Below, in pieces: positions 1-54,624 of a DNA stretch of 54,624 bases (positions within the stretch are counted from its first letter, which is position 1; each line of letters starts with the position of its first letter). The stretch covers positions 1 to 54,624 of the forward strand of contig JAJYXM010000016.1 of the NCBI GenBank assembly GCA_021796435.1, in the 5' to 3' direction. A model generated the notes under the pieces. It did no database searches, was not told the origin of the DNA, and saw only the letters and a program-made list of their open reading frames with translations. A program made the translations under genes and the position numbers. This stretch comes from a bacterium. Lineage in GTDB: Bacteria; Patescibacteriota; Patescibacteriia; 2-12-FULL-60-25.

Positions 1-1
1 A

Positions 2-760
2 CCAGGGGAACTCGTGACCATCGACCAATCCAACACCGACCAGGTCAAACGCATCACCAACCAGAACCAACCGATCCTAGGCATCGTATCGACCAAGCCT
101 GGGTTCATCACCGGAGGTTACGTCAAGGATTCATACCCAGTAGCCTTAGCGGGCAGGGTTCCAGCCAAGGTATCGACCAAGAACGGAGCCATCCAAGTGG
201 GTGATTACCTGACTTCATCCGATATCCCAGGAGTAGCCGTCAGGGCAGTGGCTGCCGGACAGGTCATCGGTATCGCACTGGAAGCATATGACGCACCTGA
301 CCAAGGTCTCATCTCCCTCTTCGTGCAACCCGGCTGGCAGGGAAGCCTGGACCAGGACGCAAGCGTCAACAGCGTGAGCGGAGACACCACCGTCATCACC
401 AACACCGCTTCCCGCTCCGGCTTGGCCAAGATCTACGCCGGCTCCAAGGAGGTCAAGGTCACTTTCCCGACGCTCAATGCTTATCCGATCATCCATGTCA
501 GACCATATGGCTCGACCGGTTCTGGATATTGGGTGACAAACGTCACGGATAATTCCTTCACCATAGTCCTGGCAAATGCCCCGACCTTTGACCTCACCTT
601 CTCCTGGACGGCTGAAGCATCATCCGACGGTTCCACTATGTCATTCTCGGACAACACATCCGCCCCATATGACCCGACTTCAGGGTTGATATATGGGCCG
701 ACGCCGGAAATGCCTGTAGCGGACATTGAACAAACGAGCAGTACAACATCTACAGAGTGA
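2..760 (+). CDS. C-terminal part of large CPR-type surface protein (5' end outside window)
   Basis: The frame is open to the first base of the window (residues PGEL precede the GTG at 14), so this is the 3' end of a longer gene and the GTG is probably not a start. The first ~95 residues hold a repeat-like module with the core YPVALAGRVPAKVSTKNG followed by GDYLTSSDIPG. I associate this with very large secreted or surface proteins of Patescibacteria. A beta-rich region with many Thr, Ser and Asn follows, ending in a Ser/Thr tail. No catalytic motif is visible. A surface-exposed or fibre-like role is inference from family resemblance. Confidence 0.7.
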   Translation, partial: PGELVTIDQSNTDQVKRITNQNQPILGIVSTKPGFITGGYVKDSYPVALAGRVPAKVSTKNGAIQVGDYLTSSDIPGVAVRAVAAGQVIGIALEAYDAPDQGLISLFVQPGWQGSLDQDASVNSVSGDTTVITNTASRSGLAKIYAGSKEVKVTFPTLNAYPIIHVRPYGSTGSGYWVTNVTDNSFTIVLANAPTFDLTFSWTAEASSDGSTMSFSDNTSAPYDPTSGLIYGPTPEMPVADIEQTSSTTSTE

Positions 761-821
761 TGATGGAATACCCAGCAAAATAAAGACAAAAACAAATAAC
801 AAATAAGTTGTTCAAAAGCAT

Positions 822-847
822 GAAGCGCATCCGAGTGGATGCGCTTC
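822..847. terminator. Bidirectional hairpin terminator between convergent genes
   Basis: Perfect 11-bp stem (822-832 with 837-847) and a GAGT loop, placed between a plus-strand gene ending at 760 and a minus-strand gene ending at 864. On the minus strand it is followed by a weak T-rich run, so it probably stops transcription mainly from the right. Confidence 0.65.
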
Positions 848-863
848 TGTTGAGGCGAGGAGG

Positions 864-2099
864 TCAGGGCACGTAGAGGAAGGTGCCCGGCGTGTATTCG
901 TTCTGGGGTTCGCCGAGGCCTCCGAAGAGGACGACGAAGGCGTTGGCCCAGACGGCCGATGAGAGCTTGCGGACGGAAGGGGCTCCGGTCTGGACCATGG
1001 GCGACCAGGTGTTCGAAGCCGGGTCGTAGACAGCGCCGTTGTCGAGCGTGTTGGAGCCATCGAATCCACCCCAGACCAGCATCTTGCTGCCGGTCCACGA
1101 GGTGGACTGACTCACGCGAGCGCTGGGCGCTCCGACGGTGGACATGGGCGACCAGGTGTTCGAAGCCGGGTCGTACTGGGCGCCGTCGTTCACGTAGCCG
1201 TTCTCGGTCTGACCGCCCCACACGACCATCTTGGATCCGGTCCAGACGGTGGACTGGGCGCGTCGGGCACTCGGGGCGTTGACGGTGGACATGGGCGACC
1301 AGGTGTTCGAAGCCGGGTCGTACTGGGCGCCGTCGTTGTAGCCGACGCTGTTGGTGCCGCCACTCCAGACGATCATCCTGGATCCGCTCCAGACGGCCGA
1401 GTGGAATGCGCGAGCGCTGGGCGCTCCGACGGAGGACATGGGCGACCACGTATTCGACGATGGATTGTAGACAGCGCCATCGTTGTAGAACGTGCCAGCG
1501 ATTTGTCCGCCCCACACGATCATGCGTGACCCGGTCCATACGGCCGAGTGATACATGCGGGCGCTGGGCGCTCCGACGGAGGACATGGGCGACCAGGCGT
1601 TGGTGTTGGGCTGGTAGGCACCACCGGTGTTGAGCTGGCTCACGCCATCGTACCCGCCCCAGACCAGCATCTTGCTGCCGGTCCATACGGCGGTGTGATA
1701 GCCGCGAGCACTCGGGGCGTTGACGGTGGACATGGGCGACCACAGGTCGGCAGCAACGTCGAAGACCTTGCCGTCGTTGTGGTAGCCTTGCCCATCGGCG
1801 CCGCCCCAGACGACCATCACCAGGTTGGTCCAGACGGCCGAGTGGTAGATTCGGCCGCCGGGGGCGTCGGTCTGCCCGACAGACTGCCATCCCTGCGTGA
1901 GCGGGTAGTGGACCGCGGGCTTGAGAACCCCGAGGTTCGCGAAGTCGCGGCTCACTGGCCGGAGCGTGAGAGACGGCTTGACCAGGTTGGCGGCAAGCTC
2001 TTGGTCGTTCTGGGCGGTGTCATCGGACTGTCCGACATCGCCGCTGCACGCGGCGAGGAGCGCAACAAGCGCAGCGAGTAGCGATACACTCTTCAGCAT
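864..2099 (-). CDS. Kelch-like repeat lipoprotein 1
   Basis: The protein has 411 residues. It begins with a lipoprotein signal (hydrophobic stretch, then a LLAAC lipobox around residue 18). After a short linker come about seven repeats of ~48 residues with the core SAVWTGSKMLVWGG and an NTWSPMS turn, a Kelch/galactose-oxidase-central-domain-like beta-propeller. Such proteins are usually exported binding scaffolds; the ligand is unknown. A strong AGGAGGG ribosome site lies upstream of the ATG. It is paralogous to the next gene (2,287-3,444). The repeats are more GC-rich than the O-antigen-ligase-like gene at 3,615-6,095, which suggests acquisition or amplification. Confidence 0.85.
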   Translation of the reverse strand: MLKSVSLLAALVALLAACSGDVGQSDDTAQNDQELAANLVKPSLTLRPVSRDFANLGVLKPAVHYPLTQGWQSVGQTDAPGGRIYHSAVWTNLVMVVWGGADGQGYHNDGKVFDVAADLWSPMSTVNAPSARGYHTAVWTGSKMLVWGGYDGVSQLNTGGAYQPNTNAWSPMSSVGAPSARMYHSAVWTGSRMIVWGGQIAGTFYNDGAVYNPSSNTWSPMSSVGAPSARAFHSAVWSGSRMIVWSGGTNSVGYNDGAQYDPASNTWSPMSTVNAPSARRAQSTVWTGSKMVVWGGQTENGYVNDGAQYDPASNTWSPMSTVGAPSARVSQSTSWTGSKMLVWGGFDGSNTLDNGAVYDPASNTWSPMVQTGAPSVRKLSSAVWANAFVVLFGGLGEPQNEYTPGTFLYVP

Positions 2100-2138
2100 G
2101 ACGAAACCCTCCTAGCAGAATGAACGAGTTATATCTGC

Positions 2139-2167
2139 TGTATAGCAGTAAAGGTCCGATTTGTCAA
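2139..2167 (-). promoter_or_regulatory. Sigma70-type promoter of Kelch lipoprotein 1
   Basis: The minus strand reads TTGACA (2162-2167), a 17-base spacer, then TATACA (2139-2144), 40 bp upstream of the start codon. A short palindrome (CTGCT-GTAT-AGCAG on the plus strand, 2135-2148) overlaps the -10 box and could be an operator. Confidence 0.7.
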
Positions 2168-2244
2168 TGGTTATGAGTATTATCCAATACTTTGTCAATT
2201 AATAAAAAAGGCTTATTTTACATGAATTATTTCTTAAAAGATTA

Positions 2245-2270
2245 ACGCTCCGACTGGATGGTCGGAGCGT
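2245..2270 (-). terminator. Rho-independent terminator of Kelch lipoprotein 2
   Basis: A 10-bp perfect stem (2245-2254 with 2261-2270) and a six-base loop, followed on the minus strand by TAATCTTTT. It lies 17 bp past the stop of the minus-strand gene ending at 2287. Confidence 0.75.
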
Positions 2271-2286
2271 CGAGCAGAGCTTGTGT

Positions 2287-3444
2287 TCAGGGCGTGTAGG
2301 ACGCCCCGTCGTTGAGGTAGAGGGAGGGCTGGTTGATTCCGCCCCAGACCAGCATCTTGCTGCCGGTCCAGACGGCCGAGTGGAAGGCGCGACCTGCGGG
2401 CCGGTCGTCGGGGGTGACCGGCGTCCAGCTGTCCGCGGACGGATCGTAGATGGCGCCGTCGTCCAGGACGAAGTGGTTGGCGTCGCCGCTGCCGCCCCAG
2501 ACGATCATCTCGCTACCGTCCCAGACCGCCGTATGCATGTAGCGGGCGCTCGGGGAACCGGTGGCGCTCATGGCGTGCCAGCTGTCCGTCGTCGGATCGT
2601 AGATGGCGCCGTCGGAGAGAGGCTGTGCCGAGTTCTCGTTGAAGCCGCCCCAGACGATCATCTCGCTACCGTCCCAGACCGCCGTATGCATGTAGCGGGC
2701 GCTCGGGGAACCGGTGGCGTTCATGGCGTGCCAGCTGTCCGTCGCCGGATCGTAGATGGCGCCGTCGTTGAAGCAGTTGCCGTCGGCGAATCCGCCCCAG
2801 ACCAGCATCTTCGAGCCGGTCCAGACGGCTGTGTGCATGTAGCGCGCGCTCGGCGCACCGACGGCGCTCATGGCGTGCCAGCTGTCCGTCGCCGGATCGT
2901 AGATGGCGCCGATGTCCGTGAAAGCCTGGCGATCCGCTCCGCCCCAGATGACGAGGTGGTCGCCGGTCCAGACGGCGGAGTGGCCGATGCTTGCATCCGG
3001 CGCGTTTTCCGTGCTGATGGCCTTCCAGCTGTCCGTCGCCGGATCGTAGATGGCGCCGTCACGGTAGAACGTGAAGGTGTAGTGTTCGACACCACCCCAG
3101 ACGATCATCCGATCGCCGGTCCAGGAAGCAGAATGGCCTTCGCGCGGCGAGGGCGCATTGACGGTGCTCATGGTCACCCATGAGTCCGTTGTCGGATCGT
3201 AGATGGCACCGGTGTCGGTGTCTTCCACGACCTTGTCCTTGCCGCCCCAGACGATCATCCGATCGCCGGTCCAGACGGTGGACTGAAGGATGCGGGCAGT
3301 CGGACTGTCTTGGGTCGCGAGAGGCTGCCAACCCTCGGACGTGCAGTCGCTGCAGGGGGGTGTGTTGCCGCCGCCGCTACACGCGGACGCGACAAGGCAA
3401 GACAGGGTGACGAACGCTGCGCTGATCAGATTGCGTGTGGACAT
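2287..3444 (-). CDS. Kelch-like repeat lipoprotein 2
   Basis: The start is taken at 3444 (MSTRNLISAAF), preceded by GGAGAG, because this begins directly at a signal peptide ending in the lipobox LVASAC. The upstream in-frame extension to 3516 overlaps the promoter. A Cys/Gly linker leads into about seven Kelch-type repeats of ~50 residues with the core SAVWTGSKMLVWGG and the motif DGAIYDPATDSWHAM. Predicted lipid-anchored beta-propeller, ligand unknown. It is a tandem paralogue of the lipoprotein at 864-2,099, and two internal repeats are almost identical in DNA. Confidence 0.85.
   Translation of the reverse strand: MSTRNLISAAFVTLSCLVASACSGGGNTPPCSDCTSEGWQPLATQDSPTARILQSTVWTGDRMIVWGGKDKVVEDTDTGAIYDPTTDSWVTMSTVNAPSPREGHSASWTGDRMIVWGGVEHYTFTFYRDGAIYDPATDSWKAISTENAPDASIGHSAVWTGDHLVIWGGADRQAFTDIGAIYDPATDSWHAMSAVGAPSARYMHTAVWTGSKMLVWGGFADGNCFNDGAIYDPATDSWHAMNATGSPSARYMHTAVWDGSEMIVWGGFNENSAQPLSDGAIYDPTTDSWHAMSATGSPSARYMHTAVWDGSEMIVWGGSGDANHFVLDDGAIYDPSADSWTPVTPDDRPAGRAFHSAVWTGSKMLVWGGINQPSLYLNDGASYTP
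2491..2767. repeat. Near-identical tandem 153-bp Kelch repeat units
   Basis: Bases 2491-2614 recur at 2644-2767 with only about two differences by eye, a period of 153 bp (51 codons). This indicates recent duplication or gene conversion of one propeller blade. Confidence 0.75.
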
Positions 3445-3487
3445 GGGACTCTCCAGGGGAACGTGAAAGGAACGCACGAATGATTCC

Positions 3488-3516
3488 GATATACCAAAAA
3501 AGAAAGGAAAAGTCAA
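3488..3516 (-). promoter_or_regulatory. Promoter of Kelch lipoprotein 2
   Basis: The minus strand reads TTGACT (3511-3516), 17 bases, then TATATC (3488-3493), 44 bp upstream of the chosen start at 3444. This supports the shorter start. Confidence 0.55.
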
Positions 3517-3571
3517 GGGAAGTAGGTAAAGTCTGGTGGTAATCGAACTGGTTCAGCTGGATGAATCCTTG

Positions 3572-3580
3572 TGCTATACT
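3572..3580 (+). promoter_or_regulatory. Extended -10 promoter for the O-antigen-ligase-like gene
   Basis: TGC-TATACT (TGn extended -10) lies 35 bp before the ATG at 3615. No good -35 box is visible, as is usual for extended -10 promoters. It overlaps the first codons of the longer frame that begins at 3561, so that start is rejected. Confidence 0.55.
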
Positions 3581-3614
3581 TAGCGACAGAAATAATATTT
3601 CACATCGATTTACT

Positions 3615-6095
3615 ATGGAGGAACTTTCAAACAACCCAAGTCCTATCGCGCCTGCGGCGACAGCATCGGCAGAAGGTAAGGTGTCTAAATGGTTAGGTAG
3701 GCTGATAGACGCCTGTCTTTATGCGGCAGTCGTGGCTGTACCGTTATGGTTCATGCCGTTCACCCTCGACGTACTTGAACTGAACAAACAGACTTTATTG
3801 GTCGTACTGTCGATGGTCGCCCTCATCGCTTGGTTGGGTAAGGCGGTGTTGGATAAACGCTTCAGCTTGACCCGTTCTTGGCTGCATCTGGTGGTAGCAG
3901 TCTTTTTCGTGGGTTATCTGGTGACCAGCCTGTTCTCGGCCGATCGCTATCTGTCATTGGTAGGGAATTTCGGGCAAATGCAATGGTCGTTCGTGACGAT
4001 AGCTGCCTTTGTCGTCTTTTATCTGGTGATGGTAAACCGCATCAAGGATACGACCCGCCTCTATCATCTAGTATTGGCGTTTTTGGGGTCTGCTCTGGTC
4101 GTCTCGCTTTACGGCTTGCTGCAGATTTTCGGCATCTATCCTTTGGCCTGGCTTTGGCCGATCACCGCGGTCAAGAGTTTCAATACGGTAGGTACGATCA
4201 ACTCTTTAGCCATGTTCCTGACGATCCCGTTGATCCTGTCTGCTTCGCTCACGATTTTGGGTTGCAAGGATGAGAAGTGCATCTTGGGCAAGAACAGCAA
4301 GGGTAGCGTGGCGGCCAAGGTCCTGGTCTGGGCGACCATGGTGTTGCCTTTAGTCTTCATCTTCTTGGTGGATTTTTGGCCGACCTGGGTCACGCTCCTC
4401 TTCGGCACCTTGGTGCTGGTCGGCATAACCTTTGCACGTTCCCGAAAGATAGGGCATCCGGTAAAGGTCATAGTACCGGCCGTGCTGGCCGTAATCTCGG
4501 CCGTGCTGCTCATCTGGCCGACGCCGATCAAGCTCGATCTGCCGGCTGAAGTCTCGCCATCAGCTTCGCATTCCTGGAACATCGCCAAGCTATCGCTGCA
4601 GCAAAGGCCGTTCTTCGGATCCGGCCCTGGAACGTGGATCTATGATTATTCCAAGTTCCGTTCGCCGAGCGTCAACCTCTCCCAGTTCTGGACCATCCGC
4701 TTCGAGCGTGGGCTTTCGACCTTCTATACTTTGCTGGCGACCATAGGTATCGTGGGCACTTCTTTGTGGCTGTTGTTGTTGCTTTCGGCCATCTTCAAGA
4801 GCGTCATGCATCTGATAAAAGAAAAGAATGATGACGAGTGGCAGGCCTATCTGACGGTTTTCGTCGGATGGTCGGTGAGCGCTTTCATAGCTTTCTTCTA
4901 TAACTACAACTTCAGCCATCATTTCGTGTTCTGGTTCCTGCTCGCATTGTTGGCGACCCTGGTGGCGAAGAACAAATTGGTGCTGGATGGGCAAAAGAAA
5001 CCTGCCATCATGACCACCTTGTCGGTCGTCCTGATAGTCATTTCCGTATGTGCCGTTTCGGTCTTGTGGCTTTCCGGTCAGAGGCTCGTGGCTGATGCGG
5101 AGTACTCCAAAGCGGTCATGTCTTACCGCGAAGGTAAGCCGATCGACGATTCGATCAGCCGCCTGCAGACGGCAGTCTCGTTGAACAGGCTAAATGATGC
5201 GTATTACCGTAACCTTTCGCAGGCGTATCTTATAAAAGTCAACGAAGAACTGAATAAGGCTAATCAGCAGCCAGACCAGGAACAGACGAAGGCGATACTC
5301 AAAATGGTGAATGATGCGCGTGACCAGGCGGTCAAGGCAACGCAGGTCTCCCCGAATAACGTCGACAATTGGGCGAACTTGGCGATCATCTATCAGGCAG
5401 TGGCATCGTTCATGCCAGGTTCCGACGAATTGGCCATCACGAATTTCCAGAAGGCACTCGAGTTAGAACCGAACAATCCGGTCTATTACAACGAGATCGG
5501 CAAGCTCTACATCATGCGTTCCGATGCCTATAAGACGCTGCTGCTCTCGAAAGATGAAGCGAAGCGTGCCGAAGCGCAGACCAACATGAATGCGGAATTG
5601 GATAAGGCGGCCGAACAGCTGAACCAAGCAGTGCAGGCCAAGCCGGATTTCGCTGCGGCGCATTATGATCTAGCTATCCTGTACGAACGTCAGAACCGCC
5701 TGAAGGATGCCATAGACAAGATGTTGGCGGTCCTCAAGACGAACAACAAAGATATCGGCGTAGGCTTCCAATTAGGCATCCTGTATTACCGCGACGGACA
5801 AAAGGACCAGGCACGCAACATCTTCGAACAGATCGTAGCCATGGAGCCGAACTATTCGAACGCCCGTTGGTATCTGTCGGTGCTTTATGAGGAAGAAGGA
5901 AGATATGACGATGCCATAGCCCAAGTGCAGGAGGTCGAGAAGCTGAACCAGGGCAACCAAACCGTTGAGCAGCGCCTGAGCGATCTGATCAAAGCCAGGG
6001 ATACGAACGCCAAACCGGTCACGCCTCCGATGCCTGATCCCGTGAAGGAAGAGGTCAGCGGACCGAAGCCGTTGAACGAGGTCAAGAATCCTTAA
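3615..6095 (+). CDS. O-antigen ligase-like (Wzy_C) membrane protein with C-terminal TPR repeats
   Basis: The protein has 826 residues from the ATG at 3615, preceded by the extended -10 promoter. Residues ~35-490 hold about a dozen hydrophobic helices. A conserved loop (QQRPFFGSGPGTW, then a Phe/Arg/Ser-rich segment ending ERGLSTFYTLLATIG) is typical of the O-antigen ligase/polymerase family. Residues ~500-800 carry tetratricopeptide repeats, for example blocks with NPVYYNEIGKLY and DFAAAHYDLAILYERQ. The Wzy-like core implies transfer or polymerisation of a lipid-linked glycan outside the membrane. The TPR tail, probably exposed, would bind partners. This fusion is common in Patescibacteria. 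The exact substrate cannot be told from sequence. The coiled-coil gene at 6099 starts four bases after its stop. Confidence 0.85.
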   Translation: MEELSNNPSPIAPAATASAEGKVSKWLGRLIDACLYAAVVAVPLWFMPFTLDVLELNKQTLLVVLSMVALIAWLGKAVLDKRFSLTRSWLHLVVAVFFVGYLVTSLFSADRYLSLVGNFGQMQWSFVTIAAFVVFYLVMVNRIKDTTRLYHLVLAFLGSALVVSLYGLLQIFGIYPLAWLWPITAVKSFNTVGTINSLAMFLTIPLILSASLTILGCKDEKCILGKNSKGSVAAKVLVWATMVLPLVFIFLVDFWPTWVTLLFGTLVLVGITFARSRKIGHPVKVIVPAVLAVISAVLLIWPTPIKLDLPAEVSPSASHSWNIAKLSLQQRPFFGSGPGTWIYDYSKFRSPSVNLSQFWTIRFERGLSTFYTLLATIGIVGTSLWLLLLLSAIFKSVMHLIKEKNDDEWQAYLTVFVGWSVSAFIAFFYNYNFSHHFVFWFLLALLATLVAKNKLVLDGQKKPAIMTTLSVVLIVISVCAVSVLWLSGQRLVADAEYSKAVMSYREGKPIDDSISRLQTAVSLNRLNDAYYRNLSQAYLIKVNEELNKANQQPDQEQTKAILKMVNDARDQAVKATQVSPNNVDNWANLAIIYQAVASFMPGSDELAITNFQKALELEPNNPVYYNEIGKLYIMRSDAYKTLLLSKDEAKRAEAQTNMNAELDKAAEQLNQAVQAKPDFAAAHYDLAILYERQNRLKDAIDKMLAVLKTNNKDIGVGFQLGILYYRDGQKDQARNIFEQIVAMEPNYSNARWYLSVLYEEEGRYDDAIAQVQEVEKLNQGNQTVEQRLSDLIKARDTNAKPVTPPMPDPVKEEVSGPKPLNEVKNP

Positions 6096-6098
6096 AAG

Positions 6099-6911
6099 AT
6101 GTCATGGATCTACGCCATATGGGAAAGATTCTTTCCCCTTGCCGTGCCCGATTATCCAGCGGAGCAACGGCTTGGGCGTGAAGATAGCGTTACTTCTGGT
6201 GGGGATCGGGTAATCAACGGATTAGCTAAGGAACAAAGGTCTTTGGCTGATGAATTCGAACAAATATTCAAGACGTATGACCAACAACTGCAGGAGACTT
6301 CACTGCAGTTGCGGTCGTTAAGGCAGGCGGCTGATCGCGCAAAATTGGAAAGGGTCAAAAAGATCCAAGCTAAACTTAAGACGGCGTTACAGCGTCTGGA
6401 GGCGAGCTCAAAAGATGAGCAACAGCTCGAGGTAGAATTGAAGCACTGGCAAGATCGCGCGGTGCAGCGCAAGAGCCCGAACAAGGAGATGAACCAGCGG
6501 CTTGAGATAATACGTTCCGAGTTGTTGCTTCGCGGCAAGAATCCCTTCATGCCGGTCGCGGTGCAGGAGATCGTACAAGAATCGCCAGCGCAACAGGAAC
6601 GGATCGCGGAAATCAAAGCAGCACCAGCCGCGGTCGTGAAGGTCGCGGAAGTGGACGCGGAGTTAAAAGCGATGAAGAAAACACATCCGCCACGGATTTT
6701 GCCGGATACGGAGCACGTTTTGGCGGCAGTGCGCGAAGCTGCACGCGAGACCAATCGGTGGCATGCCATACCGGCCCATCTGCACAATGAAGATGCTTTG
6801 TTGCAGGTGCATCAACTGAAAGACCTGAACGCAAAGCTCAAGATGATGGACAAGGAAAAAGGCGTAGTGAGATATCGTCTGGAATTGGCGCCAAGGATGA
6901 GTGAAGCCTAG
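6099..6911 (+). CDS. Coiled-coil protein of unknown function
   Basis: The protein has 270 residues and begins four bases after the stop of the O-antigen-ligase-like gene, so the two are probably co-transcribed. Residues ~45-140 are a charged, heptad-like helix (many Lys, Gln, Glu, Leu and few prolines), consistent with a coiled coil. Residues ~165-270 form a second helical region ending in a basic segment. There is no signal peptide, membrane helix or recognised catalytic motif. Codon use matches the gene before it. A structural or scaffold role linked to envelope glycan assembly is only a guess from position. Confidence 0.6.
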   Translation: MSWIYAIWERFFPLAVPDYPAEQRLGREDSVTSGGDRVINGLAKEQRSLADEFEQIFKTYDQQLQETSLQLRSLRQAADRAKLERVKKIQAKLKTALQRLEASSKDEQQLEVELKHWQDRAVQRKSPNKEMNQRLEIIRSELLLRGKNPFMPVAVQEIVQESPAQQERIAEIKAAPAAVVKVAEVDAELKAMKKTHPPRILPDTEHVLAAVREAARETNRWHAIPAHLHNEDALLQVHQLKDLNAKLKMMDKEKGVVRYRLELAPRMSEA

Positions 6912-6940
6912 GCGCAGAACAAATTAAAACCACAAACAAA

Positions 6941-6966
6941 AACACCATCTCGATGATGGTGTTTTT
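6941..6966 (+). terminator. Rho-independent terminator after the coiled-coil gene
   Basis: A 9-bp stem (6941-6949 with 6955-6963) and a five-base loop, running into TTTTT (6962-6966). It ends the two-gene plus-strand unit and abuts the tRNA/tmRNA-like fragment. Confidence 0.85.
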
Positions 6967-6967
6967 G

Positions 6968-6993
6968 TGGTGGACCTTAAGGGATTTGAACCC
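6968..6993 (-). other. 3' end of a tRNA-Ala/tmRNA-like gene without its body; compositional junction
   Basis: On the minus strand this reads a T-arm (GGGTTCAAATCCC), an acceptor strand and CCACCA. The T at position 70 (TCC-A-CCA) is the alanine identity feature shared by tRNA-Ala and tmRNA. Upstream of the T-loop the stem no longer pairs beyond three bases, and no anticodon or D-arm follows, so only the 3' end is present. Composition changes from ~50% to >60% GC immediately beyond it. The next ~300 bases (6994-7295) contain no gene I can support. This could be an attachment-site half or an assembly breakpoint. Confidence 0.6.
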
Positions 6994-7295
6994 GATGCGA
7001 AGTCGCGATGCGGAAGACACCGACGGCCTCAACAGAACGAAATGCCTTGGTTGAGCGATGGTCCGCGCAGGAACCAGTCCGCCGGATCGAGCAGAGCGCC
7101 GTTCATTGCGCACAACCTGGTCACCAAAGCGGTCACCCACAAATCGCCGAGAGCACGCTCGCGAGAGTGGACGGCGAACGGAGGCCGCGGGGATCTTGGC
7201 AAGCGGACCGATGCCATCGCCACCACACCGCACGCTTCCCAAACAAGGCGTACGCACACCTGGACAGATGATCAGATTCATGCGAGCATCACAGC

Positions 7296-8471
7296 ATGTC
7301 GATCTCGTATATTCCGGATCATGTCAAGGTTCGCCTGTGGGGCAAGGCTGCCGGTCGCTGCGAGTACGAGGGGTGCAATACCCCCTTGTGGCTGGACGCC
7401 CTCACGAAGGCCGAGTTCAACACTGCGTACGTTGCCCACATCTACGCCGACAGCCCTGGCGGACCTCGATACGATGCCGTGAAGTCGGACGCCTTGAAGG
7501 CGGACATTTCGAATCTGATGTTGATGTGCGACGAGCACCATCGCCTGATCGACAAAGCTGAAGTTGACGCGCATCCGGTCGAGCGTCTCGTGGCGATGAA
7601 GAAGGCGCATGAGGATCGGATCGAGATCGTAGGTGGCATTGCTGCAGACCTCCGCAGCGAGGTCGTCCTGTACGGTGCGAATGTCGGCGAGCACAACGCA
7701 GCCATCACCTGGAATCAAGCGGCATTGGCCATGGCTCCGAACCGGTACCCGGCGTCGTCGAGGGCCATAGCTCTCGGGCTACAGAACAGCTTGGACGACG
7801 ACCGGAACAAGACCTATTGGGAGCAAGAGTCACTGCAACTGAAGACCGCGGTTGACCGGCTTGTTCGTCCAGTTCTCTCTGGTGACGGCCCCCACGTTTC
7901 GGTGTTCGGACTGGCGCCTCAGCCGCTGTTGGTACTGCTGGGGAGCCTCATCTGCGACATCCACAAGGCGGACGTGTACCAGGTGCGCGATCTCGATCGA
8001 GACGACTTGGATGTATACCAGCTTCACCGTGAACCCAAACAGACGTGGTCGTGGGATGACGACGATGTCGATGCGCCTTTCGAAGTCGTGATGGAGCCGC
8101 CTACAGCGTCCCACGCGCAGGTTGCTGTGGTGTTCGGGATCAGCGCGCCGGTGCACCATGACAGAGTTCATCGAGTGCTGGGGCTTGACGTGAGCATCTG
8201 GACGGTGCGGCTTGTCGCTCCCGGAAACGACACCCTGCGGTGTCGACGGCATCTAAGGCAATTCCGCGAGGCTTGCCGGGAACTCTTCCGGCGCGTGAAC
8301 GTTGAACACCCGCATCTCGACGCGTTGCACGTCTTTCCCGCGATGCCTGTCTCGGCATGTATCGAGTTGGGACGTGTGCATCAGCCGAAGGCCGATCCCC
8401 CGCTGGAAATCTACGACGAGCAGCGCGGCTTGGGCGGGTTCGTCAAGGCGATCTGCGTTCCTCTAAGGTGA
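7296..8471 (+). CDS. cap5: Cap5-like HNH-SAVED CBASS effector (copy 1)
   Basis: The protein has 391 residues. Residues ~15-95 form a zinc-bound HNH nuclease: C22/C27 (GRCEYEGC), H48 (YVAHIY) and C78/H81/H82 (MCDEHHRLID). Residues ~150-391 match the SAVED nucleotide-sensor fold and end with the conserved run LHVFPAMPVSACIELGRV...PKADPPLEIYDE. In CBASS, Cap5 proteins bind a cyclic oligonucleotide through SAVED, oligomerise and degrade DNA, causing abortive infection. The gene lies five bases upstream of a CD-NTase on the same strand, the expected source of its ligand. A second Cap5 lies at 10,040. The Cap5 assignment is by motif and architecture; the ligand is not predictable here. Confidence 0.9.
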   Translation: MSISYIPDHVKVRLWGKAAGRCEYEGCNTPLWLDALTKAEFNTAYVAHIYADSPGGPRYDAVKSDALKADISNLMLMCDEHHRLIDKAEVDAHPVERLVAMKKAHEDRIEIVGGIAADLRSEVVLYGANVGEHNAAITWNQAALAMAPNRYPASSRAIALGLQNSLDDDRNKTYWEQESLQLKTAVDRLVRPVLSGDGPHVSVFGLAPQPLLVLLGSLICDIHKADVYQVRDLDRDDLDVYQLHREPKQTWSWDDDDVDAPFEVVMEPPTASHAQVAVVFGISAPVHHDRVHRVLGLDVSIWTVRLVAPGNDTLRCRRHLRQFREACRELFRRVNVEHPHLDALHVFPAMPVSACIELGRVHQPKADPPLEIYDEQRGLGGFVKAICVPLR

Positions 8472-8476
8472 AGAGT

Positions 8477-10021
8477 ATGCCATCAAACAACCCACTCGAG
8501 CACCTGCTCGCGGACGTCGCTGAAACGCTTGACGTGCCGGCCTCTGCATACGATCAAGCCGAAGAGCGGTATCGAGCAGTGGGAGAATGGCTGTGTGCGG
8601 ACGCGTCCCCCATACGCGGCGACTCCCCGGAAGTCTACTCCCAGGGGTCCTTTCGGCTTGGCACCGTAGTTCGTCCCCTGCGCGGGGACGACTACGACTT
8701 GGATGCAGTCGTGCAACTGGCCGGCTCGCAGGCCTCCTGGATGCCGGGAGACCTGAAGGCGGCCGTGGGTGAGCGGCTGAGAGCGCATTCTGTGTATGGC
8801 CGGATGCTTGAGCCGGAGGGACGGAGGTGTTGGACACTGCAGTACGCGTCTGAGCCAAATCGGCACCGATTTCATCTTGATCTGTTGCCGAGCATCCTGT
8901 CGAACCCGGGCGGCGTGCCACGGGAGTCGAGCCCAACGGCGCTTGCTATTACGAATCGCGTTTCCCCGGGTCAGGTTGAGTGGAGACACAGCGATCCGAA
9001 GGGATATGCGGACTGGTTCCTCGCGCGAACGGTGACGCTCTCGGAGAAGCGAGCTGCGCACTCCGGTACCGTTGCCGGTGTTGAGCCGGTTCGGACTTTC
9101 ACTCGCCACGCGCCACTCCAGCGCGCTGTTCAGCTTCTGAAACGCTATAGGGATGTCTTGTTCCGTGACGACGACGAGCACGCGCCGATTTCGGTCATCA
9201 TCACCACGCTTGCCGCCCAGGCGTACGAAGGCGAAGAAGCGCTGGTCGATACCCTGTTCGGCGTGCTCAACCGAATGTCGAGGTTCATCCGTATCCAGGG
9301 TGACGAGGTAGTCATTCCGAATCCCATCCAGCCCAACGAGAACTTCGCCGACCGATGGCATGGTGATGTCCGCAAAGCCAAGGCGTTCGTGAAGTGGCTT
9401 GAGTCCGCCAAGCGGCTGGAAGCGGAACTGCTCGCGGAGCCTCCGGATCGGCTTAGCACAACGCTTGGCCGCGTTCTCGGCGAGAGCTCTGGCCGAGCCG
9501 CAATGGAGAAGTTTGCCGCGCGAGGTGGGAGACCCGTCGCCCGTCAGCTTGTCGAGACATCGGAATTCAGTCGGTCGAAGAGCGACGATTCGAAGACCGG
9601 AACTGGGCTACGAGGAGCGTTGTCCGCTGTTCTTGCACTGCTGCTGAACGCACCGCATCGGCAGCGCCCACCCTGGCAAATGGCACCTGACGGCACGACC
9701 GTGAAGGTTCGCGGGTTCGTGACCGGGGGAAGAGGTGCGCGACTTGGGGAGTTCGTCTCGGGGCAGCCCCTTTCTCTCTTCGCTAGCCTTCGATTCGATG
9801 CGGACATCATAGGCTCGCATACCGAAGTGTACTGGCAGGTGACGAACACGGGGGAGGAAGCGGCGCGAGCACAGGATCTTCGAGGCCGTCTTGAGCTTGG
9901 CCGCCGGCAGAAGACCGAAACAGCAAGGTATCGTGGAGACCATTCAATCGAGTGCTTCGTGGTGCGAGAGGGTGTGTGCGTTGCTCGGAGCGGACAATTC
10001 GTTGTGTCGGTACGGGGGTGA
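8477..10021 (+). CDS. SMODS CD-NTase with C-terminal AGS-C domain (CBASS synthase 1)
   Basis: The start is the ATG at 8477, five bases after the Cap5 stop; the frame is open upstream but overlaps cap5. The protein has 514 residues. The nucleotidyltransferase signature is intact: GS at 57-58 (YSQGSFRLGT), D74 and D76 (DDYDLDAV) and a third Asp near 135 (FHLDLLPS). The last ~85 residues (WQVTNTGEEA, then HSIECFVVREG and ARSGQF) match the AGS-C putative sensor domain described for SMODS proteins. It should make a cyclic di- or trinucleotide on phage infection to activate the upstream Cap5. No ancillary genes accompany the pair, so it looks like a minimal type I-style CBASS. The 3' end converges on the second cap5, 18 bp away. 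Confidence 0.9.
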   Translation: MPSNNPLEHLLADVAETLDVPASAYDQAEERYRAVGEWLCADASPIRGDSPEVYSQGSFRLGTVVRPLRGDDYDLDAVVQLAGSQASWMPGDLKAAVGERLRAHSVYGRMLEPEGRRCWTLQYASEPNRHRFHLDLLPSILSNPGGVPRESSPTALAITNRVSPGQVEWRHSDPKGYADWFLARTVTLSEKRAAHSGTVAGVEPVRTFTRHAPLQRAVQLLKRYRDVLFRDDDEHAPISVIITTLAAQAYEGEEALVDTLFGVLNRMSRFIRIQGDEVVIPNPIQPNENFADRWHGDVRKAKAFVKWLESAKRLEAELLAEPPDRLSTTLGRVLGESSGRAAMEKFAARGGRPVARQLVETSEFSRSKSDDSKTGTGLRGALSAVLALLLNAPHRQRPPWQMAPDGTTVKVRGFVTGGRGARLGEFVSGQPLSLFASLRFDADIIGSHTEVYWQVTNTGEEAARAQDLRGRLELGRRQKTETARYRGDHSIECFVVREGVCVARSGQFVVSVRG

Positions 10022-10039
10022 TTCCGGCTTCCTGAGGTG

Positions 10040-11221
10040 CTACGAAATCGGCCGGCTGTTGATCGTGACGCACTGCTGGAACGTGCCGCCCACGTTGTCG
10101 TAGACCACGAGTTCTGGATCCACCTTCGGGAACAGGTCCGTACCACACCGAATGGCAACCGGCGCCGGGACAGCGGGAAACACATGCAGCTGACGAGGGC
10201 CTTGGTGGCGGAGATGGATCTCCGAAAGAACCTCACGGTACACGCGGCGGAACAGCTCGAGGTCCTCCTTGAGGTTGAGGAACTGTCGATTCGGCTCCTG
10301 TCCGGCTAGCGTGATTTCGTAGATGGTGAAGCGGGCATCGATGTCGGCTGGTAGCGATGCAGGTAGCACCTTGCCGCTCAGCGAAAGGACGAGTGCAACA
10401 CACGCGGGGTCAGTTCCGTCCTGGATCCGCTCGTACGTGTACTGGGCTGGGACGGCCTCTTTTCGCCAAGTCCAGGACTGATCGCGGTGCTTCTGGTACA
10501 TGTCCGCCGCGACCTTGTCCCCGAGCTCTCGGCCGAAGGCCATGAGGACCGGGATCGTGGCGAGCGCGAATATGGAGTAGTGTCGGGGCTTCGGGCCGTC
10601 GATACCTCCAGAGAGAATCATGTCGATTTGGCGCCGGATGATGTGAAGAGCCGCCTCGGTCATGCCCAGCTCTTCAGAGCGCAGGTGCGCCAGGTCAATC
10701 ACGGCACCGGTCTCATCCGGCGCATAGCGCGGCGCGATGGCCGAGCGGACGTCGTGGGCGGGAATGTCGACCGGCTGGCCCCCGATACGGCCGCGGAGTT
10801 GGATGACCCAGGTTCGCATCTCGGGACCGTGTTCAGTCACGGCCCTGATACGTTCCTCGTGGGCTCGCTTGAAGCCGCGCAGCTTCCCCACGGGATAGTC
10901 TGCATGGTTGGTGTCGATGAGCTTGTGGCAAGCGAGGCAGAGCAGCATGAGGTTGTCGAGCGCGTGAGGGTCTAGAGGACGGTCCATGTCCCCTCGAGGC
11001 CCGTCGGCGCTGAAGGCGACGATGTGGGCGACGTCCGAGAAGTTGCCACCTTCGCCGGTGAGTTCATGGGCGAGAAGGAACTTATTGCAGCCGGCGAATT
11101 CACACCGCCCTGCCGATCTTGCCGCAAGCTCAAGTCGTGTCACACACGGAAGGTTCCGCGCTATCTCGACTGGGGACGAACCTTGGTCGCGCGGCTTAGC
11201 GGTGGCGGGTTTCCGGGCCAT
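10040..11221 (-). CDS. cap5: Cap5-like HNH-SAVED CBASS effector (copy 2)
   Basis: The protein has 393 residues. The HNH zinc site is C40/C45 (GRCEFAGC), H66 (DVAHIVAF) and C95/C98/H99 (LCLACHKLID). The C-terminal SAVED domain ends LHVFPAVPAPVAIRCG...PKVDPELVVYD, clearly homologous to but diverged from the copy at 7,296. It is the last gene of a minus-strand unit with a CapH-like repressor, a CapP-like protease and an unknown gene (three bases before this ATG). The divergent plus-strand unit supplies a CD-NTase, HORMA and TRIP13, so it is the likely nuclease effector of the type III CBASS. An effector on the opposite strand from its synthase is unusual. Confidence 0.9.
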   Translation of the reverse strand: MARKPATAKPRDQGSSPVEIARNLPCVTRLELAARSAGRCEFAGCNKFLLAHELTGEGGNFSDVAHIVAFSADGPRGDMDRPLDPHALDNLMLLCLACHKLIDTNHADYPVGKLRGFKRAHEERIRAVTEHGPEMRTWVIQLRGRIGGQPVDIPAHDVRSAIAPRYAPDETGAVIDLAHLRSEELGMTEAALHIIRRQIDMILSGGIDGPKPRHYSIFALATIPVLMAFGRELGDKVAADMYQKHRDQSWTWRKEAVPAQYTYERIQDGTDPACVALVLSLSGKVLPASLPADIDARFTIYEITLAGQEPNRQFLNLKEDLELFRRVYREVLSEIHLRHQGPRQLHVFPAVPAPVAIRCGTDLFPKVDPELVVYDNVGGTFQQCVTINSRPIS

Positions 11222-11224
11222 GTG

Positions 11225-11737
11225 TCACCTCGTGAGCAATGGGTTCATGGTGGTCACGTCCTGCCCGTCCACGAGGAGCCGAACCCCGTGCGACTCGCAT
11301 GCGTGGCAGAGGGCAGACTGCTCCGCCAGCGACAAGCTGTTCCAGTCTTCTTGGGTCAGCTCCGCCGTCCCTGGGTTCTTGCCTGTTTCTACGACAAACT
11401 GATTCCACGCAGCCGCGATCATCTGGAATGTAGGGGAGGCGGGGGGCGGCGCGGCAGTCGCAGCGCGCTTCTCCGCATCGGCGGCGTTCAGCACGCGGTT
11501 CAGCGCCCCAGCCACCTTCTCCGCGAGCTCAGTGTTGCGCGCGTTGGCGCGCTCGCGGTCGACGATGCGATGCTGGTCCATGGCGGCGCCCGCTCCGATC
11601 GCGTGGGAGAGGGCGGGTATCCATGGTCGCGCCTCGCCATCGACGATCGCCTTGACGAAGCGTGATCCAGCAGCGATCAGTGCCGCCTCAACCATCCTAT
11701 CCGGCTTCTTTCCTCGCGTTGCCCATCGGTTTCCCAT
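11225..11737 (-). CDS. Unknown protein between CapP-like and Cap5 genes
   Basis: The protein has 170 residues from the ATG at 11737, chosen because GAGGAG lies eight bases upstream; an in-frame GTG at 11746 is possible. The N-terminus is basic (RGKKPDR), followed by a predicted helical region with an Ala-rich middle (AAATAAPPPASP type linker) and a C-terminal helical segment with CHACESHG. There is no recognised fold and no catalytic motif. Its stop is three bases before the Cap5 start, and the CapP-like stop is 35 bases upstream, so it is almost certainly co-expressed with the effector. It could be an effector partner, inhibitor or unrelated passenger. Confidence 0.7.
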   Translation of the reverse strand: MGNRWATRGKKPDRMVEAALIAAGSRFVKAIVDGEARPWIPALSHAIGAGAAMDQHRIVDRERANARNTELAEKVAGALNRVLNAADAEKRAATAAPPPASPTFQMIAAAWNQFVVETGKNPGTAELTQEDWNSLSLAEQSALCHACESHGVRLLVDGQDVTTMNPLLTR

Positions 11738-11772
11738 AGCACGCACTCCTCATCGCAGAGCCAGTCCAGCTC

Positions 11773-12783
11773 CTACCTACCAACCTCGATCGTTGCCCAC
11801 GGCCCCCGCGCGGTGACACGGATTGGGCGTCGGACGCGAGCCAGGGGTTGCCCTGATTCAGTCCGCCACTCGGCCAGATTGTCGTCTCCCTCGTGGTTGC
11901 GTCCGAAGGCGTCATCGCGGGCGTCGTGGATGACCGAATGTGGTGGGATCCGGAAGTTCGGCCAGACCCTGATCCCAGCTTCGTCCGCCGCGTCGTTCCA
12001 GAGCACCGTCTTGGCGCGCAGCGCCAGCGAACCGTTGTCGTTTTCGGGGTCGCCCCTGCGACAAGCAAGGTCAACCCTGACCATGCAGAGAGGGAACGGT
12101 GTGAGCCTGGTGAACGCACGGTATGACGCTTCCTGGCTGGCACCAGGGCACAAGGCTTCGCGGGTGGCGTCGAACGCGTCGAGCACAGAGGGCTCGCTCG
12201 CAAGGGCAACCCGCAGGAACGGCAGGACGATCGGCTCCCAGAAACCGATGCGTGACGCGATTTCGTCAACCACCTGCTCGACCGGCTCCGGGCGCTCGAC
12301 CGTCGTCCGGCGCCACGCCGTACGGTTCGCGGGATCCGGGATCAAGAGATGCGCTGGTTCATGACGTTCGGCGAACCACGCGCGAAATCGCCGCGCGCCC
12401 CGAGCATCCACCACGGCCGTGTAGCTCGCGGCTCGAGGGTCGGCCCGGCCGTTCCGGTACACGAGCGCTTCGGTGTTGCGAGCGAATTCGAACTCGAGCT
12501 GTACGGGGAGCGCTGGATGATCCTGCTTCAGCTTCGATGAATAGCGTTCGAGATCCTCGTCGACCTCGATCCGCAGGATGCGCAAGCGAGTCTGGTCGAG
12601 GACGAGCGCGTGCACGTCGTCGAGCTTCTCGGGGTCGATGTGGAGCGCGTCCATGCGTCGAATGACCCGCTCAACTGCCGCGCCACAGATCTTCGCCTTG
12701 AGGTTGGGCCCCCTGAGCCCCAGCGTATCCGCGATGGCGCGCACCTCAGGATCCTGGTCGATGCGTTTGGACTCGCGACTCAT
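11773..12783 (-). CDS. capP: CapP-like ImmA/IrrE-family zinc metallopeptidase regulator
   Basis: The protein has 336 residues and starts with an ATGA overlap on the repressor stop (12780-12783). A metalloprotease motif sits mid-protein: RRFRAWFAERHEPAHLLI contains HEPAH (HExxH). It is followed by an acidic segment (VVDEIASRIGFWEP) at the place where the third zinc ligand lies in ImmA/IrrE proteins. The C-terminal ~140 residues could be a sensor domain. Known CapP proteins cleave the partner HTH repressor CapH after DNA damage and so derepress CBASS. Pairing, order and coupling to an HTH gene next to a type III CBASS support that role. The surrounding sequence is divergent from classic ImmA, so the family call is by motif and context. 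Confidence 0.75.
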   Translation of the reverse strand: MSRESKRIDQDPEVRAIADTLGLRGPNLKAKICGAAVERVIRRMDALHIDPEKLDDVHALVLDQTRLRILRIEVDEDLERYSSKLKQDHPALPVQLEFEFARNTEALVYRNGRADPRAASYTAVVDARGARRFRAWFAERHEPAHLLIPDPANRTAWRRTTVERPEPVEQVVDEIASRIGFWEPIVLPFLRVALASEPSVLDAFDATREALCPGASQEASYRAFTRLTPFPLCMVRVDLACRRGDPENDNGSLALRAKTVLWNDAADEAGIRVWPNFRIPPHSVIHDARDDAFGRNHEGDDNLAEWRTESGQPLARVRRPIRVTARGPWATIEVGR

Positions 12784-13244
12784 CGGCCTCTCTTGTCCTG
12801 TGCGCGATCTGGGCGCAGGCGGCGAACCGCGGCTGCAAGCGCGCGCAGCTCCTCGCGCCCAGGTTCCCACGCGCGACCTCTGCTTCGCCGTGCGACAACG
12901 GTCTGCAGCGCCGCCGCGACATCGAGAGTCTCCCCGTACGACCACCCCTCCTCTTCTGCGAGTTCGGCCACAAACCCCGGAATCGCGATCCGCTCCTGCT
13001 TGATCATGGGCATTTCCGGCAGCTCTCCGGTGAGGATCCACTCTACCGACACGTCCAACGTGTTGGCGATTCGGAGGTAGATGAGTCCGCTCGCGGAAGC
13101 CCGGCCCCCTTCGATCTCGCTCACGAAGCTCTTCGAAACTCCGGCATTCTCGGCCAGCGCCTCCTGCGTCAGGTTCAGCTCTCGGCGGCGTTGTCGGATC
13201 CGGCCACCTATCGCGGCCAGGGCCTCGGGATCGCGCTTGTCCAT
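12780..13244 (-). CDS. capH: CapH-like XRE-family HTH repressor
   Basis: The protein has 154 residues from the ATG at 13244 (MDKRDPEAL); the longer frame to 13301 would overlap the putative operator. Residues ~10-65 are a textbook XRE helix-turn-helix (RIRQRRRELNLTQEALAENA, then SKSFVSEIEGGRASASG). The remainder is helical and Arg-rich. The stop overlaps the CapP-like start (ATGA), implying translational coupling. It probably represses the divergent CD-NTase-HORMA-TRIP13 promoter and its own operon through the inverted repeat at 13265-13297, and is inactivated by its protease partner. Confidence 0.85.
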   Translation of the reverse strand: MDKRDPEALAAIGGRIRQRRRELNLTQEALAENAGVSKSFVSEIEGGRASASGLIYLRIANTLDVSVEWILTGELPEMPMIKQERIAIPGFVAELAEEEGWSYGETLDVAAALQTVVARRSRGRAWEPGREELRALAAAVRRLRPDRAQDKRGR

Positions 13245-13264
13245 CGCGCTACCTATAACCCGAA

Positions 13265-13322
13265 CAAGCCGTGTCGGCAACCGGAATGGACGGCTTGACA
13301 TCTCCGATAGCGAACTTACCTT
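13265..13322 (+). promoter_or_regulatory. Divergent CBASS control region: promoter overlapped by inverted-repeat operator
   Basis: The plus strand has TTGACA (13295-13300), a 16-base spacer and TACCTT (13317-13322), 45 bp before the CD-NTase ATG. A perfect 8-bp inverted repeat (CAAGCCGT at 13265-13272, ACGGCTTG at 13290-13297) covers the -35 box. A dimeric XRE repressor bound there would block the promoter and sit 21 bp upstream of the repressor gene. The -10 match is weak. Confidence 0.55.
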
Positions 13323-13367
13323 GCGGCTCGTCCGTGTTTTTCTTGAATCTGGTACCGAGGAGGCGCC

Positions 13368-14390
13368 ATGGCTGGCTTGAGCAATAGATCAACGCTCCAC
13401 CGTCGTCTTACCGCTTTCGTCGATTGGATCGCTACGGAGACGGCGACCGAGGACCGCATCCGCACCCAGGCGGACGAGATCAGGAACCGGATCAAAGGCA
13501 AGGCGACGGACGATGGGTTGACCGTCCGTAGCATGCCGAACAGCGGCTCCTTCGCGAAACGCACCGGGCTGCGGCGCCACCTTCAGGGTGAGTCCTACGT
13601 CGAAGGCCAGGACGTCGACCTGCCGTTCGTGGTCTCGCCAAAGACCAAGGACGACGAGGCGGTCGACCGCTTGCTCGACAAGTTCCTAGCCTACGCGCAG
13701 GCAAGCTACCCCGACACGACCCGGACCAAGACCAAGAGTTCCGTGAGGCTGCGCTTCGTCGGCACGAAACTCTCGTACGACCTGGTCCCCATGCTCGCCA
13801 CGCCCGACCCCGAGGAGCAGATCCTGTTTCGCGCCGACGGCGAACGACGACGCACCTCTGTGCAGAAGCATATCTCGTTCGTCAAGTCGCGTACGCAGGC
13901 GAGCAACGTGGTCGCGGGACGGGTGAAGTTCAACGAGTGCGTGCGGCTCATGAAGTGGTGGCGCGAGTTCCGAGTCGGAAGCGCCGGCTCCCTCACCAAG
14001 ATGCCCACCTTCGTGGTCGACCTTCTGTCCGCAAGGGCTTTCGATGATCAATCTGTGACCGACAGCTACGCCGAGACCCTGGCTCGCTGGTTCGGTTCTT
14101 TGGCAAACATGGTGCAGAAGCGGACGCCGGTCTACTTCACCGATTTCGTCCGCCCGAGCGTCTTGCCGCGGGCTACGTGGGTGGTGCTTGATCCCGTGAA
14201 TCCTGAGAACAACGCTGTGTCTGCGTGGAGCGGCCTCATGGTTGACGAACTGGCTGAATGGCTCGGTGAGGGGCGTGACGCTTTGCACCGCGCCATCGCA
14301 GCTGATCTGCGCGGTGACGATCGGGCGTCTCTCGATGCGCTTGTCGCGCTTTTCGGATCCCCATTCCGGCATCACTGTGGAGACAAGTAA
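13368..14390 (+). CDS. CD-NTase of type III CBASS (clade C-like)
   Basis: The protein has 340 residues, with GAGGAGG four bases before the ATG. Nucleotidyltransferase motif: GS at 60-61 (PNSGSFAKRTGL), D82 and D84 (GQDVDLPFVV) and a third Asp at 138 (SYDLVPML), all present. It is short, without the AGS-C tail of the first synthase, and belongs to a different CD-NTase subgroup. It is followed at three bases by a HORMA gene and then a TRIP13-like ATPase, the hallmark of type III CBASS. There, HORMA bound to peptide activates the synthase and TRIP13 disassembles the complex. The product, in known clade C systems often a cyclic trinucleotide, would activate the minus-strand Cap5. Confidence 0.9.
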   Translation: MAGLSNRSTLHRRLTAFVDWIATETATEDRIRTQADEIRNRIKGKATDDGLTVRSMPNSGSFAKRTGLRRHLQGESYVEGQDVDLPFVVSPKTKDDEAVDRLLDKFLAYAQASYPDTTRTKTKSSVRLRFVGTKLSYDLVPMLATPDPEEQILFRADGERRRTSVQKHISFVKSRTQASNVVAGRVKFNECVRLMKWWREFRVGSAGSLTKMPTFVVDLLSARAFDDQSVTDSYAETLARWFGSLANMVQKRTPVYFTDFVRPSVLPRATWVVLDPVNPENNAVSAWSGLMVDELAEWLGEGRDALHRAIAADLRGDDRASLDALVALFGSPFRHHCGDK

Positions 14391-14393
14391 CAG

Positions 14394-14894
14394 ATGTACT
14401 ACACGGCCACCGCCACGGCATCCCGCACCAACACCTACACCGAGGCCCGCGTCCGCTACGTCATGGACAAGGTGCTCGAGGACTTTATGACCATCGCTGT
14501 TCGCGGATTCGCCCCCTTCGAACGAATGACAGCATGGTACGAGGACGTGCGGGCCGTTTTGCTTCTCGAAGCAGCTGAGTTCTTTGAGATTCAGCTCACA
14601 CCGCCGAGGGGCAAGAAAGTTGGCATCCGCTACACGGTAATCGACGACGGGTCGATCGCAGAGGACGAAGCGTCGGGTGGCCAGAACCTATACGGGTTAC
14701 CAAATGGGACCACGGTGGCGATCGTCATCCACGCCCGTGACGACGCAAAGAAGCGCGACGCCGCCCTCGCCTACTTGAAGAGGCGGGGGTGGTCTATGAA
14801 TGGGACGGTGCTTCAGGATGAAGGCGCGCGCGACCGCGGATACTCCAAAGACGGATATGGTGTGCAGCGAGCGCGGATCGGGAATTGGCAATGA
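14394..14894 (+). CDS. cap7: Bacterial HORMA-domain protein (Cap7-like)
   Basis: The protein has 166 residues, starting three bases after the CD-NTase stop and overlapping the TRIP13-like start (ATGA). The pattern matches bacterial HORMA proteins: a Thr/Ala-rich N-terminus that leads into the long helix (YTEARVRYVMDKVLEDFMT), an E(F/I)QLTPPRGKK strand region, and a C-terminal YSKDGYGVQRARIG segment where the safety belt would close. Bacterial HORMA proteins bind a closure peptide and then the CD-NTase to switch it on. Recognition rests on order and partial sequence likeness; a profile search would settle it. Confidence 0.8.
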   Translation: MYYTATATASRTNTYTEARVRYVMDKVLEDFMTIAVRGFAPFERMTAWYEDVRAVLLLEAAEFFEIQLTPPRGKKVGIRYTVIDDGSIAEDEASGGQNLYGLPNGTTVAIVIHARDDAKKRDAALAYLKRRGWSMNGTVLQDEGARDRGYSKDGYGVQRARIGNWQ

Positions 14895-15790
14895 GTGAAC
14901 TTCAACTTTTCGAAACAAGGCATCCGAACAAAGACGCCGGCAAGGCGTTCCAGCGGCTCGTGGGCTTGGACGCGCACAAGACAAGGTTGGTGGACGAGCT
15001 CGCGTTGCTCCTCGACCCTTCCCGCCTCGATGCATGGCGAGAGAAGCACCACCCGAAGGGGCTACCCATCCTCGATGTACTTGCGCAAGGCGCGCCCGTC
15101 GTCCTGCTCTCCGGCGAGGTGGGCTGCGGCAAGACGGCGCTAGCGACGTGTGTCGCGACACCCGTTGCAGAAGCCCTCGACGCGCGAGTTGCATGCTTCG
15201 AGACACCATCGAACATTCGAGGGACCGGACTTGTGGGCGACCTCTCGAACCGAATCACCACAGCATTCTCGATGGCGAAATCCAAGCTCGGCGGAAACGG
15301 CACCAAGTACGGTCTCCTCGTCATCGACGAGGCGGACGACTTAGCGACGAGCCGCGCGCAGATGCAGGCCCACCATGAGGATCGCGCTGGGTTGAACGTT
15401 CTAGTGAAGCAAGTGGATCTGCTCGCTCGCGAGTGCCCCGGGCTCGCGACCATCCTCATTACCAACCGTCTCTCTGTGCTCGACCCCGCGATTCGACGGC
15501 GCGTCGCGCTTCATCTCGTGTTCGAACGGCCCGACGACGACGCGCGTCGCGAGATCTTCACCGAGATGCTCCGTGGAACCGGCGCGAAAGACAGGGACAT
15601 CGACGACTTGGTGCAGCAAAGCAAGCGGGAGGACACGCCGTACTCGGCCTCCGACCTGATCCACAGGGTAGGACGGCTAGCGCTCAATCGTGCAAGGATC
15701 GCAAACTGCAGGTTCGGTGCGGACCATGTTCGTGACGCACTGGGTGAGGTGAATCCCACGCCGCTTGTGGAATGTTCCTCCTGTCAATGA
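14891..15790 (+). CDS. cap6: TRIP13/Pch2-like AAA+ ATPase (Cap6-like)
   Basis: The protein has 299 residues. Walker A is GEVGCGKT (residues 75-82), Walker B LLVIDEADD (~142-150), sensor 1 ILITNR, and an arginine-finger region DPAIRRRVALHL follows. A C-terminal helical lid (YSASDLIHRVGRLALN) completes a AAA+ module. Overlap with the HORMA gene shows it is the TRIP13 partner. In type III CBASS this ATPase remodels HORMA, dissociates it from the CD-NTase and limits signalling. Its 3' end converges with the minus-strand Lon-like gene 26 bp away. Confidence 0.88.
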   Translation: MSELQLFETRHPNKDAGKAFQRLVGLDAHKTRLVDELALLLDPSRLDAWREKHHPKGLPILDVLAQGAPVVLLSGEVGCGKTALATCVATPVAEALDARVACFETPSNIRGTGLVGDLSNRITTAFSMAKSKLGGNGTKYGLLVIDEADDLATSRAQMQAHHEDRAGLNVLVKQVDLLARECPGLATILITNRLSVLDPAIRRRVALHLVFERPDDDARREIFTEMLRGTGAKDRDIDDLVQQSKREDTPYSASDLIHRVGRLALNRARIANCRFGADHVRDALGEVNPTPLVECSSCQ

Positions 15791-15816
15791 AACGAAGCCA
15801 GTGAGGGAGCAGATGT

Positions 15817-17592
15817 CTACGTTGAGCGGCCTTGCTTACCTTGACGCCTTGGATGACGGCTAGACCGGTTTTCCCACGCTGGTCCAAACAGCACCAGCCC
15901 GGCGAGCCGAGCGCGACCAGCATCAGCCGGTGTCGTTTCACCAAGATCCAATCCTCGTCGTTCCGAAAGTGCCTTCGCCCGTCGAAACGTGTCAAATGTC
16001 CTTGGCAGGTCCCGCCAACGCCACAACAGAACGACGGCGACCGCCACTGCGCCGATCGTTGCCACAAGGCTGTACGCGATGTCGTCTACAAGAAGCCGCA
16101 TTGTCGGTCGTGACCAGAACCTGGCGGCATCTTCCACGGACGGTGGCAGCGTGGCGTGGGGGAAACAGGTCCGCACGACGAACCATACCCCGACCACGGC
16201 AACCGGCGCCCACAAGCAGAAGACCGTACCCGAAACTACAACGCGGCGGTTGCGGAGCGCTCGAACGACCAGCATGACACCTTTGAAGGCGGATTCGTTC
16301 GACATTCCGACAACACCCATAACAGCCGGAAGAAGAACGAGCGGATCCACGTGTCCTGGCGATCTGGGCAGGAACAGGTCCGTACCCGCAAAAAACGCGG
16401 CGAATGCAAGCCACGCTGCGCAACGCAAAGCGACTGTGTGTTTCTCTGCGACCGCGAAGTTTGATGGGAATGGGGATGGAAGAAGGTCTGGGATTCGTCC
16501 TTGCTTCGATGGAAGGCGCGTAATCATCCACGCCCCTAGAAGGCCCGCCGCCCAAGCTCCTTTGGGCACAACAACACACAGCAATGACGCGGAAAACACG
16601 ACAACATGCTCCCACGACATCCGCGGCACGGCGTCGCGCATCCAAGCATAAGAGTTATTGAGCGTGTCAATAGGACACGCCACGACTGCCAAGAACACCA
16701 GGGGCACCGCAAGCACCGCGAAGGCTGACACCAGCCAGAACCAGTGAATTGATGAGATTTCTAGTCTCCATCCAATGACGACAGCCAGAAGTAGCCCAAA
16801 ACTAAGTCCGAGCGCCGGCGCCGCAGCAATGTGCTGCCGGATGATCCTAAGCCAGGCTTTGCGGGCAAGGTCTTCTGGGTGCTGCTCCGATCGATCGGCA
16901 AACAAAACCCGGCAGAGGGTGGTAAGTCCCTCGCGCGCCTCTGGAATGACCACAACTAACTTCGCATGTAGCTTGGCCGACGAACGAAGTAGCTCAGACA
17001 GCTCCTCGAATGAGGACTGTCCACATATTGTGACGATCACTTCGCTAGCCACGTCTCTGTTGCGCCCACCCGTAATCGCTGCCCAGTTGGCAGCTGGGAC
17101 GAAGAAGACGTGTCCGTCTTCCACCGCATGCGGGTGGAACGGCAGCCCGCAGAATGCTCGCAGCTTTGCAAGAAAGGCGTCGTCATCAACATGCCTCAGC
17201 GTCCCATCCTCCCTAACGTGGCCGGTCGCCCAGTAGGTGATGCGATGACTCGCTTCAGCTGTTAGCGGAAGACAAGCAGCGAGTGAGTTTAGAAAATACG
17301 CCAGCGTGTACGAGTTCTGGTCGAACTTTGACTCTGTCGCATCAAGTGGCAGAAGCAAGCCGACAACGTCCGGTCGGTGCACGGCAATCGCGCGCAGTAC
17401 GTTTCGAACTCCTTCAGCGTGGCGGCCCTTTTCCCTTTCACCGAGCGCCACTTCGCAGACCGTGAATCTGGCGACTCCACCGTGAGGCGGGATGCCACCG
17501 GGTTCCGCGGGACCAACGAGCGGGGCACAGAACGGCAACTGGACTCGCGGTAAGGCGGATACGAGCGAGGGAGATGAGTCGTCCTTAGGCAT
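15817..17592 (-). CDS. Lon-protease-like domain fused to multi-pass membrane region (candidate defence effector)
   Basis: The protein has 591 residues. Residues ~30-230 follow the layout of the Lon (S16) proteolytic fold. They show ALGEREKGRHAEGVRNVLRA, then FDQNSYTLAYFLNSLAACL (Ser in the position of the catalytic Ser of DGPSAG). Next come ITYWATGHVREDGTLRHVDDDAFLAKLRAF (aligning with TGEI...GG(L/I)KEK, with a Lys) and VFFVPAANW. From ~255 on there are about eight hydrophobic helices and a basic C-terminus. Neither dyad residue can be confirmed by eye. It overlaps the preceding gene by 8 bp, forming a three-gene minus-strand operon. A membrane-acting protease or signal-gated effector is inference. 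Confidence 0.6.
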   Translation of the reverse strand: MPKDDSSPSLVSALPRVQLPFCAPLVGPAEPGGIPPHGGVARFTVCEVALGEREKGRHAEGVRNVLRAIAVHRPDVVGLLLPLDATESKFDQNSYTLAYFLNSLAACLPLTAEASHRITYWATGHVREDGTLRHVDDDAFLAKLRAFCGLPFHPHAVEDGHVFFVPAANWAAITGGRNRDVASEVIVTICGQSSFEELSELLRSSAKLHAKLVVVIPEAREGLTTLCRVLFADRSEQHPEDLARKAWLRIIRQHIAAAPALGLSFGLLLAVVIGWRLEISSIHWFWLVSAFAVLAVPLVFLAVVACPIDTLNNSYAWMRDAVPRMSWEHVVVFSASLLCVVVPKGAWAAGLLGAWMITRLPSKQGRIPDLLPSPFPSNFAVAEKHTVALRCAAWLAFAAFFAGTDLFLPRSPGHVDPLVLLPAVMGVVGMSNESAFKGVMLVVRALRNRRVVVSGTVFCLWAPVAVVGVWFVVRTCFPHATLPPSVEDAARFWSRPTMRLLVDDIAYSLVATIGAVAVAVVLLWRWRDLPRTFDTFRRAKALSERRGLDLGETTPADAGRARLAGLVLFGPAWENRSSRHPRRQGKQGRST

Positions 17593-18154
17593 CGCTCCGG
17601 ACGCGCAGTGAAATCGCTTTACGTGGTGGTCTCAACGCAAACGTCTTCGACACCCGGTCCCTCATGTCTTGAACCGAATAGTCCAGGACGGCAACCAATT
17701 GATCCCCGTTGAAAATCTCTACCTGGATTGAGCCCACGTCGTCCGCGTCGTCCGGCGTGCTTATAACCAACAACGCAGGATCGTCCAAGGAGAACTCGAC
17801 GGTCAAACAGCGAATGTGGCCTAGCGGTGTTTCGAACTGAAGTGTGTGGGCGCTTGTGCTAGCGGCCATGAGCGATGGCTCATACAACAACACCGCATCC
17901 GCAAGTGAGGCAAGTACCCGGGTGAGCGGCTTCCACCATGGCATCGGCTCACCCGAAGTTTTCGGCTCGAGTGAGCAAGGCTGTGGTGATTCGACAGGGT
18001 GGTGCGCAAACCGCTTGTCGCTCCCGTTCAAGGGGTCGACGGCGACCTGCGGCGTATCTTCAGCGTAATCCGTCGGGGGAGGCGGCAGATACCGGCCGAG
18101 CGCTCGAATGATGCGCGACTGCAGCGCGACGTACTCACGTTCGCTATCGGTCAT
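17585..18154 (-). CDS. Unknown middle gene of the MazF-fold/Lon-like operon
   Basis: The protein has 189 residues. The start overlaps the stop of the MazF-like gene by 11 bp and its stop overlaps the Lon-like start by 8 bp, so all three are translated together. The N-terminus is helical, then a Pro-rich linker (LPPPPTDY), a helical patch (PLTRVLASLADAVLL) and a beta-rich C-terminal half (FETPLGHIRCLTVEFS, then SIQVEIFNGDQLVAVLDYSV). No known motif. It may couple the sensor-like and membrane components. I do not recognise the family. Confidence 0.7.
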   Translation of the reverse strand: MTDSEREYVALQSRIIRALGRYLPPPPTDYAEDTPQVAVDPLNGSDKRFAHHPVESPQPCSLEPKTSGEPMPWWKPLTRVLASLADAVLLYEPSLMAASTSAHTLQFETPLGHIRCLTVEFSLDDPALLVISTPDDADDVGSIQVEIFNGDQLVAVLDYSVQDMRDRVSKTFALRPPRKAISLRVRSDA

Positions 18155-19043
18155 TGGTTCTCACTCCGAGGTGCTGGCGGACCTTGCGCAGCGTCCAATC
18201 TCGCACTTTGTCGTCCACCATCCAGCTCTTGACATCGCCGTCGTCGAAGTAGACGCGGCGCGGGCTTTCGATAACTTTGTCGCCCTCGCGACGGCAAGGA
18301 ACGTTCCGGTAGTCGACCGTCAGAACAAGCTGTGTCAGTATCGAAAAGTCAATCGAACTGTCTGGGGCGGACACGGTCGGATAGTCGGGCCTGAGTTCTC
18401 GGAGGCGTGGGCAGTCCACCAACGGAACGACGGAAACAAGCGCCAGGACATGGGGATTGAGCTCACGCTCGTGGGCTGCCGTTGCGACAATAACGCATGG
18501 GAGTCGCGTAGACCGATACGGCCAACGCACTCCGGCAAGTTCAGCAAGCTCCGTCTGCAGTGCCAGGAGGTCGGACTCGCGCATGTCGTCTGTCGCCAGA
18601 AGTTCGATCCACACGACGTTGCCTACTGCCAAGCGTGGTTCGGACACGGGTGGCGTCGATGGCACGGAAAGCCGCCGAGCGAGCTTGGCAAGCACTCTCG
18701 GAAGCGCAGTTCGCTCGGAAGTCGCTTCGAGAGTAGCTACGTTTCGCGATGTTTGGTCTGAATCCAATGCAAACGTCCAGAGTTGCTGGGCATCGACGAA
18801 GTGCGGACCGCTGTCGAATCGGTCACTCGGACAGACGGTTATGCCGTCGACGAGGTAGTCTCGATGGCTGCGCCCACCGGCATGCGTGATCTCGACGCAA
18901 ACGAAGATGTCGTGCTCGTTTATCTCGAAGTCGCTGAGAACGAGCCATGGACGCGGCCGTTTGCCAGGTATCTTGCCTTCCTCGTGCCCGCGGAGGTCCG
19001 CACGCGGCAGCGGGTAACGGACGTCAAGTCGGTTGATTTCCAT
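18144..19043 (-). CDS. Tandem MazF/PemK-fold protein
   Basis: The protein has 299 residues from the ATG at 19043, with AGGGA seven bases upstream; an ATG at 19049 would give two more residues. Residues ~1-100 resemble the CcdB/PemK/MazF beta-barrel: GHEEGKIPGKRPRPWLVLSD corresponds to the GHEQ...GRRPALVLS motif, and DAQQLWTF to the cdQ..t motif. Residues ~155-275 repeat it as VGNVVWIELL...PCVIVATA...SILTQLVLTVDYRN. In toxin families this fold cuts RNA or binds DNA gyrase. Two diverged copies in one chain, with no antitoxin next door, suggest a binding or processing module rather than a classic toxin. Confidence 0.6.
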   Translation of the reverse strand: MEINRLDVRYPLPRADLRGHEEGKIPGKRPRPWLVLSDFEINEHDIFVCVEITHAGGRSHRDYLVDGITVCPSDRFDSGPHFVDAQQLWTFALDSDQTSRNVATLEATSERTALPRVLAKLARRLSVPSTPPVSEPRLAVGNVVWIELLATDDMRESDLLALQTELAELAGVRWPYRSTRLPCVIVATAAHERELNPHVLALVSVVPLVDCPRLRELRPDYPTVSAPDSSIDFSILTQLVLTVDYRNVPCRREGDKVIESPRRVYFDDGDVKSWMVDDKVRDWTLRKVRQHLGVRTNDR

Positions 19044-19076
19044 GACCATTTCCCTGTCGGCAGACGAACAAAAATC

Positions 19077-19103
19077 CCCCGTGCGGTTCGGAACCACACG
19101 GGG
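19077..19103 (-). terminator. Strong terminator downstream of the small gene at 19,133
   Basis: Near-perfect hairpin: CCCCGTG/CACGGGG (19077-19083 with 19097-19103) plus GGTTC/GAACC (19085-19089 with 19091-19095). On the minus strand it runs into ATTTTT (19070-19075). It isolates the sigma-factor unit from the MazF-like operon. Confidence 0.85.
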
Positions 19104-19132
19104 TAGTCTTGAGTTGCATGATAGGTGGCGAT

Positions 19133-19555
19133 CTACTGGGGTGCCAAGTGCTGGGTCGCTCGGCAGAGAGTTGACGCCGCAACGGCGTTCACGCGAGCGT
19201 CTTCGAACGCTTCGGGAGCAGTGCGTGCACGTTCCCAGTTCGCGGTCGTCATGTCGCGCCATCGCCACGGGTAGACCTGCAGCTCGCGCCTGAACGTATC
19301 CGCTTGATCCGCCTTTTGTTCCGCCGGGAGTTCAACCGGCCAACCGTCAGCCCCATAGAACTCGGTCTTCGGAAGCGAAGCGCGGATCAGGCGTCCTGCG
19401 CCGCGAAAGCTGTCCGCCCGAAACGTAATCGCCATCACCGCCCCCTGGGGCCAGCTCTCGCCATCCGCCGCCTCATCGCGGAAGATGGGCTGCGGATCCT
19501 CGGAGCTGCCGAGGTAGATGCTTCTATCGATGCGTGCAATGTGCGTCGTGGCCAT
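19133..19555 (-). CDS. Small unknown protein nested at the 3' end of the sigma-factor frame
   Basis: The protein has 140 residues from the ATG at 19555 (MATTHIARIDRS), with AAGGGGA a few bases upstream, its own TTGACA-N17-TATCGT promoter at 19719-19747 and a strong terminator after it. It has a beta-rich start, a middle rich in acidic and aromatic residues (EFYGADGWPVELPAEQ), then YPWRWRDMTTANWER. No known family. It shares its reading frame with the upstream sigma-like coding region, so it may be made both alone and as a fusion. I favour a separate protein. Confidence 0.6.
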   Translation of the reverse strand: MATTHIARIDRSIYLGSSEDPQPIFRDEAADGESWPQGAVMAITFRADSFRGAGRLIRASLPKTEFYGADGWPVELPAEQKADQADTFRRELQVYPWRWRDMTTANWERARTAPEAFEDARVNAVAASTLCRATQHLAPQ

Positions 19556-20512
19556 GGTTGTCCCCTTGGCCGGATGTTCCGAGACCCTTCTCCGCGGCGA
19601 CACCAGTGTCGACATAGAGAAGGTACCGCACGTCCACCCGGCTCGCAATCGGGACCCTGCATCGGCGCACCTATGGAGGGGCCAGCTTGCAGGCCGGGGA
19701 CGAATATTAGAACTAAACACGATAACATAGAAATACAAGATTGTCAATAGTGCACTAAGAAACATGTCAACCAAGCCACAAAGCAGCCGTCGGGGCGAGT
19801 TCGGACCCGCCCGAGCCTCACCAACGACAGCTCGGACCGCCTCGAGCGCCCGGTGAAGCAACACCCTCGTGTTCCCCGCGGTTGTGCCTAGTTCTCGAGC
19901 GATCTCCGCGTGCTCCCGGTCCTCAAGCCAGCTCTGGAGGACAGCGAACTCCCTCGGCTTGAGCACCGAGGGGAGCGCGTCCCAGATCCGAACGACGATT
20001 TCGCGCGTTTCAGCCAGCCAGGCGGGGTCAGGCTCGTGTGATGTGTGGCCTTGGGACGTCAATCGCTCCTCTCCTTCATCATCAGCACGATCCGCCAGGG
20101 GTGGATCGCCTGCGGCGAAGAGCAGAACCGATCGCTCCCGCGCTACTTCGCGGGCAATCCTGGGTGCTGTAGTTCGGAGCCAGCCTTCGACAACAGGCGC
20201 GGCCGCGCGGATCCGCCCCTGCTGGATCGCCGAGAAAAACGCGAGCGCTACTTCCTGTAGTGCATCCTCGACGAGGTCGTCAGAGGTCGCAAGCGCGCGA
20301 CGTACCGTACTGGCCCCTGCGAGAAGGTGGGCGGACTCGCCGTTGGCTCCGGCGAAGCGGAGAGCATCGTGCAGCGGCGCCCTGGCAAGAGCGCCGCGGA
20401 TGAGCCACTGCGCGTAGCGTTCGTAGCGCTGCCACACGGCGTCGAACTCGCCCGGCGAGAGGGCGCGATCATGTTCCGCTGACGGCGTTTCAGTAATGGA
20501 ACAGCCTGCCAT
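19133..20512 (-). CDS. ECF-like sigma factor, open frame continuing through the next small gene
   Basis: The first ~255 residues look like an ECF sigma factor. Region 2 is SDDLVEDALQEVALAFFSAI (~75-95) with a WLRTTAPRIAREVARER helix. Region 4 is ALPSVLKPREFAVLQSWLED followed by EIARELGTTAGNTRVLLHRALE (~180-230). A hydrophobic stretch (residues ~250-275, LVDMFLSALLTILYFYVIVFS) and then low-complexity sequence lead in frame into MATTHIARID at 19555. The hydrophobic stretch coincides with an AT-rich promoter, so the fusion may be accidental, with the true product ending by readthrough into spacer. A membrane-anchored sigma-fusion is the alternative. It is divergent from the E2/JAB/E1 operon and may control it. 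Confidence 0.65.
   Translation of the reverse strand: MAGCSITETPSAEHDRALSPGEFDAVWQRYERYAQWLIRGALARAPLHDALRFAGANGESAHLLAGASTVRRALATSDDLVEDALQEVALAFFSAIQQGRIRAAAPVVEGWLRTTAPRIAREVARERSVLLFAAGDPPLADRADDEGEERLTSQGHTSHEPDPAWLAETREIVVRIWDALPSVLKPREFAVLQSWLEDREHAEIARELGTTAGNTRVLLHRALEAVRAVVGEARAGPNSPRRLLCGLVDMFLSALLTILYFYVIVFSSNIRPRPASWPLHRCADAGSRLRAGWTCGTFSMSTLVSPRRRVSEHPAKGTTMATTHIARIDRSIYLGSSEDPQPIFRDEAADGESWPQGAVMAITFRADSFRGAGRLIRASLPKTEFYGADGWPVELPAEQKADQADTFRRELQVYPWRWRDMTTANWERARTAPEAFEDARVNAVAASTLCRATQHLAPQ
19719..19747 (-). promoter_or_regulatory. Sigma70-type promoter for the small gene at 19,555
   Basis: The minus strand reads TTGACA (19742-19747), 17 bases, TATCGT (19719-19724) inside an AT-rich patch unlike the GC-rich surroundings. 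This patch lies within the continuous sigma-factor frame. Confidence 0.6.
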
Positions 20513-20530
20513 CCTTGAGTTCCTTCGGCG

Positions 20531-20737
20531 GTGGACACGGGCCGTTTGGCGCTAGGGGTGCCGAAGGTGATCGGTTTGGCTGGTCTTGTTCCGCTACCGG
20601 TCCATGTGACCGAAGCCGGCCACGTTACGGCAAGCGTAACAGAAAACGGTCTGACTGGTACCGAAAAGTGGGTGGCAGTCGCACATCATATCCCGATGGC
20701 TCCCGGCAAACGCCAGAGGCCGTCCGACATCCTGTAA
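20531..20737 (+). CDS. Small beta-rich ORF heading the E2-JAB-E1 operon (possible ubiquitin-like protein)
   Basis: The protein has 68 residues from GTG. Codon use is reasonable, and a beta-strand-rich middle is visible (VPLPVHVTEAGHVTASVTENG, then KWVAVAHHI). It ends SDIL, without the Gly-Gly tail of classical ubiquitin-like modifiers. Position suggests it could be the conjugated protein of the system, but sequence alone does not show this, and the frame could be spurious. Only 18 bp separate it from the divergent sigma gene. Confidence 0.35.
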   Translation: MDTGRLALGVPKVIGLAGLVPLPVHVTEAGHVTASVTENGLTGTEKWVAVAHHIPMAPGKRQRPSDIL

Positions 20738-20767
20738 CGACCCCACTCGTCGCCGCATGGAGCCGCC

Positions 20768-21151
20768 ATGACCTGGTATCGGAGCGACCCGCGACGCCTC
20801 AGGGAAGAGGAGCAGTGCATGCGACACGGCGCGCAGGCGCGGCTTCTCCGTGACGGTGACCGCCTCTTCTGGATCGAGCAAATCGTATCCACATTTGGAC
20901 AGCCGTACGTGTTGCGCATCGACTACCCCGATCGCTTCCCCTGGGAGCCGCCGCAAGCATCCATCCTCTCACCGGACGTCTCCGGCGCTCCGCATAGGTT
21001 CACCAATGGGACCTTGTGCTTGTTCAACAATCCATCGGTCGGGTGCGGCCCCCAAACCACAGCCCTCCTCGTGCGGAACCGGGCGATCGCATGGTTCCTC
21101 GCGTACGAAGTCTGGCGGCGCACGGGGCAGTGGGCGGCACCTCAGCACTGA
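20768..21151 (+). CDS. E2 (ubiquitin-conjugating)-like protein
   Basis: The protein has 127 residues. Its layout is that of prokaryotic E2-fold proteins: a strand region (LRIDYPDRFPWEPPQASIL, where YP..FP..PP is the E2 signature) followed by HRFTNGTLCLFN with the candidate catalytic Cys in the NG-x-LCL context, then a C-terminal helical part (AIAWFLAYEVWRRTGQW). It would accept a modifier from the E1 three genes downstream (22545) and pass it to a target. It is a stand-alone E2, not fused to E1 as in Cap2 of type II CBASS. Confidence 0.85.
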   Translation: MTWYRSDPRRLREEEQCMRHGAQARLLRDGDRLFWIEQIVSTFGQPYVLRIDYPDRFPWEPPQASILSPDVSGAPHRFTNGTLCLFNNPSVGCGPQTTALLVRNRAIAWFLAYEVWRRTGQWAAPQH

Positions 21152-21161
21152 GAAGCAAGCC

Positions 21162-21434
21162 GTGACGGCACCTACGCTGACGTGTCCAACCACGCCCGAG
21201 TGCTACTGCGACTGCTGGTCCCGGCTCATGGCGGCCGCACCCGCGGCTGGCACAGCACTGACTCTCCTCCTGCTCCTCGCAGCCCTATTTGGATACTTCA
21301 TCGGGAGACCGAGCCGACGACAGCGCCAAGTCATTCGTAACGTTCAGCCCCCTCGTCCCATGGGACGACAAGCAGGCCGACACGAACAGCGCCGACCGCA
21401 ATGCATGAACGAATACGGCGAGATCATCCGGTAG
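21162..21434 (+). CDS. Small single-pass membrane protein in the ubiquitin-like operon
   Basis: The protein has 90 residues from a GTG with GAGAAG upstream, ten bases after the E2 stop. A Cys-rich N-terminal patch (CPTTPECYCDCW) is followed by one transmembrane helix (GTALTLLLLLAALFGYF, ~35-52) and a very basic tail (RPSRRQRQ). It sits inside the E2-JAB gap, so it is probably co-transcribed. It may anchor the conjugation machinery or the ATPase to the membrane. No family recognised. Confidence 0.6.
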   Translation: MTAPTLTCPTTPECYCDCWSRLMAAAPAAGTALTLLLLLAALFGYFIGRPSRRQRQVIRNVQPPRPMGRQAGRHEQRRPQCMNEYGEIIR

Positions 21435-21474
21435 TGGGCCAAGCCCCCGACCACTCGCCAGGAAGGACACAACA

Positions 21475-22542
21475 ATGGCTCGCGATCTGAACCGCCTCAT
21501 GGACGATATGCGCAACGCACGCGAAGTCTTCATCACGGAAGACGGCAACGTCGAAGACGCCGAAGAAGCGCGGAGCAATGAGGCGAACGAGCAACACGGA
21601 GAGCGGCCGCCGCAGCGGCGCACCAAGCTCAAGCCCGAGATCTTCGGCACAGCGGAGCCGGAAATCCGCATCGCCACGAGCATTTTTGACGACTTCGCTG
21701 CTGAGGCGTCGCGCTCCAAGGGTGAGACGGGCGGCATCCTCATCGGGCCCGACGAGCACACGATCACCGGGCTGATCCCGTCGGGACCAGCCGCGAAGTC
21801 AACCCCATGGAGCTGGGAGCTCGACGCGGAATACCTGCAGCCTCAGCTCGACAAGGCGGAGCGACGCGGGTCGAGATTCGTTGGTATCTGGCACGTCCAC
21901 CCGGACGGATATCGCGAGCTATCCTCGACCGATCTTCGGGCGACGCGTTCGATCCTTGGCGATCCCGAGTGGGGGGTATCCCAGCTCATCTTGCCGCTGT
22001 CCGTGCGAAGCGGTAGCAACCTCGAAACGGCGATCTTCGTGGCCTCCGGCGCCGGGCCCACCATCCGCCACGCGCGGACCATCTTCGTCTCCAAGCATGA
22101 GGCGCGACTGGACAAGGGCACAACCAGCCCCTGGCTCGCGACGGGCAGCTTCGCGGAGACACCGTACGGACAGCTCCGCCTCGCCCAAGATCGTGCTGCG
22201 CTTGCTGCCCAGGGGTGGAAGGTCGGGAAGCTCTGCGCCCTGACCGAGGGGCTGGTGCTCGATGTCGCTCGATCTCACGTCGAGCTCTCACTTGTCCTGC
22301 CGAGGGAATACCCACTCGCTCCGCCTGACGTTGTCCTCCGCTCAGGAGACGGATTGCGCGAGGTTTCCCACGAACACCTTGCGGAGACTGCGCGCTGGTC
22401 AAGCCTACGGTCGCTCGCCGAGGTCGTGGAGCAAGCTGCCCGAGCGATACGAAGGCGCCCGCCCCTCCTGCGCCCTCGTCGAGGCGGGCTCTTGCACTCG
22501 CTGTCAGCCGTTCGCCGAATCCTGCAACCATCGAGGTTCTAG
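21475..22542 (+). CDS. JAMM/JAB isopeptidase fused to an RWD/E2-like domain
   Basis: The protein has 355 residues with AGGAAGG before the ATG. The N-terminal ~60 residues are charged and flexible. Residues ~65-215 are a JAB domain with the full JAMM set: E84 (GETGGILIG), H140 and H142 (WHVHPDG) and D153 (ELSSTD). Residues ~225-330 look like an RWD/E2 fold (HVELSLVLPREYPLAPPDVVL) with no Cys at the E2 active position. JAB peptidases trim or remove ubiquitin-like modifiers. Here it lies between the E2 and E1 genes and could process the modifier precursor or reverse conjugation. The RWD part may recruit the E1 or E2. Confidence 0.85.
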   Translation: MARDLNRLMDDMRNAREVFITEDGNVEDAEEARSNEANEQHGERPPQRRTKLKPEIFGTAEPEIRIATSIFDDFAAEASRSKGETGGILIGPDEHTITGLIPSGPAAKSTPWSWELDAEYLQPQLDKAERRGSRFVGIWHVHPDGYRELSSTDLRATRSILGDPEWGVSQLILPLSVRSGSNLETAIFVASGAGPTIRHARTIFVSKHEARLDKGTTSPWLATGSFAETPYGQLRLAQDRAALAAQGWKVGKLCALTEGLVLDVARSHVELSLVLPREYPLAPPDVVLRSGDGLREVSHEHLAETARWSSLRSLAEVVEQAARAIRRRPPLLRPRRGGLLHSLSAVRRILQPSRF

Positions 22543-22544
22543 AG

Positions 22545-23387
22545 ATGGACACCACCGACTTCCATGCCCGACACGAAGGCCTGCTCGATCCTGCACTCCT
22601 CGGCAAGAAGCGCGTGCTCATTGTGGGATGCGGATCTGTCGGCAGCTATCTCGCCCTCTTTCTCGCGCGATCCGGCGTCGGAACGCTTGCGCTCCGCGAC
22701 CACGATCACATCTCAGTCACAAACCTCTGTCGCACGACGTACACCGAGCGCGACGTCGGTCGACCGAAGGTCGATGCGCTCAAGGAGCAGCTCCGCGGCG
22801 TGCGGGGGGATCTCGAGGTTGACGCTCGACCAGTCGATCTGCGGGATGTAGACGACGACGAGGTTCGCACCTGGATCGACGAATCGGACCTGCTGGTCGC
22901 CGTTACCGACCATCCACCGACCCAGGCGCGACTTGCCGCCCTCTCGTACCACCATGTCCCCGCAGTCTTCGCTGGCGTGTACGAGCGCGGCACGGGCGGC
23001 GAGGTCATCTGGACCGCTCCAGAAGAGACGCCTTGCTACTCGTGCGTACTTGGCGCGATACGCGATGCCGACGCGCCGAGTCGAGGGCAGAGCGACTACG
23101 GCATCGCAACAGGCCAGCTCGCTTCTGAGCCAGCGCTCGGGATCGACATCCTGCACGTGACCGTCTGCGCAGCGAAGATCGCGCTCGCGCTCCTCCTCCG
23201 TGGATCAGACGCGCCAGCAGCACAGGTCCTGGATCCGAGCCGGTCCGTGCTCTTCGTCGGCAACTCGACGGGGTGGATTTGGCGCGAACCGTTCGAGACT
23301 GTGTGGGCGCGGGCAACCCGACGCGAACGATGCGTCTGCCGTCTTCTGCCGGGGGGATCCACCGCCGACCTCATCACCGAGCCATGA
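22545..23387 (+). CDS. E1-like (ThiF/MoeB-fold) adenylyltransferase
   Basis: The protein has 280 residues and begins two bases after the JAB stop. Nucleotide-binding GCGSVG at 28-33, DHDHISVTNLCR (the D..x..NL.R element of E1 enzymes), DVGRPKVDALKEQL and a CxxC pair at 164-167 (PCYSC) are all present. ThiF-family enzymes adenylate the C-terminus of a ubiquitin-like protein and pass it to a Cys. It overlaps the next small membrane gene by ATGA. With a separate E2 and JAB this forms a three-enzyme conjugation and deconjugation set. Confidence 0.88.
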   Translation: MDTTDFHARHEGLLDPALLGKKRVLIVGCGSVGSYLALFLARSGVGTLALRDHDHISVTNLCRTTYTERDVGRPKVDALKEQLRGVRGDLEVDARPVDLRDVDDDEVRTWIDESDLLVAVTDHPPTQARLAALSYHHVPAVFAGVYERGTGGEVIWTAPEETPCYSCVLGAIRDADAPSRGQSDYGIATGQLASEPALGIDILHVTVCAAKIALALLLRGSDAPAAQVLDPSRSVLFVGNSTGWIWREPFETVWARATRRERCVCRLLPGGSTADLITEP

Positions 23388-23584
23388 CGAACATGATGAT
23401 TCTGGGCGTTCTCGAGCTACCGGTCTTCATTGGTCTGTACCTGCTCATCGGGTACATCGTGTACCGCTGGCATTGGCCGCGCGGGTTCGTGCAGCTCGAG
23501 CAAGACGCGCATCGAGAGCGGCTGCTTCGAACCGGTCGTCGCCGCATACTACCGCTGCCCCGTGGGCGCGGAGGTGAGCGGTGA
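23384..23584 (+). CDS. Small membrane protein coupled to the DNA translocase
   Basis: The protein has 66 residues with ATGA overlap on the E1 stop and GTGA overlap with the ATPase start. One transmembrane helix (~5-27, ILGVLELPVFIGLYLLIGYIV) is followed by a basic tail. The ATPase itself lacks membrane helices, so this may be its separated membrane anchor, as in type IV coupling proteins whose N-terminus is transmembrane. Too short for a family call. Confidence 0.65.
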   Translation: MTNMMILGVLELPVFIGLYLLIGYIVYRWHWPRGFVQLEQDAHRERLLRTGRRRILPLPRGRGGER

Positions 23585-25341
23585 GCACAGGACTCCGTGT
23601 CGCTCTCGGGATCCGCAAGCTGCTGCGGAGCGACCGTGTCGACGCGCTCCAGGAGGTTGACGCGGTGAGAGCTGAGATCGACGAGGCATCCCGGACGCTC
23701 CGCAACGCGCCGGCCGCCGAGATGCAACGTCTGTCCGAAGGCCGGTCCTCTGTCATTTGCCTGGGCACGACCACGGACGCTTCCGGCGAACCCCTCGTGC
23801 TTAGCCTGCGCGAGGCGGAGATCCGGAGCGGCGGCCATTGGCTCGTGACGGGCGCGACTGGCGCGGGCAAGAGCTTCGAGGCGCTCGGTGTGATCATGCA
23901 GCTCCTCTCGCGCCAGCCGAGGGGCCTGGTCGTCATCGACATGAAGGGCGAGCTGGCTGGGCTGCTTCGCAAGACCGCACTTCCTTCGCTTGTCGCATCT
24001 TTGCCCGAGCCTCGCGCCCGTATGCTCATCCGTCGCATTGCGGTCATCGCGCCTTTCGATGAGAGCGCGACGCCGCCCTTCCAAGTTCTCGCTCGCGACT
24101 CGAGCATCCCGATCGAGCTGCAAGCGAGTGAAGTCGCCTCATCGTTTGGCAACACGATCGGTCGCGACCTCGGCGTGCTCCAGAGCACGGTTCTGAAGTA
24201 CGCGATCATCCTTGCGATTGACGTGGGGTTGTCGCTTCCCGACGTCCCGGAGCTTCTCCAGAGCGACGCGCTCTTGAGTGGCGCGGTTGCACGAACCTCG
24301 CTCCCGGAAGTGAGGGCGTACTTCGCCAACAGGTTCCCGCGTGAGCGTGCGGCTTCCGTCGCGTCGCTTCTCTCGAGAATCGACTCGCTTCTCATGCACC
24401 CGACGTTGAAGCGCATGCTGTCGACCGATCGCATGATCCGGTTCGACCGTCTGCTCGAGCAGGCGATCACCGTCATCGACCTCGGCGGAGCGCCGGCCGG
24501 CATGAGCGAGGTCAGCCGGTTCTTCGGACAGCTCCTCTTCCAGAAGATTGTGCGGGCGATCTTCGCGCGCAAGGTGCGCGAGGACTCGCCGCCCGTGACC
24601 GTCATCGCCGACGAGTTCCAGGCGATGCTTGTCCCTGACATTGCCTCCGACTTCGAGCGCGTGCTCACCCTTGCAAGGAGTCAGCGAGTGTTCCTGTGGT
24701 GTCTCTTTCAGCAAGCCGCGCAGGTCGAGGCGGTGTCGCCGACGCTTCTCCAGATCCTCCGGGCCAACACGAACTACCAGGCGACGTTTCGAGCGAACCT
24801 CCAAGACGCGCGCCTCATGTCCCACATCTTGCCCGTGACGGGCACGGTGCAGCGCGAGCGCCAGGGCTTCCCAGACCCGAGGACGCCGGCGCAGACGCTC
24901 ACCGCGGACGAGGAACGACGTATCCTCGTCGAGCAGGTACCGTCTCTGCCGGACAGGTCGTTCTGGTTCTGGAACCGGCGTCGCCAGTACCCGGCGCAGC
25001 TGATGAGGTCGCCGACAATTCGACTCGATCGCCTTGAACAACGCGCGGAAAGCTTGGGTCCGGTACGCGACATCGTGAGCCGCGGCGTGCTCGCGCTGAG
25101 CCGCGAAGAACTTGCTAACGCAGAGCGAAGGCGGGCTGAGCTTCGCGCGGCTCTGTTGCAGGGCGATGCCCCCGCGCGCGGAGCAGCGGAAGGACCGGGT
25201 GCCCGGATGAGCGAGGCCGCAACGCGCATGACAGATGAAACGCTTTCCGTGGACACGCCATGGGATGGACCAGCACCCGAGGATGGACCGGAGCGCCCGC
25301 CGAAGGCGGGCCGACGGCGCCGCGGGACCCACCTTGGATGA
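23581..25341 (+). CDS. VirD4/TraD-like DNA-translocase ATPase
   Basis: The protein has 586 residues from GTG. Walker A is GATGAGKS (91-98). VVIDMKGELAG (~117-127) matches the post-Walker strand of type IV coupling proteins. Walker B is VIADEFQAML (341-350), with TNYQATFR near 400. An Asp/Glu/Arg-rich, low-complexity C-terminus follows. The family pumps DNA during conjugation or delivers DNA-protein complexes to a channel. It is translationally coupled to the preceding membrane peptide and encoded with E1, E2 and JAB. That linkage suggests conjugation-type DNA transfer regulated by, or directing, protein modification. No relaxase or VirB4-type gene was recognised nearby. Confidence 0.88.
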   Translation: MSTGLRVALGIRKLLRSDRVDALQEVDAVRAEIDEASRTLRNAPAAEMQRLSEGRSSVICLGTTTDASGEPLVLSLREAEIRSGGHWLVTGATGAGKSFEALGVIMQLLSRQPRGLVVIDMKGELAGLLRKTALPSLVASLPEPRARMLIRRIAVIAPFDESATPPFQVLARDSSIPIELQASEVASSFGNTIGRDLGVLQSTVLKYAIILAIDVGLSLPDVPELLQSDALLSGAVARTSLPEVRAYFANRFPRERAASVASLLSRIDSLLMHPTLKRMLSTDRMIRFDRLLEQAITVIDLGGAPAGMSEVSRFFGQLLFQKIVRAIFARKVREDSPPVTVIADEFQAMLVPDIASDFERVLTLARSQRVFLWCLFQQAAQVEAVSPTLLQILRANTNYQATFRANLQDARLMSHILPVTGTVQRERQGFPDPRTPAQTLTADEERRILVEQVPSLPDRSFWFWNRRRQYPAQLMRSPTIRLDRLEQRAESLGPVRDIVSRGVLALSREELANAERRRAELRAALLQGDAPARGAAEGPGARMSEAATRMTDETLSVDTPWDGPAPEDGPERPPKAGRRRRGTHLG

Positions 25342-25348
25342 GGGCAAC

Positions 25349-25690
25349 ATGCTCCGGCTTCCCTTCTCGCTTCACGCCGTCCTCCGCCTTGTGAAGACGG
25401 TCGCGTTCGTCGTGCTCGTGGCGCCTTGGGTCGTCCTTGCCCTGGCTCGTGCCGCGTTCGTGAAGGTCGACAAGTTCGTGCGCATGTTGCTGTCCGTGCG
25501 GAACGCGCTCGACGATCACGCAGTGTGTCCGGCTGGTCATCGCGCCGGGTTGCATGGCGTTTTCGAGTGCCGCAGCTGCGGTGCGCTCTTCGCGGGGTAC
25601 GCCTTCGCCGAGTGTCCGGTCTGCCGCGAGAGCTGTGGCTTCATCCAGTGCGAGCACTGTGGACTCGCGATTCGCAATCCGCTGCTGTGA
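25349..25690 (+). CDS. Membrane-anchored zinc-ribbon protein
   Basis: The protein has 113 residues, with AGGG upstream, seven bases after the ATPase stop. One or two transmembrane helices (~5-35, LRLVKTVAFVVLVAPWVVLAL) precede a Cys-rich tail with CPAGH, CRSCG, CPVCRESCG and CEHCG pairs, which is a zinc-ribbon-like pattern. It closes the operon. A zinc-ribbon next to E1/E2 can be a substrate-binding or E3-like adaptor. That is speculative. Confidence 0.65.
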   Translation: MLRLPFSLHAVLRLVKTVAFVVLVAPWVVLALARAAFVKVDKFVRMLLSVRNALDDHAVCPAGHRAGLHGVFECRSCGALFAGYAFAECPVCRESCGFIQCEHCGLAIRNPLL

Positions 25691-25732
25691 TCACTGCAGG
25701 ACGGCCCGCACTCCCCACCGCCACGCGCTCGA

Positions 25733-26206
25733 CTACTCTTCCGGATCCTTGAGCACGTAGAGAATTGGCGGCTCTACCCATACTACGGTTCCGGATTCAT
25801 CCCGCAGATGGGCCTTCACACCCAAAGGGAAGTCGTTCGCCTTCTTGGACTTCCATCGTCGCGCGCGCTCCGACCAGAGGAACTTGAACTCCTCCTTCGG
25901 CATCGTGGGCCCCTGCGTGTTTCCGAGGTGCGCGAATGCGATGTGGCATCCGCCATCATCACCGTTGATGCAAACCACCGCGCAGTTCTCGATCGATTGG
26001 TCGATCGTGAGGTTCTGGATGTGATGTGCATGCCAAGCCCTCGGCTTCCCCTTCGTTCGGCTGTTCTTGTAGAGCGGCTCGCCGCACGCGGCGCAGACGC
26101 CTTCCTGCAACTCGAACTTGGCTTCCGCCAGCTCCTTCGAGAAGGGTTTTCCGCCTTTTGGCATGATCGGATCATCCGCCAACAAGTCGAGGTTCGCAAC
26201 GGCCAA
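25733..26206 (-). CDS. HNH endonuclease family protein
   Basis: The protein has 157 residues. The HNH zinc-finger motif is complete: C-x2-C (CAACGEPL), HAHHIQNLTIDQ with His-His, then a conserved Cys (VVC) and CH (GGCHIAF). It has a Lys/Glu-rich N-terminus and a beta-rich C-terminus. It has no SAVED domain, so it is not another Cap5. It could be a mobile-element nuclease or a stand-alone defence gene. It converges with the ubiquitin-like operon and diverges from the winged-helix gene. Confidence 0.75.
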   Translation of the reverse strand: MAVANLDLLADDPIMPKGGKPFSKELAEAKFELQEGVCAACGEPLYKNSRTKGKPRAWHAHHIQNLTIDQSIENCAVVCINGDDGGCHIAFAHLGNTQGPTMPKEEFKFLWSERARRWKSKKANDFPLGVKAHLRDESGTVVWVEPPILYVLKDPEE

Positions 26207-26328
26207 TCGTCGCGTAACGGCCTCGGGGTTCGCCCCATGGAAAGGATGTGGGTGACGTGCTCCCCGAACCCTTCGGCACGTCGGGTGTGCGGTCCGTGGG
26301 CAGGCGCTTTCGGGCTCGTTCCGAAGCT

Positions 26329-26628
26329 ATGCCAACAACACCAAACATCCCGGGATCAGAACTCATCCCGCCCAAGCCGAAACCTCCGTGGCGACAGGTC
26401 GTGCGCGAGGCGCTCGCCCGACTTGGCGGACAGGCCAGCCTCCAGGCCTTGTACGTCGAGATCGACAACGAGTACCAAGCCACGAACCGCTGGCGCAACT
26501 GGAAGGCCAAGGTGAGGCAGCAGGTGCAGCTCGATCCAGAGATCGAACACGTGGCGTACGGCGTCTGGCGGCTCAAGTCTGCTGGGCTCCCTACCGACGC
26601 AAGCGATTCGGCGGCGCCCTCGGGCTAA
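26329..26628 (+). CDS. Winged-helix DNA-binding protein
   Basis: The protein has 99 residues from the ATG at 26329 (MPTTPNIPGSE); the frame is open farther upstream, but this start leaves room for a promoter. A Pro-rich N-terminus is followed by a winged-helix-like segment: WRQVVREALARLGGQASLQALY, YVEIDNEY, WRNWKAKVRQQVQ and VAYGVWRL. This pattern (helix, LGG, helix, then W-R...K-R) resembles small HARE/HB1-type or restriction-linked winged helices. Probable regulator or DNA-binding adaptor for neighbouring genes. Confidence 0.55.
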   Translation: MPTTPNIPGSELIPPKPKPPWRQVVREALARLGGQASLQALYVEIDNEYQATNRWRNWKAKVRQQVQLDPEIEHVAYGVWRLKSAGLPTDASDSAAPSG

Positions 26629-26866
26629 AGGAGCGTGACATCCACAGGGAAACCGCCGGGCCCGCGAGCCCGAAAGCGCGCCTTCGGACGGCACTATCGC
26701 GTGCCGACGCCTGACGTGGCGTGCCGGCCAACCTCCAGGAGGAGAAGGGAGCCGGCCGTCCGGACGAATCCGGATCGCGACAACGGACGCGGCGCCAGCC
26801 GGTCTTGCGCCGCCCGGCGGGCTCCCACTTTCCCTGCTGTCAGACGACACCCTCCAAGAACAAAGC

Positions 26867-27733
26867 ATGGACCAGCTAGCCAGCGCACCTTGCCGAGCTT
26901 CCCGACGCAAGCGCATTCCAGGACGTCGCGTGAAGCTCAGGGACCGCGACTTGGACATCCTGCTCGCACTTGCCAAGATGCGCCTTCTGCGTACGTCGGA
27001 TCTGGCCCGGCTCTTCTTCCGCGCCGTGGCTACGTGCCAGAAGCGGCTCCGCAAGCTCTACGATGCCGAACTCATCCGGGCCGTGGTGACGGATCTAGCG
27101 GCCGAGAACCGGTACGCGCTGGCTCCCCTCGGCCATGCACTGCTCGTCGAAGAGCTTGGCGAAAGCTCGGTGCCCAGTTGGCGGCCTTCGCCGCGCACCG
27201 ATGGCCGAAGGCTTGCCCATCTCGACCTCCTGAACCGCTACCGAGTTGCGCTTGCGAAGGAGGCGCCGCGGCTCGGCGTGGACCTCGCGCGCTTTGTGCC
27301 CGAATGGGAGCTGCGCGCGGCAGACCCGAAAGCTCCCATCATCCCCGACGCACTCGTGACGCTCGTTCTTCCGGCCGGCAGGTTGACGCTAGCGATCGAG
27401 GTGGACACTGGCGCCGAGGCTCCAGCCGCCCTGGCGAAGAAGGCCCATGCGTATCGCGCGGCGTCCATGACGCGACGCTCGGTCTTCGGCGCCGTCGCAC
27501 CCGGTATTCTCGTCGTGACGTCCTCTACCCGTCGCGCTCGATCGGCCTCACGTGCTCTGTTTAGGGCGAAACTGGGGCGGCGAGTGCTTCTCGGCGCAGC
27601 GCCGTTCGTGCTCGCCGATGGTGGGCTCAGCTCGGGGTTGGCGTTCGCAGAGGTTCTGGCGTCTTGGGATGGCAGTCTTTCGGCGGAGGCGTTTCGGGTT
27701 GGTCTGCTGCGGGTCAACATGGGTGTCCGGTAG
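26867..27733 (+). CDS. Replication-relaxation family protein
   Basis: The protein has 288 residues with an Arg-rich start. Residues ~25-95 are a winged-helix segment typical of the replication-relaxation family (RDRDLDILLALAKMRLLRTSDLARLFF, then RKLYDAELIRAV). It is followed by an alpha/beta nuclease-like region with the strands LTLAIEVDTGAE and ILVVTSS. Members are found on plasmids and integrative elements and are thought to assist replication or transfer. Together with the translocase ATPase it marks this stretch as mobile-element backbone. Confidence 0.75.
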   Translation: MDQLASAPCRASRRKRIPGRRVKLRDRDLDILLALAKMRLLRTSDLARLFFRAVATCQKRLRKLYDAELIRAVVTDLAAENRYALAPLGHALLVEELGESSVPSWRPSPRTDGRRLAHLDLLNRYRVALAKEAPRLGVDLARFVPEWELRAADPKAPIIPDALVTLVLPAGRLTLAIEVDTGAEAPAALAKKAHAYRAASMTRRSVFGAVAPGILVVTSSTRRARSASRALFRAKLGRRVLLGAAPFVLADGGLSSGLAFAEVLASWDGSLSAEAFRVGLLRVNMGVR

Positions 27734-27802
27734 GGGCCATGTCAGTGGTTTCCTGCTGTGGGCCTCGGGCTTGATTCCTCGGTCATTTCAGCCCGTTCAC
27801 GT

Positions 27803-27845
27803 CGCGCTACGGTTACGCGACCCCGTAACGCGAAGGCGTAGCGCG
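27803..27845. repeat. Two-tier palindromic structure after the replication-relaxation gene
   Basis: An outer 9-bp stem CGCGCTACG/CGTAGCGCG (27803-27811 with 27837-27845) encloses an inner stem GTTACG/CGTAAC (27812-27817 with 27824-27829). It has no T-run, so it is not a clear intrinsic terminator. It lies between convergent genes, 70 bp from the replication-relaxation stop, and could be a processing or origin structure. Confidence 0.6.
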
Positions 27846-27851
27846 AATACC

Positions 27852-28097
27852 CTAGCCCTGGGAAAGCTCGTCAAGCATTCTCCCCAGCTGCTGCAGGATG
27901 TCAGTTGCCGTCGTGGGCGTGACTCGCGCAGATTGCAGGTTGACCGTGGCTTCGTTGCGACCCTCGCGTACCGTCACATACCATTCGCGTCCGAAGTCCT
28001 GCGGGTCAAATGACCATTCCCAACGCTGGGCACGCTCATCGCGCGCGGCTGCTGCCCGGCATTCGTCCTTGAACTGTTCCAGTCGGTTGTTGCGCAT
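27852..28097 (-). CDS. Small unknown protein downstream of the AlbA_2 gene
   Basis: The protein has 81 residues from the ATG at 28097, with GGTGAGAAG upstream, four bases after the AlbA_2 stop. The N-terminus is basic (MRNNRLEQFKDECR), the middle aromatic (WEWSFDPQDFGREWYVTV) and the C-terminus a helix (TATDILQQLGRMLDELSQ). No recognised family. Its operon position suggests a partner of the AlbA_2 protein. Confidence 0.6.
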   Translation of the reverse strand: MRNNRLEQFKDECRAAAARDERAQRWEWSFDPQDFGREWYVTVREGRNEATVNLQSARVTPTTATDILQQLGRMLDELSQG

Positions 28098-28101
28098 CTT
28101 C

Positions 28102-29286
28102 TCACCAGCGAAAGCTTTCTGCACTCCAGTTGCCTTCGTTGTCGTAGCAGAGGCTTCGAGAGACGCCGAAGGTCTGCCAAAGGGCATCGAACACAGGACG
28201 CATGAACTTTGCCGGGTCAGCGGCGAAGTCCTCGACCAACACGTCCGGCAAGGCGACGACATTGCGCGTAACCACGGGACGACCTCCGGCCGCACGCAGA
28301 GCCGACCTCGCGAGGCCGTACCCCCGAACGTCCACCAAAGAGAGCGCTACACTGAGTGGCAGTTCCGCTCCCGTACGCGCCAATGCTGCAAGATACTCCC
28401 TGAGAGCCGCAACAAGCAGCGATTCGAAGTGCCAGATGTTCATCACCGGTAGGCCGTCGGGACGGCAGTTGTTGACCAAGACCGCCTCGACTACACCGTT
28501 GCGGAATAGCTGCACGTAACCACCAACGCGCTGCTCGTCATCTCCAACATAGCCGAGATGCCCGTCTGCATTGAAGAGCGATCCCGACGAGGAGCCATTG
28601 AGGGTTCGAGGTGGGTTTCTTGCCCACGCATGCATGTCGACGAGTTCGCGCCTACCGACAAGCGCGAGCGGGGCGACATGAAGCACCATCTTCCCGCCCT
28701 CATGAAGCCTCACAGGGCTTTCGTTTGACGCGATTAGTCCGAGACGTTCGTCGCGGAATCGCCGGAAGCGATCCGGTACCGCCTCTGACTGGAGGAAGGC
28801 TGATCGGATTTCAGCAACGTCGAGGGGGTACTTCCCGGCGCTGTTCCGAGCGTAGAAACGCGAGTCGGCAGTCGCGACCATGTGCGGACCGAACCAGCTC
28901 TGCTTCACAACGAGGACGAGAACCTCCGACCCAGATCCCACCGGTAGGCGATGGAAACGATGTGCAGGCAGGCGGGGTTCGACACCGGTTTGGAGCCATT
29001 GCTCCAGCCGAAGGACCTCAGCGTCTACGTTGTCAGCAAGACCGAGCACCGCTTCGGGGATTCCCGTGTTCTTGCCGTCAGCTCCCTTTTCCTCGGCAAT
29101 CCCAAATACGATCGCTCCACCACCCGCATTGGCGAACGAGGTCACATCGGCGAGGAACTCCTTTTTCGCGTCGTTGCCCCGCCCCGGAAGCTCTCGCTTG
29201 TAGTCAAGGTATCGGCCCTCCGGGATCCTTTCGGACACGAGTGTCTGGACGTCGGCGAGGGTCACGTCATCGAGTTCCAGTCGCAT
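28102..29286 (-). CDS. AlbA_2/Schlafen-like ATP-binding-domain protein
   Basis: The protein has 394 residues. The N-terminal ~140 residues carry the AlbA_2 signature: LDYKREL, FLADVTSFANAGGGAIVFGI and FYARNSAGK. The remaining ~250 residues form an uncharacterised C-terminal region with no known motif. AlbA_2 proteins occur in defence islands and regulators, and the domain resembles the Schlafen core, which in some proteins cleaves tRNA. Its start overlaps the stop of the upstream membrane-protein gene (TAATG), so both are translated together. A nuclease role here is unproven. Confidence 0.8.
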   Translation of the reverse strand: MRLELDDVTLADVQTLVSERIPEGRYLDYKRELPGRGNDAKKEFLADVTSFANAGGGAIVFGIAEEKGADGKNTGIPEAVLGLADNVDAEVLRLEQWLQTGVEPRLPAHRFHRLPVGSGSEVLVLVVKQSWFGPHMVATADSRFYARNSAGKYPLDVAEIRSAFLQSEAVPDRFRRFRDERLGLIASNESPVRLHEGGKMVLHVAPLALVGRRELVDMHAWARNPPRTLNGSSSGSLFNADGHLGYVGDDEQRVGGYVQLFRNGVVEAVLVNNCRPDGLPVMNIWHFESLLVAALREYLAALARTGAELPLSVALSLVDVRGYGLARSALRAAGGRPVVTRNVVALPDVLVEDFAADPAKFMRPVFDALWQTFGVSRSLCYDNEGNWSAESFRW

Positions 29287-30008
29287 TAGTCGACCTCCTC
29301 ATTGCGCTGAGCTTCGGAGGCAGCTGGAGCTGTTGGTTCGTCATCCGATAGACGAGGAACCGTCGTTGCTTGTGGTGTAGCGGCTTGCATGAGCGCGGCG
29401 AAGTAGCGGTGGAGTGCGCCGCGCAACTCGGGCGGGATCTCAACAGGCTCCTTCAGACGTCTCCTTACTTGCCTAGCCGCGCGCCAGCTATGGAGTCGGG
29501 CAAGCTCAAGAATGAACTCATCGAGCGTATCCTCAAGCTCAGACGCGATCTCCTCGGACAGATCCGGCATAGCGTGCGCGGTGATTGGGTCAAGTTGGGC
29601 CATGTTCCGCACCATCGAAAGGAACCACGGCACCTTGTCCTTCGAGCGCATCCGGAAAGCGAGAACTGGATCAGCTTCCGCTACGAGGTCAATGGCGGCG
29701 TTGTATCGCTTCGTGAGATCCTCCGTGTCGCCAAGTAGCGAGCCGGGGCCGGGCCCCAGTACCGCGAACGCGGTGCGCTCCATCACCGCCTCGGCGTCTC
29801 TCGGAAGTCTGAGCTCTGCCGCGCATAGCTGCATGAAACGGCGGAGGGCGACTGCCTGAAGGCGGAGCTCGAGCAGATCTGCGAGCGCACGTCCGATCGG
29901 CTTCCTTCGTTCATCACGGTCCTTCAGGTACGCGGTCACCTGGTTCAATCCCCAGGTGAAGGACGCCCCGATGAGGATCCCAACGAGACCTGCAACAAGC
30001 CCTTCCAA
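29286..30008 (-). CDS. Membrane-anchored helical protein coupled to AlbA_2
   Basis: The start is taken at the TTG (30008) because GGAGG lies just upstream and it begins directly at a hydrophobic helix (MEGLVAGLVGILIGASFTWG). An ATG at 30068 adds 20 residues but lacks a ribosome site. About 240 residues: one N-terminal membrane helix, then a long charged helical cytosolic region (KDRDERRKPIGRAL and many Arg/Leu heptads). It overlaps the AlbA_2 gene by one base. It could act as membrane anchor or sensor for the nuclease-like partner. Confidence 0.65.
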   Translation of the reverse strand: MEGLVAGLVGILIGASFTWGLNQVTAYLKDRDERRKPIGRALADLLELRLQAVALRRFMQLCAAELRLPRDAEAVMERTAFAVLGPGPGSLLGDTEDLTKRYNAAIDLVAEADPVLAFRMRSKDKVPWFLSMVRNMAQLDPITAHAMPDLSEEIASELEDTLDEFILELARLHSWRAARQVRRRLKEPVEIPPELRGALHRYFAALMQAATPQATTVPRLSDDEPTAPAASEAQRNEEVD

Positions 30009-30181
30009 GCTGCCTCCGATCCTGCAAGAGGAGCACGAGGCCGCGCGGTGTGCAACGCCTGGGCGCATACGAACGCGCGAAGTGCCGCTGGTGCGTGATG
30101 GTGCTCGCGAGACGTTGTACCTGCTCGCCCGGCTGCCTACAGTATCGCCTCGGACCTCATCACAACCGACGCAGGTGAATC

Positions 30182-30793
30182 ATGAGCTTCCCCGGTGTAC
30201 ACGGTCTGCAGGTCGTCGCCATTAAGCCCAGCTGGAACCGGATCGTGCCGAGCGTCCTCAACGAGCCGTGCGAACCAGTGGACCTAGGCGATGAGCGAGT
30301 CCTCGGCATCCTTGAGGACGTCATCTTCGAGATGTTTCGCACGATGTACGGCACGTTCGGCGTCGGCCTGGCGGCCCCGCAGGTTGGGATCCGCTGGCAG
30401 CTCGCCGTCATCGACACGGGCAACAAGGAGGACCCACGCCAGGGAAGGATCGTTCTCGTGAACCCGCGGGTCACCGCTGGCGCGAACACGAAGATGGTAC
30501 CCGACAAGGAGACGTGCTTGAGCGTGCCGTATCACGAAGGATCGGTTCCGAGGTTCGAGCGGATACATGTCGAGCAGGTCACGCTCGCGGGCGAGGCCGA
30601 GAGATTCGAGGCCGAGGGGTTCTTCGCTCGCGTCATCCAGCATGAGACGGACCACCTGTTCGGGAAGACATACCTGGACCGCCTCGAGGACGGCGCTCCG
30701 CCCGACTGCGACACGCCAGCCGTCGTCGCAAGGCGCGCAGCCAAGGTGGTCGAGTCGCTGAACGTGCGGGGGCTGCTTCGCCGAACGCCATGA
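30182..30793 (+). CDS. def: Accessory peptide deformylase
   Basis: The protein has 203 residues. Motif I is GVGLAAPQ (60-67), motif II ETCLS (110-114) and motif III QHETDH (153-158), giving the metal ligands C112, H154 and H158 and the catalytic E155. Motif II has Thr where most enzymes have Gly (EGCLS). Such changes occur in less typical deformylases and raise doubt about full activity. The enzyme removes the formyl group from new proteins. An element-borne copy could resist inhibitors or act on phage proteins. It stands alone, with no Fmt gene beside it. Confidence 0.85.
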   Translation: MSFPGVHGLQVVAIKPSWNRIVPSVLNEPCEPVDLGDERVLGILEDVIFEMFRTMYGTFGVGLAAPQVGIRWQLAVIDTGNKEDPRQGRIVLVNPRVTAGANTKMVPDKETCLSVPYHEGSVPRFERIHVEQVTLAGEAERFEAEGFFARVIQHETDHLFGKTYLDRLEDGAPPDCDTPAVVARRAAKVVESLNVRGLLRRTP

Positions 30794-30929
30794 GTCCGTA
30801 ACGCACGGCCTCCTCAGCCCATGGAACCGACGTAGCTCGCGAAGCCTCGCAGCACGCGACCTTCACGGGCTTGAGGGATGGCGCGCCAGATCGCAGAGGC
30901 ACAACGCGCGCATCCGAGGAGACCTGATC

Positions 30930-31232
30930 ATGCCCATTCTCATCATCGCATCGCTTGTCTCGAGCTCGCAAGCCGATCCCTTCCCGCAACTGCTCGGGGG
31001 AGCCACCGCCGTTCTGGGGCCGCGAGGCTCGGTCGAGGTGACGGTCCTCGGTGCGTTCGAGCGCGAAAGCCGCGGCAAGACCGAGGTGGTCTGCATCGCC
31101 CTGGTGGAACCCAAGACACCTCGCGCGAACATGGATGCGACCACGACGGCCCGCGAGTTCGAAGCCGTGTTGCGCGCGATGGTTGCAGCAAGCGACCTTC
31201 AGGGTTGCGAGGCCCGGGCATTCGGGCGGTAA
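30930..31232 (+). CDS. Small unknown protein
   Basis: The protein has 100 residues, with GGAGA seven bases before the ATG. The N-terminus is mildly hydrophobic (MPILIIASLVSSS), then beta-rich (ATAVLGPRGSVEVTVLGAF), with a helical C-terminal end (TTAREFEAVLRAMVAAS). No known motif. It lies between the deformylase and another unknown gene. Confidence 0.5.
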   Translation: MPILIIASLVSSSQADPFPQLLGGATAVLGPRGSVEVTVLGAFERESRGKTEVVCIALVEPKTPRANMDATTTAREFEAVLRAMVAASDLQGCEARAFGR

Positions 31233-31348
31233 GGCGCGGTCCACCAGGGCATTGATGCCCCCAGGGCTCCACGAAGACCAACGAAAACCGGCTGGCGCGA
31301 GAGCGCTTGCTGAAAGGAGGTGCGGCAGCGCAAGGAGGCCAGGTCCGG

Positions 31349-31876
31349 ATGTCGGCGGGCGGGGCGGTCGGCTCGGCCACTTCATTCCTAACCGACAACC
31401 ATATGGGACTCGATTGCCTTCCGATTTCCTCTCCGTGTTGGACACCCGACGCGAAGAGAGAACTGCCCGAAGCCATGACTCATCTGCCCGAGGCGCCGTG
31501 CCCTTTCGCCGCGGATCACAATCCAATTTGGGACTACGGCACCTGCTGCTCGCTTCGCGGCCAGATAGCTGCGCGGGAGCTCGAAGCGCTGGGGGAGAGC
31601 GAACTCTGCGAACGCATGTACGAAGACATGAGCGCGGAGCAAGCGATTGCCTTGGCGGTCGAGCTTCTGGTGGCCGCTGACCGCCTGGAGCGGGAACACG
31701 CCGGCGACGCCGAGAAGCCAACGGGCGCGGCGTGGAACTGCACGTACGACTTCGAAAAGATGAGGTGGGTTTGGGAGACGCATTCGACCTTCGCCGATGC
31801 CATCGCTAGCATTCGTTGCGCGGCGCGCTGGTACGACAAGGTTGGGCGCCTCGGATTCGGGGTGCACGCCCGGTAG
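31349..31876 (+). CDS. Unknown protein with Cys/His-rich middle
   Basis: The protein has 175 residues from the ATG at 31349 with AAGGAGG upstream; an in-frame TTG at 31307 is possible. Residues ~60-85 hold CPFAADHNPIWDYGTCC, a possible metal-binding patch. A helical region (ARELEALGESELCERMYEDMSAEQAIALAVELLVAADRL) follows, and the C-terminus is aromatic and basic. I do not recognise the family. The next 300 bases, up to the excisionase start, contain no gene I can support. Confidence 0.5.
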   Translation: MSAGGAVGSATSFLTDNHMGLDCLPISSPCWTPDAKRELPEAMTHLPEAPCPFAADHNPIWDYGTCCSLRGQIAARELEALGESELCERMYEDMSAEQAIALAVELLVAADRLEREHAGDAEKPTGAAWNCTYDFEKMRWVWETHSTFADAIASIRCAARWYDKVGRLGFGVHAR

Positions 31877-32176
31877 CAGCCAGGCGCGGGTTCCAGCCAT
31901 TGCTTTCGCTGCGCTAGCCAATCCAGAAGCGAACCGATCGGGAACGCTGGCCGAGCCGACGTTCCAAAGCCGATGACGGTCCGTGCACACGCGCGGGGAT
32001 CTCGAGATTCTCGTCGGAGGCGCGAGAAGCACGAGGTACACGGGCAAAGGCTGGATCCCATCCGCGACGGGCGAATGCCCGTTCGGCGTCTCCCGATCGG
32101 GACGCTTCGTTTCGTGTCCCCCATCGGAGGGGCGAACGCGCAGATATCGACAACCAATCCCTCGAGGTGCGAACCG

Positions 32177-32506
32177 ATGTTGCGCCACGACCGTCGTGCT
32201 GCGTCTGCGGCAGCCACTCAGGATCAGCAAACGAGACGGGAAACTGCGCCTGCGTCGGAGAGCCGGCCGAACGCCATCGACGTGTCGCGCGACGTCGAAG
32301 AGGACGAGTCTCCCGCCATCCTCACCGTCGACGAACTCGCCGCGCTACTGCGCGTCGAGCGCAAGACCGTCTACGCCGCCATCATGCGCGGCGACATCCC
32401 TGGCGTCCGACGAGTCGGCCGATCCATCCGGATCTCGCGCGACGCGGTGCTAGACTGGCTGCGCACAGCCCATGTGCGCGCCCCGCACCCACGGAGGATC
32501 CGATGA
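32177..32506 (+). CDS. Excisionase-like (MerR/HTH_17) DNA-binding protein
   Basis: The protein has 109 residues from the ATG at 32177. A flexible, acidic N-terminus is followed by an excisionase-type helix-turn-helix: ILTVDELAALLRVERKTVYAAIMRGDIPGVRRVG, ending RISRDAVLDWL. Its stop overlaps the integrase start (ATGA), the usual xis-int coupling. It likely binds the attachment-site arms and directs excision. Confidence 0.8.
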   Translation: MLRHDRRAASAAATQDQQTRRETAPASESRPNAIDVSRDVEEDESPAILTVDELAALLRVERKTVYAAIMRGDIPGVRRVGRSIRISRDAVLDWLRTAHVRAPHPRRIR

Positions 32507-33645
32507 GTGTGAGGCGGGTCAGACGCCGCGACAGGAAGGGCGCGGCTGCGGAGTACTGGATGATCGACGTGTTCGTGGAGCACCCCGACGGTAGGCGCGA
32601 GCGCATCCGCAAGGTTGCGCCGGTGCAGACCAAGCGCGACGCCGAGCGCTACGAGCGCGAGCTGCGGCGCGAGATGCTGCTGGGTGTGCGCGCCGCGGAC
32701 GACAACCGCGAGGAGGTGAAGCCCAAGGAGACGCCGACCTTCGCGGCGTTCGTGAAGACCTTCGAAGAGACCTACGTCAAGACCAACAACAAGCCTTCCG
32801 AGGCCGAGACCAAGAAGAGCATCTTCAAGAAGCACCTGGTGCCTGCCTTCGGCAAGCTCAAGCTCGACCAGATCGGCTCGCGCGAGATCGAAGCCTACAA
32901 GGCCAAGAAGCTCGACAAGAAGCTGTCGGCGAAGACCGTGAACAACCACCTCACCGTGCTGCGTCGGACGCTCGCCGTGGCCCAGGAGTGGGGCGACCTT
33001 GCGGTCATCCCGCCGGTGAAATGGCTCAAGGCTCCCGAGCCGGAGTTCGACTTCCTGACGTTCGAGGAGGCAGACCGACTCGTCGAAGCGGCGGAGCCCG
33101 ACTGGCGCCCGATGATCCTGGTCGGGCTCAAGTGCGGCCTGCGGCAGGGCGAGATCTTGGCCCTGCGCACCGACGACACGGACCTCGTCGTCGGTCGGAT
33201 CATGGTGCGGCGCTCGGTCACGCGCGGCATCGTGACGACCCCGAAGAGCGGCAAGTCCAGGGAGATCCCGCTCGGCGACACGGTGCTTCGAGCGCTCAAG
33301 GGGTGCCGGCATCTGAAGGGCGAGCTGGTGTTCTGCGACGAGCGCGGAGCCATGCTCTCGAAGGGCGAGTGCAAGCACCCGCTGTGGCGGGCGTGCAAGC
33401 GAGCCGGGCTGCGGCGCATCGGCTGGCACGTGCTGCGGCACACGTTCGCGAGCCATCTCGCGATGCGTGGTGTGCCTCTCAAGGCGATCCAAGAGTTGAT
33501 GGGGCACGCGACGATCGAGATGACAATGCGCTACGCGCACCTCAGCCCCGACGTTCGTCGGGACGCGGTGCGTACGCTCGACGAGCCGGCTGCGACGTCC
33601 AATGGCAACCTGATGGCAACCAAGGCCGCGCAGGGCCAAAATTAG
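32503..33645 (+). CDS. int: Tyrosine recombinase (integrase)
   Basis: The protein has 380 residues from the ATG at 32503, with GGAGG upstream. The N-terminal ~175 residues form the arm- and core-binding region. The catalytic set is complete: R (GLRQGE), K (TPKSGKSR), HxxR (HVLRHTF), H (GHATI) and Y (MRYAHLS). The C-terminus reads GNLMATKA. The stop is 22 bp from a tmRNA-like 3' end, so the element integrates at that type of site. The frame open to 32167 belongs to the overlapping excisionase region and is not the start. Confidence 0.92.
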   Translation: MSVRRVRRRDRKGAAAEYWMIDVFVEHPDGRRERIRKVAPVQTKRDAERYERELRREMLLGVRAADDNREEVKPKETPTFAAFVKTFEETYVKTNNKPSEAETKKSIFKKHLVPAFGKLKLDQIGSREIEAYKAKKLDKKLSAKTVNNHLTVLRRTLAVAQEWGDLAVIPPVKWLKAPEPEFDFLTFEEADRLVEAAEPDWRPMILVGLKCGLRQGEILALRTDDTDLVVGRIMVRRSVTRGIVTTPKSGKSREIPLGDTVLRALKGCRHLKGELVFCDERGAMLSKGECKHPLWRACKRAGLRRIGWHVLRHTFASHLAMRGVPLKAIQELMGHATIEMTMRYAHLSPDVRRDAVRTLDEPAATSNGNLMATKAAQGQN

Positions 33646-33667
33646 TGAAAATCCCCGAGGGAAACTG

Positions 33668-33692
33668 GGTGGAGGCGCCGGGAATCGAACCC
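33668..33692 (-). other. Attachment-site fragment: 3' end of tmRNA-like gene
   Basis: On the minus strand: GGGTTCGATTCCC then GGCGCCTCCACC, the T-arm and acceptor end of tmRNA, with U70 (alanine identity). The stem does not pair upstream of the T-loop and no tag peptide or 5' end is seen to the right, so it is a partial copy. Its position beside the integrase marks it as the att core. Bases 33693-34037 after it hold no supportable gene. Confidence 0.75.
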
Positions 33693-34037
33693 ATGAAAGA
33701 ATTCGCGGAAAAACCGAAGCGGGACGCGCACATGGGCAGCAACGCCGCGGATTCCGAAGAGAACGCTCCTCCCGTCTTGTTCCGCCCAGTTCCCTCCCGT
33801 ACCGCCTGGCGGTGCAGAGTCAGTGGCAACCGTGGCAACCACGGATCGGCGCCGGGTTACGAGCCTGGTGCTCCGTGATTCCACCCTGATTGTATGAGGA
33901 GGGAACGATGAAGTTCTTGACCACACGATGTTCAACGGACCCACTGGATCAACGGTTCGGGCTTCGGCCCATCGCACACTGCCCGGAGGGGGCCACGTCC
34001 TGGTGATGTTCTAGCGCAGGGGACGCGCTCGCGCGGT

Positions 34038-34448
34038 TCACTCGTGACTCGCCACGAGATCCCGTAGAGCGTCGATGCGCTGGACTACTTCATCCTTCCC
34101 TAGAAACTCGAGCAGTTTCGCCTCTAGTCCCGCGACGTCCGCGCAGGCCGGATGCTCATCCCCAAAGAGATCGAGCGTGACGGGGAAACCGTCCGGTGGA
34201 ACGTATGCGCGGAACAGGAAGTCGCTGAACTCGGGGTCCTTCAAGCGGATCGCCAGCTTGAACTGCTGGCCGAGGTTCACACGGTATCCGGGTTCGAGCC
34301 GCACCACGAATGGCTCCCCAAGTGACTCCTGGATGCCGGCAGCGATTTCTCGGAGCTTCTGAAGCGCTTGCTCATGGCCGGGAGGTGCCACTGGTCGCTT
34401 CAGGATCTCCTTGACCTTGTCCTTCGTGTCGCCGTTTCCGTTTGCCAT
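34038..34448 (-). CDS. Unknown small protein upstream-coupled to an EEP nuclease
   Basis: The protein has 136 residues. The N-terminus is charged (NGDTKDKVKEILKRPVAPPG), then helix and strand regions (VRLEPGYRVNLGQQFKLAIRL) and GFPVTLDLFGDEHP. It resembles no family I can name. It lies 19 bp after the EEP-fold gene on the same strand, probably in one operon. Confidence 0.6.
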   Translation of the reverse strand: MANGNGDTKDKVKEILKRPVAPPGHEQALQKLREIAAGIQESLGEPFVVRLEPGYRVNLGQQFKLAIRLKDPEFSDFLFRAYVPPDGFPVTLDLFGDEHPACADVAGLEAKLLEFLGKDEVVQRIDALRDLVASHE

Positions 34449-34467
34449 GTTCCGGATCTCCTGGTCG

Positions 34468-35433
34468 TCAACTCACGTCGAACTCCCCGAGGAGAGCGAA
34501 GTGATCGGAGGCCCCGGTGCCCCGTCGCTCATCCGCGTTCCAGCGCCATCGCTTGGGCTTGAGGTAGCCGCCGCCGGTCCACTCCGCAATCTCGTCGGTC
34601 CAGAAATATCTGACCGACTGCTCGCGCAGCGTGATCGGGCCATTCCGGAGCGCTGCGGCGGAGACCAATAGCTGGTCAAATATGACGGGAGAAGGTGCGT
34701 CGTGGCTGGTCTTCGGGCGGCTATCCCGGTAGTCGTTTCCGCGTGCCGATCGGTCTTCCCATGTCACAGGCTCCAGGAGGCTCCGCCAGGCGGTGTTGTA
34801 CAGGTACGCTGGCGTCGCCTGCGTCCAAAGCGCGCCCGAGAAGTGGCGGCGGCTCCTAAGCCCGAACTCGCCGAACGGCGGTTCGAACGGTTCAGCGTTG
34901 AAATCGCCTACGACCACGGCGCAGTCCCTCTTCTCCAGCCCCGCGAGTCGTTCCCCAAGCCACTCGGCGCTTTCGCCGCGGTCCTCATTGGGGGTAAAGG
35001 CATCTCCGGCATGAATCATGCGGCTCTTCCAGTGGTTGACGGCGAACAGGAAGCGTGCCGAAGTCCCGAGCTGGCAGTCCACCAGCATCGCACGTGGCCG
35101 CTGCATCATCGTGGGACGGAACGTGTCGACAACGTCAATCTGGTGAAAGACCGAGTCCCGGGCGAGGATGCCGAGGCCGGTCTGGCCGGGTCCGTACGCT
35201 GGTTCGAACCGCATGTGGTACGTCTCGGGGAGCGCGGCACGGATTTGCTCGAAAAGCGCTTCGGTTTGCACCTCCGCGAGCGCAATGAGGTCCGGTAGGT
35301 GCTCGCCGAACGCCCCCAGCAGCACGCCACTGACAGCGCCGAGCTTGCCATCGAGCTCCTCCTGCGACTGCGGACCGCGATCCACGATCGCGGGCTCGAA
35401 CAGGTTCGCGACGTTCCAAAACAGCATCCGCAT
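34468..35433 (-). CDS. Endonuclease/exonuclease/phosphatase (EEP) family protein
   Basis: The protein has 321 residues from the ATG at 35433 (MRMLFWNVAN); an in-frame ATG at 35451 is possible. Hallmarks of the EEP fold: WNVAN, DLIALAEVQTE (catalytic Glu), VVGDFNAEPFEP (catalytic Asp/Asn) and a terminal SDHFALLGEF (catalytic Asp-His). Such enzymes cut DNA, RNA or phosphodiesters; the target cannot be told. No signal peptide. Confidence 0.85.
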   Translation of the reverse strand: MRMLFWNVANLFEPAIVDRGPQSQEELDGKLGAVSGVLLGAFGEHLPDLIALAEVQTEALFEQIRAALPETYHMRFEPAYGPGQTGLGILARDSVFHQIDVVDTFRPTMMQRPRAMLVDCQLGTSARFLFAVNHWKSRMIHAGDAFTPNEDRGESAEWLGERLAGLEKRDCAVVVGDFNAEPFEPPFGEFGLRSRRHFSGALWTQATPAYLYNTAWRSLLEPVTWEDRSARGNDYRDSRPKTSHDAPSPVIFDQLLVSAAALRNGPITLREQSVRYFWTDEIAEWTGGGYLKPKRWRWNADERRGTGASDHFALLGEFDVS

Positions 35434-35648
35434 GGCACCACCCTGCGACACGTGAAGGTAGGTTGAACCTCACCATAGTGCAAGATCCAATCGGGGGACC
35501 GCGGTTCCGCCCAGGTCCGCCTGACGCGAGCGAGAGAGGTTGCCTTGGGCGGAGCGCGACGAACAAGGAGCGACGGCATGATCGTCGCGTCGTCGTACGC
35601 CGTACGCAGGCGAATCAATGTCTCCACCGCGCGCGGCCAGCCTAGGAT

Positions 35649-35819
35649 TTGACGAATGTCAAGCGAAACGTGCGTCGCAAGGCGTGGCCCGATCACGATC
35701 TGGACGTCGCCTACATGAAGTATCGAAACTCGTACGGTCTAGGCGAAATCGACGGCATGCGCTTGATGGTCCGCGCCAGGACTGATGCATACCTCATCGT
35801 CACCGGCAATCGATCGTAG
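35649..35819 (+). CDS. Short unknown ORF (56 residues)
   Basis: The TTG start gives VRRKAWPDHDLDVAY followed by KYRNSYGLGEIDGMRL, an ordinary-looking globular stretch. No ribosome site and no known family. It may be a remnant. The rest of 35434-35847 has nothing I can support. Confidence 0.3.
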   Translation: MTNVKRNVRRKAWPDHDLDVAYMKYRNSYGLGEIDGMRLMVRARTDAYLIVTGNRS

Positions 35820-35847
35820 AGAACGTCGTTGTTCCAGTTCATCTTCG

Positions 35848-36324
35848 TCAGGCCGAGTAGCTACCCAGCGCCGCCACCGCCGAGTCCTCTACCATGCGAT
35901 CGAAATTCGTCGTCCAAACCAGACGGACCTTTCCTTGCTGCAGCAGCAGGGCGAGCACCCGATGGCCGAATGATGGGGTTCCAGCGGCGATCTGTTGCTC
36001 GATGTACCTGCGGCGGTCCATTTCGTGCGGGTACGCGGCCTCAAAGTATTGGGCGTACTCGTCGTCGGCGTTCTCAGCAGGGAATGCCCCTCTTGCGTCG
36101 AAGTAGATCTGAAGACGGCGTCGAATGGCTACGTCCCCAAGATCTCCTAGCGCTTTCGGCGAGGCGTTGCGCTCCGAGCAGTATAGGGCGCGCTTGAACT
36201 CCCAGAGCATGTCCCACGCAGTCGGGATCCGAGCCGCAGCCGACGCGCCAGCGCCGAGGAACCACATGATGTTGGGCGCCCGCATCGGGAACAGTCTCAA
36301 GAACTCTGCCGTTTGCACGTGCAC
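35848..36324 (-). pseudogene. Truncated SIR2-like domain (decayed defence gene)
   Basis: The fragment has 158 residues that match only the front of a SIR2 domain: MWFLGAGASAAARIPTAWDM (the NAD-binding GAGxS motif) and WTTNFDRMVE near the end. SIR2-fold NADases usually run for at least 300 residues and are often fused to effector parts. Here the frame stops at 35848, and no continuation appears in the other frames. It appears to be what is left of an abortive-infection NADase. Bases 36325-36686 upstream carry no gene that I can support. Confidence 0.65.
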
Positions 36325-36686
36325 CCTCCAGCCCGCGGCCTGCGGTTGCCCCCAAAGGGCGCCGCACTATACGCCCGCTCAGCATAGCGGATGACGGCCG
36401 CAACGCAACCGAGAGCGAGACCGAACGATCGGGACCATCGTCGTGGTGCGACCTTACCACCAGGCATCTCGACAACGTGACGACGCGGAACGCAGAATCG
36501 ACGCGAACTCACAGCGCCGCTGCAACCGCTGGAAAGTGAGTGACAATCCAAACGACTTCCAGTGTTCCGATGTCGGAACTCACCGTGTGTCACGTCGAGG
36601 CAAGCCGACCGGACGCTCGCAACAGATAGGTGGGAATGTAGGGAACTTGCCCCCATGTAATAATGGGCGCGAGGATCGCGTTCGCC

Positions 36687-38194
36687 ATGAACCGCCTCTA
36701 CTACGGGGACAATCTGGACGTTCTGCGCCAGCACGTCGACGACGAGAGCATGGACTTGGTCTACCTCGACCCGCCGTTCCAGTCCGGCAAGAACTACAAC
36801 GTGCTCTTCGAGACACCGACAGGCAGGGAGGCCCCAGCCCAGGTGCAGGCCTTCGAGGACACCTGGCACTGGGGCGACGAGGCGGCCCGCGATTTCGACG
36901 AGGTGGTCCAAGCTGGTGGCAAGCTCAGCGAAGCCATGCAGGCGATGATGAAGATTCTCGGCCCCTCGGACATGATGGCGTACCTAGCCATGATGGCACC
37001 GCGGCTCGCGGAGCTCCGCCGAGTGCTGAAGCCCACGGGAAGCATCTACCTGCACTGCGACCCCACGGCGAGCCATTACCTGAAGATCCTGATGGACGCC
37101 GTGTTCCGGCCCGAGAACTTCAGGAACGAGGTCGTCTGGCGATATCGCAGGTGGCCCGCCAAGTCGCGTCAGTTCCAGAAAATGCACGACATCCTGCTCT
37201 TCTACAGCAAGCGCAGCGGAGACCAGCTGTTCAACACGCTGTACGGCTACGAGAAGCTCGCGGAGTCGACGTTGAAGACCTACGGCACGAAGAAGCAGGT
37301 CGCGCTCTTCGACAAAGACGGGCACCGTCGTCCCGGGACAGAAGATGAAGAGTCCAAAGGTCCTGCACTCTCCGACGTGTGGAGGTGTCGATCGTCGCAC
37401 CGAGCGGGAAGGAGCGCCTGGGCTACCCGACGCAGAAACCCGAGGCGCTCCTCGAGCGAGTGATCCTCGCGAGTACGGACGAGGGCGCAGTCGTGCTCGA
37501 TCCATTCTGCGGGTGCGGCACGGCGGTCGCGGTCGCGCAGAAGCTCAAGCGGCAGTGGATCGGCATCGACATCACGCACGTCGCAGTCAACCTTGTCCGT
37601 CAGCGGCTCCAGGACGCCTTCGGCGAGATCTCGTTCGAGGTCATCGGCGAGCCTACGACCCTTGCCGACGCGGTTGAGCTTGCCGTCGAGGACCCGTACC
37701 AATTCCAGTGGTGGATACTGGGGCGCGTAGGCGCACGGGCCGAAGAAAAGCGCAAGGGCGCCGATCGCGGCATCGACGGCCGGCTGAACTTCCGTGTCGG
37801 CGGAAGACCAACCGAGCACGAGCACGCAGTGTTCTCGGTGAAATCCGGCAAGACCAGACCAGAGCATGTCCGCGAACTCCGGGGCATCGTCGAGCGCGAC
37901 AAGGCCGCGATCGGCGTCTTGCTTGTGCTCCACGAGCCGACACAGGCGATGCGCGCGGAAGCCGCAACAGCCGGGTTCTTCACATCGCCCTGGAGACGGC
38001 ATCCACGGATCCAGATCCGCACTGTCGAGGAGATCCTGGACGGGGTTGGTATCGACATCCCTATCGCCAACCTCAGCAACGTGACGTACAAGCGAGCGCC
38101 ACTAGCCAAGACGAAGGTGCGCCAGCCCGAACTGCCGGGACTCGCTTCGGCAAAGCCGCGTGCAGTGCGGCGGGGCAAACGTGAAGCGTCATAA
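36687..38194 (+). pseudogene. Frameshifted beta-class DNA methyltransferase with nuclease-like tail
   Basis: The first part (36687-37379) starts MNRLYYGDNLDVLRQ and holds the DPPF catalytic motif and NEVVWRYRRW. The second part (in the +1-shifted frame from about 37379) continues with ERLGYPTQKP and DPFCGCGTAVA (SAM-binding motif I). DPPF before FCGCG is the beta-class order. The join lies at SDVW then EVSIV, where one G is missing from a G-run. After motif I, about 150 residues (GIDGRLNFRV then AVFSVKSGK) look like a PD-(D/E)xK nuclease domain. It may be a real frameshift or a sequencing error. Confidence 0.75.
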
Positions 38195-38250
38195 CGTCAG
38201 CGACCCGATATGGCTGACCGGGAGCATCTCCAACGATACGGAATCGTGAA

Positions 38251-38439
38251 ATGGTGCAGCAATCCAAATGGATTCCCGAGTTCCGCAGTCGGACCCAACG
38301 CACATCCGGCGTCCTCATCCCACGCTTGAAGACCACGTTGGCGCAAATGTTGGGGCTGACGGGCGCGACTGCCCCCGCGGTCGCACCGGAGGATGATGAC
38401 CTCGCGAAAAGTGATGGAACATCCAATGTAAATCGGTAA
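38251..38439 (+). CDS. Short unknown ORF in a gap
   Basis: The protein has 62 residues (begins MVQQSKWIPEF) with no recognised family and no obvious ribosome site. It is the only frame worth noting between 38195 and 38551. Probably spurious or a remnant. Confidence 0.25.
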   Translation: MVQQSKWIPEFRSRTQRTSGVLIPRLKTTLAQMLGLTGATAPAVAPEDDDLAKSDGTSNVNR

Positions 38440-38551
38440 TCAAGAAAAGCGCGGTGAATGAGAACTCGGTCCTTGACGTCGGGAACCTCCTCTGTGTATC
38501 CATGTTCACCCGAAGTACCCGCGCATAATCGTAAACACATGGAGGCCACCG

Positions 38552-39982
38552 ATGCACGAACGCCACTCGCAGTCCTCACAACAGACAGCCCCGTTCGGAA
38601 CTCGCGTGAAGCAAGTTGCGCGCCAGGTCGCCTTCCTTGGCGGTGCCATGTTGCTGGGTTCGCTCGGCCTTGGCGGGATGTGCGATCCTACCCCACCTCC
38701 AGCGGAATGCGGTTGTGCACCCGGTGCGAAGCAGGTATGTGTGGACAAGTGCGCGGTACCCGTGAAGGCGGGCGGACGGTGCTCGATGGATCCATGTGCA
38801 GAGAACGGAACATGCGAGACTGGCCTGACCTGCTTCAGTCTGTTTGGCAACGGGCAAGGGACCTGTGTGAACCTCGGCGGTACGTTCTACACGCCTGGGT
38901 GCTATCCGGAGCCCGCCCTTGACGTCTGCTCCAACGACCTGTTCTGTCGACCATCCGGGTGCGCCGGAGACAGCCAGGATAGGTGCGTGTTCCCCGCGAG
39001 GGAAGGCAGCCAGTGCGATGTGTCCAGCCAACCGGCTTGCTTGCCATGCGAGCCTGGCACGGACTGCGTGGCGAACGCCGAGGATAAGACGTACTGTCAC
39101 GTACCGTGCGCGAACGATCAGGACTGCCCTTGCGGTAGCGGCATGAAGTGCACCGGTACGGGTCTCGAAGTTCCCGCTGGATATTGCTACGATTGCACCA
39201 ACAACCTGGGCGGAAGTTGCAGTGACGAAAATCCCTGCTGTCGTTCGGACTTGAAGTGCGAGAATGGCGCCTGCTGCCACGGCGAGGGACTTCCCTGTTC
39301 GACTAACGCGAACTGCTGCGGGAGCAGTGTGTGCGAAGACGGGGTTTGCGTGGGGTGCAAGAAGGCGGGTGAGCCCGCCAGCGCCGGGCAGTGTTGCAGC
39401 GGGCTCAATCTGAAGGATGGCATTTGTTCGATTCCCTGCCCAACTTCAAAGTGCAACGAAGCCAACCTCAAAGGGGAGTGTGCGAACGGCAAGTGGTCTT
39501 GCACGGCGACTGATAAGGTGTGCGTCCAACCCGCACCGCAGCAGGAGAAGTGCGACGGCTTGGACAACGACTGCGACGGTCAGACGGACGAGTCGTTCCC
39601 GCAAGATGGCCAGAACTGCGGAGAGCTGACTCCGGGTGAATGCCCGAACCCGCCAGGATTCACGGTGCCAGGCCATTACGCGTGCCATGCCGGGTCGTTG
39701 CAGTGCGTCGCAAGAGCGTGCGACCCGACCAATTCGGATGACACCGAGTGCTATTGCACGCAATGTGGCGGACGCTGCGGAGAGTGCTACGGGAACAGCT
39801 GCAGCCAGTCCCACCTATGCAGCCCCAACCTGAGTTGCCAAGGCACAACAGGGTGCAGCAACTACGACGGCAGTTGTCAATGTGTAGACCTGTTCTGCCC
39901 GTACGAGACGAACGTCTGCTGGCGACCCGAGCAGCTCGGACCCTTCCCGGGCGCTTGCGCCGGCGACCCAACGAAGAAGTAG
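38552..39982 (+). CDS. Cys-rich exported protein with MopE-like CDGLDNDCDG motif
   Basis: The protein has 476 residues, with GGAGG before the ATG. A hydrophobic segment (VARQVAFLGGAMLLGSLGLGGMC) serves as signal or lipoprotein anchor. Then about 60 cysteines are spread in CxxG-type repeats (for example CCRSDLKCENGACCHGEG and CSTNANCCGSSVCEDGVC). The motif CDGLDNDCDGQTDE lies near residue 340, typical of MopE-like proteins. Such disulfide-rich surface proteins are frequent in Myxococcota. Binding or structural role, ligand unknown. The next lipoprotein gene starts five bases after its stop. Confidence 0.8.
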   Translation: MHERHSQSSQQTAPFGTRVKQVARQVAFLGGAMLLGSLGLGGMCDPTPPPAECGCAPGAKQVCVDKCAVPVKAGGRCSMDPCAENGTCETGLTCFSLFGNGQGTCVNLGGTFYTPGCYPEPALDVCSNDLFCRPSGCAGDSQDRCVFPAREGSQCDVSSQPACLPCEPGTDCVANAEDKTYCHVPCANDQDCPCGSGMKCTGTGLEVPAGYCYDCTNNLGGSCSDENPCCRSDLKCENGACCHGEGLPCSTNANCCGSSVCEDGVCVGCKKAGEPASAGQCCSGLNLKDGICSIPCPTSKCNEANLKGECANGKWSCTATDKVCVQPAPQQEKCDGLDNDCDGQTDESFPQDGQNCGELTPGECPNPPGFTVPGHYACHAGSLQCVARACDPTNSDDTECYCTQCGGRCGECYGNSCSQSHLCSPNLSCQGTTGCSNYDGSCQCVDLFCPYETNVCWRPEQLGPFPGACAGDPTKK

Positions 39983-39987
39983 ATGCA

Positions 39988-41034
39988 ATGAAGCGAGCCT
40001 GTGGAATCGCGCTGATCCTGTTCGTAGTCCTGGCCGTTGGCTGCGGCGGTTCTGTCGTCGAAGGATCGGGCGGTTCCGCCGGCTCTGGCGGAAGCGCGGG
40101 TTCCTCAGGATCGGGCGGGAACTCCGGTTCCGCCGGCGCGGGCGGTACCTATGATGGACCGCCATCCTGCGCCGGTCAGGCCACCGGGGCAGACGCGCAT
40201 TGCGGCGAGTCGTCCGATCGCGACTGCTGCGGTTCTGAAGTCGTGAACGGCGGGCAGTTCTTCAGGTTCAACGACCCAACGTTGCCCGCGACCGTCTCCG
40301 CGTTCCGACTCGACGTGTTCGAGGTCACGGTCGGTCGATTCCGCGCGTTCGTGAACGCATACCCTGATTCCATCCCCGCCGCTGGGGAAGGCGCGCCACC
40401 TGTTCACCCAGAGGCGGGCTGGCAAGATGCGTGGCGCAGTCAGCTGCCTCCGACTCAGGTCGAACTGTCTGCCAAGCTCATTTGCCCACCTCAACTCCCG
40501 GATAAGCCGAACTACCCGAGTTGGACCGATCTGCCGGGGAATCACGAGCGCGTGCCGATCGGGTGCCTCACCTGGTACGAAGCGTTCGCCTTCTGCGCCT
40601 GGGACGGGGGTCGTCTTCCGACTGTCGCCGAGTGGATCTACGTGGCGGATGGGGGTGACGAGCAACGACTCTACCCATGGGGCGACTCACCGCCACCCGA
40701 CCCTGCGCACGCCGTGATGCTCGACACGCCCGATGGCCAGTGGGCTGAGGTTGGCAGTGCGCCGCTCGGCGCCACGCGGTGGGGTCAGATGGACTTCAAT
40801 GGAAGCCGCGCCGAGTTTGCATTCGACCGTTACATCGAAGGTCCAGGGACCCAGCCTTTTCCCCTCCCGTGCGAGGATTGCGTGCAACTCGACAGCTCTT
40901 TCCCCGGGTTCGCGTTTTTGGACATGAGCTTCTATCAAGCACCCAGCCAGAGCGCAGCCGAATATGTTGGGGGTGCGCTTCCCGCTCAGCGCGTGGACGC
41001 TCTTGGCGTCCGGTGCGTGCGCGACATCAAGTAA
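39988..41034 (+). CDS. Lipoprotein with FGE-sulfatase (SUMF1) fold domain
   Basis: The protein has 348 residues. Lipobox VLAVGC is followed by a Gly/Ser linker of ~35 residues and a domain with FGE landmarks: FRLDVFEVTVGRFRAFVNAY, VPIGCLTWYEAFAFCAW, GRLPTVAEW, YPWGD and a terminal GVRCVRDI. FGE activates sulfatases by oxidising a Cys to formylglycine, but many bacterial homologues in lipoproteins lack the catalytic Cys pair and act in other ways. The active-site pair is not evident here. It lies five bases after the Cys-rich protein gene and 25 before the next lipoprotein gene. Confidence 0.85.
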   Translation: MKRACGIALILFVVLAVGCGGSVVEGSGGSAGSGGSAGSSGSGGNSGSAGAGGTYDGPPSCAGQATGADAHCGESSDRDCCGSEVVNGGQFFRFNDPTLPATVSAFRLDVFEVTVGRFRAFVNAYPDSIPAAGEGAPPVHPEAGWQDAWRSQLPPTQVELSAKLICPPQLPDKPNYPSWTDLPGNHERVPIGCLTWYEAFAFCAWDGGRLPTVAEWIYVADGGDEQRLYPWGDSPPPDPAHAVMLDTPDGQWAEVGSAPLGATRWGQMDFNGSRAEFAFDRYIEGPGTQPFPLPCEDCVQLDSSFPGFAFLDMSFYQAPSQSAAEYVGGALPAQRVDALGVRCVRDIK

Positions 41035-41059
41035 ATCGGCACTTGAGGCAAAGAAGTGT

Positions 41060-41893
41060 ATGCGACGTCATCTTATGAACGCGTTCGCGACGGCCATCGT
41101 CGCTTTCCCGCTTTTCGCTGCCTGCAGCTGTACTGCCAGCGACCACCCGCCCGGCCTGGCTCCATGCACGTCTGGATGCACGACCGGAGGTGGAACATCC
41201 ATCGGTCCCCCTTCAGACGGGGGGCTCGATGCGCAGGATTCTGGCGACGCCGCGACAACGCCGCTGAGCGGGAACGTGGCGGTGTACCGAGACGACCACT
41301 TCGCAGATACGGAGACGTTCACGGGCGAAGGCCTAGTCCACCTGCCGACGTTGAGCGGTGAGGTGGTCCTTCCGATCGGCGGGGACGCAGGAGTGTCCTT
41401 CTCCGTGGACAACGCTCTCGTTGGCTACGGCTGGTTCGCGGCCATCCCTGATACATCCTTCAACGACGCCGGCTCAGCGTGGGGAACGCTCGTCCCGACC
41501 TGGTCGCTCTTGGCCGTCCCGGAGGCTGGCTCCAAGTCGTTCGTCGTGCCACTCGCGAACCTGAACCTGATCAACGCGATCTATGCGGGGCTGGCCACTC
41601 AGAAATACGCCCACGCAAACGCCTCGCAGGTGGTCGTTGTCTTCGAACGCCAAGGGCAACGCGTGCCGAACGTCGCACTCACCAAGGCCCCAACGAGTGA
41701 GGCCATCGCGTTCGACATTGGCGTCGGCTACTCGGCGGAAGCGACAGCGACGGGGGACTTCGGTGTCGCAATCCTCATCAATACGATAGGAACCGGCGAT
41801 ATCGAGTGGGAAATACCGAACAGCTCAAAAGGAGCCGTCACGCTGTATGCGGTGGCTGGCGGGGTATCGGTGATCAAGATAGAAGTACCGTAG
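41060..41893 (+). CDS. Lipoprotein of unknown function
   Basis: The protein has 277 residues from the ATG at 41060 (an ATG at 41075 is possible). Signal with AFPLFAAC lipobox, a Cys/Gly-rich linker (CTSGCTTGGGTS), then a beta-rich domain of ~220 residues. No recognised motif. It follows two other lipoproteins on the same strand. Confidence 0.75.
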   Translation: MRRHLMNAFATAIVAFPLFAACSCTASDHPPGLAPCTSGCTTGGGTSIGPPSDGGLDAQDSGDAATTPLSGNVAVYRDDHFADTETFTGEGLVHLPTLSGEVVLPIGGDAGVSFSVDNALVGYGWFAAIPDTSFNDAGSAWGTLVPTWSLLAVPEAGSKSFVVPLANLNLINAIYAGLATQKYAHANASQVVVVFERQGQRVPNVALTKAPTSEAIAFDIGVGYSAEATATGDFGVAILINTIGTGDIEWEIPNSSKGAVTLYAVAGGVSVIKIEVP

Positions 41894-41913
41894 TGGCGTG
41901 TTGATTCACCTGG

Positions 41914-42633
41914 CTACGATAGGGGGCGCTCACTTCCGGCCTCGCGGCATCTCGGCGTGCCAACGGGATTTCGCACCTGAAGCGGCAACTGGTCCATAGC
42001 ATTTCGCCTGACCCGCTTCGCGAGCACTCGATCTACTGTCGAGATTTCAGCACCAAGCGCCTTCATGTCCGCGATTGACGACTTGACGCAGAGGTCATTG
42101 AGGCCAGCGGTCGCGTCAGCTGCGAGGCAGACATCAAAGCCACGACACAGGGCACTCCGCCCGCTATCCATGATACAAAGTTCCGCCAGAAAGCCAAACA
42201 AGACGATCTCTTCAACGCAATGTTTCCTCAAGAACGCTTCGAGCGGAGTGTAGAGGAAGGCATCGGTGGTGTGCTTGGTAACGACGAGATCGCTCCCGTT
42301 CGGGGTAATCCGATAGAAGTCGGATCCCTGCGCTCCTTCGGGACACATCACGATGTTCAGACCGCGCAGTTTGTGCTGTCGCGATACCACGGGGAGCTTG
42401 TACTTCTCGTCGAAAAACGACCGAACGAAGACCGTGCACGCAGCTCTGTCTCTGCACCCTTCAATTAGGCGCGCTATGGAATCGGTGGCCGCCTCGATAT
42501 TCCTCTGGACGTTTTCTGTAGTGCTGGCTCGCTGGGAGTTGCTCAGGAAACGCATCAGTGCGCCATCCTGCGCACAAAAATCCCTCTGTACGTCTACCGC
42601 AACTAGTGCGAATGGTCGTGTCTTGTTTGCCAT
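41914..42633 (-). CDS. Isochorismatase-fold hydrolase
   Basis: The protein has 239 residues. Cysteine-hydrolase layout: VAVDVQRDF (Asp), VTKHTTDAF (Lys) and ELCIMDSGRSA (nucleophile Cys), the Asp-Lys-Cys triad of the isochorismatase family. Such enzymes hydrolyse isochorismate, nicotinamide or carbamoyl-type amides. It sits three bases after the carbamoyltransferase stop, suggesting action on that enzyme's product or substrate. Confidence 0.85.
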   Translation of the reverse strand: MANKTRPFALVAVDVQRDFCAQDGALMRFLSNSQRASTTENVQRNIEAATDSIARLIEGCRDRAACTVFVRSFFDEKYKLPVVSRQHKLRGLNIVMCPEGAQGSDFYRITPNGSDLVVTKHTTDAFLYTPLEAFLRKHCVEEIVLFGFLAELCIMDSGRSALCRGFDVCLAADATAGLNDLCVKSSIADMKALGAEISTVDRVLAKRVRRNAMDQLPLQVRNPVGTPRCREAGSERPLS

Positions 42634-42636
42634 AGC

Positions 42637-44289
42637 TCATCTCCCCCCGTTGCGAACGATATACCAGTTGTTGATGACCAGGCAATCAAGCTGCGAATCG
42701 AGGAAGGCAGCGAGAGCATCAGCGGGAGTTTCAACTATCGGCGAGCCCGGAGTATTGAAAGACGTGTTGAGGACCACCGGGTGGCCGTTCAGTTTCCCGA
42801 GTTCGGCAAGTAGGCTAGAGTATGCTCCAGACCCGTCCGCCACCGTTTGGACTCGAGCGGTCTTGTCGACATGAATCACAGCAGATAGCGCCGCGACCGC
42901 CACATCAGATGCGCGAAGAGCATATTGCATGAAAGGGCTCCGCCGTTCGCACTGGGCCGGAAATTCGAAATAGCGCTGAGCAGCGGATTCCAAGACGCTC
43001 GGCGCGAATGGGCGATACCACTCTCTCTTCTTGATTCGATCAGACACCCTGGTCACCGAGCCGCGATCTGTCGCGTTGGCGAGAATGCTACGATGTCCCA
43101 ATGCCCGGGGCCCGAACTCGGACCTTCCCTGGAACCATCCAACCACGTTCCCGGCGATGATCTCTTGCGCAACTCGGGAGACAAGTGCACTTGTTGTGAG
43201 TTGCGTAGCGCTGATGCAATCTTCGACGCCTGCCAGTGCGCTCTCGACTTCCGTTTCAGAATACTCCGGTCCCAAGAAGACGTCTTCGCATCGCCAAGCA
43301 CAAGGCGCCCCGAGGGAGCGCTGCAGCCTATGAACAAGCTTGCCGATGGACTGACCTGTATCGTCGGGAGCGGGATGGATGAAGACGCGCTCGAATGGAG
43401 AGGCGAGGAATACCGAGGCGTTCGCCTTGCAATTCAGGGCAACACCGCCCGAGTAGCAGAGATTCCTGCTTGTGGTTCGGGAAGCTAGTCTTCGAAGTAG
43501 ATTCCCAAGCACAACCTCAAGTTGCGCTTGCGCCGCAGCAGCGATGTCTCGGTGCCTGGGAACGAGGTCCTCATTGGGTCTTCGCGGAGGACCCAGTAAG
43601 GCAGTGTACTTAGCAGAAAGAGCCGCTGTTCGGGCGGGCGGAAGCAGGTGATCGAAGTCGGGCGGGAATCGCTGCGCCGTCGCGTAGAGGATGAAGTCGT
43701 GATCCGTGATTGGCAGGCCCGAATCATTCGTGCGAATCAGTGACGTCATTACCGAGGAATATGGCTGCGGGTTACCGAACGCCGCCAAGCTCATCGTGTG
43801 CCCAGCATCGTAGAATCCGAATCCGAGGTAATACGTGATTGCCGAGAAGAAATGGCCGAACGAGTCGCAGCACGGATATGGGGCCTCCACTCGCTCCAAC
43901 AGGTTCGGGACGTCGCCGCGTCGGGCCTCCCACAGCGACGCTGACGTGAACACATCCTGCGTTTCAGTTGGTCCCATTCCGTCCAGGACAACGACGGCAG
44001 CTTCATCGAACGGGGAGCAATGGAACGCCCCAAGGGCGTGGGCGAGGTGGTGATCCAGAGATTCGTGTGGCTGGTATTCCGTGGAAAAGTGGTCATGGCA
44101 GGGCATTCCGTTGATCCTGCCGTCAAGGTTCTTTCTCAGGTGCAGGTACGCAGGTCGGGAGTCGATGCTGTGACGGATCTTGTCAACGCGCTCAGCGGCG
44201 AGGGCGAAGACCTGGCCGTCGACGTAGACGGACACTGATCCGTCGTGGCGCGTGGAGGTATTCGCCTCGATCACGGTGCAACTCGCCAT
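42637..44289 (-). CDS. NodU/CmcH-family carbamoyltransferase
   Basis: The protein has 550 residues from the ATG at 44289 (MASCTVIEANTS), preferred over an in-frame start at 44619 because it is where the family similarity begins. N-terminal HHLAHALGAFHCSPF and VVVLDGMG are typical of the family, which uses carbamoyl phosphate to make carbamoyl adenylate and then an O-carbamoylated product. C-terminal GWFQGRSEFGPRALGHRSIL is a family hallmark, as is VVLNTSFNTPGSPIVETP. Substrate unknown. Bases 44290-44653 upstream carry no other gene. Confidence 0.88.
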   Translation of the reverse strand: MASCTVIEANTSTRHDGSVSVYVDGQVFALAAERVDKIRHSIDSRPAYLHLRKNLDGRINGMPCHDHFSTEYQPHESLDHHLAHALGAFHCSPFDEAAVVVLDGMGPTETQDVFTSASLWEARRGDVPNLLERVEAPYPCCDSFGHFFSAITYYLGFGFYDAGHTMSLAAFGNPQPYSSVMTSLIRTNDSGLPITDHDFILYATAQRFPPDFDHLLPPARTAALSAKYTALLGPPRRPNEDLVPRHRDIAAAAQAQLEVVLGNLLRRLASRTTSRNLCYSGGVALNCKANASVFLASPFERVFIHPAPDDTGQSIGKLVHRLQRSLGAPCAWRCEDVFLGPEYSETEVESALAGVEDCISATQLTTSALVSRVAQEIIAGNVVGWFQGRSEFGPRALGHRSILANATDRGSVTRVSDRIKKREWYRPFAPSVLESAAQRYFEFPAQCERRSPFMQYALRASDVAVAALSAVIHVDKTARVQTVADGSGAYSSLLAELGKLNGHPVVLNTSFNTPGSPIVETPADALAAFLDSQLDCLVINNWYIVRNGGR

Positions 44290-44653
44290 ATTCGCTCCGA
44301 CGTTGAAAGGAAGTTGGATCGACAAGACGAAGTTACAATGCCCTGGTTTGATGTCGCAAGCCCAGTCGCAGGTAGCGTTCCCTTTCTGAATGCCAGCACT
44401 TTCTGGTCGCTGCAGTCTCAGTGTAAGACATCCCTCGATCAACTCAACGTGTCCGGTCCTCAGCCTGGTGGATCGCGGACCGCTGGCTTGGTCCAACTCA
44501 CGCGGCCTCCCCGATGGCGCCCAAGTCTCCTTGGACGACATTCCACCCTGAACGGACATGGAGAGGCGTTCCGGACGGTTGACGAAGCGTCTGTGCGAAT
44601 TACCTTGGCCGGCGTCCACTCAGGAATCTCGGATGGGACAGAAAGAGGCCGCG

Positions 44654-44920
44654 ATGCCGCACTACGTTTACCGAGGGACGAACAAGACCGAGCGGGAGAT
44701 CTACTTCGGGGTGTCGAAGGACCCCGTGGAAAGGATCGATGGATCCCATTGCGTCGGCGCGACCAAGGCCCTCAAGCACTGGGACTGCGAGAACGACGAC
44801 ATCGCGTGGGCGCTCATGTCGCAGCACCAGTCGCAGAGCGCAGCTTCGGATGAAGCACACGCCTGGGAGAAGACGAAACCGCCCCGTGGGTACAAGATCA
44901 TCCAGACGAAGGGGATCTGA
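44654..44920 (+). CDS. Short GIY-YIG-like protein
   Basis: The protein has 88 residues from the ATG at 44654 (MPHYVYRGTN); earlier in-frame ATGs at 44636 and 44558 are possible. YVYRGTNKTEREIYFGVSKDPVERIDGSH resembles the start of the GIY-YIG nuclease domain (YVY...IYIG.TkDp..R...H). The rest is a short C-terminus (KHWDCENDDIAW). Very short for a complete nuclease. Confidence 0.55.
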   Translation: MPHYVYRGTNKTEREIYFGVSKDPVERIDGSHCVGATKALKHWDCENDDIAWALMSQHQSQSAASDEAHAWEKTKPPRGYKIIQTKGI

Positions 44921-45100
44921 TCCGACCGCGTGCCCTATTGCACTCCCGCTGGCGCGGGCTGCCCCTCATCGCGCGGCACGCGGACGCTGACGCCTCGGAA
45001 CCGCGAGACGAGGCGCGTTGGCGCTCGCGACAACGCGAGTCTATCGGCTGACCATGACGAGTTCAGACGTCTGAACTCATCGAGTCGAGCGTTCGGCTCC

Positions 45101-46345
45101 CTATGCGGACCGGTACGTCGGGAAGAAGACCGGCTTGCCGGAGCCGATGTCCTTCTCCCACCGTTTCACGTCGTCCTCCGTGTACTCGACGCGGTCCACC
45201 TGTTCATCGGCGGCGTTGCGCAGGATGAGCAGCCCGCCCTTGTTGGGGAGCTTCACCGGATCCAGCCCGTTGCCCGTACGCAACACCTTCGCTTCGCCGG
45301 GCTGTAGCACGCCCGCGAGCGTCGTCTTGCGGTTCGCACGATCGCGGAGGGTCCAGCCTTCAAGGTCCACCGGCATGGGCTCGAGGTTGAGCACAGAGAC
45401 CCACTCGGTACCGTCCTTCGGCGCGATCTGGGCTGCCGCTAGGTACACCTGCACTTCGTCGTCGCGCACAGCCTTGCGCCCGTGGCCCCTGCCGATCACA
45501 TCCTCTGGCCGGTCAACATCGAGACGTTCGGGGAAGACGGTCACGCCGTGCGCGCGAGATTCCGCGTGGTCGTAATAGTAGAGCGGGTTTTTTTCGTAGA
45601 CGTCGTCGGGAAAGTCCAGGCCGGTGACCTCCTCGATTTCGCGGATGGTGACCTGGTACTTCTGGAAGTTGAACGTCTTGCGCCCGTCCTTGTCGCGCAG
45701 CGCTTCCTTGTCCTGTTGCATCATGAACGCCCTGACTTCGAGCTCGCCCGAGTCTATGCCCACGAAGCAAACCACCTTGAAGAAGGCCGATGGGATCTCG
45801 GCGGGCGTCCGGCCTTCGGGCCGGATGGTGCGCGAGTAATCACCGAAGATTGGGCCTGAGAACACGACGACCTTGCCGTCTTTCGCCTTGTCGAGATGCT
45901 GCGCCCAGTCCTCCAAAGCGAGCCACTCGTCCTGGTTCAAGCATTCGTGCTGCAGGCAGGCGTTCGCGTAGTAGAACGTCTCGTCCGAGGCCTCCTGCGC
46001 GACCTTGGGCGACGCGCCCCATCCGGCGCTCTCCCGCTGCGCCATATGCCCCTTGTCCCAGGGGTTATTGGCATAGTAGGCGTTGTCGAGCTGGTTCTCC
46101 GCGCCGATGCGCGAGTCCAGTCTCCAGCGGTTGGACCGCTCCGTGTGCTGCAATTGCTTCTGGTCTATCTCCTGGACCACGAAGAGCGGAGCCCGCTTCG
46201 CCGCGTCGGTCACGAGCGCGTAGTTCGGGTAGTCCGCCAGTATCTTGTCCTTGAGCGTGTTGCGGCGCAGGATGTCGCCTGCTCGCTGGGGGCGCGCCAC
46301 CGGCAGAGGCAGGTCGACGCCGAGAAACTGCTGATTGTATCCCAT
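45101..46345 (-). CDS. DNA/RNA non-specific endonuclease with C-terminal lamin-tail domain
   Basis: The protein has 414 residues. The catalytic motif is NNPWDKGHMAQRES (DxGH, with the general-base His), followed by TFYYANACLQHECLN and FSGPIFGDYSR, as in EndoG/NucA-type nucleases. The last ~110 residues (YLAAAQIAPKDGTEWVSVLNL then LEGWTLRDRANRKTTL and PGEAKVLRT) form a lamin-tail-like beta domain. There is no clear signal peptide, so it may be cytosolic or delivered by another route. Confidence 0.88.
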   Translation of the reverse strand: MGYNQQFLGVDLPLPVARPQRAGDILRRNTLKDKILADYPNYALVTDAAKRAPLFVVQEIDQKQLQHTERSNRWRLDSRIGAENQLDNAYYANNPWDKGHMAQRESAGWGASPKVAQEASDETFYYANACLQHECLNQDEWLALEDWAQHLDKAKDGKVVVFSGPIFGDYSRTIRPEGRTPAEIPSAFFKVVCFVGIDSGELEVRAFMMQQDKEALRDKDGRKTFNFQKYQVTIREIEEVTGLDFPDDVYEKNPLYYYDHAESRAHGVTVFPERLDVDRPEDVIGRGHGRKAVRDDEVQVYLAAAQIAPKDGTEWVSVLNLEPMPVDLEGWTLRDRANRKTTLAGVLQPGEAKVLRTGNGLDPVKLPNKGGLLILRNAADEQVDRVEYTEDDVKRWEKDIGSGKPVFFPTYRSA

Positions 46346-46483
46346 TCGCCATCCCTCCGAAGAACCACGCAGACGCTCACAGAGAACCTGATGGCAGTCA
46401 ACACACAGACGACGAAAAACAGAAATGTCGTCGAAGCGTCACAATTCCGCGCGGCTACGATGCACGCGGACAAAACCACCATC

Positions 46484-49400
46484 TCACGCGCCGGAGGAGC
46501 CACGATTCGTGGGGCCCGGATCCTGATGAGGCGCGTCCCCACGCGTGGTCTCGTCCAACACTTCGTGGACCTTGCGCGTGAGCTCGGCGGCCGAGAACGG
46601 TTTCCCGATGAAGCGCGTGCCCTGGTCGAGGATGCCGTGGTGGACGATCGCGTTGTCGGTGTAGCCGGACATGTAAAGCACCGCGATTCGCGGTAAACGC
46701 TCGATCAACCGTTCGGCCAAATCGCGCCCGCTCATCTCGGGCATCACCACATCTGTGAGCAGCAGGTCGATCGGTCCTGCATGCCGTTCGCATACAGCCA
46801 GCGCCTCGGCTCCGCTCTGCGCGACCAGCACCTGGTATCCGACGCGGCGCAGGATCCGTTCGGCCAGCCGCCGCACCCCGTCTTCATCTTCGACCACCAG
46901 CACTGTCTCGTTCCCCGAGGCTCTCACCGGAACCGACCGTCGCCTGATCTCGGCCGCCGGGGCGTCTACCCTCGGCAGGTACACCTTGAAGGTCGTTCCA
47001 CGACCCGGCTCGCTGTACACCCAGACGTTGCCGCTGCTCTGCTTCACGATACCGTACACCATGGCGAGACCGAGCCCCGTGCCCTTGCCCGCCTCCTTGG
47101 TCGTGAAGAACGGTTCGAAGATATGCGCTTTGGTTTCGGCGTCCATGCCAACGCCTGTGTCGGTCACCGCGAGCATAATGAAGCGACCCGGTGTTACCGA
47201 CACGTGTTGCTCCGCATAGTCCTCGTCGAGTTCGACGCCGGCGGTCTCGATGGTGAGCTTGCCGCCCCGAGGCATTGCATCGCGCGCGTTGACGGCGAGG
47301 TTCATGAGAACTTGCTCAAGTTGCCCAGGGTCCGCCAGGACGCTGCCAAGGTCTTGGGCAAGATGGGTCTCGATCGCCATGTCCTCGCCCAGGAGCCGGC
47401 GAAGCATGCTCTCGATTCCGGTGACAACCTTGTTCACGTCGACGAGCTCGGGCTCAAGCACCTGCTTACGGCTGAACGCGAGGAGCTGACGGGTCAACGC
47501 AGCCGCGCGTTCGCCAGCCTTCTGGATCTCGATGACATCGGCGCGAACGGGATCGTCGTCGCGAAGCTCGTCGATGGCGAACGCCGCATTGCTGATAATC
47601 ACCGAGAGCAGGTTGTTGAAGTCATGCGCCACGCCTCCGGCCAGCCGACCGACCGCCTCGAGACGCTGAACAAGCCTGAGCTGGTCCTCGGTTTGGCGCA
47701 ACTCGGTCACGTCCTCGGTGAGCAAGATGACCATGTCGGCCGGGATGAAGCCGTAGGTGAGCACCAACCGTCGCGTCCCGTCTGTGCCCGGCAGGTTGCA
47801 CTCCGCTTCTCTCCGAATCGACGCGTGCCGTTCGAAACAGCTCGCGAGATCCTTCTCGATGTCGGGAAAGACATGGCCGAGCGCTGCGGCTGGCGCGCCC
47901 AAGAACCGCTCGACAGCTCCCTTCGTGGCGGTGCGGGCCGCGTCGTTCACGTCCGAAAGCAGCAAGCCGCCCCCGTCATGCCGCCACGCGAACGTGGGCG
48001 TCGGCAGGTGGTCGTAGATGGCGCGGACGCGCGCCTTGCCTTCCTCGAGTTCGCCCATGAAGCGCACGTTCTCCATGGCGACGGAGGTCGAATCGGCGAG
48101 CGCCTGCAGGATGCGCACGTCTTCGTCGCTCGCGCGGTACCGCTTCGCCCAATAGGAGCCGATCGCACCGATGGGGCTCTGCCGGCGGATGGGCACCATC
48201 ACGAGGCTCTTCACGAAGGTGGGCTCATACGCGTCGCGCGGGATGCGGCTGTCCGCATAGATGTCCTCGATCACGGCTGGCTGCCGGTTCAGCATGGCCC
48301 AGCCGCTGATACAGGCGGTCAGGGGGAAACGCTTGCCCTTCCAAAGCGGCGCGATGGCGTCCTCGTCCACGTAGTGGCAGAGGTCCCGGTCGCGCAGTAC
48401 GAAAGTGGCTCCGTCGGACCCGACAAGCCCCCGCGCCGCATGCCTCACGATCTCGACGATCGCCTCCACGCTGCGCGCCTGCGACAAGTCCTGCACCACG
48501 GAAGTCAGCCGCTCGAGGCGGCGACTGAAGGCGACCAGGTTCGCCTCGGTCTGCTTGCGCTTGGTGATGACGTCGAAGACCGCGACGAAATGGTCGCGTT
48601 CGGTGCTGTAGACCGAGACGTCGAACCACTGCTGCAGCGAATCGAGGTGGATCTCGAATCGCTCCGCGACGCCCAAACGTGCCACCCTGCCGTAGATCGC
48701 GAAGAGCCCGGGGTCGCTCTCGCGAATGCCAGGAATGACTTCGGTGACCCACTTGCCGACGACGTTGTCGAGGCCGGTGAGTATCCTGAATGCGGGGTTC
48801 ACATCCAGGTACTCGAAGTCCATGGGCTCGTCGCCCTCAAACAGCATGCGGCAGCGCGCGATGCCCACGCTCGCGTTCTCGAAAAGCGAACGGTAGCCAC
48901 GCTCACTCGCCTCAAGGGCCTGCTGCGCCAGAACCTGTTCGGTGACGTCGGTCGCGATGCCGCCGATCTGTTCGGGCGTGCCGAGGTCATCGCGCACGAT
49001 CGCCTTTCGGTCATGCACCCACCGTACGTCGCCGTTCGGGCGAACAATCCTGTACACATCTTCGACGCGGCCCAACGAACGAAGCTCTCCCGCGTGCGTC
49101 ATCACGCGGTCCCGGTCTTCCGGATGGACGACATCGAGCCACAAAGACGGGTTCGCGGAGAACGCCTCGGCCGACCGGCCGTAGAGCGTGGCCACGCTCG
49201 GGCTCAGGTAGAAGTAATCGCTTCCGTCGGGCTTGGCGGCCCACACCACCTCGGACACCGCGTTCAAGAGGGACCGGAACCGCGCTTCGCCCGCCCGAAG
49301 CGCACGCTCTGCTTCGACGCGGGAGGTCACTTCCTTCACGACATGCACGAACGCTTCGATGTTCCCGTCGGTGCCCAAGACCGGCCAGGCGGTCAGCTCA

Positions 49401-51472
49401 TAGCTCCGGCCGTCCTGTTCATAGTCGGAGTGCGCGACGTCGACACTCTTCCCGGACACGCTGCACGGGCAGCCAGGAATCGGCGCGCCACCGCCATGGA
49501 CGAGCTCGAAGCACTTGCTGCCGAGCGCCTCTTCCCGCGGCAGTCCGAGCGCCGCGCACCCCGCGCGATTGATTTCGGCGATCGTATGCTCGTTGCTGAT
49601 CACGCAGACGATGTCCGTGATGGCGTCGAAGGTCGCGCTCCAACGTTCAGCGGACGCGCGCAGCGCATCCTGGGCCTGCCGGAGCTCCGTGAAGTCGATG
49701 ATGAGGCCGTCCACGCCGGCGACCCGGCCGTCTTCCTCCCGGACATGACTCGTCGACCTCAAGTATCGCAGCCGGCCTGACTTGTCCCGACCGTGGAACT
49801 CGTGCGCCTCAACGACCCCGCGGAGGCTCCGCTCGAAGCTGTCCGCGAAGGCGGGCTGGTCTTCGGGCTCGACGAACTCGGAGAAATGCCGACCGAGCAC
49901 GTCGGATGGACTGAACCCGTACACACGCTCGACCGCCGGGCTCACGTATTCGATGCGCCCGTCGGCGTCCATCGAGAACACGACGTCTTGCAGGTTGGCG
50001 ACCAGCGCCTGGTACCGGGTCTCTGCGCGGTTGAGGGCAAGCTCCGCGCGCCGCTTGGCCGCTTCATTCCGTATGCTCACGAGCGCGAAGGCAAGATCGC
50101 CCGCCACCTCCCGAAGCAGGTCCAGCTCCTCCTCATCCGTGACCATCCCGGGCGAAAGCGAGACAAGGAGTGCGCCGAGCACCGTGCCTTCGCTTGCGAG
50201 GCGTACGACGGCGGCATCTCTCGGCTCGGCGTAGGCCTGGTTGACCGGGCAACCCTTGCATGTCGAGGCCGGATCCTCACGTACGACCACACCATCCCGA
50301 TCGAGCGCCGCCCGCATGCATTCAGGAAGCTCGCCGCTTCTGAGAAGCTCGCTGAGCGCCCCGAGTCTGCCTTCACGCCCCGCTTGGGCGAACGCTTCGA
50401 TCCGCGTCCCGTCGCATAGAGCGATGCAACTCGTGGCGAAGCCCCGCGACTCCACGAGCAGGCTACATGCTCGCTCGATGAGCGCCTGTGGATCTCGCTC
50501 GCACGTGATGAGTTGGTTCACGTCGCGAATGCCTCGGAGCACGGCGTTCAGGTGTCGCACTCGTTGCTCGGCCTGTCGTCGCGCAACGCGCGCCCGGAGG
50601 ACCGAGATCCCGTAGCCGAGATCAAGAGCCATCTCTTCGAGTAGCTTTCGCTCGGCGGCGTCGAAGGCATCGGGCTCGGCGGCGTAGATCGCGAGCGCGC
50701 CGAGGATGTGGCCGTCATCCCTGATCGGCAGGACGATGACAGAGCGGAATCCCCGGGCGAGAGCCTCATCGCGCCACGGCACGAAGTCTGGATCGCTAGC
50801 CACGAACCGCACGACGGACACATCGCCGGTTTGGATGGATCGCCCGACGGGTCCCAAGCCCCGCTCCGAATCATCACACGCCGCGCGGACGATCCCCGTG
50901 TAGCCCTCGTCCCGCCCAGCGCTCGCCACGGGCGTTACCCAGCGTTCCCCCGGTTTCTTGAGGCCGACCCACGCCATCGCGTAACCGCCCTCTTCGACGA
51001 CGATCCGACAGACGTCAGGTAGGAACGCCTGCTCGTCCGTGGCGCGAACGAGCGTCTGGTTGCACTCGCTCAAGACCGTGAGCGCGCGGGTGGAGCGTGA
51101 CAGGGCGAGTTCCGCTCGCTTCCGTCGGCTCACATCCACGGAGAGAATCGCGACGCCCCGAGGCACGGGCTCGAAGCGGAGTTCGAACCAGCCTTTCGAG
51201 CCGTCCGGGAAGGCGAACTCGTTCTCCATCTCGAGCGTCACGCGCTCTTCCATGCACCGCTTGAGGACGGCGAACATTTCGGTGTCTTCGATGCCCGGGT
51301 AGGCCTCCATCATGGTGCGCTCGAGGAGGGCTTCCTTGGGGTTGCGCCCGTGGGCCGCAGCGGCATCGTTCAGGTAGAGATAACGGAAATCGGGGCTGAT
51401 GACCTGGCAGCCCTCGTGCAGGCTGTCCAGGACTTCTTTCGGAAGATCCTCCGGTGTTTCTTGGCTGCGCAT
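46484..51472 (-). CDS. Large hybrid sensor histidine kinase (multi-PAS/GAF, HisKA, HATPase, REC)
   Basis: The protein has 1,662 residues and no membrane helices. Order: PAS; GAF (SECNQTLVRATDEQA...); GAF (CGMP-like, ITCERDPQALIERA); PAS; PAS; PAS; PAS; GAF (LTSVVQDLSQARS); PAS; HisKA with the phospho-acceptor His in GGVAHDFNNLLSVI; HATPase with NLAVNARDAMP and GTGLGLAMVYGIVKQ; and a C-terminal REC domain with DLLLTDVVMPEMSGRDL and FIGKPFSA. It would sense cytoplasmic signals and autophosphorylate, then pass phosphate to its own receiver. Its output partner is not in the window. Long plus-strand frames inside it (for example 46781-49780) are shadows. Confidence 0.93.
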   Translation of the reverse strand: MRSQETPEDLPKEVLDSLHEGCQVISPDFRYLYLNDAAAAHGRNPKEALLERTMMEAYPGIEDTEMFAVLKRCMEERVTLEMENEFAFPDGSKGWFELRFEPVPRGVAILSVDVSRRKRAELALSRSTRALTVLSECNQTLVRATDEQAFLPDVCRIVVEEGGYAMAWVGLKKPGERWVTPVASAGRDEGYTGIVRAACDDSERGLGPVGRSIQTGDVSVVRFVASDPDFVPWRDEALARGFRSVIVLPIRDDGHILGALAIYAAEPDAFDAAERKLLEEMALDLGYGISVLRARVARRQAEQRVRHLNAVLRGIRDVNQLITCERDPQALIERACSLLVESRGFATSCIALCDGTRIEAFAQAGREGRLGALSELLRSGELPECMRAALDRDGVVVREDPASTCKGCPVNQAYAEPRDAAVVRLASEGTVLGALLVSLSPGMVTDEEELDLLREVAGDLAFALVSIRNEAAKRRAELALNRAETRYQALVANLQDVVFSMDADGRIEYVSPAVERVYGFSPSDVLGRHFSEFVEPEDQPAFADSFERSLRGVVEAHEFHGRDKSGRLRYLRSTSHVREEDGRVAGVDGLIIDFTELRQAQDALRASAERWSATFDAITDIVCVISNEHTIAEINRAGCAALGLPREEALGSKCFELVHGGGAPIPGCPCSVSGKSVDVAHSDYEQDGRSYELTAWPVLGTDGNIEAFVHVVKEVTSRVEAERALRAGEARFRSLLNAVSEVVWAAKPDGSDYFYLSPSVATLYGRSAEAFSANPSLWLDVVHPEDRDRVMTHAGELRSLGRVEDVYRIVRPNGDVRWVHDRKAIVRDDLGTPEQIGGIATDVTEQVLAQQALEASERGYRSLFENASVGIARCRMLFEGDEPMDFEYLDVNPAFRILTGLDNVVGKWVTEVIPGIRESDPGLFAIYGRVARLGVAERFEIHLDSLQQWFDVSVYSTERDHFVAVFDVITKRKQTEANLVAFSRRLERLTSVVQDLSQARSVEAIVEIVRHAARGLVGSDGATFVLRDRDLCHYVDEDAIAPLWKGKRFPLTACISGWAMLNRQPAVIEDIYADSRIPRDAYEPTFVKSLVMVPIRRQSPIGAIGSYWAKRYRASDEDVRILQALADSTSVAMENVRFMGELEEGKARVRAIYDHLPTPTFAWRHDGGGLLLSDVNDAARTATKGAVERFLGAPAAALGHVFPDIEKDLASCFERHASIRREAECNLPGTDGTRRLVLTYGFIPADMVILLTEDVTELRQTEDQLRLVQRLEAVGRLAGGVAHDFNNLLSVIISNAAFAIDELRDDDPVRADVIEIQKAGERAAALTRQLLAFSRKQVLEPELVDVNKVVTGIESMLRRLLGEDMAIETHLAQDLGSVLADPGQLEQVLMNLAVNARDAMPRGGKLTIETAGVELDEDYAEQHVSVTPGRFIMLAVTDTGVGMDAETKAHIFEPFFTTKEAGKGTGLGLAMVYGIVKQSSGNVWVYSEPGRGTTFKVYLPRVDAPAAEIRRRSVPVRASGNETVLVVEDEDGVRRLAERILRRVGYQVLVAQSGAEALAVCERHAGPIDLLLTDVVMPEMSGRDLAERLIERLPRIAVLYMSGYTDNAIVHHGILDQGTRFIGKPFSAAELTRKVHEVLDETTRGDAPHQDPGPTNRGSSGA

Positions 51473-51645
51473 GAGTATCCCTGTCGCGTATGCAACGCCC
51501 GAGCCTTCCGGTGTCAGGATCGACGCCGCGGAATCCCGAACGCCTTCCGTCCGATGGTACTACGTCCTGCCCGAGCCACGCCCATTCCAGGATGAGCGAC
51601 CAGGGCGGACACGAGGCGCCTCCTCTCTCAGTGCGGTGAAGCGAA

Positions 51646-52533
51646 ATGGGCTCCGGTCCTCTGGACGCCTGGATCGGCAGTCGATATCCTCAGGTGAAAG
51701 CGGGGGTGGATTGCGCGAGGAGGCCGGGCGTGGCAGCCGCGACGAGGGAGGGACGCGACAGCGAACACGTGGGGTCGGAGGCGCTTGCGCTGACCGACTC
51801 GCATGGCGCTTCGTGGGCTTGCGCTGACGACGAAGGGACGTCATCGTCGTCCACCGTCGCACTCCTCCCAGCCCGAGCCGAACATGGCCTGCTCGTGGCT
51901 GCATGCCCTTCGATCCGCGAACGCTGCGTCTTCGTCTCTACGATCGAACTCACGCTCGCGACCGAAGCAGGGACGATCGCCCTGCTGCCTTTGCGCGCGG
52001 GCCAACACGCTTTCGCAGCGCACTTCGTGCGGTTCGCACGCGATCCAGTGCCCAGCTGGATCTTCCACGGAGCAGGATGGGAAGTCAGGTTTTCGCTCGG
52101 CTTGGTTCCGGGGAAAAGCGCGCTCGTCATGCGCTGCGACCGGAGAGGCGATGGTCGCGCGATCGTGGAGATCAGGCCGCTCCTTGCAATGCGTGCGGTC
52201 TCCGCGACGAAGCGCGAGCATGGAGGCGCGGTGAACTTCGTGAGGATGCGTCGCGAGGCGGTCCTCGTGAAGCCGGAACTGCTCTTGCCCGCGCTCGCGT
52301 TCCGATTCTGCGGCCGATTCGTCGGTTCACCTGAATGGCGGCATCATGACCCGGAGGATCTCTGGACCCCTGGTACGTTCCGCGCTCCCGTCAACCCCGG
52401 CGTGTCGATGCTTGTCGCCTGCGGGATCGAGAGCCTGCCCGAGGAACCGCTCCAATTGCTCTGGTGGCGTGTCCGCAGTGGCGGCGTCATGACCCGTCCA
52501 GGCATCGCAAGCGTCCACCCGCGAGCTGTCTAG
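51646..52533 (+). CDS. Stand-alone glycogen-debranching-enzyme N-terminal-like domain
   Basis: The protein has 295 residues. The matching features are: ALLPARAEHGLLVAACP (as in the RRYHGLLVA motif), HFVRFARDPVPSWIFHGAGWEVRFSLGLVPGKSALVMR, VEIRPLLAMRAV, and HHDPEDLWTPGTFRAPVNPG. These follow the order of the GDE N-domain. The catalytic (alpha/alpha)6 domain is missing, so it is not an active debranching enzyme by itself. The start is uncertain; in-frame GTG codons at 51694 and 51730 would drop the Arg-rich beginning. Bases 52534-52916 after it hold nothing I can support. Confidence 0.65.
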   Translation: MGSGPLDAWIGSRYPQVKAGVDCARRPGVAAATREGRDSEHVGSEALALTDSHGASWACADDEGTSSSSTVALLPARAEHGLLVAACPSIRERCVFVSTIELTLATEAGTIALLPLRAGQHAFAAHFVRFARDPVPSWIFHGAGWEVRFSLGLVPGKSALVMRCDRRGDGRAIVEIRPLLAMRAVSATKREHGGAVNFVRMRREAVLVKPELLLPALAFRFCGRFVGSPEWRHHDPEDLWTPGTFRAPVNPGVSMLVACGIESLPEEPLQLLWWRVRSGGVMTRPGIASVHPRAV

Positions 52534-52916
52534 GCTGAAGTGCTCCCGCTCTCCACGGGCGAATCGCCGGGCGCGGGAAGATGTCGGCGAATTCACCGGA
52601 AACGGCCTCCTCGGTGCCGGCTTCGCCGGCCTCGTGGTATGGTCCATCCGAAGCAACGAGGCGTTGCCACTCCCTCCACGATCGGCCGGTTCTCCTCCGA
52701 AGCGCCTTGGCTTCACCGGCGGTTCGCTCGGCTTACCCTTTCACCGAGTCGGGCGCCGGTTTGCCCGCAGTGAAATGACCCAGATCGCCCGCAGCCCGGA
52801 AGCCCGTGAGCCGAGCACCGAGCAAAGGACGGCGCCAACGCGAGTGACATGGCGGTGCCCGTTGTACTAGCGTTCCGGGTGCTGACCTTGAGGTGACGGG
52901 CTCGCGTGAGGCAATC

Positions 52917-53162
52917 ATGGCAGGTGAACGGATCCCAGCGATCATGCTTGGCCGATGGGTACCGATCGTGCTCACAATCATCGGAGTCGCCGCGTTCGCG
53001 CTCGTGTGCGTGGGGGCTTGGCGAGACACCGGATGGATGATGCGGGGGATCGTCATCTGCAGCGCTCTGTGCGTCGCCGGAGCCATCGGCTTCTCGCTCA
53101 GTAGAAATCTGGGAAAAGGGGGCGCTCCCCACACCAAGCGGCCGTCGCCACCGCTGCCGTGA
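52917..53162 (+). CDS. Small two-helix membrane protein
   Basis: The protein has 81 residues from the ATG at 52917, with GAGG upstream; an in-frame GTG at 52893 is possible. Two hydrophobic helices (~12-33 and ~44-60) are followed by a basic tail. No family. Confidence 0.5.
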   Translation: MAGERIPAIMLGRWVPIVLTIIGVAAFALVCVGAWRDTGWMMRGIVICSALCVAGAIGFSLSRNLGKGGAPHTKRPSPPLP

Positions 53163-53264
53163 GACGCTGCAAGCGCAGGGGCGCGCGCTGAGGTCGCGAC
53201 CCGCGGGGCTCGTCCACCACGACGACTACCTGAATCGGGACGTGCAGGTCGCGAGGTCAAGGAG

Positions 53265-53420
53265 ATAGGTAACCCGTCAGCGATTCCATCGGTTGCGCGC
53301 TGCGCCTCAAGCTCGTCACGCATGCCGCAGCCCACCGGGACGCGCACGGAGCGGAGTCCTCGTCGCCGTGCGTCTCCGAGGATGGCGACACTCCGATCCG
53401 AGGTTCAGGTCGATCACGGT
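53265..53420 (-). pseudogene. Decayed response-regulator receiver fragment
   Basis: On the minus strand the DNA is clearly like the receiver gene at the window end: both carry GACGAGCTTGAGGC-CAG and the surrounding codons of the phosphorylation-to-Lys stretch. This copy has frameshifts and stops. It is a broken paralogue, and nothing else is supportable between 53163 and 53523. Confidence 0.6.
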
Positions 53421-53523
53421 CGGTTACCCACGGAATCCATTGCGGCTTCTCGACTCCACATGTCAGCCCTCCTGCGGGACCGCTGCAGGCCGCCGCGCGA
53501 AGTCGATGTGGTACGATGCGACC

Positions 53524-54011
53524 ATGGCACAGGCGCTGCTGCGGAAAGCCACGAAATGCGCACTCGTGGCTGCCCTCGTGGCCTCGTGCGGGGGGAAAGC
53601 GACGCTTGCGACTGGTGGACATGCGCCGACTCGGCCGACGGCCCGACCGCGTGTCTGACTCAAGTATCGGCCGCAGGCACGCAGTCGCGCTGCGTCGTGA
53701 GCATCATCGCTGCAGATGGCGAGCCGTGCAGTTCGAGCACCGAGCACTTGGCAGAGTGCGCGAGCGGGTTGATCTGTTCATCTGAGGGTTGTCGCCCACT
53801 GGTGCCGCTTGGCGAGCCATGCGTGGAAGGTGCCATGGGCGACTTCTGTGAGCCCGGAGCCACCTGCGACTTCGACGTGACAAAGCGGTGCGTCGCTTCC
53901 CGCGCGCCAGGCGATGCATGCTCCACCCGGTCCCAATGCGAAGGATACTCGTGTCTTCAGGGGCGCTGTACACTCGTCGCACCCGCGACGTTCGGCCTGT
54001 GCATCGATTGA
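53524..54011 (+). pseudogene. Cys-rich lipoprotein interrupted by a frameshift in a G-run
   Basis: From the ATG at 53524: MAQALLRKATKCALVAALVASC is a lipoprotein signal with lipobox. It is then followed, in a different frame, by ESDACDWWTCADSADGPTACL and the Cys-rich tail CVVSIIAADGEPCSSSTEHL...CEPGATCDFDVTKRC. The frames join if a run of six G (about 53590-53595) had seven. So the gene is probably one ~160-residue lipoprotein, either phase-variable, broken or misread. Confidence 0.65.
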
Positions 54012-54364
54012 GGGGTTCGGAGTACGGGTTGCGCTTTGCCTCATCAACAGCTGCGATCTGCACAGCGCGCCATCTGCGGCCAGGAAGTCGGTTGCGATAT
54101 TCCGCGACCGCTTTTCATGCTGCGCCAATTCGGACCATGGTTTGCAAGGCAGTCGCACAGGCCTAAGTCAGGTCGACCTGATCACGGGCATGTCGGCCGT
54201 CATGCAAGGCATGCGCTCGACCGACTACGTCGCGCTACTGAAGCGGGTCGACGGCGGCGCTCATGACATGGATCGCTGACCGTAACGGGATACATCGGGT
54301 GAACGAAACAGCCCTTTCGGCGAGTCGATCCGGCGGGCAACAGGCGCTCAAAGTTTCTCATGTC

Positions 54365-54624
54365 TCATGTCAATCGCTCGCGCTTCGCTGCAGACTCGTC
54401 ACGAATCACGTCGCGAGAGTTGAGCAAGTCGGTAACGCACGTCACGACTTCCTTCGGCGGCCACGGCTTGCCGAACGCTGCGTGAGCTAGCCCGTCGGCT
54501 GCAAGCTGTGCCTCAAGCTCGTCATGCATGTCACCGCTCACCAGGATGCGAACGCAAGGCAGCCCCTGCCGGCGCGCCGCTTCGAGGATGGTAAGGCCTG
54601 ACTGTCCGGAGCCCAGATCCTTGT
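54365..54624 (-). CDS. Response-regulator receiver domain (5' end outside window)
   Basis: The minus-strand frame from the window edge reads DLGSGQSGLTILEAARRQGL, then RILVSGDMHDE and FGKPWPPKEVVTCV, ending with TGA at 54365-54367. The Lys of the FGKPW motif and the SG element are receiver hallmarks. The phospho-acceptor Asp lies at or beyond the window edge (D of DLGSG is present). It is missed if only longer frames are counted. Bases 54012-54364 contain nothing I can support. Confidence 0.75.
   Translation of the reverse strand, partial: KDLGSGQSGLTILEAARRQGLPCVRILVSGDMHDELEAQLAADGLAHAAFGKPWPPKEVVTCVTDLLNSRDVIRDESAAKRERLT

Follow-up and report, generated by a model that had tools for sequence, protein, structure and literature searches.

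The window, a 54,624-nucleotide stretch from a member of the Patescibacteria with a tiny genome, contains a single tight operon in which genes for ubiquitin-like conjugation enzymes precede that of a DNA pump. The initial annotation placed an E2, a JAMM peptidase, an E1, a VirD4-like ATPase and small membrane or zinc proteins in one operon, linked by overlaps or gaps of at most 40 bp behind a divergent sigma factor, and this is confirmed by PADLOC and Pfam matches and by spacings, from the E2 gene onward, of 10, 40, 2, -4, -4 and +7 bp:

19133..20512, minus strand: divergent ORF, its first ~245 codons sigma-70-like (Sigma70_r4, 2.5e-6)
20531..20737, plus strand: orf1, a doubtful ORF of 68 aa, at the position of the putative ubiquitin-like protein (Ubl) gene in G001, an element of the same genus
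20768..21151, plus strand: E2, ubiquitin-conjugating-like, Cap2-type, 127 aa (PADLOC E2, 8.9e-10)
21162..21434, plus strand: TM1, small membrane protein (hydrophobic segment in the translation)
21475..22542, plus strand: JAMM isopeptidase, Cap3-like (Prok-JAB, 1.5e-7, over the cut-off; PADLOC JAB, 1.9e-13)
22545..23387, plus strand: E1, ThiF fold, 280 aa (PF00899, 1.5e-32; PADLOC E1-E2, 3.7e-34)
23384..23584, plus strand: TM2, one-helix membrane protein with a 4-nt overlap with the ATPase gene and a homologue in the related locus L058
23581..25341, plus strand: coupling-protein-like DNA translocase ATPase (relatives match TrwB_AAD_bind, T4SS-DNA_transf and TraG-D_C)
25180..25338, plus strand: C-terminal tail of the ATPase, disordered and with ...RGTHLG at its end, proposed as the conjugated C-terminus
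25349..25690, plus strand: 8-Cys/His zinc protein with a membrane anchor (TTG at 25334 as an alternative start)

The order JAMM-E1-TM-ATPase-zinc protein-Replic_Relax is kept in L058 at 43-64% amino acid identity, and because this E2-less part is conserved where synonymous sites are saturated, the order of the operon is not a matter of chance. The operon is real, but its first annotated start, at 20531, rests on orf1, which has no Pfam or PADLOC match, no relative, no Shine-Dalgarno sequence and no Ubl features, and lies just 18 bp from the start of the sigma gene; this stretch may instead be a promoter region shared by the two. A promoter and terminator scan gave no signal exceeding shuffles. 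In G005 the counterpart of the 3′ half of the divergent ORF is a gene of its own (L113 15028-15450), and in the window this half probably also forms a second, in-frame gene; the sigma factor in the same divergent position in G001 is 28% identical to that of the window. The G001 operon likewise opens with a membrane-protein gene. TM2 is likely a split membrane anchor of the pump. The zinc protein has homologues in L058, G001, G005 and G705; we considered it as an E3, which is unlikely, as it also accompanies the pump in G705, where the enzymes are absent.

Profile comparison assigns both E1 and E2 to the Cap2 kind known from type II CBASS, here split over two genes. The E2 aligns with Cap2 E2 domains (hhalign E=6.8e-9, probability 95.8) from the same N-terminal start and with the same W..P.RL..E pattern, and its catalytic Cys, in TNGTLCLF, is aligned with the active site of UBE2W. 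The E1, 64% identical to its L058 counterpart, matches Cap2 E1s at 3.7e-25 over 226 columns, versus 2.2e-19 over 147 for MoeB. Published Cap2s use an E1 Cys; the window E1 has none at the MoeB/ThiF crossover-loop position, and Cys62 is its sole conserved Cys apart from two Cys pairs. Among plasmid relatives of the E1, every neighbourhood inspected resembled a CBASS operon, most with a JAB gene, and the E1 tree did not resolve the deep forks. The JAMM enzyme, 43% identical to its L058 counterpart, has an intact motif, HVHPDGYRELSSTD, with the catalytic E and HxHx7SxxD present, and its C-terminal domain may be E2/RWD-like without the Cys (Pfam 0.057, hhalign 0.006). Pfam scans and relative searches found no CD-NTase, effector or detectable Ubl in the operon, and no ThiS or MoaD passed the cut-off in the genome, so we discarded a housekeeping modifier as the E1 substrate; orf1 gained no support in that role. 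The proposed kinship with type II CBASS, Bil-like and PRTRC-like systems can be narrowed to type II CBASS; the initial annotation overlooked the Cap2/Cap3-like nature of the enzymes, the lack of an accompanying Ubl and the Gly-ending tail of the pump.

The ATPase is coupling-protein-like, as judged from the TrwB and T4SS domain matches of its relatives, their genomic context and its predicted fold. The T4SS clusters that house the relatives also contain PrgI and a VirB4-like gene for an ATP-binding protein. The AF2 model (pLDDT 81.6) matches TrwB, VirB4, DptH/DndH and HerA in Foldseek, best the DptH/DndH C-domain (TMt 0.69), a fold that by itself does not separate the TrwB/VirD4 type from DptH/HerA; PADLOC gives a match to mad8 (1.6e-13). 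On plasmids the only matches are two weak actinobacterial ones, and the viral contigs scanned contain no relatives. Residues 534-586 are mostly disordered (pLDDT <50). This tail has diverged between the window and L058, which has the closest relative of the ATPase, yet its last 12 residues are conserved (shuffle p 4e-5), and the codons for the L and G of its end differ by synonymous changes alone (CTT/CTG and GGA/GGG). The terminal Gly is absent from G001, where a putative Ubl is encoded, from G005 and G705, and from 21 actinobacterial T4CPs; the pattern is that of two sister sequences. The Gly codon and stop (GGA/GGG TGA) partly overlap a possible Shine-Dalgarno sequence of the gene that follows. 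Conserved C-terminal motifs occur in actinobacterial T4CPs as well, and by analogy the Gly-ending tail may simply bind a partner. A protein outside the operon (26248-26628) also ends in G, replaced by A in L058.

The operon sits in an integrative element, whose mobility is read from its genes:

7296..10021, plus strand: cargo type I CBASS, SAVED-HNH effector and CD-NTase
13368..15790, plus strand: cargo type III CBASS, CD-NTase, HORMA and TRIP13-like AAA
26867..27733, plus strand: Replic_Relax protein, the conserved partner of the ATPase (PF13814, 4.3e-15)
31973..32506, plus strand: excisionase-like HTH_17 protein (6.9e-15; 80% identity in G001)
32167..33645, plus strand: tyrosine integrase (PF00589, 4.1e-32; 92% identity in G001), its true start probably about 32500
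33669..33692, plus strand: putative attachment half-site, a tRNA/tmRNA 3′ end (reverse strand), identical in sequence and position in G001

The half-site matches the tmRNA 3′ end weakly and occurs once per assembly, with no second att copy, and the contig is likely to begin within the element. Among the window proteins scanned, none was recognised as a relaxase or a channel component. A chromosomal T4SS of Patescibacteria is a possible host channel for the pump; in a survey of these systems, VirD4 homologues lie mostly apart from virB4, and the word ubiquitin does not occur (PMC12102498).

The enzymes accompany the pump unit in three of five Patescibacteria units (window, L058 and G001) and are absent from one (G705), while the fifth, G005, has a sequence gap before its ATPase gene; the initial annotation had proposed comparing ATPase units with and without E1, E2 and JAB, and the result, three with and one without, decides for neither side. 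In G001 the same slot holds a dissimilar set: a MoeB-like E1, a putative Ubl, an E2 and a JAMM enzyme. A sequence search had suggested that this E1 was missing, which the ThiF profile overturned. The Ubl candidate, between E1 and E2 (L059 6713-6973), ends DGDVIAIVSPGIGA; it has no PDB match, and its AF2 model, made without an alignment, has a pLDDT of 44.5. FTPIGG-like tails occur at three places in two G001 proteins and in no other locus. Of 41 family genomes, 3 carry JAB, which in two cases lies at most 2 kb from the pump, and G002 has a separate JAB-E1-Ubl cluster without a pump. Since two dissimilar conjugation systems precede homologous pumps, in the window and L058 on one side and G001 on the other, we argue for functional coupling. 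The G705 unit and about 50 distant T4CP and Replic_Relax loci lack the enzymes, and on this gene content the module is therefore accessory, not part of pumping itself. The earlier suggestion that protein modification is tied to the transfer machinery holds in that the genes are translationally coupled to that of the translocase and the slot is reused by dissimilar modules, but these enzymes lie outside the transfer core.

Several known systems come close. Type II CBASS shares the E1/E2 sequence class, the JAMM protease and the lack of a Ubl, and its tail-bearing, Gly-ending partner may have a counterpart in the window ATPase. In Cap2, a wing domain connects E2 and E1 in one chain, whereas in the window these are separate genes and the wing is absent; a similar separation seems to exist in some actinobacterial CBASS loci. 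The window JAMM enzyme may have an extra E2-like domain, and a DNA translocase stands in place of the CD-NTase, with no effector. The G001 operon resembles Bil/Bub systems in gene content, with E1, putative Ubl, E2 and JAMM protease each encoded separately, but is coupled to a DNA pump and an integrase; in the window operon, moreover, no Ubl with a C-terminal Gly was found. Operon types 6a-6e of Iyer et al. 2006 also place JAB, E1 and E2 on mobile elements, and type 6e has inactive E2/RWD-like domains, but in the parts of that account consulted none is described with a coupling-protein ATPase and Replic_Relax (PMC1779556). Actinobacterial conjugative clusters share the TrwB/VirD4 ATPase fold and the Replic_Relax partner, but the Patescibacteria pump has no adjacent mating-channel genes that we could see, has a separate membrane part (TM2) and an added zinc protein, and is joined by enzymes in three of five units.

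The combination of Cap2/Cap3-like enzymes, no Ubl and a Gly-ending tail shifts the likely mechanism from a pump regulated by a modifier to a pump that is itself the modifier. We tentatively favour a model, plausible though short of an even chance, in which the integrative element captured a type II CBASS-like module (split Cap2-type E2 and E1 with a Cap3-like JAMM enzyme) and placed it in the operon of its coupling-protein-like pump. The E1 would adenylate the glycine at the C-terminus of a partner other than a ubiquitin-like protein, and the E2 would next hold this glycine as a thioester. The partner would most likely be the pump, with its long disordered tail and conserved ...HLG end; it would be joined covalently to target lysines, candidates being those of TM2, Replic_Relax or recipient or invader proteins, and freed again by the JAMM enzyme. 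We infer the tail as substrate, these targets and a gating of the element's transfer by conjugation from sequence. The full claim, that a DNA-translocating ATPase acts as a "ubiquitin" whose C-terminal glycine is activated by Cap2-like E1/E2 and reversibly joined to other proteins, is a shade more doubtful. Cap2 links the C-terminal Gly/Ala of its CD-NTase to lysines (PMC10097602), and in two actinobacterial CBASS loci where E2 and E1 are split, the CD-NTases have ...PQG as their last residues. Against the pump as substrate stand the missing wing domain, the lack of a crossover-loop Cys in the E1 and the G705 pump unit without enzymes.

In ordinary Ubl conjugation, a small modifier that escaped recognition (orf1 or the product of a gene elsewhere) would be placed on the pump or on the relaxosome and cleaved off by the JAMM enzyme to control transfer. 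This reading draws on the candidate Ubl between E1 and E2 in G001, but is unlikely, given that neither the window operon nor its surroundings yielded a Ubl, that orf1 and the genome-wide ThiS/MoaD search offer no candidate, and that Cap2-type E1/E2 use no Ubl. It is similarly improbable that the locus constitutes a novel defence against phages or plasmids, with a DptH/HerA-like translocase and conjugation tagging invader proteins or activating the ATPase: the DptH/DndH, HerA defence-complex and mad8 matches, the two CBASS systems on the element and the CBASS-like enzymes would fit, but the ATPase is constantly accompanied by Replic_Relax (in 54/54 related loci) and, in the element lineage, by an integrase, and its relatives have TrwB domains and T4SS neighbours.

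Incidental linkage to the pump could take two forms. The enzymes might act in trans on a CD-NTase of the element's own CBASS, of which two lie 6-15 kb upstream, one ending ...VVSVRG; this is the least probable reading, for that end closes the folded AGS_C domain, which spans residues 432-552 of the 554, instead of forming a free tail, the second CD-NTase has a terminal K, and in L058 the enzymes stay with the pump on a contig whose visible part has no CBASS. Alternatively, a stand-alone conjugation or defence cassette may have landed before the pump by chance. Such modules are mobile (PMC1779556), G705 lacks the module and the G002 cluster lacks a pump; we nevertheless doubt this explanation, in view of the gene overlaps, the equal position, orientation and divergent sigma factor in the window and G001 despite dissimilar enzymes, and the proximity of JAB to the pump in two of its three family genomes.

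According to a 2025 review, Cap2 is the sole E1 system known to activate a protein that lacks the ubiquitin fold, others being predicted but undiscovered (PMC12355090), and the window locus is a concrete and cheaply testable candidate for such a further system. If indeed conjugated, the pump would be only the second E1 substrate known to lack a ubiquitin fold, and the first DNA motor in that role, and enzymes derived from immunity would have been recruited to control the DNA motor of a mobile element. Two dissimilar enzyme sets occur in one lineage of elements of the Patescibacteria.

The operon described in the initial annotation was recovered in full, every named gene being present with the spacing claimed. 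It lies in the window, the opening 54.6 kb of a 1.52-Mb contig in a 1.6-Mb genome, and comprises these genes:

20768-21151, E2
21162-21434, small membrane protein (TM1)
21475-22542, JAMM peptidase
22545-23387, ThiF-type E1
23384-23584, small membrane protein (TM2)
23581-25341, plus strand, coupling-protein-like ATPase (the pump)
25349-25690, zinc protein

The E2 and JAMM retain canonical catalytic residues, the E1 has ThiF adenylation motifs, and the divergent gene encodes a sigma-70 region 4; the 68-aa ORF that would open the interval is doubtful. The sigma-factor ORF (19133-20512) continues with no intervening stop codon into a second protein, which is a separate gene in the relative G005 (locus L113, 15028-15450). 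Minus-strand genes adjoin the sigma gene both here (15817-19268) and in the compared locus L006 (13298-16585), possibly as a second conserved operon; these neighbours include a ~600-aa protein, weakly Lon-like in the relative G001, and a PemK-like gene in the window.

Relatives of the pump match TrwB_AAD_bind, T4SS-DNA_transf and TraG-D_C, and the closest annotated example lies on an actinobacterial plasmid, in a cluster of PrgI, an ATP-binding protein, a T4SS DNA transfer protein and Replic_Relax. Because the AF2 model (pLDDT 81.6) matches DptH/DndH, TrwB, VirB4 and HerA structures about equally strongly, the favoured reading as a coupling protein rests on context and not on fold alone. None of the scanned window proteins was recognisable as a channel component. 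Patescibacteria carry a chromosomal T4SS (PMC12102498), and the element could use that of its host.

Downstream, in the same direction, are Replic_Relax (26867-27733), an excisionase-like protein and a tyrosine integrase 92% identical to that of G001, followed by a tRNA/tmRNA 3'-end half-site identical in the two genomes; upstream lie a type I and a type III CBASS system. The operon thus belongs to an integrative element of which the assembly lacks one end. The CBASS systems stand next to each other (7296-15790) and comprise a CD-NTase with AGS_C plus SAVED-HNH (type I) and CD-NTase, HORMA and TRIP13 (type III), with a second SAVED-HNH on the minus strand at 10040-11221; a peptide deformylase gene also lies within the element (30182-30793). 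The window begins at the contig start and the pump is also near a contig end in G001 and G005, as if assembly were broken by excision or multiple copies; the distance is 1-24 kb in these three assemblies.

The enzymes recur beside related pumps. Locus L058 (JAJXTK010000133.1), an 11.7-kb contig at 1.4x coverage, has the order JAMM-E1-TM2-ATPase-zinc protein-Replic_Relax, its main proteins being 43-64% identical in amino acids to those of the window; synonymous sites are saturated and nonsynonymous change is lower, with the strongest constraint on E1. This Patescibacteria-type element sits in a Myxococcales bin, either as a misbinned contig or by real cross-phylum transfer. G001 and G005 are same-genus and same-family relatives (public Patescibacteria assemblies JAVHLR010000001.1 and JALHOH010000001.1). 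The G001 locus (ATPase about 38% identical) reads sigma on the minus strand, then TM, E1, candidate ubiquitin-like protein (Ubl), E2, JAMM, inserted gene, TM, ATPase, zinc protein and Replic_Relax, so its internal module order also differs from that of the window. Its E1 matches MoeB (4.5e-9) and no Cap2 E1, whereas the window E1 matches Cap2 E1s (3.7e-25) better than MoeB (2.2e-19). By these sequence comparisons, the slot before the pump is taken by two dissimilar conjugation systems, which in our view speaks most strongly for functional coupling. In G001, the E2 (twice) and TM2 proteins (locus L007, 739-1449 and 2981-3526) have short F-x-P-(I/L)-G-G motifs close to their ends, possibly for docking or conjugation, and that E2 itself terminates in GG.

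At other loci the enzymes were not found. When 381 genomes of the class were scanned with a profile, a fifth family member emerged, in G705; its gene order is TM-ATPase-zinc protein-Replic_Relax-integrase, and the roughly 15 kb upstream contain neither a JAMM motif nor an E1. In G005, neither Prok-JAB nor ThiF passed the cut-off in its two contigs, but the sequence stops a short way upstream of the pump, so enzyme genes may lie beyond it. All five ATPases group in a single clade (100/100): ((window, L058), (G001, G005)), G705. At the loci of about 50 coupling proteins that are more distantly related and mostly actinobacterial, Replic_Relax is always present, no JAMM motif appears, and E1/JAB profiles, which are weak and built from three divergent sequences, give no match. 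Prok-JAB passed the cut-off in 3 of 41 family genomes, in two of them <2 kb from the pump. The module is therefore an accessory that recurs within a single lineage of elements. The earlier suggestion that modification controls or tags the transfer machinery or recipient proteins is supported in part: the linkage recurs, but the module is not part of the pump core. A separate JAB-E1-Ubl-like cluster without a pump, with a 997-aa gene after it, occurs in the same-genus genome G002 (locus L112, 8472-10867); its order is not CBASS-like, and its Ubl-like gene matches ThiS weakly.

In type II CBASS, Cap2 attaches the CD-NTase by its C-terminal Gly/Ala to lysines, a linkage that Cap3 undoes (PMC10097602, PMC11153139). 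The window module likewise has a Cap2-type E2, a Cap2-type E1 and a Cap3-like JAMM; unlike type II CBASS, its operon has no CD-NTase, and no Ubl was detectable for the module. Because of this enzyme set, the missing CD-NTase and Ubl, a conserved Gly-ending tail and the distribution of that Gly, we propose that the pump itself may be the protein conjugated by the E1 and E2. The ATPase tail (residues 534-586) is mostly disordered in the AF2 model, and its last 12 residues are conserved between window and L058 (p 4e-5 against shuffles). A possible Shine-Dalgarno sequence overlaps the end of the tail's coding sequence, which is a caveat here; between the two loci, the Leu and Gly codons of that end differ only synonymously. 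Two CD-NTases from actinobacterial CBASS loci in which E2 and E1 are split end in PQG. The terminal Gly, a pattern of two sister sequences only (window and L058), is absent from pumps of candidate-Ubl or enzyme-less loci and from 21 actinobacterial pumps. A G or A ending in both sequences is not rare by chance, one further protein outside the operon has G as its last residue in the window but A in L058, and other coupling proteins also have C-terminal motifs. Since a Cys is missing from the crossover-loop position of the window E1, the substrate is predicted to pass from its adenylate straight to E2. A conjugated pump, if true, would be a clear advance.
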